DNA from: Turnera subulata | Taxonomy: Eukaryota > Streptophyta > Magnoliopsida > Malpighiales > Passifloraceae | Length of the DNA: 64,000 nucleotides | NCBI GenBank assembly: GCA_028386065.3 | Contig: JAKUCV010007854.1 | Coordinates: 66,762 to 130,761, forward strand | Direction of reading: 5' to 3' | Part shown: positions 1 through 64,000 of the stretch, one piece after another | Position numbering within the stretch: the first letter of the stretch is position 1 | Layout: each line of letters starts with the position of its first letter | Made by a program: the position numbers and the translations under genes | The notes under the pieces: model-generated | Told to the model about the DNA's origin: nothing | The model's database searches: none | Seen by the model: only the letters and a program-made list of their open reading frames with translations

Positions 1-1335
1 CACCTACAAAAAGGGGGAAGAGAGGAAGAGAAAAAAATATACAGCCCCGGATCAACACCCAAAAACCCCTTAGTTGCAGAGTTCCTTAGAATAGAGGTAG
101 GACCCAGAAACACCAAGGGTCCAAGGGAAAACACGGTTCTGCAGCCTTCTGGGCACAAACCGTGTTGTCCTTGACCTCCAGATTGTTCAAAAACACTATG
201 CCAATCCATTATTCTATTGATTTTGTATCAATGATTATGAATTAAACAACCCCTTCTTAGGTTGAACGGGAAAGCATGTATCTGGTTTTTGCAAAATAAA
301 ACTGCTCATGTTCTTAACCATATTTCTTGCTTTAGTTGTTGAGAGCTTTCTCCATGTCTAGGTTCTGATCAAACCCATGCACGAACACAGGTAGCTAGGT
401 GAAGGACCGAAAGGAGAAACCATAGCTACTAGAACAACAACAACAACAAACTCTTAGTTTTTAGCTTGTGACAGGGCTAGAAATTAATTGAGGAATTAGC
501 CTCAACACCAATCTTCCTCCTCTGAGTTTGACCTATGCGAAAGCACCAGGAAGATGAGAGCCATGGGAGGCACCTGTGAGCGAAAGCAAATGGGTGCAGT
601 ATAGATTGAGAGCACCTACAAGAACCAATCTTATAATTGACTCCCTTGCTGTCGACAGCATCAGGCTGTGCCCAGCACAGCCTCATTCTGTGACAGTATA
701 GTCAAGAAATAACACAACCCTTAGTTTGATTCTTGATTGATTATTGGGTAGCATATTCTTAGTTTAGTAGCAGCTTGGTGAAGGACCGAAAGGAGAAGCC
801 AAGAGTGCTAGACCTACAATAGTCAACCTTCACTCCTTAGACATTCGAGAGAAGGTAGGGAGAGACTATGGGAATCTGCACCAACATTGAACCTCATCCT
901 TAAGTGGACATCTACTCTAGTGACAGGGGGTAGATGGAAGCTTAAGGAACTATTAATAAGATCGAAAGCCGTTGATAGTACTTCAGGTTGGGAGCCCCGA
1001 CAAGACTTCTAATTAGTCGCAGCCTCATCCACAGGCTCAGTCTATGATGATGCTGTCGGGCAATTTAAAACCATAAATCAGGACATGTGGACCCCGGATG
1101 CCTAAGAACTCACCATATCTGATCTCTTCCTCGTTTAATTTGCTGTTATATTTACCTTACTGCTAATTTTTAGTTTTAATCATTAATCATCCAAACCACT
1201 CTTGTTTAATTGTTTTCAAGTCTAATTTGTCCGAAATTGAAGGAAAACAGATTCAACCCAGTCCCTGTGGATACGACCTTGATAAAAGTACTACAACAAC
1301 CCTGTGCACTTGCAGGATAGCACACGGAATTGACA
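1..1335 (+). mobile_element. Athila-like LTR fragment
   Basis: No plausible gene is present. The stretch resembles the 3' part of an Athila-type Ty3/gypsy LTR: near 1242 it carries the phrase CCCTGTGGATACGACC followed by a tgtgcacttgcaggat-like end, and the same phrase recurs at 59203-59260 in front of an Athila-like primer-binding site. A phrase reading GGTGAAGGACCGAAAGGAGA occurs twice (about 399 and 778). The left end lies outside the window. Family assignment is from memory of such LTR ends, so it is tentative. Confidence 0.4.
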
Positions 1336-1431
1336 GTTAGGTGGCGACTCCAATGACATGGAATTGAACCAAGGAAGAAAGTGAAAGGATTAGGTGAATA
1401 GTCCCAAGTGATTTTGGGTCGGGTATTCACA
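1336..1431 (+). mobile_element. 3' terminus of a Tat/Ogre-type LTR (element A, 5' LTR)
   Basis: These last ~96 bases are nearly identical to the last bases of the full LTR ending at 9507, including the terminal TATTCACA. A primer-binding-like site follows at once. Upstream of about 1336 the similarity to that LTR stops and Athila-like sequence begins, so the 5' LTR is a chimera or was truncated by recombination at the shared phrase GTGGCGACTCCAATGAC. Confidence 0.6.
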
Positions 1432-1432
1432 G

Positions 1433-1451
1433 TTGGCGACTCCACTAGGGA
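1433..1451 (+). other. Primer-binding site of element A
   Basis: TTGGCGACTCCACTAGGGA lies one base after the LTR terminus. It resembles the TGGCGACTCC-type primer-binding sites of Tat/Ogre-lineage gypsy elements, which I recall as matching a tRNA-Arg 3' end. Confidence 0.6.
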
Positions 1452-4400
1452 AGTAGGTTCAAGAAACCTTGTGCAATCGTTGAGTTTTGTGTGCCTTTTT
1501 ATGTGTCATCATAAGTGCCTTGCATTCATGATGATTGATGTGAAGCCTCTACCGCAAGAGGGCGAGGGAATCCAAGTCCACCACAGTGCTTTGTTTAAGC
1601 GGTGGCGGCTTGAGTGAACCCGTTTCTTGATATTTAGCAATGATGGGGATTGATGGGCCTTGGACCTCATGGGACATCCATTATCACATGTGAGTAGGTC
1701 AACCTATTCCCTAGCGGCAATCTCTAGGCCCCAACCAGCTGCATACCCTGAGCATCTCATGTATATTGAATCAATAAGTGGTATGTGCATTTTTGTGTGA
1801 TCATTGTTGTGGATTTGAGTGTTTGTAAATAGGGTGTTTTTATTTCGATAAACCAGGAAAATTAATAAAAAATATGTCAGAAAGTGTATAGTAAAAAAAT
1901 TTGTTGGGACCGCCGTGCTAATTATGCGTAGGGTGCTACATCGTGTGGTGTGAATTGATGAGTCTAGGAAAGGAACCCTAGGAGAGTAAGTATACATATT
2001 TAAGCCGTCGTTAGAATTCCAGTGTTATTTCCCAGTTGACATATATGTTCAGTTAGTCTACCTTGTCTTAGGGAATTCACATTTGCATACATTCGGCATT
2101 ACATTTCATGTTTTTCAAAGCCCAAAAATGAATTCGAGCTAGGGTGTCTCATTTTTTCCATTTCCAACCCTTTTGAACCCGAGTCTTCATAAAATATATA
2201 TCTTGGGAGAACGAGAAAAATGTTTTGCGAATGTATTCCATCATGCTTTCCCATTATTTTCAAATGTCTTGAGAGAAAACAAAGCTTGAGTCTAGGATTC
2301 CTGATGACCATGAACTCTATCAGTAGAATTGAACCCTTAGGACACCAGGGGTGGGTAGTGCCTTAGTTGGAAGAAGATGGTGAAGATATTAGGGATGAGG
2401 GATACATCACAAGGCAATGAATCTCAGTAGACGGGGAGATGGTGAAGACATTGGAAGTCATGGAGGTATCCTAAGGCAAAAAGTGGGAAGAAGGTTGAGG
2501 CAATGATGAGGCATCAACTTAAGACACCGAGGTGACTTTGGGCTTCTCGTGAGAGGAGATGTAAGCCCTAGTATTTATAGTAGAAGAGGTGAGATGAGGT
2601 GACCTGATTAGGCCTTCTTCAAAGACACAGATGTAAGCCCTAGTTCTCACTTGTAAATTGAGCAGATGATCCAAGATGAGAAGTCGAGACGAGGAATCGA
2701 AGAGCCAAATTGAGGAACCAAACTGACAAGCTAAATTCATAAGTATAGTTGAGGTGTCCAGTGGATGACGACGAGCTAAGTTGACAGGTCGAGACCTTAC
2801 CATTGGGCCTTCTCGTGAAAGGAGAAGGAAGCCCCAATATTTGTGGCAAAAAATGGGAGATGGAATGACTTGGTTGGGCTTTCTTGTCAGAGGAGATGTA
2901 AGCCCAGTAACTATAGTAGAAGAGGTGAGATGAAGTGACCTGATTGGGCCTTCTTTAAGAACGCAGATGCAAACCCCGGTTTTTACCTATGAACCAAACT
3001 GATGGGCCAAGATGAGAAGCCGAGAGAAGAATGGGGAACTGAGCTGACAGGCCGAGCCAAGGGACTAAGCTGACAAGCCAGATTGATGAGCAAAGCTGGG
3101 GTATCAAGTGGAGACACTGCAATTGAGAGAAGATGCAAGCCCCAATTTCTACTTGTGAACCAAGTCGGTGAGCCAAGATGAGAAGTTGAGGGAAGAACCA
3201 TACAGGGGAAACCAAACCAAAAGCTGAGTTCAGAAACCATGATGCAAAGCTGAGCCAAGCTGATTGGAGTTGAGCATGCAATCTAAGACAATTCAAGAAG
3301 GGCCATCCCATGGGAAGAAATGTAAATTCCAGTCCTTGTGAAGAAACAATGAAGAAGAATGCGAGAAGAATATGTGATGACAGTGAGATATGACGATGAA
3401 GGGAATGATTGAGGCAATGATGAGGTGTTGATACCAAGGAGGCAATGAGATGAAGCGCTAGAGGTGATGTATTCCAAGGGATCACTCCATGATGTTGAAG
3501 GGTAGATGAGAAATGCAAGTATGGGGGGAAGTTGATTAGAGACCGCATACCAAATTTCTAAGTATGGATAGATTGATGACCGAGAATTGGGAGAGGCAGT
3601 GTATTTATTCTTTAGAGTCTAGAAGTTAAGTCGAGTCAAAGAGGGGCAATAGCTAAGTTCTATGTCTAACAATCAACAATATCTTTGTTTGTACTCCGAT
3701 TTTCAAATAAGGAATAAAACTTTGATTTCCTTAACTTCTGTGTACTTGTAGCAAATTGTGCATGACTCTATTATATTCCATTGGATCAATCTAAGGGACC
3801 ACAAAATGAACTACGAAGACCTGATTCTGTGGATGTAAACCATTCTTACTTAAGCCCACTTTTAAACACTTGTTAATACCAACCTTCAAACACATACCTG
3901 ATTTGACTTTCAAACATGTATCCAACCTGGCCTCCATTTCGACCCCATCATACCTGCCATGAACACTTGTCTAGAAAAGCTGCTTGCCAAAAGTAAATCT
4001 AGTTTCTAAAGGTGATGCAAACAAGGATGCACCAAGCACAAGAGGAGGAGAAAATGGCAATCAATTACTAAGGGGTCCACAAGACTGTTCATAGATCGCA
4101 TGTTGCCAAATGTATATGCTCGAAACCGTCACTTTCCTTGAAGAGAAAATGAAAAAGAAAGAAGAGAAAAAAAGAAGAACAAAACAAAACAAAACAAAAA
4201 AAGAGGAAAAACGAGGAAATGGAAGTGACCTTAGTTCTTGAATGCTGATTCATCACCTGTTCCATGAATTGGGAAGAAGGAGTCATAAATGAAGAAGACA
4301 AGTGTTCCCCTACCAAACACCTTTCTACCAAACACCTATCTTCAGCCTTCCACAAAACACCATCATCTCAAACCCGACACCACATCCATAGATACGTAGG

Positions 4401-6479
4401 TAATCTGGCAACGGATCCGGTCTATAAATTATGGTTCCCAGATTGATTCAATGGAAAGAATGGGGTCGTTGCTAGATACACATGCCACATTGTTGATTGT
4501 ATTTAGGGCTCTTTTGTAGTCATAAGTCCCCTTCACTCTGACAAGTGGTTTGGGCTCATGAAGTTGTGGATATTGGTCAAGTCCGAAATTCATTTTGAAT
4601 TCAGTCATCATAAAGCACCTCTCTCCAATGGTCGGTCTTCTAGACATGTGATTCTAGGTTTTCCCGATCTAAGTTGGTAAGTCTACCTCCATATTGGTCA
4701 TCCGAGTACACCCAGCCCGTTCGGCCTTCTTCTTGTCCAAAATTTATGATCTCAGTATTCTATACCTATGGTTGTTATCCCCACGAGGAAGAAAAAAAAG
4801 GAAAAAGGAAAAAAAGGTGGGGTCCGCTAGGTTGAAAACCTGAAAGAGCGGCCTAGGAAAGAGTTAGGACAAGCCTGCTAGGTTGAGAATCCACATGGGT
4901 GGCTTAGGCAAAAGTTAAGGCTAAGGGAGAAATGGGGATAGCAGCCAACGACAAGGGGAATCTATGGGCTAGAAAACATCATTATCAAAAAGACTCATTT
5001 GGGTAGTCAGGAGCAAGCATTTGGGCACATCGCCTCTATCTATTTTTCAAGGGGTATCTACTCATCCATTGATTTCACTTTATAGGTCTTCATCCATTAA
5101 ACCTCTTCAACAAGTATTGTTCATTCATGGGGTCCTAGCTAACATTTGAAATGAATAGGGTTCACAGTCATTGGGAATTTTCTTCGTGGCTTTTTGTGAA
5201 TTTGATGGGATAACTCGCCTCTTCCTCAAAATCCTTAACTTCTACCTTAGCTTGAATGATTTTCCATGCTCATACATCATATTAGGGGCACTTGCATCTA
5301 AACTCACCAAGTAGGAATAAGGTCGCACTTGCATCCATACATATAGAAATAGATGGCACTTACACTTCAAGGAACAAACACATCATGTAGAAGTAGGGAG
5401 CACTTGCATTCAAAGGGTAGAAGAAGAGAGGAAAAGAGGAAAATATGAAGAGGAAAGATAGCGAGAGAAAGGGGAGAGAAAAGAAGAAAAAAATATGTCA
5501 TAGGCACATACATACATGTAGAAGTAGATGGCACTTGCATTCGAGGATAGAAGGGAGAGAAAATAGAAAAATCGAGGGGAAAGACGAGAAAAGAAAGGAA
5601 AGAGAAAAGAGAGAGAGAGGAAAAGGACAAAAATACCATGGAACTCACACGTAGAAATTAGGAACATCCCCATGCATTGAAAAAACAAAACGCATTGTAG
5701 ACATGCTCATGTATCACACACATGTAGACTAGGGATTCCTTGATAAGGTAGGCTTGACTGAGGGTAAATGATCAATATAAGTGACTACACTGTAAATTCA
5801 TCACTTGATGTAGACTTACATCTCCTGGGGTTAACAACTGGAGTGGCATGGCATGCCCGAATCTTTAGATGACTTTGACTGCAGAATAACGTGCATGCCA
5901 TGCCCTCGCCTGAGGTGTAGACATTATGGTTACCCATAGACTCTAGGGGCACGGCAACTCTAAGCTTTTGGATCAATTTTTGGCATTCTTAAATAGATGT
6001 AAGGCCCAATTTTTGTGAAGAGATGCAAGGGGCACGCTACCCCACCTTGATTGGTTGATTTCCAAAGGCATGGCGGGCCTGACTATCTGACTAGGACTAA
6101 AAGATGTAGATCAAACGTTTTTCCACGGGCTAGGATGCCCAAGATAATCCTAAGCCAGGGGCTCACTAAACTCCATCTATGATGAGATACTAGGGGCATC
6201 CCCTCCACTTTTGGTTTTTATGTCTCAAGGGGCACAACATCCACTCCTTTTCCTTTAAATCCAATAGATAGGGGCATGGGATCCAGGCAACCCAACCATG
6301 AGACAACACTCTTCTCAAACCTGTGAGATTATAAGGGAACCAGAAATACCAATAACCCAGACACATCCAACCCAAACCTAAGAATGTGAGGAACCCGGAA
6401 GTGAGGCGACAAGACCATGAGATGACACCCGAGAGATTTGAGATACCTATAGGTGAGAGAGTCTAGTCAAAAGCCAAAG

Positions 6480-7600
6480 ACTCAAGTCTTTGCCCCATGA
6501 GAGAACCAGTCAACCCAGTCAAAAGCCAAAGACCTAGTCTTTGCAAACCCGAGAGATGAAGAACCCGTTCAGGAGAGAAACCAATAAGCCAGGAACCCGG
6601 TTCTTGCAAATCTCGAGATAAACCTGAGGGAATCCAGTAAAACCAGATGAGAGAAAAGCCAGAGAGGAGTCCAGACATGAGGGATCCAGACTTAGAAGAA
6701 CCTAGTAAAATCGGATGAGAGAGAAGCCAGAGAGGAATCCAGAGGTGAGCCAACCAAAAGTCGGGACCTAGCTCCTGCAAACCGAGAGATGAGAGAGACC
6801 AGACTTGAGAGAAAACCAGATGTGAGGGAAACCAGAAGCCGAGGACCCAGTTCTCGCAATCTTGAGATGATTAAGCCCAGAAAACCAGTCATGAGAGAAA
6901 TCAGGTGAGAGTAGACCCAGACATGAGGGAAACTGGAGAGGAGCGAACCTAGATGACCTAGCCATGAAAGAAAGCCGATAAGACAATAAGAGAACCTAAA
7001 GCCGAGACCCAGCTCCCGCAAACCGTTAGATGAATAAAGTAAGGTAAACCATGCGGGAGCAAACCCTAGGAGGGGTGAGGTAAACCAAACCATAAGGAAA
7101 TCCAGACATGAGAGAAACCAGTAAGCCAAGTGCCCAGCCCTTGCTAAACCTGAGATGAGCAAACTTTGAGACATACAAACCAGTAAGCCAAGGACCCGGT
7201 TCTCGCAAACCATGGGATGAGATGATTCCCGACAAAGAGATGTAGGGGCATGTGATGCCCAAGGTATAGACAACACAGTCGCGGAGCGGCATCTTAGACG
7301 ATGATAGGGGCATGAGATGCCTAGGGACTAGATAATCAGGCCGTGAAATGACATTTCTGACAGAAGTCAATGGCGAAGCCATTGGGATGAGATGATTCCC
7401 GAAAGTCATGACTTGGGATGAGATGATTCCCAAGTCGAAACCGAGTTGACAAGGATGAGATGATTCTTTGTTGATGACCCGATAGATGAGATGATTCTAT
7501 CACCTCAGGATGAGATGATTCCCGAGACATTTGATGAGAAGATTCCCATAAACCGAGGGCCGGTCCCTCAAACCTTTGGGATGAGATGATTCCGAAAGAG
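6480..7600 (+). repeat. Tandem degenerate near-palindromes before the 3' LTR of element A
   Basis: Two word families alternate. The first is a ~25-30 bp phrase of the form GCCGAGGACCCGGTTCTC followed by GCAAACC, whose core is nearly self-complementary. The second, GGGATGAGATGATTCCC, occurs about eight times between 7207 and 7590 in varying quality. The same two families occur in 14930-16110 at the equivalent place of the next element, so they belong to the family rather than to the site. Confidence 0.65.
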
Positions 7601-7704
7601 GAGCATGGGATGCTCCAACCCTTGGCACACACCACACATCTATCATTTAAATTTGGTTGTTCCTTTCTTACGTTGTTTGGTCCTTAGTCCCTAAGGACTC
7701 ATCA

Positions 7705-7716
7705 ACGAGGGGCATC
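7705..7716 (+). other. Polypurine tract of element A
   Basis: The purine-rich GCGAGGGGCATC-like string (here acgaggggcatc) immediately precedes the LTR start TGTGAACACCC. An almost identical string precedes the LTR at 16237, which fixes the start of both LTRs. Confidence 0.6.
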
Positions 7717-9507
7717 TGTGAACACCCAAATTTGACCCACGAATTTTCTACTAAAATTGGATTTTAAACATACTTGAACCTTGAATTGATGTGATGATTC
7801 TTTCCTAAGATTAAGACATGTCATGAATTTAACTTAGTAGAAATGATATATTTTGGTAATTTGGACCTTCATGTATTTGAACTTCAGGATTAATGAGATG
7901 ATTTAATCATAGAATAAAATATATAATAAGGTTTATTTAGGCTTGAATATATTTTAATCACTTGGGCCTTTTATCTATTTCTTAATCCAATTATTTTGAG
8001 ATGATTTATTCTTGGGTTGAGGATGGGTTTAAGGGCTCAAGTTAATTCTCCAGAGTTTGACTAGCCCATTAACACAATTCTTGCAGGTTAATTTTAGCTC
8101 TGATTTTCATTGAAAATCATCAATTAATTAGATTTTGTATTTTTTGTATGATTTTTCTCAAAATGGGTGTCAATATGTAATGGAATGATGTAAGAGAGTA
8201 ACAATCAAGTAATTGAGTGATTCTGGGTTGATTAGAGGTCGGTTTCGCGGTAGGATCAAATCAGGGCTGAATTAGGGGGATTGGGGGTTCGAAAATGTAA
8301 AGAACGGGTGACACGTGGACTGTCGGGCGGTCATCTTGCGACGACCTCCAGGTGCCGGCGGACATCCACACATGACCGCCGGCAATGGCGGTCATCACTT
8401 CCCAGATTCGCCCAAATCTCTGATTTTGTTTCTAATTTCGATCCTACGAGGTTTTGGACCAGATTTTTGGGCATAATCTTCACCATTAAGCAGGTCCACG
8501 CCCCTAGGCTTCCTAGAACACTATAAATAGGACCCCTCACACACATTTCAATGGATCAAGCTCTCATTACACACACACCCCCATAAGCTTTGTTTGCTTG
8601 GAGAAACTCTACTTCTCCAAGCCTAGAAACATTCCTATAGGCAGAAACTCTGGAGAAATTTTGTGGGAAAGCATAAAAAAAAAAAGCCAACAAGAGGAAA
8701 TCAAGAGGAGATCAAGAGGAGGAAGCAATCAAAAGCAATCTAGGAGCCAAGAAGGTGGGCAATGCAAGTAAAAGGGCCTGATGCAAGTAGTCTCAGAAAA
8801 CAATTTATATCTTGAGTTCTAGAAGTCAGAATGCCGTGATCTTGGACTCTCTAAAAAGCTAAGAGGGAGAGCTACAATGTTTCTGTTGAGACTAAAAGCT
8901 AAATCGGCCATTTACAATGTGCAAAATCCAGTACAAAACGATCTATAAATTTTGTCCAACAACTGAGATAGTGTTCTAACCCTTTTTAATTATGCACCTT
9001 ATTGATTGCTACTTGCTGGTGACTTGATGATGCTCTTGTTGATTATGTGATTGCTGTGATGCCATGTCAAGAACTACATGGGCTTTGAACCCGGTTGCCG
9101 GGGCACGTAGGTGGTCTCTAGTGATGGAGACTCAAGCCCAAATATTTTTATTCTTCCTTTTTGTTCCGAACCTTCTTCTCCTACCCCTCCAATTCAATTT
9201 TATTATTTTTCTATGATTTGTTTCCACACTTGCACACCTGCACAAGGCACACTTGTACTTTGCAATTGCACAAGGTTTCGACCCAACACAGATGGGTGCC
9301 TAACACCTTCCCATCCATGACGAACCTCCGATCCCATGTCTTTGGTTTGCCATGACCATGTAGCCTAAAGGAGTCATATAAAGTTTTTTCCAAATTTTGC
9401 CCTTAATAAAATTTGGGTGGCGACTCCAATGACATGGAATTGACCCGAGGAAGAAGGTGAAAGGATTAGGTGAATAGGCCCAAGTGATTTTGGGTCGGGT
9501 ATTCACA
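7717..9507 (+). mobile_element. Full-length Tat/Ogre-type LTR (1,791 bp)
   Basis: Starts TGTGAACACCC after a polypurine tract and ends GGGTATTCACA, giving TGTGAA/TTCACA terminal inverted repeats. It is recognisably similar to the LTR at 16237-17835 throughout but visibly diverged. It contains a GC-rich motif cluster (8321-8393), a TATA box TATAAATAG (8522-8530) and a decoy copy of the primer-binding motif, GTGGCGACTCC (about 9418), some 90 bases before its end. It is the 3' LTR of element A and sits where the 5' LTR of element B should be. Confidence 0.85.
8321..8530 (+). promoter_or_regulatory. U3 promoter module of the Tat LTR (GGCGGTCAT cluster plus TATA box)
   Basis: GGCGGTCAT words in both orientations (8325-8393, for example GACCGCCGG and GGCGGTCATC) lie 130-200 bases upstream of AGAACACTATAAATAG, whose TATA box is 8522-8530. 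The same arrangement is in the other LTR (16875-17066) and, on the opposite strand, upstream of the antisense ORF (14061-14250). Confidence 0.6.
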
Positions 9508-11894
9508 GGTGGTGCAAGAACCCAAAGGGGATGGGGAAAGGCTTAGAAGAGTGGAAGAGTTATTGAAGGCCATAAAGAAAAAAGAGAAAGATTGGAACTT
9601 GGATCGCTTATCTTTATTCCCCAAAGCTTGTTTGCTTGAGAAGTTCAAAATGCCAGACATCGAGAAGTTTAATGGAATGGAATGTCCTACGACTCATTTG
9701 AAAATCTATGTGAGGATGTTGCAGCCTATGGGAATCGAGCCTAAATTGATGACCCAATTGTTTCAAAGGACTTTTTCGGGAGCAGGCCTCAGATGGTTCA
9801 TGACCCTAGATGAGAGCAAGGTGAGCAAATGGGATGACATCTGCAGGAAGTTCTTGAAGCAATATAGCTACAACACTGAAGTAGATGTGACTAAGAGGGA
9901 TCTCAAGACGACCAAACAAGAAGCCCATGAAATTTTTTCTGCTTACATCTCAAGGTGGCACAGCAAGGCATCCTTGATGGTGAATAGACCCACCGAAGAA
10001 GATCAAGGGCAGATGGTAATCAAGAATCTTCAGTCGGTTTATTATGATCGTGTGCTTGGCAATTATTATGCCAATTTCAACGCGCTTATCAGGGCAGGAA
10101 TACAATTAGAGGATGCTATCAGCTCAGGGAAGATCAAGGCTTCCATGGATACTCCGACACCCAAGTCGAGTTTTAATGTAACCCATAAAAAGAGGCCTGC
10201 TAAAATAAATCATGTTGCCATCCAAGCACCATTGTAGATTGGGTCAAAACCCAGGAAATTCACCCCCCTCCCTATGCCCTTGGGGAAGATGCTCAAAAAA
10301 TATATGGAGAAGAACCTTGTTACAGCCTTTGGAGCTAAGGCCTGATTTGCCTCTTAAAGGGGATTCTAGCAAATTCTGTGAATTTCATCAAATGGCTGGG
10401 CATACCACTGATAGTTGTTCCCGAATTCGCCATAAAATCCAAGATTTGATAGAGAGGAATGAGATAATTCTACCCAAGAAACCTAACACCAAGTCGAATC
10501 CATTGCCCGTGCATGAGGAGATTGATATGATGGAGGAAGAATCTGAATGTGAGGGGGAATGTTTTGTACTAGATTTAAGCGAATATGTGGAGTCAGATGA
10601 GGAGGTCGATGTCATCACTAGGTCTAAAGGAGTAGTGAGGAGGGCTCCTCTGCGGTTGGACGAACCCGAGGAGACAGTGGATCCTGAAGAGGATATGGTG
10701 GTGAAACAATTGAAAAAACCTCAGGATAATATCTCGATTTGGGGTCTATTGATGTCCTCCCATCCACATCGGGAGAAGGTTCTTCAAAATTTAAGCAAAG
10801 CTCATGTCCCTATTGACACCGCACCAGAAATATTAGCCAACATGATAGCTTCCGTAGAGACCCACAACCAATTCTCCTTCTCTGATAAGGACCTACGCTC
10901 AGACAAAGGTGCCCATGTTGAAGCATTATACATAACCATTCAGGTCAAGGAAGGCCAAGTACCCCTAGTGTTGATAGATAATGGGTCGGTCTTAAATGTA
11001 TGTCCTTTGAAGACTTCAAGCCTATTGGGATTTGGGGCTACAGATTTCCTGCCCTCTCGGACGATGGTCAGGGCATATGACAATGCTCGAAGAGAAGTAT
11101 TAGGGATGATAAAATTAGAAGTGATCATTGGGCCTACCCTTTTTTCGATAGAATTTCAAGTGCTCAATATCGCATCTAGTTTCAACTTGCTTCTCGGAAG
11201 ACCATGGTTGCACCAAGCCCGAGCTGCATCCACTTTGCATCAGATGCTACGATTTCCTTATCAAGGGGGGATAGTCACAATCAAAGGGGAAAAGGCTGAG
11301 AAGAACATTAAGCCGGTGTTTAGAATTGAAGGAGATGAGGAAGTGTCCTTGCCAGGCTTCATCTTTGAGACTTTCAGTGCCATAATAGCAGATAAGCTCA
11401 TTCGTAGTCCTCCTTACTATTACCCTTTCGGCAACTTGGCAGTTATGGGAATCATGGAGAAAATGAGGTACTTTCCAATCATGGGGCTGGGAAAGAAACA
11501 GCAAGGGATGTTAGAAGGTCCTCAGGTTTTTAGCACTGCGCCACCTTTCAGTTTAGGTTATACTCCCACGACAATGGAAGTGGAAAAATAAAAGGAGAAG
11601 GATCGTGCAAGGGCATTGGCTCGAAAGAAGAAGCAAGAGTGGGATTTCGCCATAGCCCCATATTTCAAGACACTGAATGGCTACTTCATAATAGAGGGAA
11701 AAGATTTTCCTTTCTGTGGGTTCCCTGAACCATGGGTGTGCAGCATCATAAAGATCAGGAAGCCAGGGTTCGAGCTGTTTTTTTACTGTTATCCGGAAGA
11801 GGTGGGGGAGATAGAAGAGGAGGAAGAAAATGGGGATGAAGGGGATGGAGACTTCGGCTGTAGGAGCCTCATTGAAGAAATTGAAATTGCTTGA
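9508..11894 (+). pseudogene. Gag-protease remnant of Tat/Ogre-type element B
   Basis: Encodes a Ty3/gypsy Gag (about 9645-10230; capsid-like text around W(F/M)TL and the SKWDDICRKFLKQYS stretch), a Cys/His knuckle reading CEFHQMAGHTTDSC (about 10376), an acidic linker, and an aspartic protease with the active-site text LIDNGS (about 10971) and the usual LLGRPWLH near 11190. The sequence enters with no ATG directly after the LTR end at 9507, so primer site, leader and Gag N-terminus are missing. A TAG at 10235 and a frameshift near 10340 break Gag, and a TAA at 11589-11591 interrupts the tail, which ends with TGA at 11892. No reverse transcriptase, RNase H or integrase follows. Proteins of this type assemble the particle and cleave Gag. 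Inactive by itself. Confidence 0.82.
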
Positions 11895-12678
11895 AGATCC
11901 ATGTGGTAGTCCATGTTAGGTGTCAATTTAAAGTTCAAAAAGGGGGACTGAGGGGCGATTCGTTGTTTTGTTGTCTTTTCTTTTAATAAATAAAGGCAGT
12001 TTTTTCTTTTATATTGATGATTATCTTGGCAATATTCTTATGCATGCATGTTATGTGTGAATATGATGTGCTGAATGAACTCCCTAAAATCTATAAAAAT
12101 CAACCTGAGGGCTAATACTAATAAGAAGGATAGTAATATCAGCACAATTCTCAAAAACTCAAAAAGCCAAAGTTCCACCCAATGAAAGCATCGAGTTTCT
12201 ATATCCCTTGCAACCATGCGACCATGATAGTTCTAGAAAGTATCCAATGGGGGGAATGCCAGTCAAAGAAAATCCGATAAAGGCCGAAAATCTCACAACA
12301 TTTGGTGTTTGATCCAAAAATAAGTGGGCAAGCCACTGATCCCATAATGAGACATGACTGAAATCAAAGAAGGATTTTTGGGAATTCACAAACATAAGAC
12401 AATTGATGACACAAAGAGAAGTATGTGAACCTAATTTCATGAGCCCTTGAAAAACAAAAAAGGAAAAAAATAGAAAAAAGAAAAAAGAAAAAAAGAAAAA
12501 AAGAAGAATGAAAAAAATAGAAGAAAAAATGAGCCATGAATACGTAGGAAGCTCAGCTCGGGTCCGGTTCCACTCTTATTTACAATAGTCGAAAGATTAA
12601 CAAAAGATAAAGGGAGTTTGTTCACCCATTTATTCGCATGTATTATAAATGTAAAAGGGTAGTAGTTCAAGGTGGGAT
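11895..12678 (+). other. Spacer between Gag-protease and the antisense ORF
   Basis: Non-coding. Includes a run of A-rich sequence at about 12448-12530 (aaaaaagaaaaaa words). I see no gene or terminator here that I can support. Confidence 0.5.
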
Positions 12679-13994
12679 TCAATTCTTCTTGTGCCTTTTA
12701 CAGATCGCATCAATATCCCCACCTTTGTTCTCCTTGGTAAGGTGCTCGGAAGGTCCAAACCCAGGAGGCGTAGGCCCTTCCAAAAATGTCTCCCTTGCAC
12801 GGCACAAAGGCCCTTCAGAGTCGATCACATCCTCTTTCAACCACTCTAGATATGACATGGGAAGTTCTATCTTCAATTGGTTGCCAGTACTTTCTTTTAA
12901 AGGTAATGCCCAGCCCCCCTTTACAGCTTTCAAGGCTGCAGCCCTCATGGGCCCTATCATCGGAACTTGGATATTAGAAGGGATTGTCTAGTTTAAGCCG
13001 AACTGCCTCAGAACCTAATCAGGTGATAATATGTAGATCTCTCTATGCCTGGGAGTGTGACTCAATCATTACATAGGGTACGGATGACCACCACTTGCAT
13101 CTTGCATCCCGAGCCATCGACAGAACAAAGTAATCTGTTCAGCTTTGAGATCTTTCATATAGATGACCTAGTTTCGGATAGTGTTGAAGGAGACAGAATA
13201 ACCATGATGAATATAGTTTGTGGGATCAGTTTGGAGTCGCTCAATCAATATGAGGTGTTTGCATAGCCACATCTGCAAAAGGAGAAAAGGGTCAACACAA
13301 TAAAAGTGACAATTGGGAAGTGAAGGAGAGAACATATACCTGGAGCAAGAGAGGGGATCCAGTCATGGGAGTAATGGGATTATCTGCCAACATATCCAAA
13401 CAATTGAAAGTTTCACCCAATATCACAGGGACTAAACTCTTTTCATCAAAGAGTCTGACCACCAACGCGCCAACCCAAAGTCGACAAACACTGGGAGAGC
13501 CCACCAACAAGAACTCGTGTGTCATCACAAGGGCGAGGGCGTGATTGCGTTTCTTCCTCCAATCATGATCTTCCTCCCGCAGGTGTTGCTCTAAGCCGCC
13601 AAGAAAGTATTGGTCAATGATTTTCGATAGTTCCAGAAAGTTGTTTTGTTCTAAGAAGAAGCCAATCTTCCCTTCAGCTAAAAAGAGAAATTTACTAACT
13701 TCCTTCAAGAAAGCATCATCAAGAGAAACCGTGGCAACCCACTTTATGAATTTAGCACCTAAGAAGGCATTGAACTCATCAACAGTGGGACACAACTTTG
13801 TCATATCTTGGCCGAAAAAAATATCCGACGACTCTTGTCCCAGAATTTGGCAGCAGCATGAATCAGACTTTCGTTTATCACCAAGCCACGGAGCTTGTAT
13901 AATCTAAATAGCCCTAGCACTGCGAAACCATGCGACACACTGGAGGAAAACTTGCCATCCACTGAAGCACCTTAGCATGAAAATTCTCACTCAT
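12679..13994 (-). pseudogene. Antisense accessory ORF (plant mobile domain-like) of element B
   Basis: Read on the minus strand, an ATG at 13994-13992 opens a frame that, with a frameshift near 13900, runs through text typical of plant-mobile-domain proteins: HAAAKFWDK, then LCPTVDEFNAFLG (about 13760), then a helical region to about 13292. A last segment, 12960-12679, supplies a charged tail. Antisense ORFs of this type between pol and 3' LTR are an established feature of some Tat-lineage gypsy elements; their function is unknown. The ATG lies 67 bases downstream of a minus-strand TATAAATA box that copies the LTR promoter. Frameshifts and a stop near 13915 break the frame, so this copy is probably dead. 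The domain name is by resemblance only. Confidence 0.6.
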
Positions 13995-14060
13995 GATTGC
14001 CCTAGATGTATTTGGGATATGTTTTGATGAGTTGTGAGGGTCTATGAGTATTCAGGGGTT

Positions 14061-14250
14061 TATTTATAGTGTTCTGGGGGCGGTAGAATTCATGAAAACC
14101 CTAAAGCCCAAGCCTAAAACCGAAAAGGAAATGCACAGGGAGCTACGACCGCCAGCCCGGGCGGTTATACCATGAAAACCGCCGCACCTGGCGGTCATCC
14201 ACACAAGACCATCGGGTGTTGGCGGTTATCCACTAACTTGGCCGCCCGAC
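14061..14250 (-). promoter_or_regulatory. Antisense promoter module copied from the LTR
   Basis: On the minus strand the order is a GC-rich cluster of GGCGGTCAT/GGCGGTTAT words (14250-14146), including GTCGGGCGGCCA shared with the LTR at 16876, then CCCCAGAACACTATAAATA with the TATA box at 14068-14061. In the LTRs the matching text is AGAACACTATAAATAGG and CCCCAGAACTCTATAAATA. Spacing from cluster to TATA is also similar (85-190 bases here). The antisense ORF starts at 13994. Confidence 0.6.
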
Positions 14251-14929
14251 CAACACCAATGACCCGCCTAGAAAAATTCCAAAAAATCCAGAAAAATTAG
14301 GGGAGAGAGAAAAAGGGGAGGAGAGAAAGAATAAAAAGAAAAAGGGGAGAAAATGGGAGGAATACACATGTTATTTGAGGTCAAATTTTTTCACTTAGAC
14401 AAAGGGGGCACCTGTTGACTTTTTACTTGAATTTGCAAACGATAAGTGATTTTGTGTGAATAATGCCATGCATGCGAGACTTGTCGAGTTCAAATATATT
14501 TTGATGAGCATACAGCAGGGGCGCATCACCCATTTTGATTGATTCCCAGGAGCATGGCAGGCCCATCTACTCGATTCTCTTTGAAAAATCATATCCGATT
14601 TTGGGTTGAGACGCCCGGGATGATTATAAACTAGGGGCGTACTGGACCCCGTCTTTTTCAACCGTAACTAGATAAAGCTAGGGCATCATGTCCCAGCTCG
14701 AAAAAATCGAACAAGGGGCATGATGTGCCCGCATCTAGGCAAGGAGCAAGACATACCCCATTTCCTTCAAACCCACTAGGGAATCCGGGAGCACGAGAGG
14801 CATGTGATCCACACCACCTAGCCTTAAAGCAATATCTTCCCCAGACCAGTTAGACGATGAGCGAACCTGAGAAACTGAGAGATAAGACAACCAGGCCATG
14901 AAACGGCATCCATAACCTTCCCTAATAGA
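14251..14929 (+). other. Non-coding part of element B
   Basis: A purine-rich stretch (about 14280-14360) and unique-looking spacer. No gene seen. Confidence 0.45.
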
Positions 14930-16110
14930 CGATGAGAGTGAAAAGTCGAGGACCCGATCCTCGCAATCCTGAGATAAGATAAACTCAAAGCCGAGGACCT
15001 GGTTCTCGCAAACCCAGAGATGAGTCGACCTTGAGACAATTCCAAAGTCGAGAACCTAGTCCTCGCAACCCCGAGTTGAGATGAACCCAAAAGACAAGCC
15101 GAGGATCCAGTCCTTGCAAAACCCATAAACTGGGGACCTAGTCCTCGTAAACCTAAAAAACCCAAAGTCGAGGACCCGATCCTCACAAACCGTAAGCCAA
15201 AAACCCAGTTTTGCAGACCCAAAGCCAGGATCCAGTTCCTACAGACCATGAGATGAGCGAATCCAGATGTGAAGAAACCGAGAAAGGAGCAAACCTAAAG
15301 TTGGGTCCCAGTTCCCGGAAGCCTAGAAATGAATGAACCCGAAGCTGAGGACCCAGTCCTTGCATTGCTGAGTCGAGATGAACAAACCTAGATATAAAGG
15401 AGCCTAGAGAGGAGTGAACCCATAAGCCAAGGACCTAGTTCTTGCAAACCAAGCTGAGGACCCGGTTCTCGCAAACCTTGAGAAAACCAATCTAAAGACG
15501 GGACCCAGTTCTCGCAAACCTTGAGAGAAACAAATCCAGAGATGAGCAAGCCCAGAAGCTGGGGACCCAATTTTCGCCCTGAGTGAGTAAACCCTGAGAA
15601 GAGCAAACCGTGAGAAGTGTAAACCCAAAGTTGAGGACCTAGTCCCCGCAAACCCAAAGCCGATGACCCAGTTCTCGCAAAACACAAGCCAAGGACATAG
15701 TCCCCGCAAACATAAGCCGAGGACCCGGTTTTCATAAAACAAAAGCTGAGGAACCAGTCCCCCTAAACACAAAGTCGAGGATCCGATTCTTGCAAAACAC
15801 AAAGCCAAAGACCCGGCTCTCGCAAACACCGGGATGACATGATTCCCGAAAACCAAAAAAAATCTTGGGTTGAGATGATTCCCACAAACCACAACCTGGG
15901 ATGAGATGATTCCCACAAGCCGAAGACCCAGTCTTTGCAAATTACAAGCCGAGGACCCGGTTCTCATAAACCAAAAATATCACAACCCGAGATGAGATGA
16001 TTCCCGTAAGCCGAAGACCCGGTCTTCACAAACCACAAACCAAAAACCTAGTCCTCACAATCCAAAACTCGAGGGCCAGTCCCTCACAAACCTTTTGGAT
16101 GAGATAATTC
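14930..16110 (+). repeat. Tandem near-palindromes before the 3' LTR of element B
   Basis: Roughly two dozen degenerate copies of a 25-40 bp unit centred on GAGGACCCGGTTCTC and followed by GCAAACC, then about five copies of GGGATGAGATGATTCCC (15833-16110). Both are the same families as in 6480-7600. The cores are almost self-complementary, so each unit could form a short hairpin as single strand. Confidence 0.65.
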
Positions 16111-16236
16111 TTGAGGAGGAGCAGGAGATGCTCCAACCTTTGACACACACCACTCACATCAATCATTCAAATTTAGTTGTTCATTTCTTGCGTTGTTTCA
16201 TCCTTAGCTTCTAAGGACTCATCAGCGAGGGGCATC

Positions 16237-17835
16237 TGTGAACACCCAAATTTGACCCACGATTATTCTTCTATTTTTGATTTTGAACATGCTTGAACCT
16301 TGGGATTAATGAGATGATTTGGTCTTGGGTTAAGGCATGATAAACATTTAATTTAGTAGAATTTATATATTTTGGTAATTTGAACCCTTATGTGTATGAA
16401 TTCTAGGATTAATGAGATGATTTAATCTTAGGATAAAAATATATATTGAGATCTGATTTACTAAAATATGCTTTATCCCATTTATTTGGGCTTTCTTATT
16501 TATTTCAACTCAATTATATTAAGATGATTTATTTTTTGGTTAGGAATGAATTTAGAGGCCCAAGTTAATGGGATATGATTTTTCCAGAGTTGAGTAGCCC
16601 ATAAACACATTACTTACAGACTAATCTTGACTCTGATTTTTGTGGAAATCAGAACCAAATCATCCTTTAAAAGGTAAATGTATTTTTGGCATGATTTTTG
16701 CATAAAATGGGGAATTAATGTGTATCAATCAGTTATGGGATGATTGGAAGGAGTACTAATCAAGAAAAGAGAATTTTCTAGGTTGATTAGGGGTTAATTA
16801 CACGGTTAGATCAAATCAAGGCGAAATTAGGGGGATTGGTTGACGAAAAAGGAAAGAATGCGTAAAATCGGAAGAGTCGGGCGGCCATCTGGGGATGACC
16901 CCCAGGTCCTGGCGGTCATACAGTGATGACCGCCGGCCTGGTAGTCATAGGTGCCCAAAAAATGTTTTTTTGCCCGATTGTACACGGTTTTGGCCCAGAT
17001 TTCCGGCTAGAATCTTGACCATTAAGAGGTGCACGACCCCTACACTCCCCAGAACTCTATAAATAGGACCTCCAATTCACATCCGAAGGACACATAATCT
17101 CTCTTTCACACATACTCCCTATAAGCTTTGGTGCTTGGAGAAACTCTACTTCTCCAAGTTCAAAATCATTCTTAGGCAGAAACTCTGGAGAAATTTCGAG
17201 GGTAGCATCAATAAAGTGCAGCAAGAGTAGACCAAGAGGGGATTAAAAGATTTAGTTAAGGAGTGGAAAGAAGGTGGGTGAACAACACAACCCAAATCAA
17301 GGAGCTAGAGGAGGGCTACAAGAGGTAATCCTAAATCCTATTTTTGTCTACTAATTGTTGGTATTTTGATGATGATATTGATGATGTGAGTGTGGCGATG
17401 CCATGTCAAGAACTACGTGGGCTTTGAACCCGGTCCCGGGGTACGTAGGTGGTTTTTAGTGGTGGAAACTCAAGCCTAATTGTTTTTATTTTCCTCTTTG
17501 TTTCCATTTCATTTTATTATCTCTATGTGATTTGCTTCCACACAAACACACAATTTCATAAGGCATACAACATTCCTCAACTGCACAAAGTTTTGCCCCC
17601 AATATGGATGGGTGCCTAACACCTTCCCATCCGTGACAAACCCCCGGGCCCAATATCTTTGGTTCGCTAATCGGTTGCCTTAAAAGGAGTCATTGGGATT
17701 CAAGAACAGTTTTTCCCGAATTTTGCCCTATAATAAAATTCGAGTGGCGACTCCAAAGGTATTGGGTGACGGTGAAGAAGAAGATGTTAAGGAGTAGGTG
17801 AGGAGGCCCAATTAACTTTGGGTCGGGTCCTCACA
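16237..17835 (+). mobile_element. Full-length Tat/Ogre-type LTR (1,599 bp), 3' LTR of element B
   Basis: Starts TGTGAACACCC after the tract GCGAGGGGCATC and ends GGGTCCTCACA. TATA box TATAAATAG at 17058-17066, GGCGGTCAT cluster at 16875-16949, decoy primer-site motif GTGGCGACTCC near 17743. Similar over its length to 7717-9507 but with many substitutions and a ~190 bp length difference, so the two are not a recent pair. Tekay-type pol text begins in the next base, meaning this element inserted into a Tekay element. Confidence 0.85.
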
Positions 17836-18165
17836 TGTGAGTTCGATGTTATATTGGGCATGGTTTAGTTGTCCAGACGGCAAGAAATGGTGGATTGTCG
17901 GGCCAAAGAATTGTCCTTGTCTTAGGGCATCAATTGGTGTTCGTTGGAGAGCGAAGAGCTTTTTCGGCTTGCCGTAAATCGGCTATCTAGGCTTTCATGA
18001 TGATCCGAGAGGGATGTGATGCTTTCTCTGCTCATGTGGTAGATTCTTAGGTACCAAACTGGGCTTAGAGGATATCCTGACTATGCGGGAGTTTCCCAAT
18101 GATTTACCAAGGTTGCCTCATGAGCGGGAGGTAGAGTATGCGGTTGACTTAGTACGGGGAGTTTC
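17836..18165 (+). pseudogene. Tekay/Del-type gypsy pol, left fragment
   Basis: Translates as degenerate chromovirus pol: DVILGM followed by text like VDCRAKELSLS (end of the protease region) and then the linker up to EREVEYAVDLV just before reverse transcriptase. Several in-frame stops. It continues at 22875 after the copia insertion. The bases GTTTC (18161-18165) are duplicated at 22875-22879. Confidence 0.75.
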
Positions 18166-18549
18166 TGTTAGAACTCATGTCTCCTTGTCTCATTTCAGGG
18201 TTTTGATATTGACAAACCAAGCATGACTCAATTGATGACAAACAACCTTGAAGCAAAAAGAAATCAATCAAGGAACAAAGGTCCAAAGAGAAAAGAGCAC
18301 AAGAATTGAAGTAACAAGCAAGATGGGTTAGGAACACAAAATGTACAAGGGTAAAACACTCAACTCTTCTAAAGACATTGGCTCAAAATAAAATCAATTT
18401 TACACATGCATCAAATAGCATTCTTTCAAACATAAAAATGATTTCTGAGCATTGAACATCGATGTTCATGTTTTCAAACATCGATGTTCCTGCCTAGCAA
18501 TGTTCTAGAGAACAGGCAGTAGCCCAGAACATCGACGTTGGCTTCCCAA
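18166..18549 (+). mobile_element. 5' LTR remnant of the copia element
   Basis: Matches the first ~385 bases of the 3' LTR (21562 onward) closely and stops abruptly at 18549, where pol sequence takes over. It keeps the first three palindromes (18457, 18479 and the variant ACATCGACGT at 18530), with 22 and 51 base spacing, identical to the start of the array in the 3' LTR. Confidence 0.9.
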
Positions 18550-19128
18550 TCATGTCCTAAAGAGTCTCATCTTAAGGCAATTAAAAGAATTATGAAATAC
18601 CTAATAGGCACAATTAATGTTGGACTATGGTATCCTAAAGGTTCTACACTTCAACTCATAGGCTATTCCGACTCTGACTTTGCCGGATGCAAACTAGATC
18701 GTAAAAGTACTAGTGGAACTTGTCACTTACTTGGCAGCTCCTTAGTTTCTTGGTTTAGTAAAAAATAAGCTAGTGTAGCCTTATCCACCACCGAGGCGGA
18801 ATACATTGCAGCTGGTAGCTATTGTGCTCAAATCATTTGGATGAAACAACAACTTGAGGATTATGGTCTTACCATTAATCACATTCCTCTTATGTGTGAC
18901 AATACTAGTGCCATAACTCTAACTAAGAATCTAATCTTACATTCAAGGACAAAATATATTGACATTAGACATCACTTTATTAGAGATCATGTTCTCAAGG
19001 AAGAAATAGCTGTTGAATTTGCGGACACAAAATTTCAACTAGCCGATATTTTCACAAAACCCTTAGAGAAAGAGTCGTTCTTCCGAATTCGAAATGAACT
19101 AGGAATACTTGACTCAACATTAGTCTAA
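18550..19128 (+). pseudogene. Copia pol remnant: end of reverse transcriptase and RNase H
   Basis: Begins in the text SHLKAIKRIMKYL and LWYPKG of Sirevirus-type copia reverse transcriptase, then RNase H with YSDSDFAG, STTEAEYI and CDNTSAI carrying the expected acidic residues, then the canonical end RTKYIDIRHHFIRDHV and LADIFTKPL. One in-frame TAA (18766-18768) replaces a glutamine codon of SKKQASVAL-type text. Ends at the TAA at 19126. RNase H removes RNA from the RNA:DNA hybrid during reverse transcription. The deletion upstream makes this copy non-functional. Confidence 0.88.
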
Positions 19129-19263
19129 TTTATGCATCTTTTGTATGGTTCTATCGTATTGATTCTTTACTGACTTGAGCGTTGGAGTGTACTCTAAGTT
19201 ATTTTGCAGGTACACCTCATTTAGGCAAAAAGACAGGGGGAATAAGGATGCCGAGACTGCTAA

Positions 19264-19860
19264 ACATCGATGTTGCACACCAAAACATCGATGTTTGGAC
19301 TATACAAAACTGGCCCCGAGGCTGTAAACATCGATGTTGAGGATCAAACATCGATGTTGAGTGGACTAGAGTTCGTCTCATTTTCAACCAGTAGCTTACA
19401 ACATCGATGTCTACTCCCGACATCGATGTTTGTCTCATGTGCAGAATCAAGTCTTTAACCAGCATACTTAAACATCGATGTTCAGTATCAAAACATCGAT
19501 GTTCCGTAAGTACCCTCTTTTCCCAGTAATTTTAAACATCGATGCTTACAGGTAAGACATTGATGTTCTGTCGTTACTTGTTCAACTCTTTTCCAGTAGT
19601 CTGAAACATCGATGTCCTCACCGCCCAACATCGATGTTGTCTCGATTGTCGGCATTTCAGATTTTTTCTAGAGGCTCCACAACATCGATGTTGAACTTAT
19701 GAACATCGATGTTTTGACCTTACTTTTCAAAAAATATAGCCTTTGGGGAATCAAACATCGATGTCTTCAACCAGAACATCGATGTTTGACCGTTAAAATT
19801 TCAAAAATATAGCCGTTGGCGAGCCTCAACATCGATGTTCCTCTGACCAGACATCGATGT
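19264..19860 (+). repeat. Internal array of nine palindrome pairs (ACATCGATGT)
   Basis: Eighteen copies of the palindrome, starting at 19264/19285, 19328/19348, 19401/19420, 19472/19493, 19536/19557, 19606/19628, 19682/19703, 19755/19776 and 19829/19851. Distances within pairs are 19-22 bases (mostly 21), from pair to pair 64-76. Two copies are one-base variants. Later units also share CCGTT and AT-rich words with the LTR units, for example tgaccgtta followed by aaaatttcaaa. The array stops 187 bases before the ATG of the extra ORF. Confidence 0.92.
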
Positions 19861-20002
19861 TTATACGTTGTGATTCAAAAAAATAGCCGTTAACTAGCCG
19901 TTGGAGCCTGTTGCAAGGACTACAACGGCTCTATTTTTTGCTCCCCTATGTAAGTGATGCCTCCTTCTCTCATTTTACACACTTCCTACTGTTCATTCAC
20001 TC

Positions 20003-20010
20003 TATATTTA
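20003..20010 (+). promoter_or_regulatory. Possible TATA box before the extra ORF
   Basis: TATATTTA lies 38 bases upstream of the ORF's ATG and about 143 bases after the palindrome array. In the LTR, a consensus TATA box follows the array by about 99 bases. Weak by sequence alone. Confidence 0.3.
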
Positions 20011-20047
20011 CTCTCCACATCATTCTCCTACTCATTTTTTCTCAAGT

Positions 20048-21350
20048 ATGGCAAGTGGGAAGAAAAGTTCCAAAGGCAAATCTCCCGCTAAGGAGAGACC
20101 ATCCAAGCGAAGAGGAGGCTTCTCTAGCTCAGCCCCTCGCTATGCTGTGGAAGGCACCTCCATTTGGTTCTCTTCCAGGGCCCGACCTTCACAACTTCAT
20201 GTCTTACTTCTCCAAGCGGCTCATTGCAACCCCTTGTTATCTTCCAACAATTTACCCCGCCATGAAGAATTACACACAGCTGGAGCCCCTTCTTCAAGCA
20301 TTGGGATTATGGGGGTTCGTGACCCACAGTCAGCTTCAATTCAGTGGCGACTTTGTACGAGCTTTTTACTCCACCCTCCACCGAGATGGTGATAACCTGA
20401 CTACTCATGTAAATGGAGTCTCCATCAACATGACGTTGGAAGAATTTGGCACGGTTGCTGCCTTGCCTTTTCAGGGAGACGATATTGCATCATACGGAGG
20501 TGATCAATGTGCCACCATCCATGAACCACCCTTCCTAAATGAGCTTGGCTTCACGACCCTTGTTCGTCATAGTTCCGGGCGGCCAACCATTCAGACAATC
20601 AACCCGGAGTACCGACTTCTGTTCTACCTTCTCACCCGGATCATCAAGCCAAGAGACAACAACCACACAATCATATCCGTTGAAGATATGAAAGTGCTTC
20701 ATGCCATCCTTCACCATGCCCCAATTAATTGGGCACCATTTGTGCTTATGCACATGTCGGACTATCCGTCCACCTTTCCTGACCATCCCATATCATATGC
20801 CTTCCTAGTCGTGCGCATTTTGTTGCATGCAGGTGTCAATGCTCGGGTCGGTGCACAGGTTCCTCACTCAAAACTTTGGACAGTCAGTGATGCCACATTT
20901 CACAGCAGAAAATCAGTGGCAGAACCAAGGACCGGACAAACTTCCGAGCAAGCTCCAAGCACTGCTCCAGCAGAAAGCTCCCATGCTGCCGCTTCTCGAC
21001 GCCTACCCTCCGGAGTCACTCTTGAATCCATTGCTGATTCCATCCATGGTCTTCAATTAAGCATGACAAGCATGAGCCGAGCAATAGAAAGGATTGACAC
21101 AGAAGTGCAACGACAAGGCCACTCTCTTCGGTCTTACTTTGCCCGTGTGAACTACAATCCTCCAACATATCACACCACACTTCATGGCTACAATTTTGAC
21201 GATGAAGGTGATGATGATGATGAGGACTACACTAAAATTGTGGACGAAGATCCAATGGATGTGGAGGATGGTCAAGAAGGAGATGATGGTGAAGAAGGAG
21301 CAGCTGAAGATGAAAAGGATGATGATGGGAGCGAAAGCCAAACTTTCTAA
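20048..21350 (+). pseudogene. Extra ORF downstream of pol in the copia element
   Basis: The ATG at 20048 has A at -3 and G at +4. It opens a very basic Lys/Arg/Ser-rich N-terminus (MASGKKSSKGKSPAKERPSK...). A frameshift between about 20140 and 20185 moves the protein to the frame open up to TAA 21348-21350. That ~390-residue part has a conserved-looking helical core (FMSYFSKRLIATPCYLP, WGFVTHSQLQFSGDF, NMTLEEFG) resembling the putative plant transposon protein family found beside retroelements, then a Ser/Ala linker and an extremely acidic tail (Asp/Glu-rich from 21195). No membrane segment is obvious, so the 'envelope' label often used for this position in SIRE elements is not supported. Function unknown. 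Confidence 0.6.
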
Positions 21351-21545
21351 ACTCTTATCTCTTGTTATGTTTATGTCTTTTCAATTCAATAAAATGTTTC
21401 CTCTTGCTATTTCTTTTTGCTAATGCCAAAAGGGGGAAGATAAGAAGAAGTAATATGCACCAAGTTAGGGGGAATCATAGTTTGAAAAACATAGGGGGAA
21501 TTACATTCATAAAACTTGGCATACACTCTTATTTGTTTGTCATTA

Positions 21546-21560
21546 TCAAAAAGGGGGAAA
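21546..21560 (+). other. Polypurine tract of the copia element
   Basis: AAAAAGGGGGAAAT directly precedes the LTR start TGTTAGAA. Confidence 0.8.
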
Positions 21561-21851
21561 TTGTTAGAACTCATGTCTCCTTGTCTCATTTCAGGATTTT
21601 GATATTGACAAACCAAGCATGACTCAATTGATGACAAACAACCTTGAAGCAAAAAGAAATCAATCAAAGAACAAAGGTCCAAAGAGAAAAGAGCACAAGA
21701 ATTGAAGTAACAAGCAAGATGGGTTAGGAACACAAAATGTACAAGGGTAAAACACTCAATTCTTCTAAAGACATTAGCTCAAAACAAAATCAATTTTACA
21801 CATGCATCAAATAGCATTCTTTCAAACACAAAAATGATTATTGAGCATTGA

Positions 21852-22341
21852 ACATCGATGTTCAAGTTTTCAAACATCGATGTTCCTGCCTAACAATGTT
21901 CCAGAAAACAGGCAGTAGTCCAGAACATCGACGTTGGCTTCCCAAACATCGATGTTCTTGTGACCGTTGCACTTTAAACTTTTTGCAGCACCAGAACATC
22001 GATGTTTCAATTCAAGACATCGATGTTCCCTCAATTTGTTTTCTTTAGAACTTCGGCAGAGGCTCAAAACATCGATGTCCAAATGGCAAACATCGATGTT
22101 CATCATTAAGACATCGATGTTCCCATGATGCTCATCTTTAATTTGTTTTTGGCAGTGTTTCAAAACATTGATGTTCCCATGGCAAACATCGATGTTTTAG
22201 TAACCGTTAGACCTAATAATTCATATTAGCTATCACAACATCGATGTTCATTCATGAAACATCGATGTTCTCATGACCGTTAGCCCAAAATTTCAAATTT
22301 ACTGGCTAAAACATCGATGTTCCATACCTAAACATCGATGT
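21852..22341 (+). repeat. LTR array of palindrome pairs (ACATCGATGT)
   Basis: Fifteen copies starting at 21852/21874, 21925/21946, 21996/22017, 22069/22090/22111 (a triplet), 22165/22186, 22238/22259 and 22311/22332. Spacing within pairs is 21 bases in all but the first (22). The first member of each pair recurs at 73, 71, 73, 96, 73 and 73 bases; the 96 step is the triplet. CCGTT words follow several pairs (for example near 21963, 22203, 22276 and 22345). Two copies (21925, 22165) carry one substitution. Confidence 0.93.
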
Positions 22342-22439
22342 TGTGCCGTTGTGAGCAGACACCTTTTTCAACTCCCCATGCCATTTTGTCTAAAGGTGTT
22401 TTGGATTGATTCCATAACGATTATACATGTTTTGAGACA

Positions 22440-22448
22440 TATAAATAG
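22440..22448 (+). promoter_or_regulatory. TATA box of the copia LTR
   Basis: TATAAATAG 99 bases after the last palindrome. RNA would be expected to begin about 30 bases downstream, so the palindromes occupy the classic enhancer position of U3. Confidence 0.6.
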
Positions 22449-22874
22449 AGGATTTACATCTCTGTTTAAATGAATCAACTCTCTACATTTTAAGCATCAA
22501 TTATCATACATACATTGCAATTTTTAATGAGCCAATTTCCTTGAGAATTGAGAGTTGCCTTTATAGAGCTTTACTTGTTACTCATATCCACTATTTGAGA
22601 GAACTTTTGTTTGAGCGATTTTAAAGTGTTGTTCATACACCTTAAGGGAGGATTGTTCCCTTGTAGCAACTCATAGGAAGAGTGTTTTCTTTCCTTGAGA
22701 GAAGTCTTGAAGTGAGGTATCTTCAAGCAAGTAGAGCTTCGTGTGACTCGGGCTCTAGGTTTGTATACGGTTTGTTAAGCACCCGGAAGCTTAACCTAGA
22801 TAGTGAAATCTTCGAGAGAGTCNCCCCCCCCCTCTCTCTCCCTCTCTCTCTAGCGTAGGGCACCTATTCTAACA

Positions 22875-25700
22875 GTTTCTCCTATTTCTATACCGCCATA
22901 TAGAATGGCTACGACTGAACTTTAGGAATTGAAGAAACAACTGGACGAGTTATTGGATAAGGGTTTCATTAGATAAAGCATTTCACCATGGGGTGCCCCG
23001 GTCTTGTTTGTTAAGAAGAAAGACGGTAGTATGCGAATTTGTGTCAACTACAGGCAATTGAACAAGGTGACTGTGAAGAACAAGTACCATTTTTCCAGGA
23101 TCGATGACTTGTTCGATCAGTTGCAGGGTGCATCCGTGTTCTTGAAGATTGACTTGTGATCCGCAACCATCAGGTCAAAATTGCAGAGCAGGACATACCA
23201 AAGACTGCATTCCGCACTCGATATGGTCATTATGAGTTTGTTGTTGTTCTACTTAGGCTGACGAATGCACCGGCAATGTTCATGTGTATGATGCAATAGG
23301 TCTTCCATGAATTTCTGGATCGGTTCTTGGTAGTGTTCATTGATGATATCCTGGTCTACTCGAGGAGTGAGACCTAGCATGAGGAACACTTAAGAGAAGT
23401 TCTGCAGAAGCTCAGGAAACAACAGCTGTATGCCAAGCTCAGTAAGTGTAAGTTTTGGCTAGATGAGGTTGCTTTTCTCGGTCATATTGTGTCCAGTAAG
23501 GGCATTAAGGTGGACCCGGCTAAGATAAAGACAGTTATGGAATGGAAACCACCGAAGAATGTACCCAAGGTGCAGAGTTTTCTCAGACTTGCTGGTTATT
23601 ACCAGAGGTTCATTGACGATTTTTCCTTGATAGCAGGTCCCATGACGAAGCTATTAAGGAATGACTATGCCTTTTTTTGGGAATGACCGTTGCCAACAAA
23701 GTTTCGAGGAGCTAAAGATTCGGTTGACTTTTGCACCAATTTTGACCATTCCGATACCCGGTATGGAGTACACGGCAATCAGTAATGCTTCCCATTTAGG
23801 CTTAGGATGTGTCTTGACGCAGGAGGGTTGGGTGATTGCTTATGCCTCCAGAAAATTGAGAACTTATGAGGAGAACTATCCAACCCATGATCTGGAGTTA
23901 GCTGTTGTGGTTTTTACTCTGAAAATCTGAAGACATCATTTGTTCAGCGAGAAATGTCGGATTTTCATGGATTATAAGAGTTTGAAGGACATCATGACCT
24001 AATGGGATCTTGACATGAGGCAAAGACGATGGATTGAGCTTTTGAAGGATTATGATTGTACTATCGAGTACCATCCTGAAAAGGCTAATGTGGTTGCAGA
24101 TGCATTGAGCCAAAAGAGAGTTGCTTCTGCAGATGAGGACTTGGTTTATTATGCTTTGCCTTATTTGGTAGAGCTGAGGTCTTTGGATGTACAGTTAGAG
24201 GTGGATGCCACCGGGGCATTGCTAGCCAGTTTGAGCATCCGACCGACCTTGTGGGATAAGATTGTAGAGTTACTGTTCGGTGACCCTCATCTAGCAGAGT
24301 TGCGGGATAAGGCTCTCGGTGGAGAGAGTTATAATTTCTATATCCGAGAGGATGGTGCTTTGATGACCGGTGATTGGTTGTGTGTTCCGAATGTCGATGA
24401 TTTGAGGAGATAGATCATGGATGAACCGCACAATGCATATACTACGCATCCAGGTAGCGCCAAGATGTACTTGAGCTTGAAGAGTCATTATTGGTGGCCC
24501 GGTATGAAGAAGGATGTTGCGGAATTCGTGGCTCTTTGTATTACTTATCAGCTGGTGAAAGCCGAGCATCAGGCTTTTGCGAGCAAGTTGAGATCTTTGA
24601 CTATTCCGCAAAGGAAGTGGGACTATATCACTATGGATTTAGTGATCGGGTTACCAAGGACCCGGGTTCGACATGATGCTACCTGGGTCATTATCGACGG
24701 GTTGACCAAGTCAGCTCATTTCCTTTCTATTTAGTAGATAGATACAATGGATAAGCTATGTTTTGGGTGCTGTCAGACTATATGGGGTTCCACTATCCAT
24801 TGTGTCGGATAGGGATCCGAGGTTTATTTCCCACTTCTGGAAGAGTTTACAATCAGCTTTAAGGACTAAGCTGAATTTCAGCAATGCTTTCCTTCTGCAG
24901 ACTGATGGACAGTCAGAGAGAACTATACAGACACTAGAGGACATGCTTCGAGCTTATGTGCTCAACTTCAGTGGTTCTTAGGATGAGTAGTTGTCGTTGG
25001 TGGAGTTTTCCTACAACAACAGTTATCATTCCAGTATTGGCATGGCGCCTTACGAGGATTTATATGGGCGAAAATGCCGTAGTCCGATCTGTTGGGATGA
25101 GGAAGGTCTGAGACAGGTAATTGATCTAGACCTAGCCCAGGAGATTGTTGATCAGAACGAGGTGGTCAAGCAGTGCAAGAGAGCTGCTCAAGACCGATAA
25201 AAGAGTTATGCTTACAAGCATCATTGGGAGATGGAGTACAGTGTAGGTGATAGAGTATTCCTTCGGGTTGCTCCCTAGAGATGTGTTATCCGCTTTGGGA
25301 GGAAGGGCAAGTTGAGCCCTCGTTATATTGGTCCGTACGAGATCATGGAGCGGATTGGTCAGCTGACCTATAAGTTGGCTTTACCAGAGGAGCTTTCTCG
25401 CATACAAGATGTATTCCATGTTTCGATGCTGAGGCATTATCGGTCTGATCCTAGTCATGTCATATCCCCGTCAGAGGTGGAAATTTCTGATGATCTGACC
25501 TATATTAAGGAGTCGATGGAGATTCTTGCTCAGGAAGTACGGTAGTTGAGGAGTCGTACTATTCCTATGGTTCGGGTTAGATGGAGCCGTCATTCTCCGA
25601 ATGAGGCTACTTGGGGGAGTGAGTCCCATATGTGAGAGCAGTATCCACATCTATTCTGATGTCATATCTTGTAAATTTCGAGGATGAAATTTTAATAAGA
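22875..25700 (+). pseudogene. Tekay/Del-type gypsy pol, main fragment
   Basis: Continues the pol interrupted at 18165. Visible in order: reverse transcriptase ([32 protein letters not shown], catalytic FIDDILVYSR near 23335, [10 protein letters not shown]), RNase H (about 23690-23930, [16 protein letters not shown]), integrase (YWWPGMKKDVAEF; zinc-finger CITYQ in place of CxxC; WDYITMDLVIGLP; TDGQSERTIQTLEDMLRAY) and a chromodomain-like end (RYIGPYEI, DVFHVSMLRHY, then IPMVRVRWSRHSPNEATW). Chromodomains are typical of chromoviruses and guide integration to marked chromatin. More than ten stops or frameshifts occur. Several stops replace Gln, Arg or Trp codons by single C-to-T or G-to-A changes. 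Confidence 0.9.
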
Positions 25701-25710
25701 GGGGTGGAAC

Positions 25711-26755
25711 TGTAACGCCCAGGATTTTCATAATTTAATTTATGGAATTTTATGATTTTTTTTCCAATTTTACCCTTGAGAAATTTCCGAAATTTTTGTC
25801 AAGGAAAGTTTAAAATGGGTATATCTATTAGGATAGGTCGTAAAGCAACTTCTGTGCTCGATGCGAAAATCTTTTAAACTTGGTTTTTCAAAATATTTTC
25901 CTTCGATGATGAGGATATCATCAAAGATAGTGCCTTCAATCAATGATGGCCACTTCAATGATGATATTAAGTGTCTCTCAAGAATGAAAAATGTTTTCAA
26001 CAATTTCGAAGATGCTTTTTGCGAATCTTTTTAGGCAAAAAAATCTTTATAGATGCAAACTTTTCACGGGAAGTGGAATCTGGCCAATAAAAGAATCCTT
26101 TGTCTTTTCCGGGAATCAAATCCACACACCTTCATTCAAGAAAAATTTTGATGCATAAAGTACCAATTTTCTACAAATTGCACCTTTTCAAAGAAAAATC
26201 ATTCAAACTTTATTTTCAAAACACAAAATGCTTTTGGTAAGAGCCATGCTTTCAAAGGCAATATGAAAGAGGTAAAATGAATGTTTTGACACCAACCATC
26301 CTTTTCTTTATCGATGTTCGGTGTCTGAAATCGACATCTGAAAGCTGAATGTCACCATGTCAAGCATTTGTCTATGTTAGACATATAAAATGGTTTTAAC
26401 TAAAGCATTGCATATTTTCAAAACTTGCTCATCTATATTCTTTGAGAAATTGCATACCTCAGTTTTATGCATAAAATTCCACCTTCACAAGGATTTGACA
26501 TAAGTTTACATTAAAACCCACTTTTTGGTGTCCAAATGTGTTTTGTACAACGCATTTGTTTTGAGACACTTTCTGAGAAGATAGATTGCACGCACTGAAT
26601 ATAGTGCTTTGAGAAGTCAAGCCTATCATTCTAGTATGAGGAACAGAAGTTCATTTGATTGAGGATCGGTCCAATTCTAGAAGAAGACTTAGGTTAGCCT
26701 TGGGAATTCCCATTTAGAGGTACTACAAGAGCATTGAACACAAAGAAATGGGGAA
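25711..26755 (+). mobile_element. Tekay-type 3' LTR, left part
   Basis: Starts TGTAACGCCCAGG after the purine tract AATAAGAGGGGTGGAAC. The first ~100 bases match the start of the solo LTR on the minus strand at 40703 (TGTAACGCCCCGGATTTTC). No gene. The LTR is interrupted at 26755 by the small Tat element and presumably resumes at 30010. Confidence 0.7.
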
Positions 26756-27298
26756 TGATGACATAAAGAAATTACCTTATGGGCTCAAGCAAGACCCCCT
26801 GGGTCTAAGCTAGTAACAAGACCCCCTAGGTCCAAGCTAGTAACAAGACCCCCTGGGTCCATGCTAGTAACAAGACCCCCTGGGTCCAAGTTGGTAACAA
26901 GACCCCCTGGGTCCATGCTAGTAACAAGACCCCCTGGGTCCAAGTTAGTAACAAGAGCCCCTAGGTCTAACTCTATACTTATACCCTCTCTTATTTACAA
27001 TGCCTTTGGGTCCAAGTTAACCCCCTGGGTCCAGGTCCACACGACCTCCTTACTCCTATAAATACACACCGGCTAGCTATAGTAAAGGTACGAAAAAATA
27101 ATTTGCAACTCCTCTCTCTCTCCCTCTTGAGAACTAAAAGCCAAGTTCTAACTTAGGCATCGGAGTACCTCTGGGGTCACGCACCCTAGACACCACAGTG
27201 TCCTTTTTTCTTTTCTCTCTCTTGTCTTGCAGGCATCAGAGCTTCACAATCTTGCCACATTGTGGCATCATTCACCAGGTAAATTTCTCAATTTATCA
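26756..27298 (+). mobile_element. 5' LTR of the small Tat element
   Basis: 543 bp. Seven tandem copies of a 27-bp unit, CAAGACCCCCTGGGTCCAAG plus ctagtaa-like end (26787-26975), precede TATAAATAC at 27057. The unit core GACCCCCTGGGTC is close to a palindrome. The 3' LTR has five copies. Confidence 0.9.
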
Positions 27299-27317
27299 TT
27301 TGGCGCCGTCTGTGAGG
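27299..27317 (+). other. Primer-binding site of the small Tat element
   Basis: TTTGGCGCCGTCTGTGAGG follows the LTR end directly. The TGGCGCCGTCTGTGGGAA-type site is typical of RIRE2/Tat-like gypsy elements. Confidence 0.75.
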
Positions 27318-27333
27318 AATTGGACAGAAAGCC

Positions 27334-28173
27334 ATGTCTGGAGAATAATTGAGTGTTCCGACCGAATCCACACCTCTAGGTGATGGAATAAGAGATACTC
27401 CAACTATACCCATCGTTGTCGGTGGTACTATAGGTGCTTCTATCCCTTCAAACCAGCCAAGCACTGAGACAGTAACTCGGGCAGAATTTATGCAGTTTAG
27501 GAATGAAATAATGGCTAGTTTGCATAAATTAATGCATGTAAACCCAATAGGGGATGCCGGAGAGCAGCATAGAGACATGGCTGGGAGAGAGCCTAGTCGT
27601 CCTACTCGTGACGGGGAAGTGCGGCCATCACAGGCAATCGCTTCTATTCGTCCCCCGGTTGAGAGGGAAGGAGAACAAGGAAAAGAGAGGAGAACCTTAT
27701 CAAAAAAGCGGGTAAGGGAGCTGATTGAACAACACCTACGGTCGGTGAAACGACAAGCAAGGAGAAATGAGATGGATGGCGTCTCACCTCTGAAGGATGT
27801 CGTCCGGCTTGCTCTGATACCAAAGAAATATAAAGCCCCATCTATTGAAAACTACGGTGGTAATACAGACCCTAGAGATCATCTTAAACAATACATAGGG
27901 ACGATGGGGATGTACGGCTACTCAGATGTTGTCCTATGTAAAGCCTTTCACACCACCTTAGTCAAATCAGCTAGGGAAGCACATGCACCTGTAACGGCAA
28001 CCACCAACATGGATTTGAAGAAAGCATTAGCTGCGAAAGGCCCTGAGAATGAAGATGATCTAATGGAAGAAATCGTTAAGCAAATTAATGTGGAGGATGC
28101 ACTAGCTCTAACAAAATCCCAGTTAGATGCAGTAATCGACAATGAGGGAATACCAAAATTTGAGGGAGAATAA
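27334..28173 (+). pseudogene. Shortened Gag of the small Tat element
   Basis: The natural ATG is probably 27334, giving MSGE and then a TAA at 27346-27348 where a glutamine codon is expected. The frame is open afterwards to TAA 28171. Text such as RAEFMQFRNEIMASL, then PKKYKAPSIENYGGNTDPRDHLKQY and LCKAFHTTL matches the N-terminal half of RIRE2-type Gag. Capsid C-terminus and the zinc knuckle are missing; the text jumps from KSAREAHAPV to an unrelated acidic end, suggesting an internal deletion. Some Gag-only elements are moved by relatives, but this one has the early stop. Confidence 0.75.
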
Positions 28174-28298
28174 GAATGGCAAATTCAAGAGCTAGAAGAT
28201 CACTACCCAGTACATAAAATATAAAGAATCTAAAAGGGCTCGAAGTTAGAAGCATTGCAGATTTCTTAAGTCTTTTTCCAGATGGTTCTGACGTACAT

Positions 28299-28590
28299 GA
28301 CCCCCCGGTCTTGTATGCAAGACCACCTTGGTCTTATCAATCAAAAAAAAAAAAAGAGAGAGAAAAAAACCCCCTCAGTCTTGTCAGAGAAAAGACCTCT
28401 CTGGTCTTGTAAAAAAAAAAAAAAGAAGACCCCATGGTCTGTTCAATAAAAAAACAGAAAAAAGAAGAAGACCCCCCGGGTCTTGTCAAACAAGGCTACT
28501 TAGTCGACGCTCTTATCAAACAAGACCCCCCGGGTCTTTACGCAAGTCCCCTTGGTCTTATCAAACAAGACCCCCCTTTCCAAACTAGGG
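28299..28590 (+). repeat. Short-palindrome repeats in the small Tat element
   Basis: About eight degenerate copies of AAGACCCCCCGGGTCTTGT-like words separated by A-rich spacers (best copies near 28473 and 28524). AAGACCC...GGGTCTT is self-complementary. Confidence 0.6.
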
Positions 28591-28751
28591 TCGAGTCAAA
28601 GTCTCAAGATCTTGTTTACAAGACCCATCTTTCTTCAAATTCGGGGATACCTAAAAAAAAGAAACTCCCTTTATCATTTATTGTTCATTTTTGTTATTAG
28701 GTAGCTGAACTAACACATATGTTGAATACAACCGTTCATTCAACAAAAAGC

Positions 28752-29040
28752 TTGACGGCGAAAGGCCATGGAGCCTATCTAAGCCACTAAAGCAAGACGG
28801 CAGAAAAGCCATGCAACCTATATAAGCCACAAAAGCAAGATGGCAAAAGGCCATGCAGCCTGAGTAAGCCGCAAAAGCAAGACAACGAAAGGCCACGTAG
28901 CCTATACGAGACACAAATCTAAGACGACAAAAGGCCATGTAGCCAATTCCAGTCGCAAAAAATAAGACGATCCAAAGAAAAGATCGCGTAATAAAAGACG
29001 ATCGAGGCGATACAGCCCAAGTAGGTCGTACATTAAAAAA
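28752..29040 (+). repeat. About six copies of a 42-bp tandem repeat
   Basis: Unit of 42-43 bp beginning GACGGCAAAAGGCCATG and including a taagccaca-like end, followed by AAAGCAA. Copies start near 28754, 28796, 28839, 28881, 28923 and then decay. Non-coding. Confidence 0.6.
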
Positions 29041-29520
29041 ACAGAATAACAAAAAAACAAAACGACCAAGACCAAGTAGTCAAAAAACAAAGGTCGCATG
29101 TCTGAAAAACATATAAAGAAGGTATCCACTCTAGAGATCCTCTTTATGTTGGGCTTATGTTGTATAAAGAAGGCAAAAGCCAAAAAGGGATTAATGTGAC
29201 CTTAATAAAAATCCAACCTTTGTCTTATAAGAGGGTCATTTGCACTGGGGGCTATGAGAGTCCCCAATTCCCAACGAGTTCGAGTAGATCTTACATTAGT
29301 CATTTGAAGAGCTTATATTTACCAAATATAGCTCGCAAACTCAACTAGATCAACTCTCAAACTCAGACATATCGAAGATCGAGATTAAATCAGCTAGATA
29401 AGGCGATTTAATGCTTAAAAGCAACTGAAACACAAAAATACTGAAACACAAAAATACTTCTTAGATAGAATAAACTCTGAGGAAAATTGCTACACAACAT
29501 CCCTCAGAGTTGGGGGCTAG

Positions 29521-30004
29521 TGATGACATAAAGAAATTTATGGGCTCAAGCAAGACCCCCTAGGTCCAAGCTAGTAACAAGACCCCCTGAGTCCATGCTA
29601 GTAACAAGACCCCCTGGGTCCATGCTAGTAACAAGACCCCCTGGGTCCAAGTTAGTAACAAGATCCCCTGGGTCTAACTCTATACTTATACCCTCTCTTA
29701 TTTACAATGCCCTTGGGTCCAAGTTAACCCCCTGGGTCCAGGTCCACACGACCTCCTTACTCCTATAAATACACACCGACTAGATATAGTAAAGGTACGA
29801 AAACATAATTTGCAACTCCTCTCTCTCTCCCTCTTGAGAACTAAAAGCCAAGTTCCAACTTAGGCATCGAAGTACCTTCGGGGTCACGCACTCTGGACAC
29901 CCCCGGTGTCCTTTTTTCTTTTCTCTCTCTTGTCTTGCAGGTATCAGAGCTTCACTATCTTGCCATGTTATGGCATCATTCACCAGGTAAATTTCTCAAT
30001 ATCA
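29521..30004 (+). mobile_element. 3' LTR of the small Tat element
   Basis: 484 bp, preceded by the tract TTGGGGGCTAG. Very similar to the 5' LTR apart from having five instead of seven 27-bp units. TATA box TATAAATAC at 29764. Confidence 0.9.
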
Positions 30005-30009
30005 GGGAA

Positions 30010-31182
30010 CATAGGCAGTCTCAAGTGGATGAGGCACAAGCTCAAATATGTGAATATTTTGTATTTTGTGTATGTATTTGTTTTGTTTGTTTTGTTCACA
30101 TGAGATATATGATCCGACTATGAAACATACAAATTGATTTTGACATCCAATATCACCGGTATTGTCTTAATGAAGATGGCAGTCTGCGATAAATGAATCC
30201 CTGGACCTTCCTTTTGGTTTCTAGATCAGTGCTTTATCCGGAGTCAACAATGGGTTTTCCTCAAATTTTCCCTTAATAAATTTGGGAGACGACTTCTTAT
30301 CAAGACGACAATCAAGAGAACACCGAGAATAGTGTGTGCCCAGTATTTCCGTGAGTTTGTCTGGATTTGTGATATTTTCTTTGAATGAACTTAGTCGATG
30401 TGTGAATACTGTGCATGCATATTCTATCTATGGTTGTTGGGTTTTAAGAGAGACTGTTTGTGACTCCTCCAGTTTATATCTGGAAATATGCATAGATGAT
30501 GGTTCTTTGGAAAGCGGTTAATTCGTCTATCTCGGGAATCATCGAATCGGTTCTCTCTACTAGAGCTAAGCTAGTTCATATGAAATATCATTAGTCCCAG
30601 GCCATCAATTTAAACTACGGTAACGAGGCGATATTCCCGCCAACCGGACCGCGGCGCGATGCTCACACACGCCTTGAAGCATCTGCAGTTACAATATTCT
30701 AATCATCGACATTCACAGTGTCCGACTTTGTCTACTTTATCATCACTGCACAGCGCAGAAAGAAGGATTATATTTCAATAAAAGAGACTTCTGCTATGTC
30801 TTGGAGAAGAAGCCTTGTGCGATTGTTAGGGATTGTGCCCTTCGTCATGGCTTGGACCAAACCCATATAGTACATTCCCCTTATAACCCTGTCTAAACAC
30901 ATGATCACAGCAAGTTGTATTCCAAAAACTACGGTTAAGGCCTCGGCCACCGTTGGGTCAAACAGACATATATATTTTGAATTAGACTAGCTTTATATCT
31001 ACTTCAATTGTAAGGCGGTGTTCAGAATTTAAGAGAAGACAATTTTATTTTAATATAAGTCAAACAGCATAGCTTCATTGTTGTGTTTCTCTTCTCTTTT
31101 CTATTTTTTTGGGTGAGTACCGCTCCATTAATCCATGCATAGTAACTACCACTATTCCATAGTAATTGAATTAGTACATTCA
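30010..31182 (+). other. Probable continuation of gypsy LTR sequence, then unassigned
   Basis: 30010 continues the sequence interrupted at 26755. The phrase aaattttcccttaataaat followed by gggagacgacttc (30256-30300) resembles the ends of the Tat LTRs at 9390 and 17720, so an old LTR piece may be present. No gene seen. Confidence 0.35.
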
Positions 31183-31198
31183 ACATGCACGTATATAT

Positions 31199-31880
31199 GT
31201 GCGGATAAAATTGTAATACTTACTTTCCCTTCCTTCTTCTCTCTCTTTGTTTTCTCTCTCTCTCCCTTTCTCCCAAGAGCCTCTACTTTTCCAAATCCAG
31301 GGGTTGCCGTTCGAGCTCCTTAGCCCGACGGTAAGCCCCTTTGTCCCTCCCTTTTCTTTGTGTTTCCTCTACCTTAAATAAGTAGTAGTTCTGTTGTCTT
31401 TGTACAACTTTGCCTCGGTCATATTTGGGCAGATCTCCAGTCCTTTGTTTGGGACTTTTTATGAATTGGAACAAAATAGATCCAGATCTAGAATCTTCAA
31501 GGGTGCGTTAGAACGATTTACTCGTCCTCTAAACACCCTTCATCCTTTGTGGTGGTTGTGGAGGAGTTTGGATCCAGTTTACCTGGTAACCAAGGGTCTC
31601 TATTCAGGTATGGATTTTTTTTATTCCAATTAGTCTTATTGTGCTTCTCACATTCATCCATGGAAGATATAAAAATCATGTTCTTCAAGTGGGTATGGAA
31701 GTATTGCAGGTCTCTATTATCAATCCTTATGTGTTAGGATCAATGAATTTGAAATTTTTGTATCAATCTTGTAATAGATCTAGATGATGTTTTCTATATT
31801 TAGCTTGCTTCATGAGTTTGCATCTCTGTGAAATACCTCTTTGTAATGAAAACATCTATCGTTGATAAAAAAAAAAAAAA
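31199..31880 (+). mobile_element. Poly(A) retroposon with target duplication
   Basis: About 680 bp ending in a run of fifteen A. Flanked by ACATGCACGTATATAT (31183-31198) and ACATGCACATATATAT (31881-31896), a 16-base direct repeat with one mismatch, as made by LINE machinery. The start is pyrimidine-rich with CCAGGGGTTGCCGTTCGAGC, reminiscent of plant L1 5' leaders. No ORF2 is present, so it is an internally deleted LINE or a non-autonomous passenger. Confidence 0.6.
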
Positions 31881-31896
31881 ACATGCACATATATAT

Positions 31897-33534
31897 ACAT
31901 ATATATACATATATATATATGTATATATGATTTCCATCCAGCAGCAGGCATTGGACTTGGGCCTAACCATTATACATTTGCGGCCGACAAGATCAATGAA
32001 CACAAAATTCACATGTGCGGCAGAGAAAGATTTTGAGTGCCCAAATTATGAAGTTCAAAGTAGGCAGATTACTTTAGAAAGCCATTCAAAGCAAATCCAA
32101 GGAAACAAGAAATATTTTCCAAAAGGAACATTCTCCCAAGATATTGCATATTTGCTTAAGACAAAGCATCAATTTGAGACTTGTGGGAATCTTTCTCTCA
32201 TACATTTTTAATTCACAATTTGACACGTTTTGGGTATTTAGAAAATGATGTTCAAAGTTTGAAAGTGTTTTAGTGTATTGTTGGACCCAATATGTCAACA
32301 TTGTTTCAGCGATTTGGTCAAGGTATCTTTTCTAAGTCAAGTCCATATCAACTTCATTGTCTTCCCGATTGTTTGTTTTATGTCTTCGGTCTTCTGCATG
32401 CTTCTCAGTGGGTCAACGGTGGATTGACCAAGGAAAAGCAACAAATGAAAATCGAAAAAGGCTGATGATCTCTAGTCTACCTATCGTGGATGCCTCTTTC
32501 AAGCTTCATTATTGCTACATGAAAATTACTCGCAAGGTTTTCCATTAAAATCTCAACCCTACATGTATGGTTTAGTTGAAAGGTCAAGGTTATTGATTTG
32601 CTCAATGTTATGATGATGATTATTACCTTTCTTCTCAAAAGACACTTCTTAGTGAATTAGGCAAAGAGGCATACATAGACGGAAGAGTTTATTAGGCATT
32701 TTTGCCCCACTTTTTTTTCCCCCCTTCCTATAACCAATTAATTTTCTGATTCTTGTTGTCAGTTTGTAACACTTGTGGTGCATAAAGTTGAATAAGATGC
32801 TATGTGACAACGGATCTTGGGGATATTATTTCTATCGTTAAAATAAATAAGTTTCTTTTTAAATTGGACCATTATAGTGAAAAATTCCTAAGACTATACA
32901 TCTAACAGTTGTTTTCCTTTTAGTCAATAATATCGACTTTGCCTTATCGGTCTTTTAAGCATCGAAGCAACTATGGCATATTGGCATCGATGATTGTTAT
33001 CATCATTGATACAGTCACTTTGACTTAGTTTCGTTCTTGCAGTGGAGCACTTCCCAATTTCCTGTAATGTAAAATCAGCTTCAACGATAGAGGGCACCTG
33101 ATCTATGGCATTAAACTAAGCTTAATTCTTCCTTTTGGGTGGGGGGGGGGGGGTGGAGGAAAGAACACTGACATTTTAAGATTTTGCACAAAGAGGTACA
33201 AGTAAGAGGACCCAAACATAATTTATAGGGATAATTTTCCCAAACATATATTTCCCTAGGAGGAAGCATACATGCACCCAGAAAACTCTTTTATGTATTT
33301 TCCTTCCATTTATTTGCCGCACACATACTTTGCTGTTATTATATGTGGCCACCAGAAAACAAGTAGCATAGTAAGATATCCTATCTGTACCAACGGGCTC
33401 AAAGAAATCTAATTCTGGCCCAACATCCAACGCCTATCTACTGAATTCATACAAATTAAAGTGCTCACATCTATTTACCAAATTATAGCCTATGTTACTT
33501 TTCAAGAAAAAATAAAAATAAATTATAGCCTATG
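31897..33534. other. Intergenic sequence, no gene recognised
   Basis: AT microsatellite at 31890-31927, a G run (GGGTG13TGGAGG-type, about 33137-33158), otherwise unassigned. A short phrase aaattatagcctatgt is duplicated at about 33480 and 33520. No convincing exon seen. Confidence 0.4.
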
Positions 33535-33744
33535 TGTTGTAAATTGTGTGTTTTAATGTAGTATATAGATTGATGAAATTGAGAATTTGCAGGAAAAGGA
33601 GAAAGGAAATAGCAGAAGTAGGATGAGGAAGAAGAGCTGCAAGAAAGTGAAGAAGCCGAGCTTCCATACTTCACAGTGTTTTTATTTCTCTTGTATATAT
33701 ATAGACATAGTGCAACTAACATTCATTTGGATTTTTTCATAGCA
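33535..33744 (-). mobile_element. 3' LTR of a minus-strand copia-type element
   Basis: 210 bp. Read on the minus strand it starts TGCTATGAAAAAATCC and ends TTTACAACA. Preceded on that strand by the polypurine tract CAAGGGGGAG (33754-33745) and by a stretch at 33770-33870 whose minus-strand text (TTTTTCTTGGTAAGGTTTTT) is familiar from 3' ends of plant copia elements. Its first ~148 plus-strand bases recur at 42145. Confidence 0.75.
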
Positions 33745-34234
33745 CTCCCCCTTGAATGTTATTGTACTTTAGATAGAATACGCTTTTGGAATAGCTGTCT
33801 CATTAAAAACCTTACCAAGAAAAATCCAGTGGGATAAAAATTTGGTGAAGGAAAAAAGAGTGCAGTGCGTATTCTTCTCCTTTCATTTTGGCCTCCATAG
33901 ATTTCCTGATATCGTTGCATGCCGATCGTCCTTGTCAGCTTCTGGTGACGTGTATTTTGTCTGATCATATCTTCAATTGGTCAGAGTTGGCAGCATAATC
34001 TTCATAATTTTGTCGTTGGAGCATCTATCTTGCCATCTTGCTTTTGTAGTCCCGATGAAATCTCAATATCATGTGTAAAGTTGTGGTTGATGTCCGTCTC
34101 TACTTTATGTGGACTGAATAAGGGATCTACATCTGCAAAATCAGCTTTACTCTCTTTTCGGGTTTACTGGATTACACATTTGTTATTCCCTGAAGATAAG
34201 AGCAAATACATATAATGTCGATAAGCTTAAATTA

Positions 34235-37200
34235 AAAGCTTCAGGCTTTGTGTTTCAAGCAATACATATTGCACTTAGACAGGATACTCCAAGACCAGTC
34301 TAATAGCACGGTATTTGAAAGCTTCTTTGGGAGTTCCAATCATAAATAAGTTTATCCATACTCAAAATGATTTAAATTATGTAAAGATCAGTTCAACTCT
34401 ATTTTGTAATTTCCCGGGAATTAGTTGCTTCAGGCAACTTGGATCCTTCAGGGATCTTCATGTATATATCATGACTTATGGATCCATATTAATAAATAGG
34501 CTGTAATAGCATTCACTAGATGCATTTCAAATTCTTTTCATATAATGCCAGACTTATTAACATAATTGCATCCACCACAGGGGAGTAAATCTCCTCATAA
34601 TTAAAATCAGGTCGTTCAGGTAAAACCTTGTGCAACTGTGCTTTATATCTCATTTATATTTTCCGCACAAATACCCGTTTTTATGACTAATCAATTTTAC
34701 ACCATCTGGTGTACGGACTACAGGTCCGATAAATATCTCGCATCACAAGCGAGTCTAACACAGCCTTTAATTATATTTCTTTATTTTGGCCAATCATACA
34801 ACGCCTACTTTCATTAGTAGGTTCATGATCCTCATTTTTAATATTTAGCGCTATAAATTAAAATTCTATTCCGTCGACGGTTATTTCTCGTCGGTTCCAT
34901 CTTATCCCTGACACTGTAATTGAGATCTCATCATACTCATTTATTTCAGGTACCTGAGTTACTTCTGGAGATTTATCAATTGTGTCAGAGAATCAACCTC
35001 TTCTGGAGGGCTTTTAATTCAAACCTCTACTGGAGGTCTTATTTTCTCACTGGGGCCATCTTATCACTTTTGCTCCTTTTTCTCTATCGAGAATTTCTTT
35101 TCTTTTTGGAACCGAGTATAATCTATAGATTCATTTGCATATTTACATTATTCTTCAGGAACATCAATCTTAAACAGGAGCATTTGCAGCTGGTATATAG
35201 TCATACTTAATTTAAATGTGTCTGGCAATTGCATATCAACTTTTCTGCAAATGAATCATCTTTTGAACTTCAAGTTCATACTAATTTATATGAGGATCAA
35301 CATTCATATATATTATGCATTTCAACAAACTTGATCCAGCTGCTTCTTTCTCCCCCTGATGTTGGGTATACACACATATCAAATTATCAATAAGCAATTC
35401 TTGCTATAAATGAATCTCCAATCTTTTAGTCAGTAGTTTCAATAATGTTGTGATTTGATGGAGATTATCCAACATCTATTCCCAACCTTCTTTAAGGACC
35501 CGATTAACTATGCTATGGTGGAGCATAATATACTGTACAACCAACGGTCCGAAGATGGGAGATATTTTGTGACCAAGAACCAATGGGGAGATCTTATGAT
35601 CTTATAATATCTTATTGGCTTGATGCACATTTACTGCGTATAAAATACTATAGTCATATTTCATCAATGGTCCTGCAAACAATTGTCAATATGGCCCAGA
35701 TCACTTTGGGTATATTTCCAATGATATACATTCTCCATTGAAGAAACATACCAGCATTATCTTGACATATAGTCTAATAACATGAGTAGGGATATGCACT
35801 TGCAAGTGGCTTAATCATTAGAACAAGTGCGCACAATGCCAACTTGCGTCACATAATAAACCATCTAGTCGATGCATCGTAAAAATTACCTAGATGGTTA
35901 ACACCACGGATTTATCAGTCCGCGTTTATGTCCCTGAACTATTCTCAAACTTGCTGGTGATACTAGGCCATTCTCATCTTAGGAAGGCCGAATAATAACT
36001 TTCGCAGCAAACAAACTCATAAAAATTCATTGATTGTAAAACTTCTGGTTTTTCAATGAATGATCTAATAAATTTTGTGCATCATTATTAACCCGGGATG
36101 GCCCAACCGGTCATACCAAATAAATCCGACAAACCAACTTTAAGTAGGTACCAGCTTCAGGCTGGGATATATGTGCCAGCTTCAGGCTGCTATTTTTACT
36201 AGCTTTTGATGGGTACCAGCTTCAGACTGTTGTGTACCAATTTTAAGTTTATATCTGCCACTCATGTCGAAAAAATTAGAATTATTGAGCAATAATTAAT
36301 GTAGTGACAGACATTTCCAAAAGCAAATCCTCTAGGATTGTAAAGCTTTGGAATTTTCTGAGTAATAATATAATCCACCGAAAAATCTTCTGGATCTTTT
36401 CGGGGACACCTGGCTATCTATGCTCAGGCTATAAGAAGGGGGAAGGATTACATGGGAAGATACAGGAAAGCTCATAGATATAGAAAAATTCATCAAAGCA
36501 AAGAAACAGAAAACTCAACCAATACAAAAATGCCTTCCCCAGCTACTGTTTTCTTTGTTGAGAGTGCCTCACTAGGCAGAAGAAATAGATTGGCCTATAG
36601 CATGGTAAATGAACAATAAGAGGAACTGCCTAATGAGCTAGCAAGAATCCCACGTTTGGTTTTTGTAGATGAGCTATACTTGTCTAGGTTCTTTGTGACT
36701 CCAATGGAAGAAACTTTCTTCCTGGAGGACCAAGGCAATCTCAGGACAAATTTTTATGGCTCAGCTAACTCTATAATGTTTTTCATATCTGCTAGGATGC
36801 AGGAATTTCAGCTAGAACCACTTCGTTTTCCTCCAACGAATCGGTTTGAGATACCTGGAGAAAACAACAGGGGTGGTATGTGGTTCTCCTGGAACGACAG
36901 TGTTAGGGTCAACATTAATGGTGAGGCTCAGAGTTTCAGGGTTAATGTTGAACCCAACAGATAGATTACTTGTTTAAATATATGTATGAGAACCATTCTT
37001 CTTTGAATGTTCTCCAGTTATGGATCTATTTTTGCAATAATAATATGCATGTTTACTTTGAGCCTTTTCCATTTATTATATTATTTATGTCCACAGGCAC
37101 AAATAATTATACTGTCTTATTCGCTTCAGGGAATAAATCTGAGTCAATTCATTTGGGATCCATAATAATTCATTTTATTACCGGGGGTGTTTGTACTCGC

Positions 37201-37684
37201 GTAAATATACGATCTTCTAGATCATATTAAAACATGCATTCTTCAGGGACATATTCGAATTTATGCTCTTCTGGAGCGTGTTAATCATTTTTCATTTCAA
37301 GATATCATAATGTGTTATATTGACATCCACACACATATAATTCTCCCTCTGGGGATGTCAATTTTGCATTGTCTTCGAGACTAATGCTTCAGGCATTATT
37401 CTAAGAAACAATTATAAAGTACTGAAAAGTAAATAAAATAAATTACAATGCGTAATAATTTAAACTGAACATAAAAATAAATTGAATATAAAACGAATTG
37501 TTAAGCAAGTATAATATCCACCTTCTGGTGGTCATATAATTGCCATCTTCTGATGGTAATAATGTTTATTTTGGATTTTTCTTTGAAGGATCTTCAGGAT
37601 CTTTTGAACGGTAAGACTTCCAGTCTTCGTTGTATTTTTCTTTTCCCGAGTCTTCTGGACTCTTTCATTTAGTCTTTCAGACTA
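34235..37684. repeat. Swarm of mini-hairpins with TTCNG-type loops
   Basis: Perfect stems flank a near-constant loop. Examples: 34235 AAAGC-TTCAG-GCTTT; 34423 AGTTGC-TTCAG-GCAACT; 34442 GATCC-TTCAG-GGATC; 35023 ACCTC-TACTG-GAGGT; 36038 AAAAC-TTCTG-GTTTT; 36151 CCAGC-TTCAG-GCTGG; 37265 GCTC-TTCTG-GAGC; 37382 TAATGC-TTCAG-GCATTA; 37518 CCACC-TTCT-GGTGG; 37543 CCATC-TTCT-GATGG; 37613 AAGAC-TTCCA-GTCTT; 37648 GAGTC-TTCTG-GACTC; 37670 TAGTC-TTTCA-GACTA. Beyond the solo LTR: 40714 TAAATGC-ATTTTC-GCATTTA and 40744 AAATTTC-TTCCG-GAAATTT. Stems differ in sequence, loops do not. On the element's sense strand the loop reads CNGAA. Confidence 0.75.
36452..36964 (+). pseudogene. Orphan ORF, unrecognised, one in-frame stop
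   Basis: From ATG 36452 the frame runs 170 codons to TAG 36962-36964 with a single TAA at 36617-36619 (codon 56). The composition looks like a real protein: a basic start (MGRYRKAHRYRKIHQSKETE), then mixed text with FVESASLGRRNRLAY, FVDELYLSRFFVTPMEETFF and SWNDSVRVNINGEAQSFRVN. No signal peptide or membrane segment is obvious. I do not recognise the family. The ORF lies opposite to the host element and interrupts the hairpin region, so it may be captured DNA. If the TAA is one substitution from a sense codon, it was intact recently. Confidence 0.4.
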
Positions 37685-37688
37685 TTCT

Positions 37689-40600
37689 TGAAACACCTGT
37701 GTCCCAATTTTAACAATAAAATACTTAAACACAAGGAAATTACCAAAATACCCCTGAAACCCGGGACGCGAAATCCAATATCAAAAACATTATCCAAAAT
37801 TATTAATAAGACGAGATGTCATAAAGAACAAAACAATCCGGCTTAACAAGCCACAAAAACAACCCGGCATCCTGCCGAAATAACCTCAATACATAAATCC
37901 GGCAACCCGCCGATAATGCAATCCAAAATCAATAGTGACATCTCAATAAAAATTCAATGCAGCGGAAGAAACAAACGGAGTAACAATAAGAGAAACAAAA
38001 CAACATGCATGCCGACTCTATGGATCCAACCGGGAGATCAAGCACAGCTACCTGCTGAGATAACCACGTCCGTACTCTGGAAGGATGGAAAGTGACTGCA
38101 CGCTAACTAAAGTCTGAAAAACAACGTTGGCGATTATGTGAGTCGCCTACTCAGTGAGCAATATAAATCTAATTATGAAGGTGTGCAGATCAAGTCCGAA
38201 AGGAAAGAAGAGATACAAGACAAGTAAGCAACATACGACAATCAGTACTAACATGCCAAGACATACAAGCAAACAGTTCATTATTCTCCATCTGATGTGT
38301 GTTAAGTTTTCTTATTATGATTTATTATTCAGGGCCCCCTACTGTGTGCGTCGAGCTCAGTCCCGTCTCATGAGACAACCAGGCATAAGCCCAAATAAAA
38401 CCAGGCACGAAGCCCAAACATATCCATAGAGAGAGAGAGAGAGAGACAGAGAGAAAGAGGGAGGTAGAAAGGGGAAGGTAGAAGGAGGGAGGTAGAAACC
38501 GGTCATCACAGACCCATATGCAAATCCGCATACCACATGTTAACCCGCATGCAAACCCGAGGGGTAACACTTCCCGCTCGAAACAACCGGTCATCAGCAC
38601 ACAGTAGCCTAACTTCTACTGTACATTATCTTTATTCACAAATTATGAGTTTATGTGTGCCATTAGTTGTGATTTAACAGGGTTGTGTGATAAGTCAACT
38701 AGAATAAATAACGGGTCTCCGACCCACAATACATCACACAAACACCCAAAATCACTCCACCTGTTATATTCCATAACAGTCCAATTATCATGCTCACAAG
38801 CTAACAGTACACTTAGGCACACAATACGGATCACAGCATGTTAGCAAACAAGCATGCAACTCAAACAAACCAATCCAACAAGCTCATGCATACAGACATA
38901 AAAAGACGTATAAAGTCACCTCAACGACGATTGTCCTGTGGAGCTTTTCCCAAAACAGATCCTCCAGCTCCCGAGGTATTACCCGTGCCTGAATACCGGC
39001 ACACACAACAAATTACAAACCATAACAATAAAAACGCGCATGCATGTAACTATAATGCTCAACTGAGTTAAACCCGTCCCTAGTTAGTCAACTGTGTAAT
39101 TCCCGGGTCTAAACCCGACTTTATGTTCTCTCACCAAAACTCCGAGTATCGGGACCTAAGGTTTACCGGCTTACGCCCAACTAAGTCCAATAAGTAGTTC
39201 CTGGGCCTATGGCCCACTCATTATGTTCTTTACGAGTTTCCGGCCTAAAACCCAATCTAAGCCCAAATTCAATTTCCGGTCCTAAAGCCCACTTCCTTAA
39301 GTCCTTATTAACCAATTATAGGATTGGGCTCAAAGCCCGTTACTTAAGTCCAAGGTCAATCCGAGTCCAAAGATTCCCGGCCTAAGGTTCTACCCGTGTC
39401 GGTAAATTCCCGGCTTCATACTACTCTCACTCTTGGTTTCCACTAAACACAATTAATTACATAACCCAATTCCGAATTATAGTACATGCCATGAATGAAT
39501 ACAAATTATACATCAAATATACCGTTAAATGCCGGAATCACGACCCGAGCCTTCGCCGGAAAATTCCCGCGCCTCGCCGGATTCCGGTGAACCTCGCCGG
39601 AAACACCCAAAGCTGCCACAACAACCCAACAACCACAAACCAATTCGGATTCAAATCAAAACTACCACAGATCCGCATATACGAATTAAAATAAAAAATA
39701 CAGAATGGATCCTTACTCGGAACCAAACGACGTTGCAGGTGCCGGATTCAAATCCACACAGACCCGAGCTAACCCTTGCACCGAACAAGACCAATTCCGG
39801 CCAACCACCGCAACATCCACACACCCGCCAGCCGACACAACACAACCGAACCACCACCCACATCAACCCCGACATCAACCACAACACAAGTCACACAACC
39901 CCCAAGCACCAACAAAACGAATCAGAACCCGATTCAACACCTCCAAAATCCAAAAAAAAGAAAAGAGAAGGAGAAGGGGAGGATTCGGATGCTTACTCGA
40001 CTGAGGACGACGGCAGCGGCGGTTGGGTCACGTCGCTTCCAGCCCTCGTCTGCCTCGTGGCCTCCTCGGCTTCCCACGAAGCCCAAACTTTGACAATGCA
40101 AGGCGGCGGCGACGGCTTGAGGGACGTGCAGCAGCGGCCCAGTGTGTTTGTGTGTGCCGTGAAAGCGAAAGAGAGAAGAGGACGGGAGAGGAAGATGAGG
40201 GGAAGAGAGAGAGGGAGAAAGAGGGAAGAAGGAAGGGAGAGAGAGAGAGAGGAGAAGAGGGAGAAGAAAGAGAGAGAGGAAGAAGGAGAAGGGTAGGGGT
40301 GCGGCGGCCAAAGAAAGAAAAGAGAAGAAGATAAGCAAAAGAAAGAAGGAAGGGGAAGAAGGGTTTTAGGGCTTGACCCGCCAGCCCGAACGACGCGTCG
40401 TTCGGCTGGGCGCGGTCAACCCGCCCTGTTGATTCGCTTTTCTTCTTTTTTTTTTATTTTTTTAACAGTTCCTAAAACGACGTAGTTTCATTAGTACCCA
40501 CGTTAATCTTCGCGTTTCACCCCGATCTCGAATCCGTTTCCCACGGGACCCGAACCATGAACAATACCAACTTAAAATTGACATTTCCAAGGCATAATAA

Positions 40601-40703
40601 TTTATTTTCTCGACTAAAACTCGAAAATACCTCAAGGGTAAAATTTGAATAAAAATTCCGAAAATTCCGAGAAAATCAAATTCTGAAAATCCGGGGCGTT
40701 ACA
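37689..40703 (-). mobile_element. Solo LTR of a Tekay-type gypsy element (3,015 bp)
   Basis: On the minus strand it starts TGTAACGCCCCGG at 40703 and ends GTGTTTCA at 37689. Both sides carry the target duplication ATTCT (37684-37688 and 40704-40708). The first ~100 bases are homologous to the LTR at 25711. No internal region, so this is the product of LTR-LTR recombination. Open frames inside it (for example 39529-40296) are low-complexity Pro/Thr- or Glu/Arg-rich and are not called as genes. The palindrome AACGACGCGTCGTT lies at about 40389. Confidence 0.85.
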
Positions 40704-40869
40704 ATTCTCATTTTAAATGCATTTTCGCATTTAATGCCATTATAAATTTCTTCCGGAAATTTTAAGGGCCTCAAATTCAAATAACATAATTAAATATGTA
40801 AATGTTTAATTAAAATAAACAAGCAAGGGGACTTGTATTAATTACCCCAAATAAAATAAACGACAGGAA

Positions 40870-41015
40870 ATTAAATGATGGGCCAAGTATGAGCCCATAT
40901 TAAGCATAAAATTAAAGGCAAGGTAATTAAATACAATGGGCCCTTTATAGCCCAATTAAAATTAAATTATCGCAAATTAAATACGATGGGCCTTATACGA
41001 GCCCAATAAAATCGT
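40870..41015 (-). repeat. Three inverted-repeat units around TGGGC/GCCCA
   Basis: AATTAAATACGATGGGCC-like text followed 6-10 bases later by GAGCCCA at about 40872, 40924 and 40974. Each unit can fold through TGGGC and GCCCA. Confidence 0.5.
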
Positions 41016-41077
41016 AAAGAAATAGGCGGCTTAGCCGGCCAATAAATGAATATAAAGAAAAATAAATATAACGGCCT

Positions 41078-41220
41078 TCCGGGCTTGCCGGGAAAAATTC
41101 GAGGCATCAAATTTCGGCCAAACACTTCTGGGTTTGCCGGGAATAACCCAAGGTATCGGATTCCGGCAAAACACTTCTGGGCTTACTGGGAAAATCCCGA
41201 GATACTAAATTTTAGCAATA
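41078..41220 (-). repeat. Three copies of a ~60-bp unit
   Basis: Units contain ACACTTCTGGGTTTGCCGGG followed by AATAACCC or similar and a ggtatc/gatact end. Starts near 41078, 41122 and 41182; copies diverged. Confidence 0.5.
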
Positions 41221-41439
41221 TTTTTTTTCTCTGTTTTTCTTTTCTCTTCCCTCTTTTCTAACTTTCTCTCATTTTCTTTTTTTTTTCTTTCTTTTCTTTC
41301 TTTCTCTCATTTTTTTCTTTTTTTTCTCTCTTTTCTCTTCCCACTTTTCTTTCTTTCTCTCATTTTCTCTCTTTTTTTCTTTTCTTTCTTTCCGTGTCCT
41401 TTTTTTTCAGTTTTTCAATTTTTTCAATTTTTTTTATAG

Positions 41440-42060
41440 GCGAATGGGCCATAACAGTGCCGGCCCTAGCCCATCACTGTTTTCGGCCTAGGGCAAAAAC
41501 ACAAGTCCACTTGAAACAGGCCCGCGACCCGTCGGGTCTGTCCGACCCATCCGGGTCATCTTCTTTATTTTGCGGGTCGCCGGCGGGAGGGGGGGGGGCA
41601 GCGACGGACGAGAGGCGATGTAGGGACAGCGAGCACGGCAGCTTGGCGGAAGGAGGGCGAGGCGTCGGGTGCAGCAGCGGTGGTCGACGCAAGCAGAAGG
41701 AAGGAGACGGATCCGACGGTTCTCGTCGGGTCTTCGGCTTCTGGAAGCGCGTCCGGCGGCTGAAGAGGATGGAGATGGCGTCGGGTGGTGGGCGACGGCG
41801 CGAGGAACGAGCCGGTGTGGGCGGTGGGCGGCGCTGCGTCTGACGGAGCTGCGTGAGGAAGAAAACAGACCCGACGGGTCTTGTTGGGTCCATGGGCTCG
41901 GCCGTCGGGTCATCAGCCATGGACGGCGCGTCCAGCAGCGGCGGTGAAAAGGGACGGTTGCATTGAGGTCACGCCGGCACGGGGAACTCGCCGGGGTGGG
42001 CGGTGGCGTGCACGGCGGCTCGGAGCTCCTCCCCGTGAACAGTAACCAGTGGAGGCAGTT
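41440..42060 (-). other. GC-rich leader of the minus-strand copia element
   Basis: Abruptly high GC and CpG compared with the surroundings. Frames are open on both strands (minus 41920-41474, starting ATG GCT GAT GAC, Pro/Arg/Ser-rich), which composition alone explains. Short palindromes such as GACCCGTCGGGTC occur. It may be a captured fragment of host gene DNA in the 5' leader, or the family's own leader. I do not call a gene. Confidence 0.35.
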
Positions 42061-42129
42061 TCGTTTCTGTGTTTGTTTATTTTTTTTTGGGTTTTCTTCT
42101 ACCTCAGTTTGATTTCTCAGTTGGGTAGA

Positions 42130-42144
42130 GTCGTGCTGATAACG
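42130..42144 (-). other. Primer-binding region of the minus-strand copia element
   Basis: Minus-strand text CGTTATCAGCACGA follows the LTR end ACAACA. I recall this string after LTRs of many plant copia elements. Which tRNA it matches was not determined. Confidence 0.5.
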
Positions 42145-42292
42145 TGTTGTAAATTGTGTGTTTTAATGTAGTATATTGATTGATGAAATTGAGAATTTGC
42201 AGGAAAAGGAGAAAGGAAATAGCAGAAGTAGGATGAGGAAGAAGAGCTGCAAGAAAGTGAAGAAGCCGAGCTTCCATACTTCACAGTGTTTT
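42145..42292 (-). mobile_element. 5' LTR remnant of the minus-strand copia element
   Basis: Nearly identical to 33535-33682 for ~148 bases, then diverges at 42293; the outer end of this LTR is lost. Confidence 0.75.
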
Positions 42293-45084
42293 AGATTCTA
42301 TTACATTGTATTAATTAATTTCTCTGAGGAAATTCTTTAAAATTTCTAAGAGGACTGGTTTTACCAAATATCACTTGTTCTTATTTTTTATTATTTAGAA
42401 CTAAAATAAATAAAAAAATAATAATAAATATTCTTTTTAAAAATAAGGATGGAAACTTAATAATAATATAAGAGGTTTTATCCTATCTAGCAATATAAAT
42501 CGTAAAACATAGCATGGTAAGCAAGAAGTGAAGAAGAGAGGCCAGACTGACATGTGCTTGACATGGCTTCATTCTCCTCTAACTTCTGTTACCCCATAAT
42601 TCTTCTCCTTTACTTAACATAAATATGTTCGATCGATATCGTCAACATATAGATTTTGGAAGATATCACAAATTATGTGACATTCCCTTGAACATTAGAA
42701 GAATACATTGAACCTACATCCAAATAAAAAGTTCTTTGTATGGATTGGCGTGAGCACCGAACAGTATTAAATCCAAAGCTGCAGTCACTCTCAGGCTCAG
42801 CCCCATCCGACCGAACCAAGTAAGAACAAACAATCTCTACCAAAACCTAGACTTCTAATTATACGAAATCACCGTTTCAGGCCAATGTTGAAAAAATCTA
42901 TGTATATCCCTACTTTAATTATCTAGTAATAACTCGTAATATCATTCTAATTCCATCAATATCTAATATCTCTCGTCATGAATGAGAGAAATGACTAAAT
43001 TTGAAATGTCATCAAGTAATTAGTTATCCACTATAACATTCTGAACTTTGGATTTTTCCTACACAGGCTCTAACTTGTGCTTTCTAGAAAGTTTTTTTTT
43101 TTTTTTAATTAAGCTCCATGTAATTTATTCCTTTTAGCCGACCTTAATCTTTCTTTTTTCATTTCTTTCCCACTTCGCAAATGCTCCTCATGCGTATTTG
43201 ATCATTCCTTTTCATACAAACTTTGGTAAAAGAGCACATACAGATAAAGTGATCAAGGAGAATCATCAAAGTTTAAACACAAATATATTATATATGTGAT
43301 TGCCCGACCATAATTTTTTTTTAAAATAGTGAAGCAAATCCTTGGGATGGGAGTAAAATGGAGGTAAGGTAATTGTAGGCTACAAATTAAATATTAAAAA
43401 CAATTTGCCGATTTTTGCAAGTCTTGTTTATTTTATGCTATACATGTGGTTCATCTCTGCATAGACCAAAAGAATAGCTTATAAAAATGCACTTTTATGT
43501 TTACTTTGTAAAGCAAAAAAAAAATATTCCATAAAGCAACTGGAAAGCACAAAGTACTCGCAATGTTGATACACTGATGAATCATCCAACAATAAAGTGC
43601 AACAACATACAGATTAAATATGGTTCAAAAGCTAGGTTTCTTCATGGATGGGTTTGCCATTTCGGATACCAAATGGTCCAGCCCTAATTAATTAAGAAAC
43701 CATAATATGTTGATGGAAATAATATATAGTCTACTCTATATATTGTCAATTCAAATAAATTAATCAAGTTAATGAGAAAAGTTATGCATGAGTTAAATAT
43801 AAACTATGTGCATTATCAAAAAAAAAATATATAAACTGTGTGGATGACAAAGAAAGCGGCATCAAATATGTGACAACAAGGGGAAGTTCAGGTGGTCAAA
43901 TTAATTTCCAATCCTCTGTCATTTAAGAAGGATAGACATGAAATGAACTGAAACAACATCCTCTGTCATCCAGTAAAATTAAATTTATGAGTTTTGGCTT
44001 TTGGCTGGTGGATAGATGTTCCTTGTCTCCTGGTGAGGTTTATTACCCTCATGGATGAATTGAATTGGCAAAGGGAGGTGAAAAACGACAAAAACATGCA
44101 TAGTTAAAGAAGAGATTTGCATCTTCTTATTTTAACCTCAAAGAAGAAGGGAAGGGACAAGTAGACAGTGATTAAAGTGGAATAAAAGCGGGATAGGGAA
44201 CACGATAAGCATGATTTATTTATACCCTCCCTCATAGCTAATAGGTTTAAATCAGATTTGTGCCCTACCAACCCCTCCCATCCCCTAATTTTAATACACT
44301 TATTTGGCATCATTAAGATGATGACGAGGACAGGTTTGGATTGCTAACGTGGCAATTGCACTTCTAATCCGCGGCCTAGTGGAATTTTACCCACTTGACG
44401 CATTTTCATTGGCTGCTGTTTGATCTCTCATCACCCAATCAAATCACTTGAATTATTTATGACATTGCTAGTGCCTCCAAAATTATTTCAGGGACATCAT
44501 TATAATGCGCGATTGGTATATAAATCGAAATCATTGGCCAATAGAATTAAATTTAATTGGAACACTAATTTGGCAAAATGCAAAAAATGAATTATGTTTA
44601 TGAAAAATATAACTTGTGATGCCAGACATCACCAAGGGACCAAAGGGTAATACAGCTTTACACAACATTTAGTGGAACATAATATTAATTTTTAGATGAA
44701 TGATTTTACAGGAGTGCGACCACAGAAAGTATCATGGGAGCCACTCCAGCCGTCCTCTTGACACTCAAGTGACAATTGTGACATGAATAAAATCCAGCTT
44801 TTCTTTGACTCCTAAAGAGATCTTGCATTCCATGAATGAAGCATCATATGGACATAACGGACCCTTCTGTGAGGGTTTCCATGATACGTGTTTTGTGGGT
44901 TTTCTCGTGTAATCATTATATGTTAATTATGTGTTAATTTCTTTAAATAGTAATCCGTCTTCTTCTAGAAAGCATTGCAATCAATTAAATTAGGTTTTTC
45001 ACCACCACTTAATGGAAGAACATGTTGCAACATGCAGCTCACCCTTTCACACCTAATCTCATGATTATTGCATGGATCTATAAT
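42293..45084. other. AT-rich intergenic DNA, no gene recognised
   Basis: Contains poly(T)/poly(A) tracts (for example 43091-43108) and short AT repeats. No frame longer than 70 codons looks coding, and no splice-bounded exon stood out. Confidence 0.45.
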
Positions 45085-45645
45085 TAGACCTGGCAAAACG
45101 GGTATTGACACGACAACCCGACACGAACCCGACACGAAATTAGCAGGTATAGGTCAGAGATTTCCAACCCGCTTAGTTAAATGGGTCGACCCGACACAAC
45201 ACGAAAATTAGCAGGTCAGGTAGCGGGTTGACCCGCCAACCCGATAGGTACCTGTTTATGACCCGATTATATTTAGGGTATAGATATTTTACTAATTTAA
45301 TATAAGACTTATCTAATATTTAAGGCTAAAGTTACTAAAATTATCCAAAAATACTTCTATAAATGCTTTAAAATATTATTACATTTTGGTTCTACAATAT
45401 ATAATTTTATTTAATATATGAAAAAAAAACTAATTATATGCCTATTTGCTTAAAAATACGCAAAATAGAAAAATTTCAAACTCATTTTTAGGCTTGTTAG
45501 ACTTAATAGGTAACGCGGGTCAACCCGAACCCGACACGATAATAAACGGGTTGGACACGACACGACACGATTATTAAATGGGTCGGGTCGGGTTGAAGAT
45601 TTAGAACCCGATTACCTGTTCAACCCGACACGAACCCGATAATCC
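45085..45645. repeat. MITE-like repeat rich in ACCCGACACG words
   Basis: Starts TAGACCTGGCAAAACGGGTA, as in a common class of plant small DNA transposons, and carries many GACACGAACCCGACACG-like and GGGTCGGGTCGGGTT words in inverted orientation at its two ends, separated by an AT-rich centre. I did not find a matching terminal repeat at the right end, so boundaries are uncertain. Confidence 0.45.
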
Positions 45646-45997
45646 TAAGAAAAAGACCCCAAGTGCCAAAATAAGACACCCAAGAAGGAGACAATGCCTT
45701 AACATTTATATAAATATATACATACATATATACTCCACATTGTTGCTAGTGATGGATCAAGTTGCAATAATACGCGAGTTAGTAGTTGGGAATGCTTTTG
45801 TCAATGTTAGTAGTAGTCCTTTATCATGTGTTGTTTTCCACCTGGTATTATGTTTGTTGTGTCATTTTCATCACAAGAAATGAATTTCTTTGTAAGATTA
45901 AGAGTTTTTGTTTTGCTCTGGCTAAATGACTTCAGGTTTGCAGTCAAAACGGTCATCTACTAGAGCCAAGGATGTCCTTAGTGCACATACATTTTAA

Positions 45998-46947
45998 TGG
46001 ATTAATGTCACATTTCGTCCTTGTGTTGCCTCCTTAAATTGAAATTCGTCCTTGTGTTGAGTTTTGATTGGTTTTGATCCGTCAGTTGGTCAATTTTTTA
46101 AGGTTTTAGTCATTTTTATCGATTTTACCCCTAAATTCAGTACTTTACTGTTTAAACCAGTTTACCCACCTGAAATTCGACCCAACTAACCGACCCAACC
46201 CGTAACCTTATTCAAAATTCTCCAATAAATAAATAGCTCTACCTCCCAACATCAACAATTTTAAAATCATAAAAAAAAATATTTTTAAAAATTTATTAAA
46301 AAATTAAAAAATCATAAATCAAATTATTTTATAAATTTTAAAAATTTTAAAGTTTAAACCTTTCTTCTCCACATGTTTTTTTTCTTTTTTCTTTTTATTT
46401 TTTAAGTTAAAAATTTGCAAATTTAAATTTTTTTCTCTACTTTTGTTCTTTTTTCTTTTTTTCCCTCCTTTCTTCTCCACACAAGTCCTCTTATAATAGT
46501 AGTAAAAAAGGCATAGTTGACTTAGAGTGGTAAGCTTTTTCTCTGCTTGTCTAGAAAAAATTATATTTTAAAAAATTTTTAAACTAAAAGATAATTTACT
46601 TTATGATTTTTTATTTTAAAAAATGTTTTAAAATTTTTTTGTACTTTTTTTAATGATTTCTAAAATTTTGATATTTGGAGGTAGAGTTATATATTTATTG
46701 GAGATTTTTTAACGGGTTCCAGATTGGGTGGGTTAGTTGGGTCGAATTTGAGTTGATAAACTGGTTTGAATGGTAAAATCCTGAATTTAGAGGTAAAATC
46801 GATAAAAATGACTAAAACCTTAAAAAATTTCAATTTGAGGGGGCAACCTGTAAATGTAGTAGAGGGGGCAAAACCAATCAAAACTCAACACAAGGATGAA
46901 TTTTAATTTGAGGGGGCAACATAGGGACAAAATGTGACAGTAATCCA
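45998..46947. mobile_element. Foldback/MITE-type element with ~250-bp inverted ends
   Basis: The left arm (45998-46245, TGGATTAATGTCACATTT...) is matched in inverted orientation by the right arm (46676-46947, ...AAATGTGACAGTAATCCA). Shared words include TTTTTAAGGTTTTAGTCATT and GACCCAACTAACC. Flanked by CATTTTAA (45990-45997) and TATTTTAA (46948-46955), an 8-base target duplication with one mismatch. The centre is AT-rich and non-coding. It lies about 1.4 kb upstream of the CKX start. Confidence 0.7.
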
Positions 46948-46955
46948 TATTTTAA

Positions 46956-48354
46956 TACATGTAGTAGAGGGGGCACATAAGCATAGAAGAGAACCCATAA
47001 ACTCTCCACATCACATTTGTTATGTAGCTGAGGATTGTGTTGGGGACTGATGTATGGTAATAATTTTTTTAAAATGCAGTTGACTACCCTTGCCAGTAAT
47101 CAGCCTTAAAAAAGAAAAAAAAAAAGAAAAAAGTAAAAAGAAAGGCTGAGGCTGGTTACTTGTAATTTTTGGGTTCCCCTGTTTTTCCACTTCTCATATG
47201 ATTACTTGCTCACCACCCTTTGATTGTGAATAGTGCAGAACCACAGGTTCACCAATACTACGGGAACTGGAAATCTTTTGCTCGCTCACATGCAAGTTGC
47301 AGCACAAGAAAAGTGAAGAAAGCAATAATTGCAGCGGTGGAAAACTTATGAACAAATAAACAAGAGAATCATTCGGAGTTTGTCCAATTGCTGGGAACTA
47401 AGGCTTCAAAGCCATCTATAAACAGCAGAAAGGGGCAGGGGAGTAGTCTTTCCGTGCTTCCTCCAATCCAAGTTGTCATCCCCATCTTCACTGCTCTTCT
47501 TCTTATTACACTCTCCGCAGTAGTTGCTGAGAGGGGTCCAACGCAAGCCAATCATAACCCTTCACCCCACATAACACACACACATGGATTTGGATTTCAC
47601 ATGTCCCCATGGACCCCTGACGATCACCATACCCCACACTAGCTATTCTTCTTCTTCTCTCTCAAATAAATCAAAGGGAGGCCCCATAGTCCTTCTCATC
47701 TGATCTCAAAGTAGATACGCGATGCTTACATTCCGACAGCTATAGATTCGAGAAAAACACAATCCATCATCATTCATGTTTGCGAGACGTAGGTATCGTA
47801 TGGGCATGACTGGGCATCAAAGGCAGGGAGATACGCTTGGTAGCACAGCCATTTATTATTTTCTTAAAATGGGAAAAAGTATCCTAAACATGGCTAATGG
47901 GAAAAATACTTAAGACACATATTTGTCTTTGGTGGAAAAGGAGCCATTGTGGTTGCAACTGTTAGAAAAAGTGTGAAGATCTGTGTAATCTTCCTTTCTT
48001 GTGACTTTTCCCCTTCAACTTGGCATCCAAGTGATGGCTTCTCTCATAAATAAAAGAACCCAAAAGGAAGAACAAAAAGAAAATCCTAAAACTCTTCCAC
48101 CTTGGTAGGCAGTCTTCATACGGATTCTTAAACATGAATATTGGTTGACCAGGCCAACCAAAATCCCCACCTTTAAATTCACTCCTCAACCCTTCATTTC
48201 TTTGGCTCTCTCATACCACTTCTTTTGCTTTTGCTCACAAACAAACAGGCAACGGGAGCTTGCGAATTCTTCTTTTTTTCTCTTTTTCCCTCCCTTTCAA
48301 AACAAAGCTCATTTTTCTTCTCTCCTCAAGTTCCTCAACTTCTTAAACTGTCAA
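46956..48354 (+). promoter_or_regulatory. CKX upstream region
   Basis: Non-coding. An A-rich tract at 47108-47138. CATAAATAAAAG at 48046-48057 is a possible TATA box about 300 bases before the ATG; the stretch after it would be a pyrimidine-rich leader. A frame at 47388-47642 has no ATG and is not called. Confidence 0.35.
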
Positions 48355-50610
<2,256 letters not shown>

Positions 50611-52610
50611 CAAAGGGTTTAACCCACATATTTATATTAGAAAGAGAAGCCAAATACTGTGTGTGTGAAGATGCCGTAGCCCTCTGTAAATAGATAACAT
50701 CTTGATCTCCTATCATGCCATGTACTGCAAGTGTAACTAGAGGATGTAGGAACTAGTAGACAATTCCTCCCAGGAAACAAGCAAAATATTTAAAATGCGA
50801 CTAACTATTAATGCTGTAACAGGCAGTACTTGAAAACAGTATCTTTATAGACATTATGGCTAATTCCATCAATAAATCTAATCTCAAAAGCATCAATAGT
50901 TTCCACATGATAATTAATTAAGGCGAGCACAATCATGAAGGAAAGTTCCCATTGATGCAAGTTTTCCAAATGGAGGAAATGGCCAGAAACAGAAAAAAAA
51001 ATAAAAATAAAAAACACCAAACTAGTCGATAAAAATTGAACTCCAGATTAATATGACTCAAAACAAGACTGAAACATAAGCCACTCACTTCTTCCAGTAT
51101 AGGAAATAATCTGTAAAAGCAGAACTTGTTTGGTTCAAATACTAAGATTTATATTATATAGCTCATTATTGTGTGGCAATGTGAAATTTCTTTCAAGTGC
51201 CGCAGCTGTAAAGACGATGAAACTTATGGTTTTTATGGGCTAGCTTCTCTCAGAATTAGTCATACAACGAAATTGCAATTTAGGTCTTGTTCCTACTTTG
51301 GTTCACTTGTTTATCAGCTGCAGTCTAATGCCAAAGACAACCAGGAGGACATTAAGAGAAACAAATTACAAAATCTCATCAAGGATTCTGACTTTACTAT
51401 CATGCTGAACAACTGGACTAGAGTGCATTATCACAAGCACAATAAAAATGTAATAAAATCTTTCACAGAATTATTAGGCCACTAACACTACTTATCAACC
51501 AAGATTCTCTTAGCCTTATAAACTTGCACTTGAAATGATGAATAGGTTTTCGCATGGCCCCGCCGTGAATTGTATGTGATTCTCTTTTTTGCTTTATCAA
51601 CAAACAATCATTAGGGAAGTGAATCCTCCCCAATTTCATTGCGGATTCATCTGATAGAATGTCAACCTAAAAGATGACATCTGATGGGAAAGGTGAAGTA
51701 AAAGAATAGCAATATTTTGCTGCTATTGAGATATCCTCGAGATCTTGGAATGTCTCTATGTCAAAGTGTTGGGACAATAACCTTCAATGGTTCACACAGT
51801 TTCTTCTTTCTGTAATCCTTGTAATTCGAATATTACAAGAAAGTGTTGAGATAAATGGAAACTCTATGGCTTTATAGGCTCAGAATGCCTACCATTGCTT
51901 TCAAATTTATTTATGCTGCCAGCAGGAAGACCATTTTGCCACAGAATACTGTGAAGCGCCAATTTCCCATTGAACACAAATGACTTACCATGCAACATTT
52001 GCAGAAAAGGCATCCCAGTCTCAAAGGGGTGTATCAGGATTTACAATTTGCTCAGTCGGCAATTTACAGAGCCACTTTACAATTGAAATTGCAACAATTT
52101 GATGACATTACATGCTAGTTCCAGGATTTTAGCAAGGAAAATAGAATGAAATGCCTCAAGTAGAATACTGTTTTCTTGTTTAGCGACAAACTTAGGTGTT
52201 GCTTTGCATGAGACAATTGCATAATCTGTTGGAAAATCAAAAGGCAAATACAAACATTCACTGATAGAAGCTCCTTAACAAGTTGGAAATGCCATCAGCG
52301 GAAGTTGACCAAAATGGTGTTCATAAGTGCAAAACTGTTATGTGGACCATGGATACAGAAAACAAAAGAATTCTTACTGACGCATCTTCCCTATAAACCG
52401 AAGAAATGGGTTCATCTAGCACGATGGCCTGTGAAGGAGATGTCACACTCCATTGGTCAACAGGGTATGAGTGGCCAGTAAGCTTGGAAGTTTCAGCTAA
52501 AAGGATTCACATGCAGAGTTGCATTTAGTCCTGATTCCAATAATTGATGATGACTTAAAGAAACTTTAAAACTCCCATCTTTTTCATTGCAGCATATTTG
52601 TCAGACGTCA
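50611..52610. other. CKX 3' region and intergenic DNA
   Basis: The first few hundred bases presumably include the CKX 3' untranslated region. The open frame at 51171-51485 starts with GTG and has no recognisable content. Nothing else supported. Confidence 0.4.
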
Positions 52611-55600
52611 TCAGGAACTCCGCGTTTCAAGAAAAGCATAATGCCATGCAGCAATGGCATATGACAAGCTAAAAACAGAGGACAAAGTAAGAACAGCAGA
52701 CAAGTATGTAAACTACAAGTTGTAAGAACAAATATAACTCATAAAAAAGTTGTGATCACACCCCATACTTTAATTTTCATGCTCAGTTGGCATCTAAGGT
52801 AAGCAATAACAGCAATTGCTGCTCCCTAATGTGTCTGTCAGAATCTAAATCCAAACAAGGAAACCACAGTTCTTCCATATTCCATGCAAAATGCCAGTAT
52901 TTTTTTCCAATTTTTTTTGATACTAATGAGTATCCCAGCTCGACAAGCCAGACTAATCTCATCCGTGGCTCGACACCCAATCTCGCTTCCCGGGCATTTA
53001 GCCTATCAACTGCTTGACTAATGCGATCATACAGGGCTGGTGAAGAATTTTGAAGCAATCAATTGTTTCAAGCAGGGTTACCAATTCCAAACTATAATTA
53101 TTCTTGTTCACTCATAGATACTCCATAGCTCACAAGTTTTTGATACAAGAGTAAACCAGAAAAGTCAGTTTCTTATCCATCCATAAGGGGAAAGTAAAAA
53201 GCAGAAGGTTGTGAACTCCATAAGAAGGAAAACAAAATCAGATAGAATAGGGAATAGAAACCTCCCTCATGTCTAAATATGAAGTTGCACCGTCTTCACA
53301 CAAACAAAACGCTGTAGTGGTTAATGCCTGTTTACCTAAAACTGGCAAGCAGCCAAGTCTTCTAGTACATGCTTCTTCTGAATTTTTAGCCACACATCTC
53401 TAAATATTTGGCCTGCATCTTCATGGAAATATCCATATTCTCGGGATAGATATGTTCATCTTTCCATTAATTTAAAATTTCAGAGACAAAATAAGCAATG
53501 TTATCAGATAGCATGCAGAAGCTAGAGAGTCAATAAAAGCATGATATAAAAATGTAATGACAAAAATGATCTAAAATAAACTGAGGACCAAACTATGAAG
53601 AAAACAAAAAATAGAAATTCTTATGCTTCTACGGGGTGGGTAGAAAAACTATTGATGTAATTTTGAAGTATCTCAAAAAATGAAAAACAATCGTACTAGA
53701 AAACCTACTATTTGCCAGTGTATTTCAACTGACAAATATAAAATCGTCCATGACATTTCTTACATCATGTTTGCACATGCAGAAGACTTAATCAAAAGAA
53801 GTCCAGCTATAAACACATCTGATGAATGGTCTAAACACAAAAGGAGATTGAAACCTAACTAACCTGGTCATAGCTCTGCCTATCTCTATCATGTAAAGAT
53901 TTTACAGCGTCCTTCGAACTTCTCATTGCTGTAGGCGAAAGGCCAAGCCAACATAAAAAGGTGATCTAGCATTTTAAACAAAAGACAGAAAAGGTTGAAG
54001 CTAAGTAAAGTTTATCCTTTTACTATTTTTCATTCCCACTTTTAAAGGAGATTACCATCAGTGTTAGCACTCGTTTAACAGTAAGTATTGAAGAAAAGAT
54101 ATCCACTACCAGTAGATTCTCTTGGTGCTCTCTTTGTTGCCGTTCAGCAGGATTCTTTACTCTTTTCTTTTCATTAACTCATGCAAAAGTGATGAGAAAT
54201 ACATCAAGTACAAAAAAGGTTCCTTCAGATGTTTTTCTTTTCCCAGTACTGCTTAGGTGAAAATTTTGTAGTTGTTTTTCATTACTTGACAAAATCATGT
54301 GACTGACAACTGATAAACCCAAGAACAAAAGAAATGAAATACAAGAGGAATGGCCAAATTTGAACCATCAAGTGAACGAAGTTAGAAGAATAGCTTAGCT
54401 TTGGATCAATGAAGATGCATTCCCATGTGGCCACATGGTATATGGGTTACTGAACATACATAAAATCTTGACTCAAGACTTTGCATAGAAGGCATCCAGT
54501 ACTGGGGTCTAGGGCAATAGGATGAAAACTTATTGCTACAAAAGAAACAAAAAACCTCATTCTGAATCCATATGTTTCATAAACAGTGAGAACATTACAA
54601 AGGAAATAGCCTTCAATTATATAGAATAACGTTCTCAATAAATTAACCAACTATGATCTTTAACTTCATGCAGAAACCAATAAGATTTATCCCCTAACAT
54701 GTTAAATGTATAAATAGAACAGGTGCCCAATCTAGTTGAAGTGAGCGCAACTCTCACATCTTGCATAGTCTAGCTAATTTATCAACCCCATAAGATTGAC
54801 AAACCTAATGATGAGTGCATTTCTTGTAATATGACATGGCTTATGGCTTACCCAACAGATTGTGCATCCATAAAAGCCGCAATATACGAGGATAATACTA
54901 AATTTATCAATTTTCAGATTGAGAAAGTTCACTAAAGATACAATACAAACCAGGAAACAGAACATGAGAAAGGAATAGGGGAAGGAGAGTTGAATGGCTT
55001 TAAACAATTTGAAGTACAATGCTCTAGAGCATCTCAATGGGTAGTTGAATACCTTGGCCAGAGAAAACTGCTCAGACCCACATGCATGAAGCAGGTATGG
55101 CGACTCTGAAGAAACAGTAAAGCTATGTTGATCAGATAAGATTACGAAAGCATCTTCCAGGATAATCACACAGAAACACACAAAATATCCCACATGAGGT
55201 TTAACGTGTGTCACACACAGAATTTACACCATATTGGGAGCAAGCAGTTGGCAGAGAGTTATAGGAAACCCATAAGTTAATTTAGCATCATCGCACTTGT
55301 TCCAACAAGATTCCAAAAGATTTGGGTAATAGCAGATTGTAGGTAGATACATCCAAGAGTGAGAGAATAAAACCAACCCAAATAGAAAATTGAAGAAATA
55401 CATGAAGAGAACCGGTTCTCTTGTTTCCAATGCAATCAACCCAAATCTCACACACATTGCGGAATGAAACAGAATACGCATAACAGAGAAGCATAAACCC
55501 AAACCCATCAAATAAATATAAAAAGGGAGAAAAAGGTGTTACCGGGGATCACAGCAGCCGGATGCTTTGTGTGGATTCGTAAGCTGTTATGTGGATGCCT

Positions 55601-55740
55601 TCTTACAACAAAAGTACAAATAGCTACCACTCAATCAATCTCACACAGAAGACACACGGGAGGGAGAAATCGAATCTAGAAAAATAGTAGTGGTAGCAGT
55701 AGTCATCCTCAGGCTCCCCTAAATCCGACAAATCATCGTC
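52611..55740 (-). CDS. Candidate multi-exon minus-strand gene, unrecognised and incomplete
   Basis: Several minus-strand segments look like exons with proper splice edges: 55105-55053 (after TTTCTTCAG, before GTATTC; SPYLLHACGSEQFSLAK), 54177-54110 (NEKKRVKNPAERQQREHQEN, before GTAGTG), 53928-53864 (MRSSKDAVKSLHDRDRQSYDQ-type text, after CGCCTACAG, before GTTAGT), 53439-53336 (EYGYFHEDAGQIFRDVWLKI, ending in TAG before GTAAAC), 53036-~52929 (LYDRISQAVDRLNAREARLG, after CTTCACCAG) and 52668-52611 (after TTTTTAG; LSYAIAAWHYAFLETRSS then TGA). A leader exon ending CCCCG/GTAACA near 55543 is possible. Reading phases do not all fit together, so exons are missing, wrongly bounded, or the gene is decayed. 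I do not recognise the protein; it is short, charged and helical-looking. Confidence 0.35.
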
Positions 55741-55744
55741 ATTG

Positions 55745-56010
55745 TACTACTAGATAAGTTACACGCACAGCACGAAACAACAAAATACAGTTGATTTCTC
55801 TTAAAATATTTTCTGAAAAACGGTTTATCATTTCGTGCTGTAGGGTGGGTCCCGGCATGTTCGTAATGGATTCTGCCATAAAAAATTGACTCCCTCCCAG
55901 GACCATTACAAAAATATTTTCTCTTCTCCTTTCGAAAAGTGAAAAAATGAACCCCGGAAGAAGGGAGGCAAAATTTGAGTGTGAAGACATATACACATAG
56001 CCCTAAGCGA
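55745..56010. repeat. Dispersed duplicate block X, copy 1
   Basis: About 220 bases (55789-56008) recur in the same orientation at 60688-60897 with many substitutions and small indels; shared words include AACGGTTTAT, GTAGGGTGGG and TGAAGACATATACACATAGC. The flanking TACTAGATAAGTTA (55747) recurs at about 60416. Non-coding; it borders the LINE relic. Confidence 0.7.
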
Positions 56011-56275
56011 TTCTGGGGATATCTGAAGATGGCTGCCGCATCAAATTTTATTTGGGCCTGCCTGCCGCCTTTGATTGGCAAGGCAAAGAGGGAAGTTTTC
56101 CAGGAGAGCAGAGAAAAAGTATGGAATAGGATAGAAGGCTGGAAGGATGTTTGTTATCAAAAGCTGGCAGAAAAATTTTGGCTAAAGCGGTTGCGCAGGC
56201 CATACCATCGTACGCCATGTCTGTCTTCAAGCCACCAACTACCCTCTGTACGTAATGTAATGAACTGACCTGCCT

Positions 56276-57431
56276 AATGGCTAGGCTTTGGTGGGGGGGC
56301 AACAATGATGACAAGAAGATACATTGGGTCAATTGGCAAACACAGGCGGACTTGGGTTTCGAGACCTCACCACTTCCAACTTGTCTCTCCTTGCTAAACA
56401 GGGTTGGAGACTTCCCCAAAACCCACACTCCCTCTGTGCACGAGTGTTAAAAGCAAAGTATTTCAAAAACTCTTCATTCTTGGAGGCCAATCTTGGGCAC
56501 AGGCCCTCATATACATGGAGAAGCATCCTTCTCGGTCGTGAAACCCTACAGAAGGGCCTCATACGGTCCATTGACAATGGTTCAACCACACTCATTGCTA
56601 AGCACCCTTGGATTGTCAGGCCTTGGACTTTCAGGCCCTTACTTCTCAGGAGAGCTGTGAATGCTGAAACTGTAGGCAGCTTGATGCTCACCAACCCAAG
56701 GAGATGGGATGTTTCCAAACTCCAAAGTCTATTCTTGCCTATAGATGTCGCGACCATACGCTCCATCCCTCTACCTCATGAAGACATTAATGATATCTGG
56801 AGCTGGGCTTTCCCCAAAAGAGGCACTTTGTCCACCCGCAGTGCATACTATGTATGCGCAACAGTCCTTTAAACTCCATGATGCAGGCCTGCTCCTCCAC
56901 TGCTTGTCATGTTAACGGTGTATGGCACAATATTTGGCAGGCTAGCATCCACAACCGTGTCAAAAAATTTTGCTGGAGAATGGCTCACAACGGTCTCCCG
57001 GTACGTGGCAACCTATAGTCAGATGGAAAGTAATAACTGATGGTACTTGCCAGCGCTGTGGGGTAGCCACCGAGACTGTTGCATATGCCATCTTCCTCCG
57101 TAAACATGCAGTCGCCGTATGGGCACGAACCAAATGGCGTGATACTGCTACAATCCATAGAGATGAAGACATCCATGACTTCTTGGGGCGCTTCTTACAG
57201 AATGAAGGAGAAGAGGATGCTGCGCTGGGGGTGACTGTGATGAGTCACATTTGGACAACTCGTAATGCAGAGCTATTCCAGCTGAAGAAAACCCATGCGA
57301 TCGAGGTAGTGGATCGAGCCAGACGTTTACGGGACGATTTCCTTGATGCCAGGAAGCGTACTGGAGCTACTGAGCATTCCTTGAGGTCTAGGCCACCCCG
57401 AAACCATCTCACAAGTGGGAGCCAAATTTAG
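56276..57431 (+). pseudogene. LINE (L1-type) relic: end of reverse transcriptase and zf-RVT region
   Basis: Text runs ARLWWGG...KKIHWVNW, GLGFRDLTTSNLSLLAKQGWRL, RVLKAKYF, LGHRPSYTWRSIL and DIWSWAFPKRGTLSTRSAY, then in shifted frames IWQASIHNRVKKFCWRMAHN and, last, WKVITDGTCQRCGVATETV with the Cys pair of the zinc-binding region, ending TAG at 57429. This is the C-terminal third of a plant LINE ORF2. Frameshifts near 56872 and 57015 and stops disable it. The catalytic reverse transcriptase core and endonuclease are absent, as is a poly(A) tail. Confidence 0.85.
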
Positions 57432-58165
57432 TGACCAAATTTAATGTTTAGTAGTTAATTATAACCATTTAGTGACTAAATTAATATATTGTCATTATTA
57501 TATTTTTTTATTAATATTATTAATTACAACTAAAAATACATAGTTGTTAATAGTTCTCAATAGTACTCACTAATGAATAGTGCACGTGAACCTATGTGAC
57601 AGACAAGCTTGTTTCTTTTAACATGAAGAAAAAAATATTTTTTAATGAAGGAAAACTAATAAAACCTTCTTCCTTTCTTCATCCATCCCACGTTCACTCT
57701 TCTCAATCCCCTCTTTCCCTCTTTCCCCTCTTTCCGCACCCCTCAAGCAATGGCAATTGATAAACTGGCGCAAAAAATTTTATCTTTACCGCCACATTTT
57801 GGAGCAAATAAAGTTTTCTCCATTCATATAATTCAATTTTTCTTTCTCTACCCAACAAGTGTTGTTCAAACGGCATTGAATTTGATATGTGTGCATATCA
57901 TATATTAATTGGAGCATAAAATGTCCCTTTGGCCAAGCATTTAGTTAAGAACCATGCATTTTATTTATGCTTTAGCTTATTTTCTACTACCATTGTCTTC
58001 ATTAATTGATTCTTGCTTTCAGGTGCCTTTTGTAGCAAAATGATCTGATTTTTGAAGAATTGAAGCCCTTTATGGAATTCTGGATGGTTTGGAGCCAATT
58101 CATGAAGATTTCTCGACGATGAGTTTTCAACGGCGTCACACCGTTGAAACCCGCGGACCAGAACC
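57432..58165. other. AT-rich spacer, no gene recognised
   Basis: Contains no convincing coding frame. A pyrimidine-rich stretch lies at 57665-57750. Confidence 0.4.
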
Positions 58166-59260
58166 TGATGCTAATTATATTTTTGCGTCAAAAGAGAATT
58201 ACTAGCTATTTAATATGAGTTGTCTTAACCAACTTGCTGGAAACTTCTATTAAAGGAAAGAAAGCCTGCTGCGACTAGAAAAGGAAGAAAAGAATCCTAA
58301 AAACATTAAATCATAGTTTTTAGCTACCTAAGCTAACTTCTAGGAATTAATGCTAGGGTTTCTAGGAAATTTAAGAGAGGTCGGCGACAACAGAAATATA
58401 TTGTTGGGGACTCCAGAATTTTGACGGGAGCAGCAGGAGGCTGAAGGCAGAAGCTTTTGTCCAAGTTCTTGCTAGTTTTTATTTTTGTTTTGTTATGAAC
58501 AATTTCTCCATGTTAGTTTGCTATTTTATTATGAACTAATTCTCTTTTCTAGATCAAGAGGGATGTAGCTACTTGATTTCTTTTATGGTTTAATTACTCC
58601 TCGAGTAGTTTTCTTATTCGTGTTCTTGATTGATTTGTGTGTGCTTAATTCAAGTTTGAAGCCTGATCACCTTTATTACTTGCCTTAGGATTTAAACCAA
58701 GTACCGACAGGAGAAGTTTAATTCTGGAAAGATACAAATCAACCTTGATCTAGAGACTGAAAGGTAATAGATTATTGTGGAATTAGTAACAACACAAAGC
58801 ATCATTGCTATTAGGAATAGGTTTGATCCACGATAGTGGTAAGATTGACCTCTGAGACGAAGTTATACCTCCAAAAGTCGATAATTTCACCCTAGGTTAT
58901 TACCCATCAAGAAAACGAGTAGAAGGCTGTAGATTTTTAGCAAATAGTGTCGTTCCGTTCGCGGACACAGAACAAAGTCACCCTGTTAGCAGAATCTGGA
59001 AGATAATTAGGGCATAAAAGGATAGAGTAGTGAACCCCGATTGATCTAGGCTTTCTCACATCTGATATCTTCATATTATTTACGATTTAAATTTTTTTAT
59101 TTTACTGTCGAATCGCAATTTTATTTTATAATCTCCAAATCTTCATTATTTTACTGTTTTCAGCCTAACGGAGTGAGTCTGTTGATTAGTTATTTTTTCT
59201 AGTCCCTGTGGATACGACCTTGTGTGCTACCTCGATCTGTGCACTTGTAGATTTTACACA
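58166..59260 (+). mobile_element. Athila-like LTR
   Basis: Putative start TGATGCTAATTATA and end TTTTACACA. The end region holds CCCTGTGGATACGACC (59203) as in 1-1335. A site TGGCCCCGTTGCGGGGGA follows at 59270-59287, close to the TGGCGCCGTTGCCGGGGA site of Athila elements. The left boundary is a guess from the TG dinucleotide. Confidence 0.5.
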
Positions 59261-59269
59261 TCAAGTTTT

Positions 59270-60130
59270 TGGCCCCGTTGCGGGGGACTAGCGTTGATAT
59301 AATTGATTAGCAATTTGATTTGTTAGGCTTTCTTTTTAATTTACCGGTTTCTTTTCCCACTTTTCAGGTTTGTCCAGCTAAAAGACGTTAAAGAAGCGCT
59401 GCTCGGGAGGCAACCTGATGAATTTTTATGTTTATAAATATTTATGTTTATTTTATTTTTCGATTTTCTGTCTTTTGCATTCAACAAGTTCAAAAGAAGA
59501 TAAAAGCAAAGAAAAGAGCATAAATGGCTAGAATTCAGGTGAAGAATGTCCTAACATGGAATTAGCAGAATCAGAGAAGCATCTCTAAACTCTATGTCAT
59601 TTATATTGTTTTTTTTATTTGTTTTGTTTTTTTTGTTTTGTTTATGCTTTGTGTCCATTAATTTATCCAGGACACTATTCTGTTTAGGTTTGGGGGTGCA
59701 AATTTGCAATTTGTGGCTTGTTTATTTTCTGCATAAACTACTGTGCGTGGCCAAAGGATTATATTATTTTATTTTGATGTTTGCTTATTTCGGTTTGCAA
59801 CGGTGTGACTCTGTTCAGTACTACTTGTGTTCATTTAGCCTTGAAGAGACTTATTTTCTATTTGCCTTGAACAAAAACAGAACCAGGTCATTAAATCCCC
59901 ACTGAAAATCACTTGCAAGTTTGAGTTCTTGATTAAGTTTTGCTAAGATGATGTCCTTAGGATTTGGATTGCTTAAACCTTTTTGAAATTTTACAAGAGA
60001 AGCAATATTTTGTCCTAGAACAACTCTAAATGAAATGCAATCTCTGCTTTCTTAGAGGCATGGCTATATTTGGAAGTGCGTGATGACTATCTAATTCAAT
60101 CCTAGAAAAGAAATGTGCTATGTTGTTTCT
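59270..60130 (+). mobile_element. Athila-like internal remnant without pol
   Basis: After the primer-like site come GCGCTGCTCGGGAGGCAAC (59397) and, near 59670-59700, GGACACTATTCTG then TTTAGGTTTGGGGGTGC; both are phrases of the non-coding region after pol in Athila-type elements. Gag and pol are missing between them. The open frame at 59594-59905 is low-complexity Phe/Leu and is not called. Confidence 0.45.
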
Positions 60131-60204
60131 TTTTCCCGAATTCTTTTCTGGGCTATATGCTATGCATGAAAAATGATGGTGTAAGCGGCATTCTTGCTAA
60201 AAGG

Positions 60205-60400
60205 AGATTGCATCCAAAATAACCTTAATCCGAGATCTATAGCTGGAGTTATGTTTGTTTTACTCCAATTGCTTCATTTGAGCCCAAGAGAAACCATTAT
60301 TAATTTTGTTAGCGTCGCCCCACGACCGGCAAAAAAAATGGGAAGAAATATGGACAATGTGCTCCGGCAGACCCTAGGAGTCGTACTGTGAGCATCACAA
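60205..60400. repeat. Dispersed duplicate block Y, copy 1
   Basis: Recurs at about 61045-61200 in the same orientation; shared text includes GAGATCTATA, TTTTACTCCAA and CCCAAGAGAAA, then CCCCACGAC. Diverged. Non-coding. Confidence 0.65.
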
Positions 60401-60412
60401 TGCCGCCTAAAC

Positions 60413-60897
60413 TTTACTAGATAAGTTATCCGCATAACACGAGTTCAATAAATTTTATCCACCTGAACTTTCTGTCAACTCTCAACAACCCCAAAAACCT
60501 AAATTTTACTTTTCTCCATTTCACCTCAATTTTTTTTTAAAAAAATTATTTTCTTTAAGTTTCCCTTAGATTCAATCGGGTTTCCATCCACCTAATTTAA
60601 TAGGTACGCATGAGTTATAGCACATGCCAAATTCTCAATCATTAAATATTGATAATAGATAACTTTTTCTTAGTAAAGTACAGAATACAATTGATTTTTA
60701 CTGGAAAACGGTTTATTATTTCATGTTGTAGGGTGGGCCCTGGCATGTCCGTGATGGATTCTGCCATAAAATAATTGACTCCCAGGACCACTAGAAGATA
60801 TTTTCTCTTCTCCTTTTGAAAAGTGAGAAATGAACCCGGAAAGAAGGGAGGCAAAATTCGAGTGTGAAGACATATACACATAGCCCTAAGCAAGATT
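60413..60897. repeat. Dispersed duplicate block X, copy 2
   Basis: Matches 55745-56010, but the two halves are separated here by about 235 bases (60450-60685). Confidence 0.65.
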
Positions 60898-61044
60898 GAT
60901 ATCATTAGCATAGAGACGAGAAAAGCAGAGTGCACCTATAATTTTCATTTTTGAACAATAAATTTCTTTCAAGAGTGTAGACACGGATTCTTACTTAAAC
61001 ATAAAAGTTGTAGAGCTTTTGTCTTGCCTTTGAAAAAGGTCTAT

Positions 61045-61200
61045 AATCACCTTAATCTGAGATCTATAACTAGAATTATGTCTATTTTACTCCAACGGCT
61101 TCATTTTAGCCCAAGAGAAATCATTACTGAGTTTGTGAACACCACCCCACGACTGGCGAAAGATGAACAATGCGTCTCCGACAGACCCAAGGAATTATAG
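61045..61200. repeat. Dispersed duplicate block Y, copy 2
   Basis: Second copy of 60205-60400; ends with GACAGACCCAAGGA where copy 1 has GGCAGACCCTAGGA. Confidence 0.65.
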
Positions 61201-61586
61201 AGGTTTGGGATGCATTGGTGCTGGAAGAACAAGATGCCCTGGAGGGATATGGTTGTTCAGATGTGTTTGTGTACACCATGAAATTAATATAGAAACACTA
61301 GAAACCGACGGTTAACACAACAACTAGTCAATTTAAATAAGGAAGTGACAAATTTTTGTTTGGTAAATAAGGAAGTGACATTGAGATTAGGCAACATTTT
61401 TGACCCGGTTAATATTGTATTAAATTGAAGGAGGGATAAACAATTTTGGTACAACCCATTAGAATGTGTAAATTAGGAAAGAGATTATATTGAGAAAGAA
61501 AGAGGGAAATTACAAAGAGTTTAGGGTAAATAATTAAACACGAGAGAACATAAATATATGCATGCTTGGTGAGAGGCAGAAAAACA

Positions 61587-62882
61587 TTAAAAGACTGGGA
61601 CATCAGCCCAAAAATCATGGTGCTGGATATAATCATCGGAGCAGGCAGCAGAAGATAGGAACTGCACAACCAATGGAGAGTCAAAGTCGGGAAGGGATAG
61701 AGGTTGGGGTGACTCCTCCTGCTTCAGGTGATGGGGAGGAGGTAGGGAAGGAGAGACATCTAGAATTCCCTGATGTTCATCAATATCACCAAAGAGTTCA
61801 TCCAAGGTGAAGCTGCAGACATCATCCAAAAGAGAGGTGGACAGAGCTTCATCATCTGTATTATTGTTGTCATCGCCGGTGCCTTGCATACTGATGGCCG
61901 ACAGCGCCGAGGGTGATGATAAAACCTGATGGTGAAGATCTTGTTGGTGATCAGATTCATTAGAATCCAAGGTAGTCCCAGGCAGAAGGGTTTGATCAGT
62001 GGGTGACAAGGCAAAAGAACTAGAACCATCATCAACGTCGTCGGCAGAAGTGGATGAACCAAATAGTTCAACCATTATTTCATCAACATTCATGTCGTTG
62101 TCGTTGTCCTTGTTGCTCTTCTCATGATCATCATCAGGGACGGTGATAGGAGCAGCAACACACTTTGTTGTTGTTGTTGTTGTTGCTGCTGTGTTCCTCT
62201 TCTTCTTGTTCGTGTTCTTGGGATCGATATTATTGTTGGTGGTGGCAGAGGTAGAAGACTTCCTCTTCCTATTCGTGGTGGAAGGAGGAGAAGGAACATC
62301 AAGTTCAGTAGCAGCGGCATGGTGATGGGGATGGTGACGGCGAACCCTCTTGTTCTTTTTGAGGATGCAAATTGCGTGGTCGGGAAAAGCCTCAAGAGAG
62401 TGTTGGGTCATTAACCAGGCACATGGGGGAACAAATTGGATTATTCATGTAGCAAAACTTGGTCTCCAGTGATACGTAGTGCACCCCATCGATGAATATG
62501 GGTGCCCTTTTTTGGGCCACATCCTCGTGCCAAGTTCCTCCGTGATCACTGCCAACCACCTGCCTCAACTTTCTTGAACCCTTATCAAATCTCTTCCTCA
62601 GCCTGGTGTAGAAGTAGGCTACTTCTTCCTCATCCCCAAATTTGTATTTGCTCCGGCAAGATTCCCAAATCTTCCATGGCTCTTCCTCATATATGTCATG
62701 GTAGTCCCCATCAATGATGCCTTAGTGCATGGGGGCAATCTCAAACTTTGGATCATGTGGTAGAGGTAGTAACCCACCAGTTCCTGCGGTCTTGGTGAGA
62801 ACACATACCCCATAGGAACAACACTTCCAATAGTAGAAGGAGGAGGTTCTTGATCATCTCGACTTTGCTCCTCCACCCCCAT
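61587..62882 (-). pseudogene. NAC-domain transcription factor pseudogene
   Basis: Read from ATG 62882: a short leader, then NAC subdomain A (VPMGYVFSPRPQELVGYYLYH). A one-base-type frameshift at about 62758 moves to the frame DPKFEIAPMH-stop-GIIDGDYHDIYEEEPWKIW, the stop being TAA at 62724-62722. The frame then runs through FGDEEEVAYFYTRLRKRFDKGSRKL, GGTWHED and YVSLETKFCYMNN until a second shift at 62445-62415, after which WLMTQHSLEAFPDHAICILKK (subdomain E) leads into an intact 274-codon stretch. That stretch has Lys/Arg-rich and Asn/Thr/His-rich segments and acidic activation-like regions to TGA 61587. NAC proteins bind DNA through a twisted beta sheet and activate transcription. No intron explains the shifts. 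Its long second half is still open, so loss is probably recent. Confidence 0.78.
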
Positions 62883-64000
62883 TCTTGCTCATCACCTGAA
62901 CCTCACTGTGACCTTTCGCTTGGTCGCCTTGTCTTTGCAGTAGTAGATGAATTTGTGGCCTGAGCTTTTCTTTTTATGTCGTCTGGTCGTTGGGTTTCAA
63001 GATACTTATTTGTATAGGGGAGGTTGATGTTTTGCGAAGAGGCGGATGGTGATAGGATAGGGCAATCTTACACTTCCTCCATGTCACTTAAGCCGACATC
63101 TTGAGTTTTGACATAATAATTAAGAAAATAATTAAGATTTAATCTAAATAAAATTTATTTAAATTATCTAATTTATCCTTAAAAATGATGAAAGAAAAAG
63201 AAAAAAGGGGATAAATTTAGAACATAGCATTAAAAGTTATTTAGAACTTGTAAAAAGCCTTGATTGAGCCAACTAATACGATTAGGTGATGAACTTCCTA
63301 TTCCCGCCGCCTTCTGCTCTCCTAGTTAGTTAGCATGAATTTCTAGAATTTAAAAATATATAATTAAACCTTAACTATACACACAGCCTACAATATTAGC
63401 TGTGGGCATGGTTTCCCTATTTTTCATTGCCATGACGATGTCAGATTTTTTTATATATATATTAAAGGAGCCAAAACTAATTTTTCATGCATCATCTATT
63501 ATGATATAATAAATATTAGAATATTTATAAATGTAATTATAGTAGAAATATATATATATATATATATAATTTTTAAAAACATATTTAACACTAAAAAAAA
63601 TTAATCTAGTAAAAAGGCCTATTGGTTCTTGTGTTACCTCCAATTTTTTAATTTTGTACAGTCCACTGGAAGGATTAGTATATTACACTAGTCATGTTCA
63701 AGAATGCACTGGGTCGACTTACAGTTAAAAACATAGAATCAATCAACAAAACTACCATGCAACCCTACCGCCCCAAACTCTCCCTTTAGAGCTCATTTCT
63801 CCTGGTCTTTCAGGCGGACAACCACCACTACTCCACCGTCAAAACATCACCTAGATTCCACCACCATATTTTCTTGCTTCCTCTTCGATCGAACACCAAC
63901 CCTATAAACCACCCCTCCCTGTATGCGTCTCAGACAGAGAAGATATCTACCCAAGCAAATGCTAAGTCAGAAGCTCGAGAGTTCTCAAAGTTACACTTTT
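62883..64000. other. NAC pseudogene upstream region and intergenic DNA
   Basis: No gene recognised. TA microsatellite at about 63548-63568. A pyrimidine- and CA-rich stretch at 63740-63920 might be the leader of a gene beyond the window. Confidence 0.4.

Follow-up and report, generated by a model that had tools for sequence, protein, structure and literature searches.

LTR-type motif arrays upstream of accessory genes in a Ty1/copia and a Ty3/gypsy retrotransposon of Turnera subulata

Two retrotransposons with accessory genes of opposite orientation

The DNA analysed here, termed the window, is a 64,000-nt stretch of Turnera subulata contig JAKUCV010007854.1 (assembly GCA_028386065.3) that carries a Ty3/gypsy element followed by a Ty1/copia element (Table 1). 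The gypsy element is bounded by two LTRs and includes gag frames, of which that at 10209-11588 had no Pfam match, and none of the five gypsy-element ORFs run against Pfam yielded a pol domain. Between its coding region and 3′ LTR lie an antisense accessory ORF and tandem repeats (15577-16067). This arrangement is that of Tat/Retand elements, and the likeness extends to the existence of non-autonomous members (PMC11963269). However, the antisense ORF encodes Transposase_28 in 97% of Retand clusters (PMC11963269), whereas the best Pfam match of the gypsy protein is DUF7745, obtained for 7 of 10 copies. Because Pfam finds no Transposase_28 in its antisense ORF, we did not assign the element to Retand.

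The copia element is flanked on either side by GTTTC (18161-18165 and 22875-22879), and its LTR repeat at 18166-18553 recurs at 21562-21949 with 96.4% identity. Most of pol is deleted from this copy. The remaining pol end had no Pfam match in the two frames tested, and by eye we take it to be RNase H-like. The accessory ORF is broken, with the ATG at 20048 inside one frame (19958-20389) and the domain inside another (19887-21347). The polypurine octamer AGGGGGAA is present in five copies, namely the terminal one, one before the ORF and three after it. Several such octamers, the last of them 10 bp before the 3′ LTR, are typical of Sireviruses, and the final A of AGGGGGAA is also that of Tnd-1 and ToRTL1.

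Table 1. Features of the two elements (positions in the window)
Feature	Positions	Strand	Basis or remark
Gypsy LTR	7718-9508	+	Half-sites 8326-8395, TATAAATA 8522-8529
Gypsy gag frames	9488-11588	+	PF03732 in 9488-10234
Antisense gene exon 2	from 13272 downwards, end not set	-	
Antisense gene GT-AG intron, 67 nt	13273-13339	-	Site conservation
Antisense gene exon 1	13340-13994	-	ATG at 13994; DUF7745-like; frame broken in window copy
TATAAATA of antisense gene, LTR-like core	14061-14068	-	
Half-site array, GGCGGTCAT/ATGACCGCC type, 5′ of antisense gene	14148-14229	.	
Gypsy 3′ LTR	16236-17834	+	Half-sites 16880-16934, TATAAATA 17058-17065
Sirevirus-like Ty1/copia element, internal deletion	18166-22874	+	LTR repeat; printed ends, flanks
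Copia pol end	18554-19125	+	Sequence, frames
Copia linker array, 18 ACATCGATGT palindromes (16 exact)	19264-19860	.	5′ of sense accessory ORF
Place of TATA box in relative L077; window reads CTCCCCTATGTAAGTG	19941-19956	+	Comparison with relative
Copia sense accessory ORF, Transposase_32-like	20048-21350	+	Below Pfam cut-off; broken
Copia terminal polypurine tract AGGGGGAA	21552-21559	+	Starts 10 bp 5′ of 3′ LTR
Copia 3′ LTR	21562-22874	+	LTR repeat, ends
Copia LTR array, 15 ACATCGATGT palindromes (13 exact)	21852-22341	.	Site count
TATAAATA 3′ of copia LTR array	22440-22447	+	Sequence

Palindrome arrays of the Ty1/copia element

Exact copies of the palindrome ACATCGATGT occur 31 times in the window, where a Markov-1 model predicts 0.05, and when one mismatch is allowed the total rises to 36 sites, every one of them between 18456 and 22341, inside the copia element. 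An initial annotation had proposed that this element carries its LTR array a second time in front of the sense ORF, and the counts of 15 and 18 sites bear this out. Both arrays share the same spacing, with 19-22 bp (about 21) separating the members of a pair and 43-54 bp from one pair to the next; a single triple lies in the LTR array. Alignment of the linker with the LTR scored 83, in contrast to a mean of 24.3 and a maximum of 40 for 200 shuffles. When the palindromes were masked the score was 72 (shuffle mean 39.7, maximum 59), a weak test in which the masked letters still match one another. The sites themselves are 98.8% conserved (33 sites), as against 39.6% for their flanks.

Upstream of the accessory ORF the window has no intact TATA box, but reads CTCCCCTATGTAAGTG where one relative has CTCCCCTCTATAAATACC. 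Among five sampled copia elements with PF20167, three carry the ACATCGATGT array at either location, LTR and ORF upstream region, one of them (L077) with a TATA box 3′ of the upstream array; the array was not found in the stretches read from the other two. Furthermore, the single Transposase_28 gene whose upstream region was sampled, from 82 places in total, lacks an array there. Both findings, made in this one genome, speak against the broader suggestion that plant elements with extra ORFs generally share this layout.

This half of the architecture is known. Sireviruses carry palindromic arrays in their LTRs and upstream of ENV where that gene is present, and an internal promoter has been argued for them (Bousios et al., 2010; PMC2829016). 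The copia element resembles them in its paired arrays, in the TATA box after the LTR array and in its several polypurine tracts. The Tnd-1 motif ACAATCGATTGT (PMC2829016) is close to the palindrome of the window, and the CGG-CCG core is missing from both. Relative to that account, what is new here is the regularity of the spacing and, for one relative, a TATA box between the upstream array and the ORF.

LTR-like module and putatively split antisense gene of the Ty3/gypsy element

A 500-bp segment preceding the antisense gene (13997-14496) was compared with the two LTRs in two orientations, giving scores of 35, 36, 39 and 37 where shuffle means were about 23; dinucleotide shuffles reached these scores in 3, 0, 0 and 0 of 500 cases. 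Within the interior of the element (9509-16235) the best matches to the U3 module are 330-bp stretches starting at 13889-14129, with a score of 39 and at most 26 elsewhere, and 764 stretches from 17835-64000 scored no more than 27. These results uphold the proposal that an LTR-type array precedes the antisense ORF, and with it the contrast of one accessory ORF in sense and one in antisense, each downstream of such an array. The GGCGGTCAT/ATGACCGCC half-sites are mostly 15-17 bp apart, and the spacing is equal in the LTR and in the putative antisense promoter. Both the array and the TATA core are common to these two places, whereas the copia element of the window shares the array alone.

The same layout recurs in other copies within this genome, although the copies are related and their counts are thus not independent. 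At least two LTR-trained half-sites are present in 27 of 30 regions upstream of the antisense ORF, compared with 4 of 145 control windows, and an LTR-trained core model peaks 84-86 bp upstream of the ATG in 25 of the 30, its match exceeding the null maximum in only 9. The initial annotation called for a comparison of U3 with the region upstream of extra ORFs; in this single genome, own LTR and own upstream region matched with no more than 2 of 200 shuffles reaching the score in 11 of 14 pairs, and L032, L035 and L050 failed. The pairs derive from 30 antisense-gene loci, for 16 of which flanks were retrieved; removal of L070 and L075 (no LTR match) and L068 (part of the module) left 13, to which the window pair was added. 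Own pairs scored 42.0 and foreign pairs 38.7 (p=0.051), such that covariation between LTR and upstream region is not significant. Three upstream regions are free of half-sites: L037 lacks the motif over 900 bp, an LTR end stands upstream of the gene in L055 (by eye), and in L039 the array lies farther out, with two TATA boxes. Searches of viral and genome contig collections for further relatives gave pattern matches, none of which was confirmed.

The gene itself appears to be split. The predicted intron, of 66-84 nt (67 nt in the window), keeps both its GT and its AG in 25 of 29 other copies. Divergence by codon position is 0.211/0.100/0.344 in exon 1 and 0.247/0.252/0.221 in the intron, and stops by frame across copies number 17/145/137 in exon 1 and 28/91/101 in exon 2 (without L058). 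Intron sites and coding constraint together point to an antisense gene in its own right, whose transcript would be spliced. Exon 1 has a DUF7745-like match in 7 of the 10 copies tested, one above the Pfam cut-off, and no homologue of the exon-1 piece was found at E≤0.001 among 285 candidates from a protein collection. The predicted fold of this piece (pLDDT 40) was dropped.

A gene of this kind has a precedent in maize Grande, where gene23 is an antisense accessory gene between pol and the 3′ LTR with its own upstream promoter (Gomez-Orte et al., 2013, as cited in PMC7264820). The account of gene23 given there mentions neither an LTR-like promoter array nor an intron, and the words ‘intron’ and ‘TATA’ are absent from the main text of the Retand paper (PMC11963269). 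Thus, of the supposedly undescribed system, the Sirevirus part was published in 2010 and an antisense gene with its own promoter has been reported, but the gypsy part looks new. Set against the copia elements compared by Bousios et al. (2010; PMC2829016), the chief novelty is that a gypsy element whose accessory ORF is antisense has the like layout. Overall, the reading given in the initial annotation is partly supported.

A proposed common array for two promoters

The arrangement suggests that a single kind of cis-regulatory array serves two promoters in each element, that of the LTR and that of the accessory gene, a reading to which we assign a probability of roughly 0.7. The U3 array of the LTR would drive the sense genomic RNA, and the array before the accessory gene would drive a separate transcript. 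A palindrome-binding factor could then switch on both promoters together, with the accessory protein translated from a dedicated mRNA. For the gypsy gene that mRNA would be antisense and spliced, and the intron would outlast retrotransposition because its splice sites fail on the sense RNA. The second array might stem from a duplicated piece of LTR or from parallel build-up; duplication is favoured because the gypsy core is common to the LTR and the antisense promoter. The 2010 Sirevirus architecture is hereby extended to Ty3/gypsy, in an element whose accessory gene is antisense, and its occurrence in two superfamilies suggests convergence on co-regulating the accessory gene with the promoter of the genomic RNA. 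The precise sites of arrays, TATA boxes and intron open the expression and role of plant env-like and antisense accessory genes to testing.

A bolder form of the two-promoter explanation holds that the arrays are bound by the very protein that the accessory gene encodes. The two superfamilies would have independently evolved a regulon in which this protein, made in the gypsy case from a spliced antisense mRNA, binds helically phased palindromes upstream of its own gene as well as in the LTR, forming a family-specific, self-encoded activator or anti-silencer loop. The array at its own gene would give feedback, and that in the LTR release from silencing. VANC proteins provide the model, as they bind short motifs located in non-coding tandem-repeat regions of the transposons encoding them and bring about demethylation (PMC5735166, PMC10398659). 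VANDAL elements likewise combine short motifs, dense repeat-borne arrays in non-coding parts and an accessory gene, but they are DNA transposons with demonstrated binding and demethylation, whereas for the retroelements described here both would be predictions. The arrays are dense and limited to the two promoters; linker copies occur in ENV-bearing Sireviruses and are missing from four RM-bearing elements without ENV (PMC2829016); and Transposase_28 antisense proteins are predicted DNA binders (PMC11963269). In contrast, Env-less Sireviruses retain LTR arrays (PMC2829016), which there need no ENV-like protein encoded by their own element. The low-confidence exon-1 fold and a DUF7745 family silent on DNA binding add to the doubt, and we consider both self-binding and the loop built on it tentative and rather unlikely.

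It is also unlikely that the arrays act as methylation, insulator or chromatin signals, or as silencing targets, instead of promoter parts. CpG observed/expected ratios of 1.08, 0.89, 1.16 and 1.08 in four arrays, as against 0.55 in the window, fit such a role, and similar arrays have been linked to CpG islands (Bousios et al., 2010; PMC2829016). However, the arrays lie just 5′ of TATA boxes in the LTR and in the antisense promoter, and the kept CpGs speak against long silencing, although the array of the LTR at 16236-17834 has a ratio of 0.56. An equally improbable reading derives expression of the copia accessory ORF from the LTR transcript, through splicing or suppression of a stop, and leaves the array another role. 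Stop suppression has been reported in SIRE1, splice acceptors are predicted in BAGY2 and Athila (PMC2829016), and the TATA box of the window copy is not intact; yet the array directly precedes the ORF in three of the five sampled elements, once with a TATA box, and this route is impossible for the antisense gypsy ORF. Finally, neutral tandem repeats spread by slippage, and placed before the ORF by chance or descent, would accommodate the 73-bp tandem units within the copia arrays and the descent common to all copies, but are a very improbable explanation given the conservation of the copia palindromes relative to their flanks and the retention of the gypsy half-sites relative to control windows.

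An LTR-like module upstream of the gypsy antisense gene

The initial annotation held that the gypsy element had placed a copy of its LTR regulatory module in front of its antisense accessory ORF. The 500 bp upstream of this gene resemble the gypsy LTRs beyond shuffled sequences and form the best internal peak of match to the LTR module. Half-site and core models were trained exclusively on LTR loci (L001-L030; 115 half-sites, 17 cores) and applied to 30 antisense-gene upstream regions, the best-scoring among 150 matches listed of 1208 candidates. At least two half-sites occur in 27 of these 30 regions versus 4 of 145 control windows from the same loci, counts that are not independent because the copies, all from one species, are related by descent. 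The mean is 4.07 half-sites per region versus 0.13 for a Markov null. In 25 of the 30 regions the core model peaks 84-86 bp before the ATG; the best match exceeds the null maximum in only 9 of the 30. Half-sites in both the LTR and the antisense promoter for the most part switch direction every 15-17 bp, and the pair GGCGGTCAT...ATGACCGCC, as read from the sequence, contains a CGG-CCG core, as most Sirevirus motifs do.

When LTRs were compared with the antisense-gene upstream region of the same element, 11 of 14 elements passed the shuffle test. Own LTR/promoter pairs scored barely above foreign pairs (42.0 versus 38.7, p = 0.051); the module is therefore family-wide, with no significant covariation inside the family. 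LTR-LTR and promoter-promoter similarities are correlated (Spearman 0.44, pairs not independent).

Features of the two retroelements
Feature	Positions	Strand	Remarks
Gypsy LTRs	7718-9508 and 16236-17834		
Antisense ORF of gypsy element	start 13994	-	
GT-AG intron (putative) in antisense ORF	13339-13273	-	67 nt; from sequence
Ty1/copia element	18166-22874		GTTTC flanking either side

The gypsy element, labelled Tat on its layout, carries gag (PF03732); Pfam matched none of its tested ORFs to a pol domain. Its LTRs show 72-74% similarity to each other and may derive from different elements. The stretches directly upstream of the two LTRs are similar, and positions 1337-1436 match an LTR end (9413-9512) at 94%. 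The order in 1337-17834 is LTR-internal-LTR-internal-LTR, probably through old recombination between related gypsy elements. In Pfam searches of ten copies, the antisense protein is DUF7745-like in seven, one exceeding the cut-off, and Transposase_28 was not matched.

A putative intron in the antisense gene

Among 29 other copies, the aligned splice sites retain GT in 27, AG in 27 and both in 25. Intron length is 66-84 nt, with one exception of 52, and all three remainders modulo 3 occur. Measured against the window copy, the three codon positions diverge by 0.211/0.100/0.344 in exon 1, 0.247/0.252/0.221 in the intron and 0.147/0.201/0.266 over the initial 120 nt of exon 2. Across the 29 copies, the final 210 nt of exon 1 hold 17/145/137 stops by frame, the frame anchored to the splice site being listed first, and the initial 210 nt of exon 2 hold 28/91/101. 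Read-through meets a stop inside the intron or at most 30 nt past it in 28 of 29 copies, in 5 of them already at the last codon of exon 1. Because an intron would be expected to survive retrotransposition only if antisense to the genomic RNA, this candidate intron speaks, independently of the promoter evidence, for a distinct antisense transcript.

For Grande gene23, an antisense promoter of its own has been reported (Gomez-Orte 2013, cited in PMC7264820). No LTR-like promoter or intron of a gypsy antisense ORF was found in literature listings or in passages of PMC11963269, PMC12786077, PMC9289625 and PMC3091746; Steinbauerova 2011 and Gomez-Orte 2013 may hold more.

Palindrome arrays of the copia element and its relatives

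The copia element retains a 5′ LTR piece, the end of pol (recognized by eye; no Pfam match), an 18-site palindrome array, the sense ORF and a 3′ LTR whose array has 15 sites, together with five AGGGGGAA polypurine tracts. The sense ORF is broken, its ATG (20048) and domain lying in different frames, and its Transposase_32 match falls under the Pfam cut-off (39.9 versus 45 bits). Conservation of ACATCGATGT is 98.8% within the 33 sites versus 39.6% in the flanks. Linker and LTR arrays share a spacing of 19-22 bp inside pairs and 43-54 bp from pair to pair. The most frequent spacings (21, 52 and 73 bp) are near whole multiples of the 10.5-bp helical turn. The exact pair AACATCGATGTT, with a gap of 8-11 bp, occurs 30,225 times in the 519 Mb genome versus 15 for the reversed control pattern; the copia group must therefore be very abundant.

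Five relatives with the accessory domain (PF20167), from 150 matches listed of 1383 candidates, were read in short stretches placed by the window copy's distances. Three have an array in each of the two places, upstream and LTR stretch (12 + 10, 16 + 14 and 10 + 11 exact sites), spaced mainly 20-22 and 51-55 bp, with a few other values within 18-60; neither stretch holds an array in the other two. Downstream of the upstream array, one relative has TATAAATA, where the window sequence differs. The LTR stretch of L086, an array-less relative, contains by eye a repeat of ~50 bp around CATATGG...CCATAT, possibly a different array; nothing similar lies upstream.

Bousios et al. (2010; PMC2829016) describe palindromic repeated motifs in 13 Sireviruses. 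The nine with ENV have extra linker copies, 77 of 79 upstream of ENV, and the four without ENV have none. An internal promoter was argued there, the promoter itself not being identified.

A candidate joint control of genome and accessory gene

The simplest reading is that each element has two promoters with the same array type, one in the LTR and one before the accessory gene, so that one factor would switch on genomic RNA and accessory transcript jointly. This factor could be host-derived or element-encoded. A parallel with VANC (PMC5735166 and PMC10398659) makes an element-encoded factor attractive; against it as a general rule, Sireviruses without env keep their LTR arrays (PMC2829016). CpG observed/expected is 1.08 and 0.56 in the gypsy LTR arrays, 0.89 in the antisense promoter array, and 1.16 (linker) and 1.08 (LTR) in the copia arrays, versus 0.55 for the window.

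Elsewhere in the window, a small LTR-like element (26756-30000) has repeats at 26844-27292 and 29551-30000 that are 94% alike, each containing a 27-bp tandem repeat, with a 274-aa ORF lacking a Pfam match between them. Pieces of a cytokinin dehydrogenase gene (FAD_binding_4 and Cytokin-bind, Pfam) lie at 48109-50607.
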